In this document: piece after piece, positions 1 to 37,487 of the stretch
Layout: the number at the start of each line of letters is the position of its first letter
Position numbering within the stretch: the first letter of the stretch is position 1
Assembly: GCA_017559545.1 (NCBI GenBank)
Contig: JAFYRK010000062.1
Span: forward strand, 1-37,487
DNA length: 37,487 nt
Reading direction: 5' to 3'
DNA from: Bacteroidales bacterium
GTDB taxonomy: Bacteria; Bacteroidota; Bacteroidia; Bacteroidales; UBA932
The notes under the pieces: generated by a model
The model's input: the letters and a program-made list of their open reading frames with translations, nothing else
Told to the model about the DNA's origin: nothing
Databases searched by the model: none
Translations under genes and position numbers: made by a program

Positions 1-20
1 CCATGCTGGGCGTACCAAAA

Positions 21-57
21 CAAACCAGGCAGCCATCACAGATGGCTGCCTGGTTTG
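21..57 (-). terminator. Rho-independent terminator downstream of the bactofilin gene
   Basis: A perfect inverted repeat has 17-bp arms at 21-37 and 41-57 around a 3-nt loop. Read on the minus strand it begins about 20 nt after the bactofilin stop codon and is followed by TTTT (complement of 17-20), so it fits a factor-independent terminator for the secA-bactofilin transcript. The stem is symmetrical and could also stop transcription from the opposite side. Confidence 0.85.
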
Positions 58-78
58 TAGATTGCGCTGTAAGGCTGA

Positions 79-504
79 TTAGTTTGCGCGGACCTGCTGC
101 GGCTGAGCGTGCTTTGGCTGTGCTGGTGTCTCGACACCGGCAAGCTTGTTGAACTCTGCCTCTGTGATGGTCTTGCAGTTGCCGTTGAAGGTTGCTCCAA
201 GCTCAACTGCGAGACGACGTACGTGCAGATTGCCGTCCACAACGCAGCCCTCCTTGAGCGAAAGAGTATCCTTAACAAAAAGGTTGCCCTCAACCTTACC
301 CCAAAGATCAACATTCTCACAAACGATGTCACCCTTGATGGTAGCGGACTCGCCTACTACGACGCGTCCCTTAGACTGTACACGTCCCTCGAAAGTACCG
401 TCAATACGGATATCGGTAGGAGATACGACCTCACCCTTAATAATTGTACCCGCAGAGATACGGCTGATAGAGTTTACGTTTACTACTGGTTCTGTCTTTG
501 CCAT
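79..504 (-). CDS. Bactofilin (polymer-forming cytoskeletal protein)
   Basis: A 141-residue protein of the bactofilin family (formerly DUF583). Bactofilins polymerise without nucleotide into membrane-associated filaments that position cell-wall enzymes or other partners. Residues about 15-115 show the short hydrophobic/glycine repeat pattern of the right-handed beta-helix core (GTIIKGEV, GTFEGRV, GESATIKGDI, GKVEGNLFV, GCVVDGNLHV), flanked by a short polar N-terminus and a Pro/Gln-rich tail, which is the usual layout and length. It lies 43 nt downstream of secA on the same strand with no promoter match in the gap, so it is probably co-transcribed with secA, and a strong terminator follows. The family is clear. 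The specific partner (peptidoglycan hydrolase, export machinery) cannot be told from sequence. Confidence 0.92.
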   Translation of the reverse strand: MAKTEPVVNVNSISRISAGTIIKGEVVSPTDIRIDGTFEGRVQSKGRVVVGESATIKGDIVCENVDLWGKVEGNLFVKDTLSLKEGCVVDGNLHVRRLAVELGATFNGNCKTITEAEFNKLAGVETPAQPKHAQPQQVRAN

Positions 505-547
505 AACGTTTATGTTTTATTGTTTCATTTTCAATTCATATACCCGA

Positions 548-3500
548 TTATGCCTGAGGCTTGCCGTGGCAGTTCTTGAACTTCTTGCCTGAGCCACATG
601 GACATGGGTCATTACGTCCGACCTGCTTCTCGACGTGTACCGGCATCTTGCTCTTAGGCTCACCCCCGTTCGTCACAAGATCGGTTCTGCTGGTGTTCAT
701 CTGGCTCATGTCTGGCTTGCGAGGCTGGGCCGGAGCCTGTGCCGCCGCGCCGTCACGAAGCGGAATATGAGCACGAAGAAGGAACGCAAGAACGTCCTTG
801 TTCATATCCTCAAGCATCTGGCTGAAGAGGTTGAAGCTCTCGAACTTGTAGATAAGAAGCGGATCCTTCTGCTCGTATGTAGCGTTCTGTACCGACTGCT
901 TGAGGTCGTCCATATCACGGAGATGCTCCTTCCAGCAATCATCGATTCTATAGAGGACGATACTCTTGCTGATAGCACGAACAAGCTCGCGTCCTTCAGA
1001 CTCAACAACTTTCTTGATATTAAGGACTACAGGGTAGATCTTACGTCCGTCTGAAACCGGGATACGGATCATAGCATCGTCAGGCATAGCTGCGTTCTTC
1101 TCTGCAAGATCCTTGAGAATCGGGAGAGTTCTCTGGATAATGGTATCCATACGACGACGATGGGTAACGACCATGTTCTCATAGAGTTTCTCGGCAAGTT
1201 CAGCCGGTTTTGCATGGTAATAAGTCTCCTCATCGAATCCTGGCTCGATAGAAAGCGCAGACATCACATACTCAGAGAAATCCTCATATGGCATGCCATC
1301 AGCCTTCTCAATAAGGATCTGAGCGATATCCTGCATCATGTTCATGACATCGATCTCAACCCTCTCACCTGAGAGCGCATTGCGTCTCTTTGTATAGATA
1401 ACCTCACGCTGTGAGTTCATCACGTCATCATACTCAAGGAGTCTCTTACGGATACCGAAGTTGTTCTCCTCGACCTTCTTCTGGGCTCTCTCCACTGCAT
1501 TGTTAAGCATCGGAGCCTCAAGAACGTCATTCTCCTCCATACCCATACGGTCAACCACTGAAGCGATCTTCTCACCACCGAACAGACGCATGAGCTTATC
1601 CTCAAGAGAGATGAAGAAGATTGATGAACCCGGGTCACCCTGACGTCCTGAACGTCCGCGGAGCTGACGGTCAACTCGACGGCTGTCATGACGCTCAGTA
1701 CCGATGATTGCGAGACCACCTGCGTCCTTAACCTCATCCGGTAGCTTGATATCGGTACCACGACCGGCCATATTGGTTGCAATAGTCACTGTAGATGGCT
1801 CTCCGGCGTGCTTTACAACCTCAGCCTCACGTGCATGCTGCTTCGCATTGAGGACCTGATGATCGATACCACGAAGACGGAGCATACGGCTAAGGAGCTC
1901 TGAAGTCTCCACGTCAGTAGTACCCACGAGAACCGGTCTTCCAGCCTTTGTAAGTTCTACAACCTTGGCGATGACTGCCTCATATTTAGCCTTCTTGGTT
2001 CTGTAGATAAGGTCATTCTGATCCTGACGGGCAATCGGTCTGTTAGTAGGGATCACAACTACATCAAGCTTATAGATCGACCAGAACTCACCTGCCTCTG
2101 TCTCCGCTGTACCGGTCATACCAGAAAGCTTGTGGTACATACGGAAGTAATTCTGGAGGGTGATAGTCGCGAATGTCTGCGTCGCAGCCTCAACCTTCAC
2201 GTTTTCCTTTGCCTCTACCGCCTGGTGGAGACCATCGCTCCAACGGCGTCCCTCCATGATACGTCCAGTCTGCTCGTCAACGATCTTGATCTTGCCATCC
2301 TGGATGATGTAGTCGATCTCGCGGTCAAACATTGTATACGCCTTAAGGAGCTGGGTAACAGTGTGTACACGCTCTGACTTAAGTGCGAAGTCTGCGTGGA
2401 TCTCATCCTTCTTCACCTGCTTTTCTTCAGCCGAGAGAGCCTCATTCTTCTGCACCTCTGCAACAGCGGCACCAACGTCCGGAAGGACAAAGAAGTTAGG
2501 ATCTTCGAGGTTACCTGTGATAAGGTCACGACCCTTGTCGGTCATATCTACAGAGTGCTGCTTCTCACTGACTACGAAATAGAGCTCATCAGTAATGAAA
2601 GGCATCTCGCGCTCGTTATCCTGGATATAGTAGTTCTCAACCTTCTGGAGAAGCTGCTTCATACCAGGTTCGCTGAGGAACTTGATGAGTGGCTTGTACT
2701 TAGGATAACCCTTGTATGCTCTGAAAAGGAGGATACCTCCGTCCTTCTCGTTTCCTGCCGCAATAAGTTTCTTTGCCTCTGACAGCAGATTGGTCACAAG
2801 CGTCTTCTGTGCGTTATAGAGACGCTCCACGAGCGGTTTGAACTCTACGAACTGCTGATCCTCTCCCCTTGGAACAGGGCCTGAGATGATGAGAGGAGTA
2901 CGGGCATCGTCAATGAGGACCGAGTCGACCTCGTCGACGATTGCGAAGTGATGCTTGCGCTGAACGAGATCGTCCATAGCCACCGCCATATTATCGCGGA
3001 GGTAGTCGAAACCGAACTCGTTGTTAGTACCGAATGTGATGTTGCATGCATATGCCTTGCGACGTGCAGGGCTATTTGGCTGATGCTTGTCGATACAGTC
3101 TACCGAAAGTCCATGGAACATGTAGAGCGGTCCCATCCACTCCGAGTCACGCTTAGAAAGATAGTCATTGACTGTCACCACGTGCACTCCCTTGCCTGCG
3201 AGGGCATTGAGGAACACCGGGAGAGTTGCCACGAGAGTCTTACCCTCACCTGTTGCCATCTCAGCTATCTTACCCTGGTGGAGCACGATACCTCCGATGA
3301 GCTGTACATCATAGTGTACCATATCCCATGTTATCTCGTTTCCACCGGCCATCCAATGGTTCTGCCATACAGCTTCATCGCCATCGATGCTGACAAACTC
3401 CCTTGTAGCGCTGAGGTCGCGGTCAAACTTAGTTGCCTTCACGCGGATCTCAGGGTTCTCCTTAAAACGACGTGCTGTTGACTTCATGATTGCGAAAGCC

Positions 3501-3829
3501 TCTGGAAGAATCTCGTTGAGAACCTTTTCGATTGTCTCGTCAACATTCTTGACAAGCTTATCAGACTCAGTTGCGAGCTTCTCCTTCCTGTCGAGCGGAA
3601 TATCTGTTTCTATCTCAAGCTTGATCTCAGCGATACGCTTCTCATCAGCTGCAATAGCCTCCTGTATCTTTGCCTTCAGCTCGTCGCACTTGGCGCGGAG
3701 CTGGTCATTATCCAGTTTATCAATGGTTTCGTATGCCACAAGCACCTTGTCAAGCATAGGCCTGAGCTGCTTGAGGTCTCGTTCGGCCTTAGTGCCGAAA
3801 ATCTTCTTGAACAGGTCTGTAAATCCCAT
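548..3829 (-). CDS. secA: Protein translocase subunit SecA
   Basis: SecA is the ATPase motor that drives unfolded preproteins through SecYEG. The 1093-residue chain has Walker A (GEGKT, residues 194-198), Walker B (DEVD, 299-302) followed by the SecA signature ending in [11 protein letters not shown], and helicase motif MAGRGTDI in NBD2. The C-terminal zinc-binding SEC-C tail has C1076, C1078, C1087 and H1088. Walker A lies about 90 residues later than in E. coli SecA because of a charged, probably helical insertion around residues 40-115. This and a longer central region bring the length to about 1,100, normal for Bacteroidota and longer than the roughly 900 of Proteobacteria. A TTTG-20-TAnnTTTG promoter lies just upstream at 3869-3900. 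It is followed by the bactofilin gene. Confidence 0.98.
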
Positions 3830-3868
3830 ATTTTGATATTTTTATATTCAGGTTTGAAAACAATCCCA

Positions 3869-3900
3869 CAAAAATAATGAAAATATGCAAATATGCCAAA
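3869..3900 (-). promoter_or_regulatory. Predicted secA promoter (Bacteroidota -33/-7)
   Basis: On the minus strand TTTG (complement of 3897-3900) is followed after 20 nt by TATTTTTG (complement of 3869-3876), matching the Bacteroidota consensus TTTG / TAnnTTTG. The implied start near 3862 leaves a leader of about 33 nt before the secA ATG at 3829. The -33 box sits inside the arm of the 3890-3934 hairpin, so termination of the upstream operon and secA initiation share sequence. Confidence 0.55.
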
Positions 3901-3934
3901 AAGTCAGCCTGTCAAGACTACTTTTTGGCATATT
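3890..3934 (-). terminator. Hairpin after the beta-barrel gene, overlapping the secA promoter
   Basis: A perfect inverted repeat has 15-bp arms (3890-3904 and 3920-3934) around a 15-nt loop. It lies 49 nt after the stop of the outer-membrane beta-barrel gene and before secA. On the minus strand it is followed by a T-rich stretch, so it probably ends the rfb-barrel transcript. A second pairing, AGTCAGCC at 3902-3909 with GGCTGACT at 3947-3954, would compete with it. Confidence 0.55.
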
Positions 3935-3983
3935 CAATCCCATTTCGGCTGACTATTGTCATACCGTGCAGAATAAAGATATC

Positions 3984-4781
3984 TTAGAATCTGATTCCCG
4001 CGCTGAGAGTAAACTGTCCGCGGTGCATGCTGTACATGTCCGCGATATCCTTGCGATACCTGTTGAGAAGACCGTAATCATACCCGACGCGAACTTCGAG
4101 GATATGGAAGAAATTTGCTCCAACAGACGCTCCGAGCATGACATCAAATCTTCCGAGACGACCTTCCGGATACATTCCACTCATCCTCATCCAGTTCTCA
4201 AGATCAAAGATCGAAGAAGTGCCGGAGGCGTCAGACTTTCCGTTGTAAAGGTTGTAGTCAACAGCCAAAACGCTGTCTGTAAGCTTTGTCTTGTACTTAT
4301 ATTTCGAAGAAAGTCCCATGAAGAGAGTCGGACCTGCATCAAATGTAAGTCCCACACGATCAAGCAGATGCAGATCATACTTCAATCTTAGTGGAATACC
4401 GAGATAATGCTCCTCCCTATCACCTACAATACGCACTGAGACATCTGTATACGGAATCTTATAGGACTCATTACGAGGGTCATTCTGATAGCCATAATTC
4501 ACTCCTGTCTGGAAATACAATGCATGTGGCAGAAGAGTAAAATCCTTTGTCAATCCGAGGGTGAATCCATGCAGCATGGCAGAAGTCGTAGCCTCATCCG
4601 TAGCCAGTTCCAGAGTCCTGTAATTTGAGTTGACATAGCCGAATGTGATGCCTATGCCACGGAATGCGTCAGCGCCTGTATGCCCCGGACGGCCCGGGCG
4701 CACATGTTGACGCTGAGCTGCAGCGTCAAGCGAAGCTAAAGCAAGCAACGCTGCGAGAATGGTCAGAATTCTGAGTTTCAT
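3984..4781 (-). CDS. Outer-membrane beta-barrel protein (porin-like, PorT/OmpA-barrel type)
   Basis: A 265-residue protein with a Sec signal peptide (basic start, hydrophobic Leu/Ala core, cleavage likely after AAAQ near residue 23). It continues as alternating strands rich in Tyr and Gly and ends in a terminal Phe (AGIRF), the usual BAM-targeting C-terminus of outer-membrane barrels. Strand-like segments such as GIGITFGYVNSNYR, LYFQTGVNYGY, LRLKYDLHLL and EVRVGYDYGLLNRYR suggest a barrel of about eight to ten strands. The length and pattern match the broad outer-membrane beta-barrel family of Bacteroidota. It begins 11 nt after rfbB on the same strand and is likely the last gene of that operon, followed by a hairpin. 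The substrate or role is unknown. A link to polysaccharide display is only inferred from position. Confidence 0.8.
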   Translation of the reverse strand: MKLRILTILAALLALASLDAAAQRQHVRPGRPGHTGADAFRGIGITFGYVNSNYRTLELATDEATTSAMLHGFTLGLTKDFTLLPHALYFQTGVNYGYQNDPRNESYKIPYTDVSVRIVGDREEHYLGIPLRLKYDLHLLDRVGLTFDAGPTLFMGLSSKYKYKTKLTDSVLAVDYNLYNGKSDASGTSSIFDLENWMRMSGMYPEGRLGRFDVMLGASVGANFFHILEVRVGYDYGLLNRYRKDIADMYSMHRGQFTLSAGIRF

Positions 4782-4792
4782 AGTATTATAAT

Positions 4793-5872
4793 TTATCGGT
4801 TCTTATACATCTTGTCGTAGTAATCGGCATATTCTCCTCCAGTCACCCTATCCATCCACTCCTGGTTATCAAGATACCATCTGATGGTCTTCTCTATGCC
4901 TTCCTCAAACTGTAAAGACGGTTCCCACCCCAGTTCCTCATGCAGTTTGCGCGAATCGATAGCATATCTCAAGTCATGTCCAGCACGGTCCTTGACATAT
5001 GTAATCAGCCCAAGACTATGACCTGGAGGATTACCCAGAAGGCGGTCCGCAGCCTCTATCATGACCTTGATCAGGTCAATGTTCCTCCACTCGTTGAATC
5101 CACCTATGTTATAGGTTTCGCCGTCTTTTCCTTCGTGAAAGATCAAGTCTATCGCTCGGGCATGATCCTCAACGTAAAGCCAGTCTCGGACATTCTCTCC
5201 CTTACCATATACAGGTAGTGGTTTACCCAATCGTATATTATTAATAAACAATGGGATAAGTTTCTCCGGAAACTGATACGGTCCATAATTGTTAGAGCAG
5301 TTCGATATCACTGTCGGAAGGCCGTATGTATCATGGAAAGCGCGCACGAAATGGTCTGAAGATGCCTTTGATGCACTATACGGACTATGTGGGTCATAGC
5401 GAGTATCTTCAGTGAAGAATGTGCCGTCCATTTCAAGTGCTCCGTATACCTCATCGGTACTTACGTGATAAAATCTGCAGGACTGCTTCCCGGCCCATGT
5501 CGAGCGTGCTGCATGAAGCAGGGCAAGCGTTCCCATAACGTTTGTACGGGCGAATGTAAACGGATCCTCTATGGACCTGTCCACATGACTCTCGGCGGCC
5601 AGATGAATGACACCATCTACCTGATATTCCGAGAAGATCCCGGACACAAGCGCATGGTCGCAGATGTCTCCCTTTACGAATACATAGTTAGGACAATTCT
5701 CCACATCCTTAAGGTTCTCAAGGTTGCCTGCATAGGTCAGCGCATCGAAGTTTATGATCCTGTAATCAGGATATTTCGTCACGAAGAGACGAACCACATG
5801 ACTACCTATGAAACCGGCTCCTCCAGTCACCAGAATATTTCTTTTAAACTCTCCCATTATCTTGCTACTCAT
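4793..5872 (-). CDS. rfbB: dTDP-glucose 4,6-dehydratase
   Basis: RmlB catalyses the second step of dTDP-L-rhamnose synthesis, converting dTDP-glucose to dTDP-4-keto-6-deoxyglucose in the cytoplasm with bound NAD. The 359-residue extended SDR protein shows the Rossmann motif GGAGFIG (17-23), the dehydratase active-site triplet T139-D140-E141 (VSTDEVYG) and the Tyr165-x3-Lys169 catalytic pair (PYSASK). The ATG at 5872 overlaps the rfbD stop codon as ATGA, which supports this start by translational coupling, although a second Met lies five residues in. It is the fourth gene of rfbA-rfbC-rfbD-rfbB, and the outer-membrane barrel gene follows after 11 nt. Confidence 0.97.
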   Translation of the reverse strand: MSSKIMGEFKRNILVTGGAGFIGSHVVRLFVTKYPDYRIINFDALTYAGNLENLKDVENCPNYVFVKGDICDHALVSGIFSEYQVDGVIHLAAESHVDRSIEDPFTFARTNVMGTLALLHAARSTWAGKQSCRFYHVSTDEVYGALEMDGTFFTEDTRYDPHSPYSASKASSDHFVRAFHDTYGLPTVISNCSNNYGPYQFPEKLIPLFINNIRLGKPLPVYGKGENVRDWLYVEDHARAIDLIFHEGKDGETYNIGGFNEWRNIDLIKVMIEAADRLLGNPPGHSLGLITYVKDRAGHDLRYAIDSRKLHEELGWEPSLQFEEGIEKTIRWYLDNQEWMDRVTGGEYADYYDKMYKNR

Positions 5873-6744
5873 TTATTTAGAGAAAAGTATTCCTTAACAG
5901 CCATTGCAAGCGACTGTCTCCAATAGGGAATCTCAAGGCCGAAATCCGCCTTTACCTTGGTCTTATCCAATACCGAATAATGCGGACGCTTGACCGGGCT
6001 CGGATAATCCTCTGTACGGCATGGAATCACGCAGCAGATATGACCGAGCTGCGAGCAGATCTCTGTCGCGAAATCATACCATGAGCACACACCCTCTCCT
6101 GAATAATTATATACGCCGTTTCTATCAAGAAGATTCTCCTCTATTATATATGTAATAAGGTAGGCGAGATCATAAGCATAGGTCGGCGTTCCAACCTGAT
6201 CTTCCACAACCTTGACTTCCGGCTTCGAAGCGGTCAGCTCCGCCATGGTAAGAAAGAAGTTCTTTCCTGAATTGCTATAAAGCCACGAGGTTCTGAAAAT
6301 AAGATGCCTGCATCCTGATGCGATTATTGCATTCTCCCCTGCCAGTTTTGTGCGGCCATATACTCCAAGCGGATTCTTCGGTGCATCTTCCGTATATGGA
6401 ACATTAGACTCACCATCGAACACATAATCAGTTGACACGTGAATCAGCATAGCTCCAGCTGCCTTCGCAGCCTCCGCCAACACAGCTGGCGCAAGGGCAT
6501 TGACCTTATACGCCGCATCCGCATCGCTTTCAGCCTTATTCACATCGGTATAAGCTGCACAGTTCACTATAACGTCAACATCCTGCACCAAAGCCCCTAC
6601 CGCTGCAGAATCTGTGATATCAAGCCGTACCACATCGCCATCCGCACGCACATCAGTATATATATATGTATGCTCTGACGAAGCAGTCAACTTGCTGATC
6701 TCACGGCCTAACTGACCCAAGCCGCCTGTCACCAAAACCTTCAT
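5869..6744 (-). CDS. rfbD: dTDP-4-dehydrorhamnose reductase
   Basis: RmlD performs the last step of dTDP-L-rhamnose formation, the NAD(P)H-dependent reduction of dTDP-4-keto-L-rhamnose. With the ATG at 6744 the protein is 291 residues, with glycine motif GGLGQLG (7-13), the STDYVFDG segment (104-111) and catalytic Tyr129/Lys133 (YGRTK). I chose the ATG at 6744 because it overlaps the rfbC stop as ATGA, the same coupling seen at the rfbD/rfbB junction. A GTG two codons upstream (6750) is possible but less likely. Confidence 0.96.
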   Translation of the reverse strand: MKVLVTGGLGQLGREISKLTASSEHTYIYTDVRADGDVVRLDITDSAAVGALVQDVDVIVNCAAYTDVNKAESDADAAYKVNALAPAVLAEAAKAAGAMLIHVSTDYVFDGESNVPYTEDAPKNPLGVYGRTKLAGENAIIASGCRHLIFRTSWLYSNSGKNFFLTMAELTASKPEVKVVEDQVGTPTYAYDLAYLITYIIEENLLDRNGVYNYSGEGVCSWYDFATEICSQLGHICCVIPCRTEDYPSPVKRPHYSVLDKTKVKADFGLEIPYWRQSLAMAVKEYFSLNK

Positions 6745-7295
6745 GACCACTTGGAAATAAATTCGTTTAACGTAGGATGAGATTTGTCCTTCGGCGAAAG
6801 CACAACATCGTCAGCCGGCACTTTCCAGTCAATATTCAGGTCAGGATCATTCCACGCGATTGCCGCCTCAGTCTCAGGTGCATAATATTCGTCGCATTTA
6901 TACTGGAACACCACACTCTCCGAGAGTACACTGAATCCATGGGCGAATCCTTTCGGTATGAAAAGCTGGAGATGGTTTTCCCCCGAAAGTTCGATTGAGA
7001 AATGCTGTCCGAATGTCGGAGAATCCTTCCTGAGGTCTACTGCAACATCCAGAACACGACCTTCGACCACACGAACGAGTTTCGCCTGCGAACGTGGCGG
7101 GAGTTGCATATGCAGTCCGCGAACCACGCCATATGACGAACGGCTTTCGTTATCTTGCACGAACTCGGTCTTGACTCCGGTAACTTCCTCAAACTTTCTC
7201 GCCGAGAACGACTCAAAGAAATATCCACGCGAATCGCCATACACGTCAGGTTCTATCACCAGCAGGCCAGGAATATGTGTTTCTTTTATCTTCAT
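6741..7295 (-). CDS. rfbC: dTDP-4-dehydrorhamnose 3,5-epimerase
   Basis: RmlC epimerises C3 and C5 of dTDP-4-keto-6-deoxyglucose, the third step of rhamnose-nucleotide synthesis. At 184 residues it has normal length and the cupin fold signature: RGLHMQ with the catalytic His62, the VEGRVLDVAVDLR strand pair, PKGFAHGF (about 114-121) and QYKCDEYYAPETE near residue 131. It begins 3 nt after the rfbA stop and overlaps rfbD by 4 nt, so the operon is tightly coupled. Confidence 0.97.
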   Translation of the reverse strand: MKIKETHIPGLLVIEPDVYGDSRGYFFESFSARKFEEVTGVKTEFVQDNESRSSYGVVRGLHMQLPPRSQAKLVRVVEGRVLDVAVDLRKDSPTFGQHFSIELSGENHLQLFIPKGFAHGFSVLSESVVFQYKCDEYYAPETEAAIAWNDPDLNIDWKVPADDVVLSPKDKSHPTLNEFISKWS

Positions 7296-7298
7296 CTC

Positions 7299-8177
7299 TT
7301 ATTTGTTTTCAGCCAGACGGAGGAGATATTGCCCGTATGGGTTCCTGGCCATAGGAGCAGCAAGTTCCCTGAGTTTCTCTGAAGAAATCCATCCCTTCTC
7401 ATATGCTATACCCTCAAGACAAGCTATCTTCAGACCTTGTCTCTTTTCTATGACCTCAATGAAAGTCGATGCCTCCGAAAGCGAATCGTGGGTTCCGGTA
7501 TCAAGCCATGCGAATCCCCTTCCAAGACACTCTACCTTGAGCTCACCTGTCTCCAGGAAGGCCTGATTGACTGAAGTGATTTCAAGTTCACCACGAGCGG
7601 AAGGCTTGATGGACTTTGCGATCTCCACCACCTTGTTCGGATAGAAGTAAAGTCCTGTCACAGCATAGTTTGACTTTGGTTGGAGCGGCTTTTCCTCTAT
7701 GCTCACGCAGTTTCCATCAGCGTCAAACTCAGCTACTCCATACCTCTGCGGATCGCTTACCCAGTATCCGAAAACAGTTGCAAGAGACTGGCCATCAGCA
7801 CGTTTAACAGCCGAGTCAAGCATAGATTCAAATCCTGTTCCATGGAAAATGTTGTCTCCAAGGACCATGCAGACGTTGTCATCACCTATGAATTCCTCTC
7901 CGATGATGAATGCCTGTGCAAGACCGTCAGGCGAAGGCTGCCCGGCGTATGCGAAGCGGACACCGTAGTCTGAGCCGTCGCCCAGCAGGCGTTGGAAACC
8001 AGGCAGGTCTGCCGGAGTCGAGATGATCAGGATATCCCTGATGCCCGCCTGCATGAGGACAGAGATGGGATAGTAGACCATCGGCTTGTCAAAGATCGGG
8101 AGCAGTTGCTTGCTGACCCCTTTTGTGATCGGATAGAGGCGTGTTCCGCTTCCTCCAGCCAATACGATTCCTTTCAT
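7299..8177 (-). CDS. rfbA: Glucose-1-phosphate thymidylyltransferase
   Basis: RmlA joins dTTP and glucose-1-phosphate to make dTDP-glucose, the committed and feedback-controlled step of dTDP-L-rhamnose synthesis. The 292-residue protein has the nucleotidyltransferase signature [11 protein letters not shown] followed by SKQLLP (residues 8-27), the metal and sugar binding LGDNIFHG segment, and EEKP in the centre, all normal for RmlA. It is the first rfb gene and lies 72 nt downstream of rnhA. I found no clear -33/-7 promoter in that gap, so it may be transcribed from the pdxA promoter or from a non-standard one. The product probably feeds O-antigen, capsule or S-layer glycosylation. Confidence 0.97.
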
Positions 8178-8205
8178 GTCGCTATTTGATTATAGTTATA
8201 TATTT

Positions 8206-8250
8206 CGTCCCTACCCGGGACGAGCCAAAAGTTCTTCGAGCCTTTTGGCT
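8206..8250 (-). terminator. Two small hairpins at the end of rnhA (weak terminator or attenuator)
   Basis: A 9-bp stem (8223-8231 with 8242-8250) overlaps the rnhA stop codon. It is followed on the minus strand by a 6-bp GC stem (8206-8211 with 8217-8222). The sequence after it is A/T-rich but has no clean T-run, so complete termination is doubtful. They may set the rfb transcript level apart from pdxA-rnhA. Confidence 0.3.
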
Positions 8251-8738
8251 TAGGGGACATATCCGGGATCAGGAGGCAACTGAACACCCCTCTGGACTGC
8301 TCCCGCTCCTGCCTCAACTGCCAGACGGTCACACCTCTCGTTTTCCGGATGACCCGCATGACCCTTTATCCAATGGAATGCAACCCTGTGCTTCCTATAG
8401 AGGGTATTGAACCTTATCCACAGGTCAGGATTCTTCACCTTTGCGAACCCCTTCCTGATCCATCCTTCCAACCAACCCTCGTTGATGGCTTTGACCACAT
8501 AAGACGAGTCGCTGTAGACATGAACCTCGGCATTCTCCCACTTGATTGCCTCCAGACCCTTGATCACTGCCAGAAGTTCCATGCGGTTATTGGTCGTCAG
8601 ACTGAATCCCTCCGACATCTCCTTCTGATGACTGCCGCACTTGAGCACCACCCCGTATCCTCCCGGACCCGGGTTGCCGCTCGATGCGCCGTCTGTATAG
8701 AGATAGATCGGCGGTTTCTGCTGTGAAACTTCTGCCAT
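8250..8738 (-). CDS. rnhA: Ribonuclease HI
   Basis: RNase HI cleaves the RNA strand of RNA:DNA hybrids during replication and R-loop removal. The 162-residue protein carries all four carboxylates of the active site: D16 (YTDGASSGNPG), E54 (NRMELLA), D77 (YSDSSYV) and D137 (NERCDRLA), and the catalytic His127 (KGHAGH). A basic-handle region is present (GWIRKGFAKVKNPDLW). I took the ATG at 8738, one base after the pdxA TAA. A TTG three codons upstream, overlapping pdxA, is less likely. It is co-transcribed with pdxA, and small hairpins mark its 3' end. Confidence 0.96.
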   Translation of the reverse strand: MAEVSQQKPPIYLYTDGASSGNPGPGGYGVVLKCGSHQKEMSEGFSLTTNNRMELLAVIKGLEAIKWENAEVHVYSDSSYVVKAINEGWLEGWIRKGFAKVKNPDLWIRFNTLYRKHRVAFHWIKGHAGHPENERCDRLAVEAGAGAVQRGVQLPPDPGYVP

Positions 8739-8739
8739 T

Positions 8740-9822
8740 TTACTCAATGATTCTGCCGCCTCTAGGCTTGATTTCTGTGTCCGGTGCCTTGATGGTCATG
8801 CGACCCTCGATAAGGTAGTCATAGTCCTCGCGCCTGTTGAAGATATCGATAGCCGCATAGATTGCAGCCTTCATTGAGCGAGGATCAGCCATATCCCGGC
8901 CTGCCATCTCGTATGCTGTTCCGTGGTCAGGAGATGTTCTGACTACTGGAAGACCTGCTGTATAGTTCACGCCGTCCTCGAACGCAAGAGCCTTGAACGG
9001 AGTGAGGCCCTGATCATGATACATTGCAAGGACAGCATCAAATTTTGCATAGTTGCCAAGTCCGAAGAAACCATCTGCCGAATATGGTCCATAAGCCATG
9101 ATGTCCTCAGCAGCGGCTGCCTTGATTGCAGGAAGGATAACCTCCTGTTCCTCGGTTCCGAGCAATCCTCCGTCACCGCAGTGCGGGTTAAGACCCAGGA
9201 CGGCAATCTTAGGAGAGTCAATACCAAAATCTCTCTGGAGAGACGATTTCATCAGACGAAGTTTCTTGAGGATCTTCTCAGTTGTCAGCTGCACCGGAAC
9301 TTCCTTAAGAGGGATATGTCCTGTTACAACACCAACCTTAAGACGGTCACACACCATGATCATCGCAACCTCATCTACTCCGAACTGCTTTTCGAGATAC
9401 TCTGTGTGGCCAGCGTATCCGAATCCTTCCTTGTCCATGGCTCTCTTGTTGATCGGAGCTGTCACAAGAACATCAATATGACCTTCCTTGATATCCACAA
9501 CCGCTCTCTCAAGAGCTGTCATCGCAGCCTTTGCCGACTCCGGAGTTGACTGTCCCGGCTCAACAAAGACATTCTCAGGAAGACAATTCACGATGTTTAC
9601 TCTCTTCTGATGAGCATCCTTTGCCGAATTGATTACGTTTGTATTGATCTGTTCAATGTCGTGAATCTGCTTCTTATAGAATCCGAATATCTTAGAGGAG
9701 CCATAGATCACAGGGGTGCACATATCCAACATTCTTTCGTCTGCAAGTGCCTTAATGATAACCTCATAGCCGATTCCGTTACCGTCACCCTGAGTGATTC
9801 CTACTACCAGTTTCCTTCCCAT
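8740..9822 (-). CDS. pdxA: 4-hydroxythreonine-4-phosphate dehydrogenase
   Basis: PdxA oxidises 4-phosphohydroxy-L-threonine in the DXP-dependent pathway to pyridoxal phosphate, with NAD and a divalent metal. The 360-residue chain begins with the GITQGDGNGIGYE nucleotide-site motif and contains the family metal ligands His169 (TGHIPL), His214 (NPHCGDGG) and His269 (MYHDQGLTPFK), plus GHTEYL at 138-143. Length is slightly above the roughly 330 of E. coli, mostly from an insertion near residues 45-80 that is common in Bacteroidota. It heads the minus-strand series, with a well-formed promoter at 9874-9903, and rnhA follows one base after its stop. The related PdxA2 subgroup cannot be ruled out from sequence alone. 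Confidence 0.95.
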   Translation of the reverse strand: MGRKLVVGITQGDGNGIGYEVIIKALADERMLDMCTPVIYGSSKIFGFYKKQIHDIEQINTNVINSAKDAHQKRVNIVNCLPENVFVEPGQSTPESAKAAMTALERAVVDIKEGHIDVLVTAPINKRAMDKEGFGYAGHTEYLEKQFGVDEVAMIMVCDRLKVGVVTGHIPLKEVPVQLTTEKILKKLRLMKSSLQRDFGIDSPKIAVLGLNPHCGDGGLLGTEEQEVILPAIKAAAAEDIMAYGPYSADGFFGLGNYAKFDAVLAMYHDQGLTPFKALAFEDGVNYTAGLPVVRTSPDHGTAYEMAGRDMADPRSMKAAIYAAIDIFNRREDYDYLIEGRMTIKAPDTEIKPRGGRIIE

Positions 9823-9873
9823 AGTTTTATATTATTTTTAATATTTATATACAATAACGCGTAATATAACCTA

Positions 9874-9903
9874 CAAATATACAAAACTCTTTCGAATTAC
9901 AAA
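9874..9903 (-). promoter_or_regulatory. Predicted pdxA promoter (-33/-7)
   Basis: On the minus strand TTTG (complement of 9900-9903) and TATATTTG (complement of 9874-9881) are separated by 18 nt, matching the Bacteroidota promoter. The implied start near 9867 gives a leader of about 45 nt to the pdxA ATG at 9822. Confidence 0.65.
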
Positions 9904-10020
9904 GCTGGCGGGTAGTTGCTTAGCACACAGCAGTTTACCCACTCCGCGTGCTCCCCTTTGGCGGCACGCGGTTTCCACTAGCTGCTGACACACAGAAAGT
10001 TAGGCATCAGGGCAGAAAGA
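9904..10020. other. GC-rich foldable intergenic island between pdxA and recG
   Basis: This stretch lies between the outward-facing pdxA and recG promoters and is much richer in G+C than the A/T-rich sequence on each side. It contains an 8-bp perfect stem (9944-9951 with 9964-9971), enclosed by CAGCAG/CTGCTG (9928-9933 with 9982-9987), and a competing 5-bp pairing GGGTA/TACCC (9910-9914 with 9936-9940). No open reading frame of note and no known RNA family was recognised. It could be a small RNA, a repeat element remnant or an operator region. Confidence 0.35.
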
Positions 10021-10053
10021 GTTGCAGGAACGGGATTTTTTTGATAGATTTGC

Positions 10054-10084
10054 CTTGGTTTGGCACATGCAATCAATAAATTTG
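10054..10084 (+). promoter_or_regulatory. Predicted recG operon promoter
   Basis: TAAATTTG at 10077-10084 matches the -7 consensus TAnnTTTG. Nineteen nt upstream is CTTG (10054-10057), a three-of-four match to TTTG. The implied start near 10091 leaves a leader of about 24 nt to the recG ATG at 10115, which supports that start codon. Confidence 0.5.
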
Positions 10085-10114
10085 CAAACAAGGCTTAATG
10101 AATGACTTATAGAC

Positions 10115-12244
10115 ATGGGACGAGTCGGATCAGATATGGAAGTGCAGTTTCTACCGGGAGTGGGGCCCAAAAGGGCTGAACTTCTGCGGAAGGAGCTTGA
10201 GGTGAATACGGTAGGAGATCTTCTGAGGGTTTTCCCCTTCAGATACATTGACCGAAGCAGCTTTGTCAGGATAGCAGATGCGCGTCCCGATATGGCCTTT
10301 GTGCAGATGCGCGCAAGGGTGATGAGAGTTGATATTCATGATGGAAAGAGGATGAGCGTATGGATCAGCGATGGGACCGGCGAGATGGAGATGGTGTTCT
10401 TCAAGGGCATAAAGTGGATGCATGAGAAGCTGAAACCTGGATCCGAGTTCATATTCTTCGGCAAACCGAGCGCCTTCAACGGAAGATTGAACATAGTGCA
10501 TCCGGAAGTGGATAATGTTCCCTCAGGAAGTCCAGCCAACACCGGTGCACAATCTGCTACAGACAGGACAGGAACCCTGACCGGAGTGTACCCAAGCACA
10601 GAGAAACTGAAGAATGCAGGGATAACTGGAAAGGTGATGAACAAGATTATGGAGGCGGCGCTGGAGAAGGGACTGAGTTACGAGAAGGAGAGCTTGCCGG
10701 AGTGGCTGATGAAGCAGTATGGTCTTGTGCCATTGCATTATGCACTCAGAAACATACACTTTCCAAAGGACATGCAGTCTTTGGAGAAAGCGAAATACAG
10801 GCTTAAGTTTGAGGAACTTTTCATGCTCCAGCTATCACTGCTGAAGCAGAAATATGTCCGCAGCAGAGATGTGCACGGCATTCCGATGCCACGCGTCGGA
10901 GAAGCATTCAACCAATGCTACGCTTCGCTCCCATTTGACCTGACAGGAGCCCAGAAGAGGGTGATCAGAGAGATACACACTGACATGAAGAGCGGCCTGC
11001 AGATGAACAGGTTGCTGCAGGGTGATGTGGGAAGCGGAAAGACCATGGTCGCAGTACTTACTGCATTGATAGCTATCGGAAACGGCTACCAGGCATGCAT
11101 CATGGCGCCGACGGAAGTCCTGGCACAGCAGCACTATAAGAACATCCAGAAATTCCTTGCTCCGACAAATGTGAAGTCCGCTCTCCTGACAGGCAGCACG
11201 AAGACCTCGGAAAGACGAGAGATCCACGCTGGCCTTGCAGACGGAAGCATAGGAATCATCGTCGGAACACACGCACTGATCGAGGACAATGTCGTGTTCA
11301 ACAATCTCGGACTGGCCATCATTGACGAACAGCATAGATTTGGTGTTGAACAGAGGGCGAAGCTGTGGCGCAAGACCACATGCGGAGCGCTGCCGCACGT
11401 GCTTGTCATGACGGCTACGCCTATTCCACGCACCCTCGCCATGACTCTGTATGGTGACCTGGACGTGTCAGTGATTGACGAGCTTCCTCCTGGAAGAAAG
11501 CCTGTGCGCACGATGCATGTGACCGAAGGCAAGAGGCCTGAGATGTACCAGTTCATGCGAAACGAGATTGCAAAAGGACGTCAGGTCTTCATAGTCTACC
11601 CGCTGATCAATGAAACTGAAAAACTTGATTATCAGAGTCTTGAAGCCGGAGCAGAGGAGATCATGAACAAGTTTCCATATCCGGAGTACACAACTGCTGT
11701 CGTGCACGGAAAGCAGCTCAACGACGTGAAGAAGTTCAACATGGATGCCTTCTCATCCGGACGTGCGAACATACTCGTTGCGACGTCAGTGATTGAAGTA
11801 GGAGTGGATGTTCCGAATGCATCTGTGATGATCATCGAGAGCGCGGAACGCTTCGGATTGAGCCAGCTGCACCAGCTGCGCGGACGCGTGGGACGAGGCA
11901 GCGAGAAGTCATACTGCATACTCATGACCGGTTACAAGCTCAGCAAGGAATCCCGACACAGGATCGAGCTCATGTGCTCGACCGAGAACGGCTTTGAACT
12001 GGCGGAAGAGGATATGAAGATGAGAGGCCCGGGAGACCTGGAAGGAACCCAGCAGAGCGGTCTGCCGATAACCCTCAACATTGCGTCGCTTGCCAAGGAC
12101 GGAATCATCCTCAACGCAGCGCGCGACTGCGCCGATGCGGTACTTAAGGAAGACCCTACATTGAGCCTGCTGAAGAACCAGCTTCTAAGGGAGGAAATGA
12201 AGAAAGACAAATATCAGATAAAAGACTACAGCAAAATCAGTTAG
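10115..12244 (+). CDS. recG: ATP-dependent DNA helicase RecG
   Basis: RecG remodels stalled replication forks and branch-migrates recombination intermediates. The 709-residue protein shows the family order: N-terminal wedge/OB domain (about 60-135, including VWISDGTGEMEMVFF), Walker A GDVGSGKT (303-310), motif Ia region MAPTEVLAQQHY, the family-typical DEQH box (404-407, in IIDEQHRFGVEQR), MTATPIPRT, and the C-terminal helicase motifs ending in QLRGRVGRG. The N-terminal helix-hairpin-like LPGVGPKRAELL is also typical. Length fits the family (about 690-710). It opens a plus-strand operon, with the WYL regulator 3 nt downstream and the S9 peptidase after that. Confidence 0.98.
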   Translation: MGRVGSDMEVQFLPGVGPKRAELLRKELEVNTVGDLLRVFPFRYIDRSSFVRIADARPDMAFVQMRARVMRVDIHDGKRMSVWISDGTGEMEMVFFKGIKWMHEKLKPGSEFIFFGKPSAFNGRLNIVHPEVDNVPSGSPANTGAQSATDRTGTLTGVYPSTEKLKNAGITGKVMNKIMEAALEKGLSYEKESLPEWLMKQYGLVPLHYALRNIHFPKDMQSLEKAKYRLKFEELFMLQLSLLKQKYVRSRDVHGIPMPRVGEAFNQCYASLPFDLTGAQKRVIREIHTDMKSGLQMNRLLQGDVGSGKTMVAVLTALIAIGNGYQACIMAPTEVLAQQHYKNIQKFLAPTNVKSALLTGSTKTSERREIHAGLADGSIGIIVGTHALIEDNVVFNNLGLAIIDEQHRFGVEQRAKLWRKTTCGALPHVLVMTATPIPRTLAMTLYGDLDVSVIDELPPGRKPVRTMHVTEGKRPEMYQFMRNEIAKGRQVFIVYPLINETEKLDYQSLEAGAEEIMNKFPYPEYTTAVVHGKQLNDVKKFNMDAFSSGRANILVATSVIEVGVDVPNASVMIIESAERFGLSQLHQLRGRVGRGSEKSYCILMTGYKLSKESRHRIELMCSTENGFELAEEDMKMRGPGDLEGTQQSGLPITLNIASLAKDGIILNAARDCADAVLKEDPTLSLLKNQLLREEMKKDKYQIKDYSKIS

Positions 12245-12247
12245 CAT

Positions 12248-13147
12248 ATGGTAACGGAACTATTGCAGAAATACATCTGGCTTGTCCAGACATTTATCCG
12301 CGCCGGCGAGAACGGCCTCAGCCTGGAGGAGATCATCGACAAGTGGGAGACGCGCTTCGACAGCGATTATTCGCGCCGTACATTCAACAACCACAGGAGT
12401 GCAGTAGAGGAAGTTTTCGGCATCGTGATCGGATGTAACCGAAGCACGAACAGGTACTTCATAAAGGCTGGAGAAAACATCTCTGACGAGAGTGCTGAAA
12501 ACGCATGGCTGATCAACTCGTTTACGGTAAACAATATGCTCCGACTCAGCAAGGAGAAACTCCAGGGAAGGGTATCTGTGGAAGACATTCCATCGGGCCA
12601 CATGCACCTTACCGAGGTGATGGAAGCGATGACTGAGAGCCTTGAGATCGTGATGGAATATCATAAATATACAAGCGAGGAATCGGAGACGCTGACCATA
12701 TGGCCGTATGCTGTCAAGGAGTTCGCAAAGCGCTGGTACATAATCGCATACTGCAAGGAGAGAGAGGGTCTTCGCGTCTATGGACTTGACCGTGTCAGGA
12801 ACATGGAGGTGACTGGAAAGAAGTTCAGGATGAAGAATGGATTCGATGTAGATGAACTCTTCGCCACAAGTTTCGGAATCTACCTTCCGGAAGGCAGAGG
12901 ACAGACAATCACGTTCAGATGTTCTGAAAGCGAGGCAAAGTTTCTCAGGGATCTGCCGATCCACAGCAGCCAGGAGGAAGTCAGAAAGGATGGCGACAAA
13001 GTAACATTCAGCATCTTCGTCTGCCCCGACAAGAACCTCATCATGGAGATATGCAAGCACGGCAGAAGGATAGAGATACTTTCTCCTGAGGAAGTCCGTG
13101 AGGCAGTAAAGGAAGAGCTGGCCACTGCATTGGCACAATACAATTAA
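12248..13147 (+). CDS. WYL-domain transcriptional regulator
   Basis: A 299-residue protein with an N-terminal winged-helix-like DNA-binding region (about 1-70, including SRRTFNNHRSAVEEVFG) and a WYL domain, an SH3-like ligand-sensing fold seen in regulators of DNA damage, phage defence and CRISPR systems. The name-giving triplet appears as W163-Y164-I165 in KRWYIIAYC, followed by the family motif LRVYGLDRV (175-183). A C-terminal extension of about 100 residues (from about 210) resembles the WCX region. It is 3 nt after recG and probably co-transcribed with it. Proteins of this type are common next to housekeeping genes in Bacteroidota. The ligand and target promoters are not evident, and no nearby palindrome marks an obvious operator. 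Confidence 0.88.
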   Translation: MVTELLQKYIWLVQTFIRAGENGLSLEEIIDKWETRFDSDYSRRTFNNHRSAVEEVFGIVIGCNRSTNRYFIKAGENISDESAENAWLINSFTVNNMLRLSKEKLQGRVSVEDIPSGHMHLTEVMEAMTESLEIVMEYHKYTSEESETLTIWPYAVKEFAKRWYIIAYCKEREGLRVYGLDRVRNMEVTGKKFRMKNGFDVDELFATSFGIYLPEGRGQTITFRCSESEAKFLRDLPIHSSQEEVRKDGDKVTFSIFVCPDKNLIMEICKHGRRIEILSPEEVREAVKEELATALAQYN

Positions 13148-13168
13148 ATACAAAGACCTGCTATAAAT

Positions 13169-15448
13169 ATGAAGACATTCAGAACAATTGCAAGCATCCT
13201 CCTGCTGGTGGCTCTTGCAGTCGGAGTCATTACACTTATGAAGAAATCACAGACAACACAGGAAGAAGGATTCATCGGAAAGAGCGGAATCATGATTGAA
13301 AACGGTCACATGACCCCGGAAGTCCTTCTGGCTTTCGGAAGACTTTCCGACCCTCAGGTATCCCCTGACGGAAAGCACATCCTCTATGGCGTAAGCTATA
13401 CATCAGTAGAGGGCAACAGAAGCGTACGCAACCTTTACATCTGCAACCTTGATGGCACTGATAATCAGCTGCTTACCCAGTCTGGCAAGAGCATCGCAAA
13501 TGCAAGATGGAGCAAGGACGGAAAGCATATCGCATACATCAAAGGCGGTCAGATATGGACCGCTGCAATCAGCGTAAAGAAAGGCAGATGGACACTTAGC
13601 GGTGCACGCCAGATAAGCAATGTTCCGGCTGGCGTCGGTGAGTTCAAACTCTCCCCTGACCAGACCAAGGTAATGTACATAAGTTACGTAAAGAGTCATG
13701 TTGATAAGCCGGTCGACAAGTATGCAGACCTTGATAAGGCGACTGCATATACCACAGACGACCTTATGTACAGACATTGGGACCATACAGTGCTTGAGAT
13801 TCCGCATACATTCACTGCGGATTTCAACTTCTCTGACTGCACAATCACTCCAGAAAACTCAACAGACCTCCTCGCTGGGGAGACTGAGCTTTACGAGCTC
13901 CCTACCGAGCCGTTCGGTGGTCTGGAACAACTCTGCTGGAGTCCTGACGGAAAGTTCATAGCATACTCTTGCCGCAAGCTTGTCGGCAAGAGATACGCAT
14001 TCTCGACAAACACCGAGATCTATATCTATAATGTAGAGACCTGCAAGTGCTCTGTCATCGACATGAAGGGCGGATATGACACTGACCCTGTATGGAGTCC
14101 TGACGGATCGAAGATCGCATGGATAAGCATGGAGCGCGACGGATATGAGGCTGACAAGCAGAGACTTATGGTTGCTGCAATTGAGATGACCGGCGATGGG
14201 AAGACCATTATCGGAACACCGGTTGATGCAACTGCAGATTTCAAGTACAATGTATCCGGACCAGTATGGACAGAAGACTCGAAGGGCATTTATTTCGCAT
14301 CCTTGGCAGAAGGTTTACAGGGCATATTCGAGGCAGTGGAAGGTGCCGAGGGCTGGCGTATCAGAAGACTTACCGCCGAGGATAGCTGGTATGATTTCGG
14401 ATCACCTTTCCATGTAGTCTACGGAGAAGAGGGAGAAGTCACATTATATACCACATGGTGCAGCATGGACTTCCCTACTGAGCTGGTATCAGTCAAATAT
14501 TCTGACAACGGAATTGAATACACGCCTGTCACAAAGGAGAACGAACACATCCTCTCACAGCTCGCTGAGCATAAGACTGAGGCTCGCATGATCAAGACCG
14601 TTGACGGCAAAGATATGCTGACATGGGTACTCTACCCTCCTCAGTTTGACGCGACAAAGGTATATCCAGGCATTACAATCTGCCTTGGAGGCCCTCAGGG
14701 CACACTCAGCCAGGGCTGGTCATACAGATGGAACTATCGTCTGATGGCTGCGCAGGGCTATGTGGTCGTGCTTCCTAACAGACGTGGAACAACAGCGTTC
14801 GGACAGGAGTGGACTGAGCAGATTTCGGGTGATTACCCTGGTCTGAACATGCAGGATTACCTCGTGGCTGCTCGCACAGTGAAGGATGAACCGTTCGTGG
14901 GAAAGATGGCGGCATGTGGCGCAAGCTATGGCGGATACTCGGTTTATTACCTCTGCGGAACTCATGGCGATGTATTTGATGCTTTCATAGCGCATGCCGG
15001 AATCTTCAATGAGGAACATATGTACATGACCACAGAGGAGATGTGGTTCCCTAACTTTGATAACGGTGGTCTTCATGAGGCTGCGTTTGACCCACGCGTG
15101 GGTACAGACGAATGTCCTGCAGGTCCGGCTGGAGACGGTCTCACATTCGGTGGCATCAAGCAGGGAGGTTCTCCATGGAGTACAGCCCCTAAGGCAGTGA
15201 GACACTATAAGTTATCACCTCACAACCTGGTATGCAACTGGCACACTCCTCTCATGGTGATTCATGGTGGAATGGATTATAGAGTACCTGTAGACCAGGG
15301 AATGGCGGCATACAACTGCGCACAGATGATGGGAGTTCCTTCAAGACTTCTGATCTTCCCTGACGAGAACCATTGGATCCTCAAGCCGCAGAACGCCATG
15401 ATGTGGCACCGCGAATACTTCCGCTGGCTTGATCAGTGGTGTAAATAA
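13169..15448 (+). CDS. S9-family serine peptidase (prolyl oligopeptidase / dipeptidyl peptidase type)
   Basis: A 759-residue peptidase with an N-terminal hydrophobic segment (about 5-24) and no lipobox, so it is exported or anchored by a signal anchor in the cell envelope. Residues about 55-420 form a beta-propeller with repeated blade motifs (VSPDGKHILY, WSKDGKHIAYI, WSPDGKFIAYS, WSPDGSKIAWIS). The alpha/beta-hydrolase domain follows, with nucleophile Ser586 in GASYGGYS, Asp703 in HGGMDYRVP and His735 in ENHWI, a complete catalytic triad. It likely trims short peptides, perhaps post-proline, in the periplasm of an amino-acid-using anaerobe. It starts 21 nt after the WYL gene. Its stop is only 5 nt from the 3' end of a convergent tRNA gene. 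The exact S9 subfamily is not decided by sequence reading. Confidence 0.93.
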   Translation: MKTFRTIASILLLVALAVGVITLMKKSQTTQEEGFIGKSGIMIENGHMTPEVLLAFGRLSDPQVSPDGKHILYGVSYTSVEGNRSVRNLYICNLDGTDNQLLTQSGKSIANARWSKDGKHIAYIKGGQIWTAAISVKKGRWTLSGARQISNVPAGVGEFKLSPDQTKVMYISYVKSHVDKPVDKYADLDKATAYTTDDLMYRHWDHTVLEIPHTFTADFNFSDCTITPENSTDLLAGETELYELPTEPFGGLEQLCWSPDGKFIAYSCRKLVGKRYAFSTNTEIYIYNVETCKCSVIDMKGGYDTDPVWSPDGSKIAWISMERDGYEADKQRLMVAAIEMTGDGKTIIGTPVDATADFKYNVSGPVWTEDSKGIYFASLAEGLQGIFEAVEGAEGWRIRRLTAEDSWYDFGSPFHVVYGEEGEVTLYTTWCSMDFPTELVSVKYSDNGIEYTPVTKENEHILSQLAEHKTEARMIKTVDGKDMLTWVLYPPQFDATKVYPGITICLGGPQGTLSQGWSYRWNYRLMAAQGYVVVLPNRRGTTAFGQEWTEQISGDYPGLNMQDYLVAARTVKDEPFVGKMAACGASYGGYSVYYLCGTHGDVFDAFIAHAGIFNEEHMYMTTEEMWFPNFDNGGLHEAAFDPRVGTDECPAGPAGDGLTFGGIKQGGSPWSTAPKAVRHYKLSPHNLVCNWHTPLMVIHGGMDYRVPVDQGMAAYNCAQMMGVPSRLLIFPDENHWILKPQNAMMWHREYFRWLDQWCK

Positions 15449-15453
15449 CTTTG

Positions 15454-15525
15454 TACCCCCATGCGGAATCGAACCGCAACCGTCAGAACCGGAATCTGAA
15501 ATTCTATCCATTAAACTATAGGGGC
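15454..15525 (-). tRNA. tRNA-Arg (anticodon CCG)
   Basis: Read on the minus strand, the 72-nt gene folds as a cloverleaf. The 7-bp acceptor pairs GCCCCTA with TGGGGGT (two G-T wobbles). The anticodon arm TCAGA/TCTGA holds the loop TTCCGGT with anticodon CCG (decodes CGG, arginine), and the T-arm is TGCGG-TTCGATT-CCGCA. The discriminator is A and CCA is not encoded, as usual in Bacteroidota. A -7 element (TATATTTG) lies 12 nt upstream. It is transcribed towards the S9 peptidase gene, whose stop codon is 5 nt away. Confidence 0.93.
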
Positions 15526-15536
15526 GAAACGGATGG

Positions 15537-15544
15537 CAAATATA
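15537..15544 (-). promoter_or_regulatory. -7 element of the tRNA-Arg promoter
   Basis: TATATTTG on the minus strand matches TAnnTTTG and ends 12 nt before the first tRNA base, leaving room for a very short 5' leader. No good TTTG is seen at the -33 spacing. Confidence 0.55.
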
Positions 15545-15671
15545 GGCAATTTTCTTTAACTTCATCACAGACATCGTGTTCTAAGACAAAGACGAAGTCC
15601 CCAAGCAGACATACAAATCACATGGGGGTCAAATAATTTAATTTTCTGGCACACTATTTATGATTATTTCT

Positions 15672-15679
15672 TAAATTTG
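15672..15679 (+). promoter_or_regulatory. -7 element of the predicted nifJ promoter
   Basis: TAAATTTG matches the Bacteroidota -7 consensus. It would start transcription near 15686 and give a leader of about 68 nt that is A/T-rich and contains a small TGGCAT/ATGCCA stem (15691-15696 with 15703-15708). No matching -33 TTTG was found at the right spacing. Confidence 0.45.
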
Positions 15680-15753
15680 TATGTTTTGCATGGCATCCAT
15701 CAATGCCAATATTTTGAAACGAAACTAATACAACATAAAAAAACACAAAAATT

Positions 15754-18700
15754 ATGGCAAACGAAAAGAAATTCGTTACCTGTGACGGTAACTGGGCAGC
15801 GGCGCATATCGCATACCTTTTCAGTGAGCATGCAGCCATCTACCCTATTACCCCATCATCGACAATGGCCGAATATGTTGATGAGTGGGCAGCACAAGGT
15901 AAGAAGAACCTCTTCGGCGAGACTGTTAAGGTAACTGAGATGCAGAGTGAAGGTGGCGCTGCCGGTGCAGTACACGGATCGCTCCAGGCAGGTGCCCTTA
16001 CAACTACATTTACAGCATCACAGGGTCTCCTCCTGATGATTCCTAACATGTACAAGATCGCTGGTGAGCTCCTCCCTACAGTATTCCACGTTTCAGCACG
16101 TGCTCTTGCTTCGCACGCACTCTCTATCTTCGGTGACCACCAGGACGTGATGGCATGCCGCCAGACAGGTTTTGCAATGCTTGCTTCAGCTTCTGTACAG
16201 GAAGCTCTCGATATGGCAGCAGTGGCACACCTTGCAGCAATCAAGTCAAGCGTTCCATTCCTCCACTTCTTTGACGGATTCCGTACATCACATGAAATCC
16301 AGAAGATCGAGCTCATCGACGAGGCTGCTCTCAAGGGAATGGTCAGCACTAAGTCTCTTGCCAGGTTCCGTGCAAAAGCTCTGTCACCAGACGCTCCTGT
16401 AACACGCGGTACAGCCCAGAACGCTGACGTTTACTTCCAGGCTCGTGAGGCCTGCAACCAATATTATGACGCAGTTCCGGATGTAGTGGCACGCTATATG
16501 GGCGAGATCAGCGAGCTTACAGGCCGCGAATACCGTCCATTCGACTACTATGGAGATCCTGAGGCAGAAAACATCATCATCGCGATGGGTTCTGTGACTG
16601 AGACTATCAAGGAGACAATCGACTACCTCGCAGCTCAGGGCAAGAAGGTCGGAATCCTCATCGTACGCCTCTACAGACCATTCTCAGCAAAATATTTCAT
16701 GAAGGCGCTTCCTAAGAGCGTGAAGAGAATCGCAGTTCTTGACAGAACCAAGGAGCCAGGTGCTCTCGGAGAGCCTCTCTTCCTTGACATCAAGTCACTC
16801 TTCCAGGGCGTTGAGAACGCTCCACTCGTTGTTGGTGGCCGTTACGGTCTTTCATCAAAGGACACAACTCCTGCACAGATCGTTGCAGTTTACGAGAACC
16901 TCGAGCTTGCTGAGCCTAAGGATGGCTTTACAATCGGTATCGTGGACGACGTGACATTCAAGTCACTCCCACAGAAGGAAGAGTTCTCTATCGTTAAGCC
17001 TGGCACAACTGAGTGCAAGTTCTTCGGACTTGGTTCAGACGGTACTGTCGGAGCAAACAAGAACACCATCAAGATCATCGGTGACAACACTGAAAAATAC
17101 AGCCAGGCATACTTCGACTATGACTCCAAGAAGTCAGGTGGATATACTTGTTCACACCTCCGTTTCGGAGACCTCCCTATCAAGGCTCCTTACCTCGTGG
17201 GTACTCCGGACTTCGTAGCATGCCACGTTCCTTCATACCTTACTAAGTACGATGTGCTCAAGGGCATCAAGGAGAACGGTACATTCCTCCTCAATAGCCT
17301 CTGGGACGTTGAAGAAACTCTCAAGAGAATCCCTGACCACGTAAAGGCTATCATCGGCAAGAAGAACATCACTCTCTATATCATCAACGCTACTAAGATT
17401 GCAGCTGAGATCGGACTCGGTGGACGTACAAACACAATCCTCCAGTCTGCATTCTTCAAGATCACAGGCATCATCCCTTACGAGCAGGCGGTAGAGTACA
17501 TGAAGAAGGCTATCGTAAAGAGCTACGGCAAGAAGGGTGAGCACATCGTGAACATGAACTACGCTGCTGTTGACAGAGGTGGTGAGTATGTAAAGGTAGA
17601 GATCCCTGCTGATTGGAAGGACATCACTGCCAAGTTTGAGAATCCTAACACTGCACGTCTTGCTCCTGCATTCGTGAAGGAGATTGCTGACGTTGTAAAC
17701 GCACAGGCAGGTGACACACTCCCTGTAAGCGCATTCAAGGACATAGCAGACGGTACAATACCTGCAGGTACAACAGCTTACGAAAAGCGTGGCATCGCAG
17801 TAAACGTTCCTGAGTGGCAGGCTGACAAGTGTATCCAATGTAACACTTGTGCATTCGTTTGTCCTCATGCTGCTATCCGTCCATTCCTCCTTACAGACGA
17901 AGAGGCTGCCAATGCACCTGAGGGCGTCAAGCTCACACAGGGCAAGGCAGTGTTCAAGGACTACAAGTATGCTCTCAGCGTATCAGTTCTCGATTGTACA
18001 GGTTGCGGCAACTGTGCTGACGTATGTCCTGCAAAGGAGAAGGCCCTCGTGATGAAGCCGCTCGGAACACAGGAGGCAGAGCAGTCAAACTTCGATTATC
18101 TCCACGCACATGTAGGCTACAAGGATAACGTACAGAACAAGGCAGGCAACATCAAGAACGCTCAGTTCGCACAGCCTCTCTTCGAGTACTCTGGCGCTTG
18201 CGCTGGTTGCGGTGAGACTCCTTACATCAAGACTATCACTCAGCTCTTTGGCGACCATATGATGGTTGCAAATGCCACAGGATGTTCATCTATTTACGGT
18301 GCATCATTCCCAGCTGCTCCTTACTGCAAGGACGCTGACGGCCACGGTCCGGCTTGGGCCAACTCACTCTTTGAGGACTTCTGCGAGTTCGGTCTCGGTA
18401 TGAAGCTCGGTTCTGACAGAGCACGTATGACTGTAGCTAAGCTCATGGAGCAGGGTCTCTCATGCACATGCTGCACAGACGAGATGAAGGCTCTCTTCAC
18501 TCAGTGGCTCGAGAACAAGAACGACGCGAAGGTTACACGCGAGGTTGCAGACAAGCTCGTTCCTCTTTGCGAGGGTTGCCAGTGCGACGTTTGCAAGGGT
18601 ATCCTTGAGTACAAGACATTCATCCCAGCACGCAGCCAGTGGATCATCGGTGGTGACGGCGCATCATATGATATCGGATACGGCGGACTCGACCATGTGC

Positions 18701-19278
18701 TTGCTTCAGGCGAGAATGTAAACATCCTCGTTCTTGACACAGAGGTTTACTCTAACACAGGTGGACAGTCATCAAAGGCTACACCGGCAGGTGCCATCGC
18801 TAAGTTCGCTGCTTCAGGTAAGCGCGTGCGTAAGAAGGATCTCGGTATGATGGCTATGAGCTACGGCTATGTATACGTTGCACAGGTTGCGATGGGCGCA
18901 TCTCCAGTACAGTTCTTCAACGCTATCAAGGAGGCTGAGGCTTACGACGGACCATCACTCATCATCGCTTACGCTCCATGTATCAACCATGGTCTTAAGG
19001 CAGGTATGGGTCTTAGCCAGAAGGAGGAGAAACTCGCTGTTGAGTGCGGTTACTGGCACCTCTACAGATTCAACCCAGCTCTCGAGGGCACAGAGAAGAA
19101 TCCGTTCTCTCTCGACAGCAAGGAGCCGGACTGGAGCAAGTTCCAGGACTTCCTGAAGGGCGAGGTTCGTTTCGCATCACTTTATAAGATGTATCCTGAC
19201 TGCGCTGAGGAGCTCCTCCAGAAGACAGAGGAATTCGCTAAGGTACGTCTCGAGACATACAAGAGACTCGCTAAGTAA
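15754..19278 (+). CDS. nifJ: Pyruvate:ferredoxin (flavodoxin) oxidoreductase
   Basis: PFOR converts pyruvate and CoA to acetyl-CoA and CO2, passing electrons to ferredoxin. It is the central energy step of many anaerobes. The 1174-residue single chain has the full homodimeric-type domain order: N-terminal pyruvate-binding/transketolase-like domain (YPITPSSTMAEYVDEW), a middle gamma-type domain, two ferredoxin [4Fe-4S] sites (C693, C696, C699, C703 and C748, C751, C754, C758), the third-cluster cysteines starting with ACAGCGE near residue 816, and the TPP domain with GDGASYDIGYGG and TEVYSNTGGQ (about 965-1010). The gene shows strong codon bias (many CTC, CCT and GCT codons), consistent with high expression. 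It stands alone between the tRNA and a pair of terminator hairpins. The ferredoxin gene 3.8 kb downstream is a likely electron acceptor. Confidence 0.98.
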   Translation: MANEKKFVTCDGNWAAAHIAYLFSEHAAIYPITPSSTMAEYVDEWAAQGKKNLFGETVKVTEMQSEGGAAGAVHGSLQAGALTTTFTASQGLLLMIPNMYKIAGELLPTVFHVSARALASHALSIFGDHQDVMACRQTGFAMLASASVQEALDMAAVAHLAAIKSSVPFLHFFDGFRTSHEIQKIELIDEAALKGMVSTKSLARFRAKALSPDAPVTRGTAQNADVYFQAREACNQYYDAVPDVVARYMGEISELTGREYRPFDYYGDPEAENIIIAMGSVTETIKETIDYLAAQGKKVGILIVRLYRPFSAKYFMKALPKSVKRIAVLDRTKEPGALGEPLFLDIKSLFQGVENAPLVVGGRYGLSSKDTTPAQIVAVYENLELAEPKDGFTIGIVDDVTFKSLPQKEEFSIVKPGTTECKFFGLGSDGTVGANKNTIKIIGDNTEKYSQAYFDYDSKKSGGYTCSHLRFGDLPIKAPYLVGTPDFVACHVPSYLTKYDVLKGIKENGTFLLNSLWDVEETLKRIPDHVKAIIGKKNITLYIINATKIAAEIGLGGRTNTILQSAFFKITGIIPYEQAVEYMKKAIVKSYGKKGEHIVNMNYAAVDRGGEYVKVEIPADWKDITAKFENPNTARLAPAFVKEIADVVNAQAGDTLPVSAFKDIADGTIPAGTTAYEKRGIAVNVPEWQADKCIQCNTCAFVCPHAAIRPFLLTDEEAANAPEGVKLTQGKAVFKDYKYALSVSVLDCTGCGNCADVCPAKEKALVMKPLGTQEAEQSNFDYLHAHVGYKDNVQNKAGNIKNAQFAQPLFEYSGACAGCGETPYIKTITQLFGDHMMVANATGCSSIYGASFPAAPYCKDADGHGPAWANSLFEDFCEFGLGMKLGSDRARMTVAKLMEQGLSCTCCTDEMKALFTQWLENKNDAKVTREVADKLVPLCEGCQCDVCKGILEYKTFIPARSQWIIGGDGASYDIGYGGLDHVLASGENVNILVLDTEVYSNTGGQSSKATPAGAIAKFAASGKRVRKKDLGMMAMSYGYVYVAQVAMGASPVQFFNAIKEAEAYDGPSLIIAYAPCINHGLKAGMGLSQKEEKLAVECGYWHLYRFNPALEGTEKNPFSLDSKEPDWSKFQDFLKGEVRFASLYKMYPDCAEELLQKTEEFAKVRLETYKRLAK

Positions 19279-19294
19279 TTTTACGATTTGCAAC

Positions 19295-19330
19295 ACCTTG
19301 GACGTTTTATCAAAACTTTACGTCCAAGGT
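19295..19330. terminator. First of two related hairpins between nifJ and the LysR gene
   Basis: An 11-bp perfect stem (ACCTTGGACGT at 19295-19305 with its complement at 19320-19330) surrounds a 14-nt loop and begins 16 nt after the nifJ stop. It shares its stem sequence with the hairpin at 19363-19408. No T-run follows directly on the plus strand. Confidence 0.6.
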
Positions 19331-19362
19331 AAAGCTAAAAACGTAAGATTTACATAATACCT

Positions 19363-19408
19363 ATAACACCTTGGACATTTTTAACCATAAAATCGTCCAA
19401 GGTGTTAT
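19363..19408. terminator. Second hairpin, likely bidirectional terminator for nifJ and the LysR gene
   Basis: A 14-bp perfect stem (19363-19376 with 19395-19408) and an 18-nt loop lie between the convergent nifJ and LysR genes. On the plus strand the stem runs into the T-rich stretch up to 19420. On the minus strand it begins right after the LysR stop codon. It shares the core ACCTTGGAC with the first hairpin. Confidence 0.75.
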
Positions 19409-19409
19409 T

Positions 19410-19967
19410 TTATATATTGTCTTTGATGAATCTGGCGATCAGGCGACATAGCCTGGTGCATGCGAATTTCTGTGAAGGCTGGTAAAGGACATCGAAATCC
19501 GTCGGCTTGGAAGTTGACATCCGTATCGTCGCGAGAGCATCTTCCGGATGCATGCCCGAAGGAGCCAGAGCAATGACGAGATCGGCATCATCAAACAAAC
19601 ATCGTTCGATCACGATGTCCGGATGTACGCGTACAAAGGCTTCAAGGGCAGGACCTATGAGGTATGTATACAATTCTTCTGAGGCAGAAAGTCTTACAGT
19701 TGCAGGAGGAAGTTTGGCAAACATGTCGTCCATCTGTGAATATATCTCCTGAAGTTTATCTACATAAACCTTGAAGACTTCGCCTTCAGCAGTCAGTTCC
19801 ACAGAGCCCCTGAGACGATCAAAAAGCTTCCTGCCGGCCATCTTCTCAAGATCAGCAATATTCTGGCTGACAGACGGCTGGGTTATACCAAGCGCCGACG
19901 CAGCTTTTGTGAAACTGCGCTCCTGGACAGCTGCCATGAAAACCTTAAGTCTGAAATCCTCTAGCAT
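19410..19967 (-). CDS. Short LysR-family transcriptional regulator
   Basis: A 185-residue protein whose first 60 residues are a clear LysR winged helix-turn-helix (RSFTKAASALGITQPSVSQ, then IADLEKMAGRKLFDR), followed by the linker helix. The usual effector-binding domain of about 200 residues is reduced to about 95: one segment matches the start of the domain (VRLSASEELYTYLIGPALEAF), a short middle reads DDADLVIALAP, and the end (FACTRLCRLIARFI) resembles the usual C-terminus. This looks like an internal deletion rather than a simple 3' truncation, and the frame is open throughout. It is divergent from the M16 peptidase gene, with a long palindrome between them, the classic layout for LysR control of itself and its neighbour. 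Effector unknown. Confidence 0.85.
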   Translation of the reverse strand: MLEDFRLKVFMAAVQERSFTKAASALGITQPSVSQNIADLEKMAGRKLFDRLRGSVELTAEGEVFKVYVDKLQEIYSQMDDMFAKLPPATVRLSASEELYTYLIGPALEAFVRVHPDIVIERCLFDDADLVIALAPSGMHPEDALATIRMSTSKPTDFDVLYQPSQKFACTRLCRLIARFIKDNI

Positions 19968-19971
19968 GGCA

Positions 19972-19979
19972 CAAAGATA
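19972..19979 (-). promoter_or_regulatory. Possible -7 element of the LysR gene
   Basis: TATCTTTG on the minus strand fits TAnnTTTG but lies only 4 nt before the ATG at 19967, so transcription from it would give a leaderless or nearly leaderless mRNA. No -33 TTTG is seen. It may be a chance match. Confidence 0.25.
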
Positions 19980-19991
19980 TAAAAAGTTTGT

Positions 19992-19999
19992 TATATTTG
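19992..19999 (+). promoter_or_regulatory. -7 element of the predicted M16 peptidase promoter
   Basis: TATATTTG matches the consensus and overlaps the left edge of the palindrome at 19994-20031. The implied start near 20006 gives a 70-nt leader to the ATG at 20077. The -33 position lacks TTTG, which would be in keeping with a promoter that needs an activator. Confidence 0.45.
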
Positions 20000-20031
20000 C
20001 AGATTATGGCATTTGGCATAATCTGCAAATA
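19994..20031. promoter_or_regulatory. Long palindrome, candidate LysR operator
   Basis: Perfect 15-bp arms (19994-20008 and 20017-20031) flank an 8-bp centre in the space between the divergent LysR and M16 peptidase genes. A second, overlapping pairing joins TATGGCAT (20005-20012) with ATGCCATA (20037-20044). Position and symmetry fit a regulator-binding site. A transcribed hairpin in the peptidase leader is the alternative. Confidence 0.55.
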
Positions 20032-20076
20032 GTATAATGCCATAAACCAGAAAATAACAAAACTAATTTATACACT

Positions 20077-22875
20077 ATGAAACGTTTGTTTATCTTTATT
20101 GCAGCCATCTTCGCTGCTGCGGTTGCATTCGGTCAGACACCGCTACCCAATGACCCTGACGTAAGGGTCGGCAAGCTGGAGAACGGTATGACCTACTACA
20201 TCCGCCACAACGGCCAGCCGGCTCAGAGAGCTGAGTTCTACCTGGCAACTGACGTTGGAGCATACCAGGAAGCTGACGACCAGGACGGTCTCGCCCACTT
20301 CCTTGAGCACATGTGCTTCAACGGTACAAAGAACTTCCCTGGCAAGACACTCCTTGAGTGGCTCCAGAGCATCGGCGCAGAGTTCGGAAGAAACATAAAC
20401 GCATCAACTGGATTCGAGCAGACACAGTACATGCTCAACAACATTCCTATCGTACGCGAGAGCATCATTGACTCATGCCTCCTCGTGCTCCACGATTACT
20501 CACACTTTGTGACTTGTGACCCTGAGGAGATTGACGCAGAAAGAGCTGTCATCCTTGAGGAGAAGAGAACAAGAAACGATGCAGGCTGGAGAATGTTTGA
20601 AAAATCACTCCCATACTACTTCGGCGACACTCCTTATGCAAGAAGAACCCTCATCGGTGGCGAGGAGCAGCTTAAGACATTCGCATACGAGAGCCTCACT
20701 AACTTCTACAAAGACTGGTGTCGTCCTGACCTCCAGGCTGTCATCGTTATCGGTGACGTTGACGTTGACCAGATTGAGGCTAAGCTCAAGACTATCTTCG
20801 CAGACATCCCTGCAGCTGAGAACCCAAGAGAGAAGGTTTACTATCAGCTTCCTCAGAACCAGGAGCCTGTCATCGGTATCATCACAGATGCTGAGGCTAC
20901 AAGCTCAAGCATCGAGGTGATGTGGAAGGGTGAGCCTCTCCCTAAGGAGTTCGGCAACACTGTAGAGGGTTACATGGTTGATCTCGTGAAGTCATATGTT
21001 TACTACATCATGCAGGAGAGATTCGGCGACATCACATCTAAGCCAGATGCTCCTTTCCTTGGCGCAAGCCTTAGCGTTGGCCGTCTCTGCACAACTTGCG
21101 AGGGAGTTTTCGCTAACGTATCATTCAAGGACGGAGATGCAGTGAACGCTTTCGCTGCAATGATGCTTGAGGTTGAGAAGATGAAGAGATTCGGTTTCAC
21201 TGACGGTGAGGTCGAGCGCGCAAAGGCAAAGATCATGAGCCACTATGAGAGAGCTGTCGAGGCTGCTCCAACACGCAAGAACGCAGACTTCGTCCGCCCT
21301 CTCCTCAATGCATTCTACCACAACGAGGCTTACCTGGACCCTCAGACTGAGCTCCAGGTTGCACAGATGATCTGCGCGCAGCTCAACACTGCTGTACTCA
21401 GTCAGATCGCTGCTTCCATGATCACAGACGAGAACATGGTGGTTCTTTACAATGGTCCGCAGAAGGATGGTCTCAGAAACCCAACCGAGGAGGAACTCGC
21501 TGCAGTTATAGCTGCAGTAAAGACTGCTGAGATCGAAGCTAACGTAGAGGAGACTGTAAACGAACCGCTCATCAGCGGCAACCTTAAGGGCAGCAAAGTA
21601 AAGAAAACTGCAGAGGGCATCTACGGTTCTACAGTATGGACCCTTAAGAACGGCCTCAAGGTTGTAGTTCTCCCTACTGAGCACAAGAAGGATCAGGTAA
21701 TCATGAACCTCAAGTTCGAAGGTGGTAAGACTCTCGTTTCTGACGAGGAAATCGTATCTTTAGAGGACAACATCTGGTCTGTTTACCTTAACAACACTGG
21801 TATCTCTAAGTTCCCGTCAACAGTTCTGTCCAAGATGCTTGCCGGTAAGAATGTAAGCATGAACCCATATATCGGCGGAACACAGCACGGCATCAGCGGT
21901 CAGAGTACACCTAAGGATATTGAGACTGCACTCCAGCTCATGTACCTTCTTTTCGCTGATCCACGTTTTGATGCAGAGGAGTATGCTACAGGTATCAAGC
22001 AGATTGAGGCTATCCTCCCTAACATTGCAAACAACCCTGACTTCCAGTTCCAGAACTACGTAAGCAATAAGCTTTACGGAGGGAACAAGAGAGTTGTAGA
22101 GCTCAATGCCGAGACTCTGGCTGCTGCAAAACTTGAGACAATCGAGACAGTTTACCGCAGACTCTTCAACAATGTTGGTGGAGCTACCCTTTATATTATT
22201 GGCAACGTCGACCTCGAGACTCTCAAGCCAATGGTTGAGATGTATGCAGGTTCTCTCCCTAAGGGAAAGAAGGGCACAAAGGTAAATGAGGAGCAGATGA
22301 TCCAGATGGTGAAGGGCGTTTCTGACGATAACACTCTCCGCCTCCCACTCCAGACTCCTAAGCAGACCGTATTCCAGGTATTCAGCGGATACATGCCTGT
22401 AACCACTAAGGATATGGTTACACTCAAGGTGGCAAACTACGTCCTTGACATGATCTACACAAAGACCATCCGCGAGAAGGAAGGTGGCACATACGGTGTA
22501 GGCTCAAGCCTCAGCGCTTCAAGAGCACCATACGACAGAGTTACATTCATGGTTCAGTTTGACACTAACCCAGAGCAGGCACCTAAGCTCAGCGGCCTTA
22601 CAGTGAAGTATCTCAACGAACTCGCACAGAACGGTCCTACAGCAGAGGAGTTTGCAATGGCTATGGAGAACATCCAGAAGAACCTCCCAGAGTCAAGAAT
22701 CACTAACTCTTACTGGCAGAGCGCTCTTGCACTCAACCAGGAGTATGGCATTGACTATGATGCAGAGTACGAGGCTGCACTCAAGAGTGTGACACCAGAG
22801 GATGTGAAGACCCTCATGCAGGCAGTTCTTGCACAGGGCAACTTCATCCAGATCATGCTTGCACCAGCAGAATAA
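20077..22875 (+). CDS. M16-family zinc metallopeptidase (insulinase/pitrilysin type), exported
   Basis: A 932-residue protein with a signal peptide (cleavage likely after AVAFGQ, residue 20). The N-terminal half carries the inverted zinc motif H74-F-L-E77-H78 and the distal ligand E155 in DAERAVILEEKR, 77 residues after the second His as in pitrilysin, so it should be catalytically active. The second half (about 510-932) is the usual structurally similar but non-catalytic M16C domain (KNGLKVVVLPTEHKKDQV, then YGVGSSLSASRAPYDR). Two-lobed M16 enzymes of 930-950 residues are common in the periplasm of Bacteroidota and degrade peptides in an enclosed chamber. Codon bias resembles nifJ, suggesting high expression. 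It is divergent from the short LysR gene, which probably regulates it, and is followed by a 14-bp terminator. Confidence 0.95.
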   Translation: MKRLFIFIAAIFAAAVAFGQTPLPNDPDVRVGKLENGMTYYIRHNGQPAQRAEFYLATDVGAYQEADDQDGLAHFLEHMCFNGTKNFPGKTLLEWLQSIGAEFGRNINASTGFEQTQYMLNNIPIVRESIIDSCLLVLHDYSHFVTCDPEEIDAERAVILEEKRTRNDAGWRMFEKSLPYYFGDTPYARRTLIGGEEQLKTFAYESLTNFYKDWCRPDLQAVIVIGDVDVDQIEAKLKTIFADIPAAENPREKVYYQLPQNQEPVIGIITDAEATSSSIEVMWKGEPLPKEFGNTVEGYMVDLVKSYVYYIMQERFGDITSKPDAPFLGASLSVGRLCTTCEGVFANVSFKDGDAVNAFAAMMLEVEKMKRFGFTDGEVERAKAKIMSHYERAVEAAPTRKNADFVRPLLNAFYHNEAYLDPQTELQVAQMICAQLNTAVLSQIAASMITDENMVVLYNGPQKDGLRNPTEEELAAVIAAVKTAEIEANVEETVNEPLISGNLKGSKVKKTAEGIYGSTVWTLKNGLKVVVLPTEHKKDQVIMNLKFEGGKTLVSDEEIVSLEDNIWSVYLNNTGISKFPSTVLSKMLAGKNVSMNPYIGGTQHGISGQSTPKDIETALQLMYLLFADPRFDAEEYATGIKQIEAILPNIANNPDFQFQNYVSNKLYGGNKRVVELNAETLAAAKLETIETVYRRLFNNVGGATLYIIGNVDLETLKPMVEMYAGSLPKGKKGTKVNEEQMIQMVKGVSDDNTLRLPLQTPKQTVFQVFSGYMPVTTKDMVTLKVANYVLDMIYTKTIREKEGGTYGVGSSLSASRAPYDRVTFMVQFDTNPEQAPKLSGLTVKYLNELAQNGPTAEEFAMAMENIQKNLPESRITNSYWQSALALNQEYGIDYDAEYEAALKSVTPEDVKTLMQAVLAQGNFIQIMLAPAE

Positions 22876-22900
22876 ACATCATCCACACTTTTCTAGGTAT

Positions 22901-22942
22901 ACCGTGGCAGATACCCCTTTCAAGGACCGTATCTGCCACGGT
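22901..22942 (+). terminator. Terminator of the M16 peptidase gene
   Basis: A perfect 14-bp stem (22901-22914 with 22929-22942) and 14-nt loop begins 25 nt after the stop codon and is followed by TTCCTTAT. It is the stop signal expected at the end of this monocistronic gene. Confidence 0.7.
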
Positions 22943-22992
22943 TTCCTTATGATAACGTGGACGATGTTCACATAAAAGTCCTGCCACGGGAC

Positions 22993-23042
22993 AGCAAAAG
23001 AAAAGTCCTGTCACGTGATCGTGACAGGACTTTTCTTTTGCT
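22993..23042 (-). terminator. Terminator of the ferredoxin gene (23-bp perfect stem)
   Basis: Arms of 23 bp (22993-23015 and 23020-23042) are perfectly complementary around a TGAT loop, just 10 nt after the ferredoxin stop on the minus strand. The A/T-rich outer part of each arm supplies T-runs in both directions, so it can serve either strand. A partial copy of its inner arm lies at 22974-22988. Confidence 0.85.
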
Positions 23043-23052
23043 TGAAATCTGA

Positions 23053-23223
23053 TTACTCAGCTGGCTCGATTGCACCGAATGGGCAAGCGTCTGCGCAAGT
23101 ACCGCAATCTGAACAAACGTTAGGATCGATCTTGTAGATATCGCCCTCTGAAATAGCGCCGAGTGGGCACTCTGGCAGACATGTACCACATGCTGCGCAG
23201 TTCTCTGTAATTTTGTAAGCCAT
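23053..23223 (-). CDS. 2[4Fe-4S] ferredoxin
   Basis: A 56-residue clostridial-type ferredoxin, a low-potential electron carrier that accepts electrons from PFOR and passes them to hydrogenase, Rnf or biosynthetic reductases. It has two complete cluster motifs: C9-x2-C12-x2-C15-x3-C19-P and C37-x2-C40-x2-C43-x3-C47-P. The internal twofold repeat of about 28 residues is typical. The start MAYKIT and end IEPAE are standard for the family. A well-formed -33/-7 promoter lies upstream (23286-23315) and a 23-bp hairpin follows, so it is monocistronic. nifJ, its likely partner, lies 3.8 kb away. Confidence 0.97.
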   Translation of the reverse strand: MAYKITENCAACGTCLPECPLGAISEGDIYKIDPNVCSDCGTCADACPFGAIEPAE

Positions 23224-23285
23224 TTGTTATAAATTTAAATGTTAGTATTGTCTTGCATGAAACGTGCTGTACACATTCACAATGA

Positions 23286-23315
23286 CAAATTTAGTTATTA
23301 ATTTTAATATTCAAA
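23286..23315 (-). promoter_or_regulatory. Predicted ferredoxin promoter (-33/-7)
   Basis: On the minus strand TTTG (complement of 23312-23315) is followed after 18 nt by TAAATTTG (complement of 23286-23293), an exact match to both consensus boxes. The implied start near 23279 gives a leader of about 55 nt to the ATG at 23223. Confidence 0.7.
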
Positions 23316-23339
23316 CAGAAAGACAAGACAATAATTATC

Positions 23340-23347
23340 TATATTTG
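23340..23347 (+). promoter_or_regulatory. Possible -7 element for the DUF1573-exporter unit
   Basis: TATATTTG fits the -7 consensus. Transcription would start near 23354, inside the left arm of the REP-like palindrome, making the palindrome the 5' leader of the mRNA. No -33 box is evident. Confidence 0.35.
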
Positions 23348-23350
23348 TAA

Positions 23351-23446
23351 CAGATTGCCACGTCGGGGAAAAGCCCCTCCTCGCAATGACGTGGAATGGA
23401 ACAACTTGCCACGTCATTGCGAGGAACGAAGTGACGTGGCAATCTG
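23351..23446. repeat. Composite REP-like palindromic element
   Basis: The outer arms CAGATTGCCACGTC (23351-23364) and its complement (23433-23446) enclose a GGGG/CCCC mini-hairpin (23365-23368 with 23374-23377) and a 16-bp inverted repeat (23379-23394 with 23409-23424). Its sequence, with CGTCATTGCGAGGAACGAAG, belongs to the widespread bacterial palindrome that, when translated, reads HCEERSDVAI. Such elements are dispersed between genes and often mis-annotated as N-terminal coding sequence. Here it lies just before the DUF1573 gene. Confidence 0.85.
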
Positions 23447-23462
23447 CCAAACAAAACTTAGT

Positions 23463-24554
23463 ATGATGAGAAAAATTACCATTATAGCGGCAGTGCTTCT
23501 ATCAATGCTCGCTGCCAATGCGCAGGAGAGGATCGGGAACGTGCTCGAAATAGACAAGACAGTACACAATTTCGGAGATATCATGCTGGGAAGCGGTCCT
23601 GTGTCATGCACATTCACATTCAAGAACATATCAGAGAAGCCGGTCGTTGTATATAACGTGGTTTCAAGCTGCGGTTGCACAGATGTCAAATGGACAAAGG
23701 AGCCTTTGCGCCCGGGAGATAAAGGTAACGTGTCGGTTACATATTCTAATGACGAGGGCCCATATCCTTTTGACAAGACCATCACAATGTATGTCTCAGA
23801 CATCAAGAAACCGGTACTGCTCAAGGTACGTGGCGTGAGCCTTGCAAAGGCACAGCCACTTGAGGAGCTTTATCCTGTGGCTTATGGTCCTCTCGCGATG
23901 AAGATCGCATCTCTCAAGTGTGGTAACCTTGATCAGGGAGAGAAGAAGAGCGACGCAGTCATGGTTGCAAATCTGTCCGACAAGCCTATCTGTGTTACAT
24001 TCGGAGATGTATCCCAGTGGCTGGACTTGAAGGTCTCCCCTAACCCGATCCCAGCGCATGGCACTGCAGAAATGAGCTATACAGTAACCGCATCAAGGGA
24101 GCTGTGGGGAAAGAACAGATACTGGGCAACGCCTCAGGTAGATGGGAAGTCTTATAAGAATGGGGACAATGACAGCAGAATATGCGTGACAGCGTTCACC
24201 AGGGAGAACTTCAGCGCTATGAGCGAGGAGGAGAAAGACAAGGGACCGATGCCGAAGTTTACGACAAGTACTTTCCAGGCAGGGAAAATAAAGAAGGGCG
24301 ACACCATCCATGCAGAGTTCGAAATGACCAATGATGGCAAGACACCGTTTTCGGTTTACAAGGTTGATGCAGATGTCAAGTGCTGGTCACACAGCGACAT
24401 TCCGGTCTGCAAGCCTGGTCAGAAGATCAGGTTCAGGGTGCATATCGAAACCTCGAGCATGCATGAGGGAGAGATGCTGGCAATCGTCACTCTCACAACA
24501 AACTGCCCTCTTCGTCCTATAATTAACCTGTTTGTTGCAGGTTGGATAGAATAA
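23463..24554 (+). CDS. DUF1573 domain protein (exported, two ASH/Ig-like domains)
   Basis: A 363-residue exported protein with a signal peptide (MMRKIT, hydrophobic core, cleavage likely after ANAQ). Residues about 25-125 form a DUF1573 domain with the family hallmarks HNFGDI, FTFKNISEKPVVV, the CGC motif of SSCGCTDVKW, and PGDKGNVSVTY. The middle is a second Ig-like segment and the C-terminus (about 270-360) repeats the pattern (GKIKKGDTIHAEFEMTNDG) without the Cys pair. Function is unknown; DUF1573 proteins are abundant in Bacteroidota envelopes. I start at the ATG at 23463 (23466 also possible). The open frame upstream runs through the REP-like palindrome and is not part of the protein. 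The metal exporter begins 3 nt after its stop. Confidence 0.85.
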   Translation: MMRKITIIAAVLLSMLAANAQERIGNVLEIDKTVHNFGDIMLGSGPVSCTFTFKNISEKPVVVYNVVSSCGCTDVKWTKEPLRPGDKGNVSVTYSNDEGPYPFDKTITMYVSDIKKPVLLKVRGVSLAKAQPLEELYPVAYGPLAMKIASLKCGNLDQGEKKSDAVMVANLSDKPICVTFGDVSQWLDLKVSPNPIPAHGTAEMSYTVTASRELWGKNRYWATPQVDGKSYKNGDNDSRICVTAFTRENFSAMSEEEKDKGPMPKFTTSTFQAGKIKKGDTIHAEFEMTNDGKTPFSVYKVDADVKCWSHSDIPVCKPGQKIRFRVHIETSSMHEGEMLAIVTLTTNCPLRPIINLFVAGWIE

Positions 24555-24557
24555 GAA

Positions 24558-25700
24558 ATGATAATAGATATAATTAGAAACAGCATACTGATTACAGGAC
24601 TGGTGGTCATCATGATGATGATGATCGAGTCTCTGAACATCGAGTCAAAGGGTCTGTTCTTCAAGGGACTCCGTAAGACCAAGGTCGGACAGGTGGTGAT
24701 AGCGTCACTGCTGGGATCCATTCCCGGCTGCATGGGAGGCTTCGCCACTGTCTCTCTCTATACACACAGAATGTTCAGTTTCGGAGCTCTTGTGGCCATG
24801 ATGATAGCATCATCCGGCGACGAAGCTTTCGTCATGCTGGCGATGATTCCAGAGCAGGCATTGATTCTATTTGCAGTGCTGTTTGTATTGGCTATCATTG
24901 TCGGTATCATTACTGACAAGATCTATGATAAGGCACACGCAAGAACATGCGATCTCCACGACCACGAGGACTGCGGTGTACAGACTGATTGCGACGGTTA
25001 TGAGATTCATGAGCATGAAACACATCAGCACAACCATGAGAAGAGGCATTTCGGTTGGAAACGCATAACTATGCTTGTGGGACTTGCACTTTTCATTGCT
25101 GCACTGGGAACCGGCAAGTTGGGACATGACCATGAGGCTCATGCAGGGCATGAACATGATGGGCATGTACACACCGAGGCATGCGAGCACCACGGACATG
25201 CACATGAACACAGCCATGGACACGAGATAAACCTGTTGAGCGAGGATTGGATGAATGTGCTTTTTGCAGGACTTAGCGTGATCATGCTTGTTGTCCTCAT
25301 ATTCGCCAAGGATCATTTCGTAGAGAAACATCTCTGGAACCACATCATCAAGAAACACCTCCCGACGATATTCGCATGGACATTCGGTGTTCTGCTGGTA
25401 CTGGGAATAGTCCTCCGCTATGTGGACATAGATAATTGGATAAGCGATAATACAGCGCTGATGATACTTCTTGCCACTCTTATAGGCATCATCCCGGAAT
25501 CTGGTCCGCACATGATATTCGTGACACTTTTCGCTGCCGGAGTCGTTCCATTCCCTGTACTACTTGCCAGCAGCATCTCGCAGGACGGCCATGCCAGCAT
25601 TCCTCTCCTTGCAGAAAGCAAGAAGAGCTTCGCACAGGCGAAGCTCATCAATTGCTTTGTTGCATTGGCTGCAGGTTTTGCCGCAATGCTCTTTATGTAA
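24558..25700 (+). CDS. Putative 10-TM heavy-metal (manganese) exporter with His-rich loops
   Basis: A 380-residue inner-membrane protein of the putative heavy-metal exporter family (ArsP_2 type, often named putative manganese transporter). Two related halves carry matching motifs: GSIPGCMGGFATVSLYTH with ASSGDEA (about 53-90), and GIIPESGPHMIFVTLF with ASSISQDGHAS (about 310-347), an inverted-repeat transporter plan. Two hydrophilic loops are extremely His-rich: about 127-164 has 9 His, and 190-222 has 14 His in 33 residues plus Cys209, suited to binding transition metals. It is 3 nt after the DUF1573 gene and ends 6 nt from the convergent PCMD gene. The metal is not proven; Mn, Zn, Ni and Co are possible. 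Confidence 0.8.
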   Translation: MIIDIIRNSILITGLVVIMMMMIESLNIESKGLFFKGLRKTKVGQVVIASLLGSIPGCMGGFATVSLYTHRMFSFGALVAMMIASSGDEAFVMLAMIPEQALILFAVLFVLAIIVGIITDKIYDKAHARTCDLHDHEDCGVQTDCDGYEIHEHETHQHNHEKRHFGWKRITMLVGLALFIAALGTGKLGHDHEAHAGHEHDGHVHTEACEHHGHAHEHSHGHEINLLSEDWMNVLFAGLSVIMLVVLIFAKDHFVEKHLWNHIIKKHLPTIFAWTFGVLLVLGIVLRYVDIDNWISDNTALMILLATLIGIIPESGPHMIFVTLFAAGVVPFPVLLASSISQDGHASIPLLAESKKSFAQAKLINCFVALAAGFAAMLFM

Positions 25701-25706
25701 CAGGAT

Positions 25707-27329
25707 TTACCTGTATGTGAAACTGAATCCGTCTACGTAGAGTGTCGATCCGACACCACCAGTAAAATAGTCTCCCCTGTAGCTTGAACAGGCTACAATA
25801 ATCACATATGCCGGAGTTCTTGTATCACCCTCGCGATATACAAGCGGTATCTCGAATTCCTGATACTCGCCTCCGGTACTCTGATCACTGAGCAGATCAC
25901 CGTAAGCAATGACACGCGGATTTGTCTTGAGGTTCGGCTCTCCAGGCAAGTTACTGTTGACTACAAATGGTCCGACATCATCACCTTCGCCTTCTGCCAC
26001 CAGAGCTACCATAATCTGCATAATGTCAGGCTTACCTACCATATCAGGATATTTGCCCATCTCATCCCTGTTGACAATAGCAGGCAGATAATCATAGAAT
26101 CCCTTTAATGAATATGGACGTGAAGTAAATGGAGCACCCCAATCCAGGAGGGCTGTCCAGTCCTTGAATTCTACGAACTTTCCTGTGAAGAGGTTACCGG
26201 CTGCGAACTTGATCAATGCCAAAGAGCTGACCATCCTGGCCGCAGCATCACCTTCTACCTTGTGCTCGTATTCCGGAACTGTTGTATTCTCAATAAGACT
26301 TGAAATACCCGGATTGGCTGTATCCCAGTATGGGAACGGATCGTCTTCTGCATAAGGGAACCATGTCTTGCCGTTCTTTCCGCCATAGTACCAGCTGTTG
26401 AAGCCCATTCCAGGCAACTGCGCCGGAGTATCCGTAGTAAAGACATACTCTGCTCCTACAACATTATCGGAAACAAGTCTGACAGCATACTCTGTCGCTT
26501 CTTCAAGTTCTGTAAGGTCACCTGTCACTGATACGCCTTCAACTGACACCGCATCAAGACGGTTCCAGTCCTGATCACTGGTCTTCCTATACTCGAAATA
26601 AGGAACACCTTCGCCGTTGTATTCGCCTTTTACGACTGCATGATAAGTCCATGCCACCACAGATCTGATCTCATTCTGGATTGCCTTCTGGACAAATGTC
26701 ACTGTCCAGTCAGACTCTACACCTTTATACAACACCGTAAAAGTGCGGGACAATGTGCAGTCAAGAACCATAGGAAAAGACACTTCCTTTGTCACGATTC
26801 CGGAGTCGGCATTATCCTGACCGGTAGTCGATACAATAACTGAAGTATCTGGACCTAGCTTCATCGCAGAGATTGTCATCTCTTCCAAAGGCTGCTTTTC
26901 GACCACGTAAACCAATACAGTCTGATTATCTGCATTGAAGACAGCATCTATCAATCCGCTGCAACGGATGTATCTTTCGATAGGCTGAGAAGCCGAGATA
27001 GTCCAGACGTACTCCTGTCCGGGATATGTCTTCAGAAGAAGGTTATACGGTTCAGAGAGATTAATCATCTGACCTGGTGCATCATCGGTAGTCGCGAGCT
27101 CAGAAAGCTCAAAATCCAGAACCTTCAGGTTATTGATCTCTGCAGTTTCCTGCAGAAGAACCTCAACCGTTTGGGTTCCGTCATTTATCGTTACGCTCTT
27201 CTGCCCTTCAACTGCAAAGGCTGTTATCCTGCCTTGGAGTTGAGGATAGGACATATCGTTCTCAAACACGCATGAAACGCATGCGAGTAACGATAACAGA
27301 AGGGCCACAACATATATTAACCTTTTCAT
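25707..27329 (-). CDS. PCMD-domain lipoprotein
   Basis: A 540-residue predicted lipoprotein with a lipobox near its start (LLACVSC, acylated Cys17 or Cys20). Residues about 30-215 form one or two Ig-like domains, about 225-300 look like a fibronectin-III-type module ending FTTDTP, and the C-terminal part (about 305-540) is a PCMD domain (putative carbohydrate metabolism domain, PF13201): GMGFNSWY, PYWDTANPG, ASSYRG-like GDYFTGG, LYVDGFSFTY. PCMD domains have a jelly-roll, carbohydrate-binding-like fold but no proven activity. It is the last gene of the five-gene operon, 8 nt after the barrel gene, and nearly abuts the convergent exporter gene with no clear terminator. Confidence 0.85.
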   Translation of the reverse strand: MKRLIYVVALLLSLLACVSCVFENDMSYPQLQGRITAFAVEGQKSVTINDGTQTVEVLLQETAEINNLKVLDFELSELATTDDAPGQMINLSEPYNLLLKTYPGQEYVWTISASQPIERYIRCSGLIDAVFNADNQTVLVYVVEKQPLEEMTISAMKLGPDTSVIVSTTGQDNADSGIVTKEVSFPMVLDCTLSRTFTVLYKGVESDWTVTFVQKAIQNEIRSVVAWTYHAVVKGEYNGEGVPYFEYRKTSDQDWNRLDAVSVEGVSVTGDLTELEEATEYAVRLVSDNVVGAEYVFTTDTPAQLPGMGFNSWYYGGKNGKTWFPYAEDDPFPYWDTANPGISSLIENTTVPEYEHKVEGDAAARMVSSLALIKFAAGNLFTGKFVEFKDWTALLDWGAPFTSRPYSLKGFYDYLPAIVNRDEMGKYPDMVGKPDIMQIMVALVAEGEGDDVGPFVVNSNLPGEPNLKTNPRVIAYGDLLSDQSTGGEYQEFEIPLVYREGDTRTPAYVIIVACSSYRGDYFTGGVGSTLYVDGFSFTYR

Positions 27330-27337
27330 GAGTCAAT

Positions 27338-28147
27338 CTACTTTTTATTCCTATGGACTCCTGTAGGTATATAGAAAGACATACCCAGACCTACGGAAAG
27401 AGGATTGATCTTGTAGTTTGCACCGCTGCTCTCCATCACGCTCTTATCCACCTGGTTTGTAGTCTGAACAGTCTTGTTATAGTTGAATCCCATAAGTCCT
27501 ACGGAAACCTCAACTGCGACTTCGTTGGTCACGAAGACAGATAGTCCAGGTACAAGTCCCAGTTCAAACTTATAGATATCCTGGTATGTACCATACTTCT
27601 CCCCTGCCTCGTCCTTGTATGTCTCTGACTGTCCATATCCACCAAGAGCCCTGACTTCAGTAAACATTGCAAAACGCTTGCTGTTTCCGAAAGGAATATA
27701 ATATCTTCCTGTAATGGCACCTGTATAAGCCTGTTTGAGGTAATTGAAATCACTGATTGAGAAATTGGCCAGATCTCCAAGGGAGATACTTGCATTCCCA
27801 AGCCCAAATGAGGATCTGCTGTAATCGAACCGCACGCCGACAGACAGGTTGTCTGCAACAAAATATGACGCCCATGGGGCCACACCCCAGGTCTGCATGT
27901 TGCCATGAACATCACCGATCAAAGAAAGCAATGCCGTATAACCGGCATCAGCCGAACCCTGACCTAATGCATAATCATTATATGAGAAAGTGACACCAGC
28001 TCCTACCGTACCCTTCGGAATGAATGTAGATGTCGAGAGAGTGATTCCTCTGTCAAATGGCTCTACGTTTTCGTTTTTATCGGTCTTTGCTGTCGCTGCA
28101 GCTCCTGTCATAAGGATTGCTGCAAAGAATATGATTGTCTTTTTCAT
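27338..28147 (-). CDS. Outer-membrane beta-barrel protein of the DUF4493/PCMD operon
   Basis: A 269-residue protein with a signal peptide (MKKTIIFF, cleavage near TGAAATA) and strands of alternating polar and hydrophobic residues separated by Gly/Asn turns (GAGVTFSYNDY, LSVGVRFDYSRSSFG, YTGAITGRYYIPFG, FAMFTEVRALGGYGQ, VAVEVSVGLMGFNY, LSVGLGMSFYIPTG). This fits a small barrel of about ten strands. The C-terminus extends a few basic residues past the last strand (GVHRNKK). It starts one base after the preceding DUF4493-PCMD gene, so the two are translationally linked. As the only barrel among four lipoproteins it may anchor or export them, but this is inference. Confidence 0.75.
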   Translation of the reverse strand: MKKTIIFFAAILMTGAAATAKTDKNENVEPFDRGITLSTSTFIPKGTVGAGVTFSYNDYALGQGSADAGYTALLSLIGDVHGNMQTWGVAPWASYFVADNLSVGVRFDYSRSSFGLGNASISLGDLANFSISDFNYLKQAYTGAITGRYYIPFGNSKRFAMFTEVRALGGYGQSETYKDEAGEKYGTYQDIYKFELGLVPGLSVFVTNEVAVEVSVGLMGFNYNKTVQTTNQVDKSVMESSGANYKINPLSVGLGMSFYIPTGVHRNKK

Positions 28148-28148
28148 T

Positions 28149-30314
28149 TTACTTATACTTTACCTTGGCTAATTGTTCTTCTGTGAGCTGAGATGGTTCA
28201 TAGACAAACGAGAACTCATCCACATACATGACGCTTGAAGTGGATCCTGTGAAATAGTCTCCGTACTTACTTGCTGAAGCCGCAATGACGATATACCTTG
28301 GCTGGCGTGTCGTGCTACGGTATGTAAGAGGGATTGTGAACTCGATGTATCCATTTGTCTGGTTGAAGTCCATGATTCCATATGCAATGATGCCCGAATC
28401 ATTTGCCGTATCAACAAACTTGCCGCTTGCCGTACTGATACGGAATGGTGCGCTCCAGTCTGTGATAAACACCTGCACACTTGCGATATCCGGCTTTCCT
28501 GACATATTGTTATACGGAGCATTGGTCTGGTTCACTGTACCTGGCGTATAATCAACGTATCCTTTGAGTGCCAAAGGACGAGAGGTGTACGAGACTCCCC
28601 AATCAAGCTCCGCACCTGGATCTGTGAGACTTGTTATTGCCTTGACAAACCTACCGGTATAGATATTACCTGCGGCAAGGCCGACAAGTGCAACGCTCTT
28701 GCTTTCAAGTTTAGCTGCGGCATCTCCACCGATCTTGTGGTTATATTCCGGACTCGTAGGGAATACATTGACTGCTTTCGAACCACCGTTGGCAGTATCC
28801 CACCAGAAGTTGCCGGAATCCGGATTCGGATACCATACACCATCGCTCTGATACCATGCATCAAAGCCCATGTTAGGGATAGTACCGGCTGATTCCGTTA
28901 CAAATGTCCTCTCCTTGGTCTCCTTTTCCTTCGATGAAACCGCACGGAAGACATATGTGGTCGACGGTTCAAGACCCCACACCTCTGCTGTAAATGTCTT
29001 GGTCAAAGGATCTGAAACAACCTTATCAGCAGCAACCTCAACCCAATCAGAGGCAGTCTGCTTACGATACTGGAAGCTTACGGCATCAGGTTGCTCCTCT
29101 GGATACCATTTTCCTGAAAGGAATGCCAGACATGCCCAAGGAGTGGCAGAGACAGCCTCTACATCAGCCGCAGACACAACCTCAAAATTGCAATACTGAG
29201 TCCTTGTCCTACCATCATGAGCCTCTATATAGAACTCGATACGATATACTCCAATCGGGAGTTTTGATACAAGGCCACTGAGGTCAAGTGTGGCTGATCT
29301 GGCGCCGTCCAGAATCTCAGAGACAAGGATTCCTCTTAACGCATACCATGTCCTGTCTGAAGCAGTCATGTTCATCATCTTGAAGTTATACGGAAGGGAA
29401 TTGTTGCTGAGATCTGAATTGGCATGGCTGAGCTGGACATATTTCGCACCTCCTGGGATATCGATATAGAATTTGGCCTCAGCAGGCTGCCCCTCTACGA
29501 ATTTGATAACCTTGTTCATATCGAACGAAGCGCTTACTGCCGGACGGATACCCGCCTCGAAGTCGAGCAGGAGATCGTATGTCTTATCTGTTGTTTCTCC
29601 GTTTATGGAAACAGACACATCCGAACCACCGAACTCATCGCGCTCTCCAAGAGAGAACTTGAGATTATAGTGCTGACACGGCTTGATGTCAGTGTATGTC
29701 TCAGTAATGTCACCATATCTGGTTCCATCTGTATTCGTAAGACTGAGTGTCCATGTCAGATGGTCTGTGGCAGTAAAGTATCCTTCCTTTGAGAAAGTTC
29801 CGTCAAGACTGCTGTAAACAAGTGTGCCGACGCCATTGGACACTGTCAGGACATATTCGCTGAAAAGAAGCAACATCTGCTCGGACATCTCAGCTGTCAC
29901 CTTTACATTTGCCAATGTACATACGACTGTCGCAGTTGTGACCTGATTCCCACGGACTGCAATGGTAGTTTCACCGCTGTAGAATGGCGCATCAAAGGCT
30001 GCTGTTCCTACAGGCGAAGAGGAAGCAACCACACGGTAGTAGCCCACAGGTACCTCAAGTGGCGATGCAGCCAGCTCGTTGTGGTCCTGGTATGCAGCAA
30101 TGATATTCTCATCACTGTCATAAATGACAAGAGAGAATATCATGTCCTCCGAGGCAGTACTTTTGAAGACCGGATCGACGGTCACGTCCTGCTTCAGGCT
30201 GACATACAGGTAGCCGGTTTCCTGGACATCCGTCCCCACGCCTTCCTTTATGCAGGAAGTCGTACACAACGCCAGAAGCACAGCTACTGATATACTATAT
30301 ATATATTTAAGCAT
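28149..30314 (-). CDS. DUF4493-PCMD lipoprotein
   Basis: A 721-residue predicted lipoprotein (lipobox LCTTSC, Cys21). Residues about 35-240 are a DUF4493 domain (GYLYVSLKQD, then VPVGYYRVVASS and APFYSGET), an Ig/fimbrillin-like beta-sandwich. About 250-380 is another Ig-like segment, about 385-475 a fibronectin-III-like module (FRAVSSKEKETKERTFVTES), and about 480-705 a PCMD domain (NMGFDAWYQ, FWWDTANGG, HKIGGDAAAKL, ASRPLALKGYVDY-like SRPLALKG, GDYFTGSTSSVMYVDEFSF). It resembles the last gene of the operon through its C-terminal half and the two upstream genes through its N-terminal half, so it links both types. Probably exposed on the cell surface. Function unknown. Confidence 0.85.
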   Translation of the reverse strand: MLKYIYSISVAVLLALCTTSCIKEGVGTDVQETGYLYVSLKQDVTVDPVFKSTASEDMIFSLVIYDSDENIIAAYQDHNELAASPLEVPVGYYRVVASSSPVGTAAFDAPFYSGETTIAVRGNQVTTATVVCTLANVKVTAEMSEQMLLLFSEYVLTVSNGVGTLVYSSLDGTFSKEGYFTATDHLTWTLSLTNTDGTRYGDITETYTDIKPCQHYNLKFSLGERDEFGGSDVSVSINGETTDKTYDLLLDFEAGIRPAVSASFDMNKVIKFVEGQPAEAKFYIDIPGGAKYVQLSHANSDLSNNSLPYNFKMMNMTASDRTWYALRGILVSEILDGARSATLDLSGLVSKLPIGVYRIEFYIEAHDGRTRTQYCNFEVVSAADVEAVSATPWACLAFLSGKWYPEEQPDAVSFQYRKQTASDWVEVAADKVVSDPLTKTFTAEVWGLEPSTTYVFRAVSSKEKETKERTFVTESAGTIPNMGFDAWYQSDGVWYPNPDSGNFWWDTANGGSKAVNVFPTSPEYNHKIGGDAAAKLESKSVALVGLAAGNIYTGRFVKAITSLTDPGAELDWGVSYTSRPLALKGYVDYTPGTVNQTNAPYNNMSGKPDIASVQVFITDWSAPFRISTASGKFVDTANDSGIIAYGIMDFNQTNGYIEFTIPLTYRSTTRQPRYIVIAASASKYGDYFTGSTSSVMYVDEFSFVYEPSQLTEEQLAKVKYK

Positions 30315-30316
30315 GG

Positions 30317-31588
30317 TTACTCAACTACAGGGTTGTAGAATAGAACATCCTTGACAAGTTTCTGATCCTTCTCGTCAGTCACCTCGAGGGTAAAGATATA
30401 GTCCTCTCCAGGGTTTCCGACCGCTGCTATGAGTGGTACGAGCTGCGAGAGCGAGAACATCACCTCAGTCTGTCCGAGGAGCTGGTCTCCTACAGGAAGC
30501 ATGCTTCCGAGAGCCTCCTTAGCGGTCTCATCACCGATAAGGTCAAGGTACTCAGCACCTGGCACAAGTATCTGGATTGCAGGAAGGAAGTTATCGCTGA
30601 CCTTAACCACAAACTCCTTGATCTTACCAGGCGCATATACCATCAGTTCAACGCTCATGCCAGCCTCGATATCCATCTTCTCAAAGTCAGGGTTAGCCTC
30701 CCACACAAGGTATGGAGCCTGAACAGTCACATCCGGTATTGACGGCTGTTCCTCGCCCGGTTCTTCCCATCCTGCCTCGATATCATCATCAATCATCGAA
30801 TCATCAGGATCGATACCTGGAAGGATCATATCAACCAGCTTATCATTAACCGATGTATCAATGCTTAAAGTCATCGAAGACTGTCCGGTCACATGAGCAT
30901 CAAGGTATATGATATGGTGGTCACGTGCAGCAACATCCTTGATCTCATACTTGAGATTTGCAGTAGTGTTGTCTATCTCACGATATCCGTCAACATTGAC
31001 TGTCAGTGCTTCAACAGAGAAATAAGCATGTTTCGAAGGCGACTTGACGATAGTCTTGTCACCATTTGAGGATTCGGTATAGATTCCGACCTCATCAGCC
31101 CCCCATACAAGGTGGCCGTCAGCATTGGAAATCTTTACCTCAAAATCCGTAAGACGATCCATGAAGTGCTGCGAGCAGTATACCGAGTTCTTCATATTCT
31201 GCAGCGTGCAGACGACCTCCAGAGGAGTCACCACTCCTGCCACAATTGCAAAATCCACAGATCCACTATAAACAGGTGTATCCCATGCAACAAGAGCAGT
31301 TTCAGGTGATGTCACACTTACATTATACTCTCCGGTAGAAAGCTCGATCAATGCAGGAATTTCGGCATAAGACCAGGTATTCGAATATTTACCATCCTTT
31401 CTTGCGATATTTACGATAAAGGTATTGACATCCATACCTGTTCCTGATTTGACGACCTTATCGACATACCCGTTATGGTCGGTAGTGATCTTAAGCTGAA
31501 GTCCCGACTGAGACTCAATGACCTGTGGGCGGCATCCTGAGAGAGCCACCGCAGCAATTGCAAACAGCATATATTTTATCTTTCTCAT
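30317..31588 (-). CDS. DUF4493 lipoprotein without PCMD domain
   Basis: A 423-residue predicted lipoprotein (lipobox VALSGC, Cys19 when started at the ATG 31588; a TTG two codons upstream is less likely). Residues about 25-250 match DUF4493 (LQLKITTD, ELSTGEYNVSVTSP, VYSGSVDFAIVAGVVTPLEV, CTLQNMKNSVYCSQ). An acidic Asp/Glu/Pro linker follows (PDDSMIDDDIEAGWEEPGEE, about 260-280). The C-terminal 130 residues form a separate beta-rich domain of unknown family (LVWEANPDFEKMDIEAGM to FYNPVVE). It is 14 nt after the first gene and 2 nt before the third. It could be a structural subunit or spacer. Confidence 0.8.
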   Translation of the reverse strand: MRKIKYMLFAIAAVALSGCRPQVIESQSGLQLKITTDHNGYVDKVVKSGTGMDVNTFIVNIARKDGKYSNTWSYAEIPALIELSTGEYNVSVTSPETALVAWDTPVYSGSVDFAIVAGVVTPLEVVCTLQNMKNSVYCSQHFMDRLTDFEVKISNADGHLVWGADEVGIYTESSNGDKTIVKSPSKHAYFSVEALTVNVDGYREIDNTTANLKYEIKDVAARDHHIIYLDAHVTGQSSMTLSIDTSVNDKLVDMILPGIDPDDSMIDDDIEAGWEEPGEEQPSIPDVTVQAPYLVWEANPDFEKMDIEAGMSVELMVYAPGKIKEFVVKVSDNFLPAIQILVPGAEYLDLIGDETAKEALGSMLPVGDQLLGQTEVMFSLSQLVPLIAAVGNPGEDYIFTLEVTDEKDQKLVKDVLFYNPVVE

Positions 31589-31602
31589 AATCAATATTTT
31601 AT

Positions 31603-33780
31603 CTAGTAATTCAACTTAACATCATCAAGCCACAGAATGTTTCCGGCATGGATGCTGACTGTACCTTCTCCATAATCATAACGCGACAAGGAGTAATCAC
31701 GTGAAGATATCTTTCCTGTCGATGAAGACTTGAAGCTCACATATATCTTGTCGGCCTTCTTATCTGTCACAGTGTATACTAAAGGCAATGTAACCTGTGT
31801 CCATGTACTTACGCTTGAGGCCCCATCTGTCTTCTTTGCAGAACCTATGACTTCGCCATCTTTATCCAGAATCTTGATCTCGACATAATATGGATCTGAT
31901 TCATAGCTATCAAGCTTATACCAATATGACAAGCTTGTCGGGCGGCTGGCAAATGCATGTCCATCCTCAAGATGAGCACCATTATGCTCGCCGGAGTTAT
32001 CCGCCTTTCCCACAAACACTTCTCCGACCTGTGCATCTCCCCATGAATTGAACCAGTTGACATTAGATGAAGCATCACCTACTGCTATCGATGCAATCGT
32101 GATCGCATATGATCCGGAATGCGGGGATTGTGATGTCATATTGACGGTAGGGAAAGACTTGAATGTCGAGTATAAGGCAGAGTTCGAGCTATCCAGAGTA
32201 ATGGAACTGTTGGTTGCCCACCATGGATCGCTGCCGGAAGCCCAAAGGTCCACCCAGTTGATTGTATGGGTTCCCTTGAATGTATTCACTGTAAATGACT
32301 CGAATCCGTTATTACCGATCTGCAGCGGAGCCTCTGTAGTGAATGGAAACTCGGAAGTCTTATTATATGTATTTCCATTATATACAGCCCAGATCTTATA
32401 ACCCGTGCCTGCATTCAGTCCGTTAATGGATCCGAATGTAACTTTCTTGCCGACAACAGACTGCGGCTGGATAGTCTGGACCTTCGTATATAACATATCA
32501 GACTCCATGACACATTTAAGGACAAATCTTGAAGGATCGCCTTTAGTGACGTTCAAGGTCACGCCTGCAAGTCGTGTAGGCCATAGATCGTAGTCATTGA
32601 ACGACATTACAACCTGTGCCTTCTCCATCGCTACAGTGTACGTCTGCGACGAAACAGTCTTGCCCAATCGGTCGGTCACTGTCAGCCTTAAGTCAGCTAT
32701 CGATGATTCATAGTCCGGATGATAGGCAGCGCCCTGAGAAATATAGTCTAACAAACCACTGAAGTCCACATAAGCAAGTCTTTTATCGGCCATCTCACGC
32801 TGGTATCCAAGACCTATTGACTTCAGAGCGTCAGCCACGGCAGGAGAAAGCGATGCCAGGTCGACACTCGAAGGGACACCTTTAGATCTGAGATATGAGG
32901 AATTAATCTCAAGCATACAGCTTTCAATTCCACCCATAGCCACGATATCTGCCTTATAACCATTATGGCGGATAGGGTCTGCCTCACATAAGTAGACTCT
33001 GTTATCTTCAAAACCATTGACGGTAACAGCAGGGGCATCTGCCGGAGCTGCTTCTGCAGGAACACTTATTTCCTTCACGACAGTGTCAACTCCGTTGTCA
33101 ATGAGGATCTCTACCGTGAGATCGTTCATACGCCTGGTATCAAGGTTGAAGGTAACGAAGTCTCGTGCCTCACAAGTAATCGGCTCTGTCTTGTAGACCA
33201 ACCATTTATCCTGTGCGTAGACATAAAGATTAAGGGAAACTTCCCCGACAGGGACATATGCAGCCCTTGTTTCTGATTTGAGGAAAGTTAGTTTTGCACC
33301 ATTTGATGCCACCACTTCCGCATAATATTGATCGTAGTCAAAGTCCAGGGTATTGCCGAAATTCACAGCCACTTTTGCATTTCCAAGAAGAGCCACAGCA
33401 TCTACCTGAACACACTCACCGGCTTTGACATCGAAGAAGGTTTCGGCAACATAGTAGCAGGCCTTGAATCCTGCTTTCTGCGGATCGCCGTAATAGGCAA
33501 AGAGTCTGTGCTCGCCTTTGTTAAGCTCAATTCTGACTCCCTGTGCTTCCGCATAGGTCTTTCTGAAAAAGAGACGTGATGTCGCCGTCTCGTGAACCTC
33601 TACAATGAAGTCATCGACTTCCGGAAGTCCATCATCAGCTCTAGTAGCTGCCACGTCTGGATCTTGCCTGAGGCTGATGGAAACTTCTCCCTGAACCACA
33701 GGAGAGTCGTCGCCTATCGGTTCGCTCAAGCAAGACGTCAGCCCTAATGCTGCCATTAGAATGAATCTTAAACGTCTCAT
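31603..33780 (-). CDS. DUF4493 lipoprotein with PCMD-like C-terminal domain
   Basis: A 725-residue predicted lipoprotein (lipobox LTSC, Cys17) started at the ATG 33780; an upstream in-frame start nine codons earlier lies in the promoter leader and is rejected. Residues about 30-240 are DUF4493-like (GEVSISLRQD, LNKGEHRLFAYYGD, ETFFDVKAGECVQVDAVALLGNAKVAVNF), about 250-400 Ig-like, and about 405-475 a fibronectin-III-like module ending PFTTEAP. About 480-725 is a jelly-roll domain related to PCMD (NNGFESF, PWWATNSS, SPHSGSYAI, FASRPTSLSYWYKLDS, NILWLDDVKLNY). It is the first gene of the operon, 32 nt behind a good -33/-7 promoter. Confidence 0.82.
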   Translation of the reverse strand: MRRLRFILMAALGLTSCLSEPIGDDSPVVQGEVSISLRQDPDVAATRADDGLPEVDDFIVEVHETATSRLFFRKTYAEAQGVRIELNKGEHRLFAYYGDPQKAGFKACYYVAETFFDVKAGECVQVDAVALLGNAKVAVNFGNTLDFDYDQYYAEVVASNGAKLTFLKSETRAAYVPVGEVSLNLYVYAQDKWLVYKTEPITCEARDFVTFNLDTRRMNDLTVEILIDNGVDTVVKEISVPAEAAPADAPAVTVNGFEDNRVYLCEADPIRHNGYKADIVAMGGIESCMLEINSSYLRSKGVPSSVDLASLSPAVADALKSIGLGYQREMADKRLAYVDFSGLLDYISQGAAYHPDYESSIADLRLTVTDRLGKTVSSQTYTVAMEKAQVVMSFNDYDLWPTRLAGVTLNVTKGDPSRFVLKCVMESDMLYTKVQTIQPQSVVGKKVTFGSINGLNAGTGYKIWAVYNGNTYNKTSEFPFTTEAPLQIGNNGFESFTVNTFKGTHTINWVDLWASGSDPWWATNSSITLDSSNSALYSTFKSFPTVNMTSQSPHSGSYAITIASIAVGDASSNVNWFNSWGDAQVGEVFVGKADNSGEHNGAHLEDGHAFASRPTSLSYWYKLDSYESDPYYVEIKILDKDGEVIGSAKKTDGASSVSTWTQVTLPLVYTVTDKKADKIYVSFKSSSTGKISSRDYSLSRYDYGEGTVSIHAGNILWLDDVKLNY

Positions 33781-33811
33781 AATCTGGTTAAGAATTAATA
33801 AAATCAAATTA

Positions 33812-33842
33812 CAAAATTACGCAATAGCAAGGAATTATCAAA
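33812..33842 (-). promoter_or_regulatory. Promoter of the DUF4493/PCMD operon (-33/-7)
   Basis: On the minus strand TTTG (complement of 33839-33842) and TAATTTTG (complement of 33812-33819) are separated by exactly 19 nt, a full match to the Bacteroidota promoter. The implied start near 33805 gives a leader of about 25 nt to the ATG at 33780. Both boxes come from two copies of the same 13-mer. Confidence 0.72.
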
Positions 33843-33851
33843 ATTACGCAA
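33812..33851. repeat. Direct repeat of CAAAATTACGCAA
   Basis: Perfect 13-bp copies at 33812-33824 and 33839-33851 have a 27-bp period. Each contains a complete -7 box on the minus strand (TAATTTTG). The upstream copy also supplies the -33 TTTG for the downstream one. The repeat could be a tandem promoter or a regulator-binding repeat. Confidence 0.8.
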
Positions 33852-33890
33852 CCAAGGGTCATTAAATATGGATTTAGACTAAAAAATTCA

Positions 33891-33925
33891 TATCTTTGCA
33901 TGATTATGCGCCAAGCAGGCGCGTA
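33891..33925 (+). promoter_or_regulatory. parE -7 element and 5'-leader hairpin
   Basis: TATCTTTG (33891-33898) matches the -7 consensus and would start transcription near 33905. A hairpin then forms at the very 5' end of the mRNA: 8 pairs between 33905-33912 and 33918-33925 with loop AAGCA, including GCGCC/GGCGC. Such a 5' stem could protect the message. The -33 box is not clear. Confidence 0.45.
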
Positions 33926-33958
33926 TTTGAAAAAAGAGTATAAAATTCAAAGACAGAT

Positions 33959-35872
33959 ATGGCTGAAGTCATTAATTACACAGACGACAACATCAGGACC
34001 ATGGAGGGCGTGGAGCACATCCGCAAACGCCCAGGAATGTACATCGGAAGACTCGGTAACGGAGATGATCAGGGAGACGGTATATACGTGCTCCTCAAGG
34101 AGGTTGTAGATAACTCGATCGACGAGTTCTCGATGGGTTTCGGAAAGCAGATCCAGATCACAGTGACAGAGAAGGAGGCGACAGTAAGGGACTTCGGCCG
34201 AGGCATTCCCCTCGGCTCGGTAGTCAGGGCGGTCAGCGTCCTGAACACCGGAGGTAAGTATGACACCAAGGGCTACAAGAAGTCAGTAGGTCTTAACGGA
34301 GTGGGTCTGAAGGCGGTCAATGCACTTTCAGCACATTTCTATGTAGAAGCTTACCGTGACGGAATGTGCGCATTTGCCGAGTTCAGAGAAGGAAAGCTCG
34401 TCAATGAGGGCCAGAAGGAGACAAAGGAAAAGAACGGAACAATGGTGAAGTTCATCCCGGACGAGCACCTCTTCGTAGATTACACCTTCCACATGGACAT
34501 CATCGAGACGATGATGAAAAACTACTCTTACCTGAAGAAGGGACTTACACTGAACTTCAACGGCACGCCATACAAGTCAGAGCACGGACTTCTCGACCTG
34601 ATAAAGGACAATATGTCCGAGACTCCCCTTTATGAGCCTATCCACCTGATCGGCGAGGACATTGAGATCGTCATGACCCACGGCAGCAGCTATGGAGAGA
34701 ACATCGCCTCGTTCGTCAACGGACAGAACACACGTGACGGAGGTACCCACCTCGCTGCGATGAGGGAAGGTATCGCGAAGACCTTGAAGGAGTTCTACAA
34801 GACATTCGCAAAGAAGGACTTTGACCCGCAGGACATCCGTCAGGGTATCATTGGAGCTATCAGCATCCAGATCCAGGAGCCTAACTTTGAGGGACAGACC
34901 AAGACAAAGCTCGGTTCTACCTACATGTGGGAGACCGACATGCAGAACGAGGACGGAACCCACACATATGAGCAGGGCCCTACAATCCGAAGCGCGGTCA
35001 ATGAGTTCCTGAAGACAAACCTGGACAACTATCTGCACATGCACAAGGAAATAATTCCTGTGCTGCAGCAGAAGATCACTGAGTCTGAGCAGGAGCGCAA
35101 GGAGATCTCTACCATCCAGAAGAAGACCAAGGAGAGAAACAAGAGAACGAACATCTACAACCGCAAGCTCCGCGACTGCGAGATCCATTACAACGACAAG
35201 CTTCCGGCAGCCAAGAAGGAACTTGCTGAGTTCACAAGCATATTCATCACCGAGGGAGACTCTGCGAGCGGAACCATCACAAAGGCCCGCAATGCAAAGA
35301 CCCAAGCGGTGTTCAGCCTTAGAGGTAAGCCTATCAACTGTTACAAGGAAAGCCGCAAGAAGGTTGCAGAAAACGAGGAGCTCGCACTCCTTGTCAACGC
35401 CCTTGGCGTGGAAGATGATATGGAGAACCTCAGATATAACAAGATCATCATCGCAACCGATGCCGATGACGACGGAATGCACATCCGCATGCTTGTGCTG
35501 ACATTCTTCATGAAATACTACCCTGACCTCGTCAGAAGAGGACACGTACACATCCTTCAGACCCCACTATTCAGAATCAAGGACAAGAAGGAAGTACGCT
35601 ACTGCTACACAAGAGAGGAAAAGGAGAAGGCGCTCAAGGAAATGAAGGGTGGAGTGGAGATCACACGATTCAAAGGTCTCGGAGAAATCTCGGCTAACGA
35701 GTTCGTGGAATTCATCGGCGAGAAGATGAGACTCGATAGAGTGAAGCTCAGTGACGAGGAGTCGATTGCAGAGATCATGGAGTTCTACATGGGAGACAAC
35801 ACCATCGAAAGACAGAACTTCATCCGTACCAACCTCCGCAGCGAGGCCGAGCTTGAAGACGTTAACATTTAA
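33959..35872 (+). CDS. parE: DNA topoisomerase IV subunit B
   Basis: A type IIA topoisomerase ATPase subunit of 637 residues, which with ParC decatenates daughter chromosomes. The GHKL ATPase domain has E48 and N52 (KEVVDNSIDE), D78 (RDFGRGIP) and the lid GLNGVGLKAVNALS (about 111-124). The TOPRIM domain has E432 (TEGDSASG) and the D501-A-D503-D504-D505 cluster. The N-terminal signature DDQGDGIYVLLKEVVDN and the overall length match Bacteroidota ParE rather than GyrB. parC is not present in the window. The acyltransferase gene starts 4 nt after the stop. Confidence 0.95.
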   Translation: MAEVINYTDDNIRTMEGVEHIRKRPGMYIGRLGNGDDQGDGIYVLLKEVVDNSIDEFSMGFGKQIQITVTEKEATVRDFGRGIPLGSVVRAVSVLNTGGKYDTKGYKKSVGLNGVGLKAVNALSAHFYVEAYRDGMCAFAEFREGKLVNEGQKETKEKNGTMVKFIPDEHLFVDYTFHMDIIETMMKNYSYLKKGLTLNFNGTPYKSEHGLLDLIKDNMSETPLYEPIHLIGEDIEIVMTHGSSYGENIASFVNGQNTRDGGTHLAAMREGIAKTLKEFYKTFAKKDFDPQDIRQGIIGAISIQIQEPNFEGQTKTKLGSTYMWETDMQNEDGTHTYEQGPTIRSAVNEFLKTNLDNYLHMHKEIIPVLQQKITESEQERKEISTIQKKTKERNKRTNIYNRKLRDCEIHYNDKLPAAKKELAEFTSIFITEGDSASGTITKARNAKTQAVFSLRGKPINCYKESRKKVAENEELALLVNALGVEDDMENLRYNKIIIATDADDDGMHIRMLVLTFFMKYYPDLVRRGHVHILQTPLFRIKDKKEVRYCYTREEKEKALKEMKGGVEITRFKGLGEISANEFVEFIGEKMRLDRVKLSDEESIAEIMEFYMGDNTIERQNFIRTNLRSEAELEDVNI

Positions 35873-35876
35873 TATT

Positions 35877-36428
35877 ATGTGGAGAAAATTTTGCGGCTGG
35901 CTACTCCGCACACTCGGCTGGACAGCGGTCGACCCAGTAGTCCCTGAAGACAAATGCATTATCCTTGGCGTACCCCACACATCAATCTGGGACTTCGTCA
36001 TTTCATACCTATATTATACATCGGTAGGCGGAAAACCTTACTGCATGGTGAAGGGTGAACTTTTCTGGGGACCTCTCGGATGGTTGCTCCGCAAGCTTGG
36101 GGGCATCCCTGTAGACAGAAAGAGAGGCAGCAACGTTGTCCTCAGCGTCATCAAGGAGATGAAGGCACGTAAGGTCGTACACCTGGCACTCGCTCCGGAA
36201 GGAACACGCCAGCCTGTTAAAAGATGGAAGACAGGATTCCACACAATCGCCCGCGAAGTGGGATGCCCTGTATATATGGGTTATTTCGACTGGGGCACAA
36301 AGCGCATCAGCCGCGGCCAAAAGGTAGAGTTGACAGACGATGCGAGAGCAGATATGGAGCGCATACAGAAGATGTATGAAGAAATGCACCTTGTCGGCAA
36401 GCACCCTGACATGTACATTACTCACTAA
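35877..36428 (+). CDS. PlsC-like 1-acylglycerol-3-phosphate acyltransferase
   Basis: A 183-residue acyltransferase of the glycerolipid family with the catalytic H34-x4-D39 motif (PHTSIWD), the substrate motif E108-G-T-R111 (APEGTR) and GGIPVDRK (75-82). It likely transfers a fatty acyl group to a lysophospholipid or related lipid at the inner membrane. It is shorter than E. coli PlsC (about 245) and lacks a clear N-terminal membrane span, as in the small PlsC relatives of Bacteroidota. I start at the ATG 35877, four bases after the parE stop; the same frame is open further upstream inside parE, but that part is not coding. The next gene is an acyl-CoA ligase, a sensible partner. Confidence 0.87.
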   Translation: MWRKFCGWLLRTLGWTAVDPVVPEDKCIILGVPHTSIWDFVISYLYYTSVGGKPYCMVKGELFWGPLGWLLRKLGGIPVDRKRGSNVVLSVIKEMKARKVVHLALAPEGTRQPVKRWKTGFHTIAREVGCPVYMGYFDWGTKRISRGQKVELTDDARADMERIQKMYEEMHLVGKHPDMYITH

Positions 36429-36441
36429 AACCTAAATATTT

Positions 36442-37487
36442 ATGTTACAACTTTACAAGCGTATGCAGAAGATGAGGGAGAAGTATGTCGATACCCTCGC
36501 AAAACTGTATGAGTACGCAACAACCGTCTATTCCAAGAAGCAGTTCACTCAGTGGTACGACACAAAGGAAGGCGGCTACACATTCGCAGAATTCAAATCC
36601 AAGTGCGATAGCCTCTCGAAGATGCTGACGCAGTACGGCATCGGTGCCGGCGACAAGGTTGCAATCCTTTCCCAGAGCATGCCTAACTGGTCCGTAGCGT
36701 TCTTCAGCACAGTGGCATTCGGCAGAATTTCCATTCCTATCCTCCCTGACAGTTCGGAGAATGAGGTCAACAACATCCTTGAGCATTCCGAGAGCAAGGT
36801 GATCTTCGTATCACAGAAACTTGCATCAAAGCTCAGCCCAGAGTATAGGGAGAAGATGACCCTCGTCATCGATATGGACACATTCGAGGTGATCAAGGCG
36901 GACGAGGAAAAGTTCACATGTGACGGAAGGCCAAGCGTCCCGACACCGGACGAGATCGCAACCATCATCTATACTTCAGGCACAACAGGCAGTGCAAAGG
37001 GAGTTGTGCTCAGCCACAGAAACCTCGCTTCAAACGTGATCACATGCTACCACTCATGCAAGAGGACCAACAAGGACAGGTGGCTTTCTATCCTCCCGAT
37101 GGCGCACACTCTCGAGATGACCCTCGGAATGCTTTACCCGATGTACTGCGGAGCGACCGTATACTACTTGCCTAAGCCGCCTGTACCGTCACTCCTGATG
37201 AAGGCGCTCAAGATCGTGAAGCCTACAACAATGCTTACTGTGCCTCTTATCATCGAGAAGGTCTACAAGGGCAGCGTGCTTCCAACGATCCAGAAGAGCC
37301 GCACACTCTCATGGATGAACGAGCATATGAACGGACTTATGTGCAGGATCATCGGAATGAAACTTAAGGCTACATTCGGAGGTCATGTGACATTCTACGG
37401 AATCGGAGGTGCAAAGCTTGACCCTGAGGTAGAGAAGTTCCTGCTCAAGGCTAAGTTCCCATATGCTATCGGATATGGTCTTACAGA
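36442..37487 (+). CDS. Long-chain acyl-CoA ligase / AMP-binding protein (5' part)
   Basis: The first 348 codons of an AMP-forming adenylate enzyme; the window ends before the stop. The P-loop-like AMP motif YTSGTTGSAKG lies at residues 177-187, followed by SHRNLASNV and the segment LSILPMAHTLEMTLGMLYPMY typical of long-chain fatty-acid CoA ligases. It would activate free fatty acids to acyl-CoA (or acyl-AMP) for lipid synthesis or salvage. The gene starts 13 nt after the acyltransferase on the same strand, so parE, plsC-like and this gene form one unit. Function beyond the family is inferred. Confidence 0.9.
   Translation, partial: MLQLYKRMQKMREKYVDTLAKLYEYATTVYSKKQFTQWYDTKEGGYTFAEFKSKCDSLSKMLTQYGIGAGDKVAILSQSMPNWSVAFFSTVAFGRISIPILPDSSENEVNNILEHSESKVIFVSQKLASKLSPEYREKMTLVIDMDTFEVIKADEEKFTCDGRPSVPTPDEIATIIYTSGTTGSAKGVVLSHRNLASNVITCYHSCKRTNKDRWLSILPMAHTLEMTLGMLYPMYCGATVYYLPKPPVPSLLMKALKIVKPTTMLTVPLIIEKVYKGSVLPTIQKSRTLSWMNEHMNGLMCRIIGMKLKATFGGHVTFYGIGGAKLDPEVEKFLLKAKFPYAIGYGLT

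Follow-up and report, generated by a model that had tools for sequence, protein, structure and literature searches.

Introduction

What do five closely spaced envelope genes build when their products combine DUF4493 and PCMD domains, for both of which, to our knowledge, function is unproven? In this study, we address this question for a minus-strand operon in a 37,487 nt stretch of DNA from a Bacteroidales bacterium, herein called the window. The open-licence literature yielded no paper under the DUF4493 or PCMD domain names, the paper on the structure of the PCMD-family protein BT2081 being worded otherwise. We tentatively propose, at slightly less than an even chance, that the operon builds a type V-pilus-like, barrel-based surface assembly, which would bind glycans but not import them.

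Operon architecture and conservation

The window contains five minus-strand open reading frames, A-B-C-D-E, separated by gaps of 14, 2, 1 and 8 nt, with the following features:

33812..33842, minus strand: Bacteroides-type promoter, TTTG-N19-TAATTTTG, 31 nt ahead of the gene A ATG
31603..33780, minus strand: gene A, lipoprotein of 725 aa with DUF4493, Ig-like and fn3-like regions and a degenerate PCMD jelly-roll
30317..31588, minus strand: gene B, lipoprotein of 423 aa with DUF4493 and an Ig-like segment at the C-terminus
28149..30314, minus strand: gene C, lipoprotein of 721 aa with DUF4493, Ig-like and fn3-like regions and a PCMD head
27338..28147, minus strand: gene D, small outer-membrane beta-barrel of 269 aa with a conserved N-terminal DRG...PKG segment
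25707..27329, minus strand: gene E, lipoprotein of 540 aa with an N-terminal Ig-like region, an fn3-like region and a PCMD head, no DUF4493
25625..25646, minus strand: weak terminator-like hairpin 3' of gene E, within the end of a convergent ArsP-type gene

Genes A and B have ATG starts at 33780 and 31588, with TTG starts also open slightly upstream. Promoter sites of this type were found three times in the whole window versus 0.15 expected, while eight terminator-like hairpins were found in the stretch versus 5.5 expected, so that support for the hairpin is weak. The five minus-strand genes, the close gaps, the readable lipoboxes of A, B, C and E and the promoter described in an earlier, sequence-only reading of this DNA were borne out. 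Its statement that this is not an ordinary polysaccharide-utilisation locus (PUL) also fits, since neither SusC nor SusD nor any glycoside hydrolase was detected in a scan that covered 15 genes of the window, namely its larger open reading frames outside positions 20077-22875.

When 295 genomes were sampled from the order, strong relatives of D were found in 25 of them, distributed over 13 families. The barrel is followed by a PCMD lipoprotein, either E or a shorter relative, in 79 of the 80 barrel loci, and 11 of the 13 families with strong barrels display DUF4493 genes, barrel and E in the order of the window. Reduced gene sets are found in two of these 13 families (f25, f68), and the minimal units consist of the barrel and one PCMD lipoprotein (loci L176 and L178). 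Since the same gene order is observed in relatives, the arrangement is not due to chance, and the comparison strongly supports the operon as a unit of usual neighbours. A generic linkage of barrels to lipoproteins was considered and rejected, since neither PCMD nor DUF4493 was encoded within three genes of any of ten weaker barrels, taken from ten of the 33 genomes with such barrels. For five single DUF4493 genes located elsewhere (L108, L125-L128), no barrel was seen in the stretch read, and these genes were left out of the further comparison.

DUF4493 lipoproteins and a candidate processing site

DUF4493 was matched in Pfam by A (E 1.4e-31), B (9e-36) and C (7e-38), and PCMD by C (5.4e-39, 134.7 bits) and E (5.4e-42, 144.6 bits). 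The PCMD domain of A is weak, reaching 25.4 bits alone, under the curated cut-off of 28 bits for PF13201, and 31.4 bits when neighbouring pieces were included in the whole-genome search. B had previously been taken for a DUF4493-only protein, which proved wrong, as it also contains, towards the C-terminus, a match to an Ig-like segment common to A and C. Relatives additionally encode short DUF4493 forms, here called S, which like B are without any PCMD head. Trees of DUF4493 mostly separate the slots (66/70, 58/64 and 55/62), with eight changes of slot label on the tree versus an ideal of two, suggesting that the domains are largely slot-specific. PDB sequence searches with DUF4493 alignments were uninformative, the best matches (E 0.0015 and 0.0026) being short or partial.

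A heuristic rule recognised a lipobox in 213 distinct sequences of the A, B, C and S types, and none in seven further ones. At least two acidic residues follow the lipid Cys in 40-74% of the operon-family lipoproteins versus 16-20% for comparison; such residues are named as a sign of surface lipoproteins (PMC12578637), and the surface exposure assumed in the sequence-only reading thereby gains statistical support. Further downstream, a basic residue lies behind a short first strand:

33637..33645, minus strand: A, candidate protease processing site T-R-A, residues 46-48, after the first strand
31445..31453, minus strand: B, candidate processing site V-K-S, residues 46-48
30159..30167, minus strand: C, F-K-S, residues 50-52, basic residue similarly placed, outside the counted motif

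A loose K/R motif at this place is carried by 87% of 169 DUF4493 lipoproteins, as well as by 96% of 23 Mfa_like_1 and 60% of 15 FimA-type proteins, and is low in Mfa2 anchors (20% of 25), in other lipoproteins (29% of 52) and in E (24% of 54); these counts depend on rough lipobox rules, and the shuffle-based count excluded two B, seven C, eleven E and one S without a lipobox and misplaced the cysteine in some C sequences, so that the percentages given here are preferable. Type V pilins are described as lipoproteins of the cell surface that are cleaved behind their first strand, with tip pilins often bearing a C-terminal ligand domain (PMC5789003, PMC12632263). DUF4493 lipoproteins carry the K/R site that marks cleaved fimbrillins, here as a candidate cleavage site. 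For B, a linker role as suggested earlier is possible, while the K/R site at its N-terminus points to a pilin-like subunit. In the genus, 21 of 23 genomes encode proteases of the C11 (clostripain) type, which agrees with such cleavage but does not discriminate, as these proteases are nearly universal there.

Profile and domain searches do not establish DUF4493 as a homologue of the fimbrillins. Profile comparison of DUF4493 with Mfa2 gave a probability of 31.6% (E 5e-4) over 42 columns, and with the signal peptide removed values of 0.1% for FimA and 1.4% for Mfa_like_1 were obtained. A relationship to Mfa_like_1, at 50.9% with the signal peptide included, is consequently not claimed. It should be noted that the positive controls were mixed (Mfa2-FimA 86.8%, Mfa2-Mfa_like_1 0.8%, FimA-Mfa_like_1 2.8%), so that known relatives partly miss each other. 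Among 38 B proteins, five matched Mfa2 (best 0.0092) and one Mfa_like_1, and neither family was among the 25 listed, out of 61, for the 58 domains taken from A, C and S. No match to PF08842, the Mfa2-type anchor, was found in the five proteins at E up to 1.

The barrel and a possible static complex

D alone gave no Pfam match at E 1, and a PDB sequence search with it was uninformative (best E 0.79). With a threshold of E 10, a match to OMP_b-brl (PF13505) was obtained for eight of 37 D relatives, the best at 1.7e-5. A heuristic strand pattern displays eleven amphipathic stretches, eight of which were judged by eye as membrane strands. The channel function considered for D in the sequence-only reading is not supported, and a role as anchor or platform appears likelier, because this pattern resembles a narrow 8-stranded barrel of PF13505 type.

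A small barrel next to lipoproteins could also be read as a static complex like BT1926-BT1927, in which four lipidated lipoproteins form a coat or lattice around D that perhaps guards the cell against phage or complement, with neither cleavage nor fibre. BT1926 is predicted as an 8-stranded barrel adjacent to the surface lipoprotein BT1927, and complexes of barrels with lipoproteins have been described as a hallmark of Bacteroidota (PMC12578637); the small barrel type of D and the minimal units of barrel and one PCMD lipoprotein agree with such a complex. However, enrichment of the K/R site is seen in the DUF4493 subunits but is absent from E. None of the 37 D relatives matched a BT1926-named family, in a search in which 12 families were matched overall and the presence of this model in the library is unconfirmed. 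Furthermore, positions 33650-34050, around the operon promoter, contain no inverted repeat of at least 13 nt, whereas the promoter of BT1927 is described as invertible (PMC12578637). We consider the static complex somewhat unlikely.

PCMD heads and possible glycan capture

The N-terminus of E is matched by the chain of a levan surface glycan-binding protein (SGBP; E 1.8e-11), which is annotated DUF4960. C and E from one locus have PCMD heads that resemble each other beyond the background, with a similarity of 0.475 versus 0.393 (z 13.4), while within-locus similarity is barely raised in DUF4493 (z 2.0-2.4) and fn3 (z 1.7). The heads of the window itself share 42%, near background. The closest E of a given C is its own in only 9 of 66 loci, and in only 4 of 59 does C lie nearer to the E of its locus than to all other C. 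On the PCMD tree, the 17 label changes decrease to 14, 12, 7 and 3 upon dissolving branches below 0.8, 0.9, 0.95 and 0.99 support. The matching of heads may reflect unselected gene conversion, which is conceivable because PCMD is the most similar segment.

In sequence alignments with BT2081, Asp256 is retained in 68/68 C and 75/76 E heads, Asp338 in 64/68 and 65/76, and Asp351 in most heads of both. The position of Asp259 is occupied by Q, N, S, R, K or H in 61/68 C, and by Q, H, S, I or T in 66/76 E with Glu in four more; Asp is not among the six commonest residues listed there for either.

These retained residues, together with the SGBP-like N-terminus of E and the report of the BT2081 paper (PMC2954218) that PULs with associated SusC-like proteins contain PCMD relatives, could speak for glycan capture without SusCD, in which C and E would bind glycan and pass it to a transporter encoded elsewhere, leaving D as a mere membrane anchor. 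We regard this as improbable, given the 15 scanned window genes without SusC, SusD or glycoside hydrolase, and since it leaves the headless DUF4493 subunits B and S unexplained. It is highly improbable that the operon is a degradative surface machine with its PCMD domains acting as glycoside hydrolases. The BT2081 authors suggest that Asp259 and Asp338 might be catalytic (PMC2954218), and Asp338 is largely kept, but Asp259 is replaced in most C and E heads although neighbouring Asp256 is retained.

Proposed model

In the type V-pilus-like assembly that we favour, E, whose Ig stalk resembles an SGBP and whose head is PCMD, would escape cleavage and stay at the surface as a lipoprotein. It would be seated on D, and D-E would be the smallest form of the base. 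A, B and C, and in relatives the short S forms, would reach the surface as lipoproteins, where a Lys/Arg-specific surface protease would cut them after the first beta-strand and release them from the lipid. The cleaved subunits would then join the base by strand exchange via their DUF4493 domains, each in one fixed slot, forming a polymer or complex. C would show a second PCMD head, with a tendency across this family to resemble the E head, A would bear a degenerate head, and B and S would act as spacers. The ligand would be a glycan or a glycosylated partner, bound without import. Cleavage, strand exchange, the nature of the assembly, its glycan ligand and the D-E contact are what we infer, from gene order, domains, mostly slot-specific DUF4493, within-locus head similarity, the site motif and the surface-export signal, all of which are observed.

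A further-reaching proposal is that DUF4493 marks a distinct and hitherto unrecognised class of pilus subunits in Bacteroidales, matured by a protease and joined by strand exchange, with slots fixed on a small outer-membrane barrel and with two lectin heads, on a tip-like C and on base E, kept matched by repeated exchange; we judge this unlikely. Taken together, the K/R site and the head similarity make two uncharacterised domains testable with respect to a protease, a fibre and a common ligand of both heads. Speculatively, the module could serve attachment in uncultured gut genera.

Comparison with known systems

Compared with the SGBPs of SusCD utilisomes (BT1761), the N-terminal region of E resembles the levan SGBP, whereas that chain is annotated DUF4960 and the scanned window genes include no SusC or SusD. 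E shares the jelly-roll family of BT2081 but does not retain the proposed catalytic Asp259. As described for BT1926-BT1927, a small barrel gene adjoins a surface lipoprotein gene (PMC12578637, PMC12118408), while here four DUF4493/PCMD lipoproteins are present and the promoter has no inverted repeat. From type V pili, namely FimA/Mfa1 of Porphyromonas gingivalis and the pili of gut Bacteroides, the operon differs in that DUF4493 is not detectably of the fimbrillin family, in having no Mfa2-type anchor, and in its barrel gene, PCMD heads and several paralogous slots. It shares with them surface lipoprotein subunits encoded in a single operon, a Lys/Arg site after a short first strand, a C-terminal binding domain in some subunits and one lipoprotein that, judged by motif, would stay uncleaved as an anchor-like component.

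Operon layout and conservation of gene order

In this analysis, we read the five minus-strand genes at 25707–33780 of the window as a real operon, conserved widely across the order. The lipoprotein genes A, B, C and E and the barrel gene D are separated by gaps of 14 (A–B), 2 (B–C), 1 (C–D) and 8 nt (D–E).

Features of the operon and its neighbours
33959–35872, DNA gyrase B-type gene, divergent from the operon
33812–33842, Bacteroides-type promoter of the operon (TTTG, 19 nt, TAATTTTG)
31603–33780, minus strand, gene A, first in transcription order
30317–31588, minus strand, gene B, second
28149–30314, minus strand, gene C, third
27338–28147, minus strand, gene D, fourth
25707–27329, minus strand, gene E, last
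24558–25700, ArsP-type (ArsP_2-type) permease containing histidine-rich stretches, gene convergent with the operon

The promoter pattern has three matches in the window against 0.15 expected; the two others (3869–3900 and 10780–10811) lie one before secA (minus strand) and one within recG.

Besides the window, we read 35 loci picked for clustered DUF4493 and 46 picked for the barrel, including two contigs present twice (L104 = L180, L105 = L182). Barrel and E occur together in 33 of the former, the remaining two (L098, L100) reaching contig ends, while E or a short PCMD lipoprotein immediately follows the barrel in 45 of the latter, and in 79 of 80 barrel loci when the window is included. The exception, L177 (921–2964), has a PCMD-less barrel and then a putative lipoprotein of 378 aa without Pfam family. 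With S denoting a short DUF4493 form, the most frequent arrangements are ABCDE (31), SBCDDE (10) and ABCDDE (7), followed by BDE (3), DDE (3, of which L117 is cut by the contig end), D with short PCMD (2) and DE (1). At L161, L165 and L168 the set extends to both sides of the barrel, with another pair (one A- or B-type gene and one short DUF4493 gene) located after E. A same-strand gene of 610–650 aa, which may be a further operon member, lies upstream of the short DUF4493 gene at L079 (5930–7762), L116 (14596–16464), L081 (6533–8479) and L174 (2313–4148); these genes match no Pfam family over its cut-off.

In the order sample, the barrel profile matches 61 of 295 genomes at E 0.001 or better, and strong matches (230 bits or more) occur in 25 genomes from 13 families. 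Loci were read in all 13; DUF4493 genes, barrel and E are present in 11, and the sets of the other two (f25, f68) are reduced. Near ten weaker barrels from the order (45–66 bits), no gene for PCMD or DUF4493 lies three genes away or closer, and the best match outside the order, in a class sample of 198 genomes, reaches 90 bits. Within the genus of the window, 22 of 37 genomes, many of them incomplete, have a barrel match. The source genome itself (draft, 69% complete, 2.13 Mb, 150 contigs) is probably a MAG, and all eight relatives in named genomes are MAGs of uncultured Bacteroidales, two of them Candidatus Cryptobacteroides.

Of 199 genomes in the family, 134 contain DUF4493, many of them as a single match, and five single-DUF4493 loci that were read contain no barrel. 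The source genome carries one such lone gene, fused to DUF6359 (L108, contig C150, 8877–9941), and on contig C124 a PCMD protein together with a clostripain-type C11 protease (3043–3783 and 11093–12238).

Domain make-up and DUF4493 slots

Pfam assigns DUF4493 to A, B and C; its PCMD matches are to C and E, and weakly to A. The profiles we made from the loci point to a single scaffold underlying the four lipoproteins, ordered as N-terminal domain, Ig-like, fn3-like and PCMD. The N-terminal domain is Ig-like in E and DUF4493 in the other three; B lacks everything beyond the Ig-like part, and the S forms of relatives lack everything beyond DUF4493. D is, as judged from its sequence, a barrel of small size. 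Of 37 relatives, 8 hit OMP_b-brl (PF13505), the best at 1.7e-5, and scanning roughly for amphipathic stretches gave 11, of which 8 were judged by eye to be membrane strands.

When 200 DUF4493 domains are placed on a tree, they mostly group by slot, the position that each holds relative to the barrel. The best slot clades hold 66/70, 58/64 and 55/62 sequences with supports of 0.92, 0.96 and only 0.52, leaving 4, 11 and 9 misplaced compared to a mean of 59–66 with shuffled labels, and the slot labels change 8 times compared to an ideal of 2.

Similarity between the PCMD heads of C and E

Unlike the DUF4493 slots, the PCMD domains (heads) of C and E are not separated on their tree. One ancient duplication would require a single change of the C/E label; on the tree of 144 we counted 17, and at least 14, 12, 7 and 3 after dissolving branches under 0.8, 0.9, 0.95 and 0.99 support, a repetition which makes repeated exchange or conversion of heads between C and E probable. 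Across 66 loci, C–E identity is 0.475 within the same locus versus 0.393 for other pairings (z 13.4), and the same test gave z 1.7 for fn3 and 2.0–2.4 for DUF4493. This similarity has limits: C finds its best-matching E in its own locus in 9/66 cases, the E of the same locus is closer to C than every other C is in 4/59, and the window heads share 42%, near background. Read functionally, the similarity could mean a shared ligand or mutual recognition of C and E; alternatively, conversion without selection, acting on the segment that is most similar, could account for it.

Aligned to BT2081 (3hbz), with window copies counted twice, the heads keep Asp256 in 68/68 C and 75/76 E, Asp338 in 64/68 C and 65/76 E (2/43 A), and the calcium ligand Asp351 in 68/68 C and 73/76 E. 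An excerpt of PMC2954218 proposes Asp259 and Asp338 as catalytic residues of BT2081. The Asp259 position holds Q, N, S, R, K or H in 61/68 C, and Q, H, S, I or T in 66/76 E, with Glu in 4. This pattern of kept and lost residues favours heads that bind rather than cut.

Surface export and candidate processing site

Acidic residues after the lipid cysteine mark surface lipoproteins, as stated in an excerpt of PMC12578637. At least two within six positions occur in 74% of A (n = 42), 47% of B (n = 81), 50% of C (n = 64), 54% of S (n = 26) and 40% of E (n = 73), compared to 16–20% in later 6-mers of the same proteins; seven A, B or C sequences without recognised lipobox were left out.

In DUF4493 proteins, the lipid cysteine is followed by a short strand of alternating pattern (G-x-L-x-L) and next by a basic residue, frequently within T/V/S-K/R-A/S; the strict form is T-K/R-A/S. 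In the window, A has TRA and B has VKS as candidate sites; C reads FKS, outside the motif.

Frequency of the Lys/Arg motif (loose, strict)
DUF4493 lipoproteins, n = 169, single genes included: 87%, 57%
Other lipoproteins from the same loci, n = 52: 29%, 6%
E proteins, n = 54: 24%, 2%
Mfa_like_1 fimbrillins, 23 used of 30 fetched loci: 96%, 70%
FimA-type proteins, 15 used of 30 fetched loci: 60%, 47%
Mfa2 anchors, n = 25, selected: 20%, 0%
Shuffled DUF4493-protein segments: 28–33%, 4–6%

Relation to known systems

We consider the operon most likely to encode a type V-pilus-like or S-layer-like barrel–lipoprotein assembly with putative glycan-binding heads. Profile comparison of DUF4493 with Mfa2 gave 31.6% (E 5e-4, over 42 columns; reversed profile 0.67), with FimA 0.1% and with Mfa_like_1 1.4%, in a comparison in which the control pairs of known relatives were partly unsuccessful as well. 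Mfa2 was touched by 5 and Mfa_like_1 by 1 of 38 B proteins, and neither appeared among the 25 of 61 families listed for 58 domains from A, C and S.

The N-terminus of E resembles a levan SGBP: its profile, built from 58 of 75 available sequences, hits chain T in structures of the levan utilisome (8a9y and related entries), a chain which we take to be BT1761. The whole-sequence E-value is 1.8e-11; two stretches align, and the signal peptide is part of the first. Analogy suggests that protein E may be seated on D. The likeness to type V pili lies in the Lys/Arg motif, frequent in DUF4493 subunits as in Mfa_like_1 and FimA and infrequent in E as in Mfa2. Arg after the first strand is the cut point in Mfa1, Mfa3 and Mfa4, while the anchor Mfa2 is uncut, according to an excerpt of PMC5789003; judged by the motif, the DUF4493 subunits resemble pilins that are cleaved, and E resembles a base that is not.
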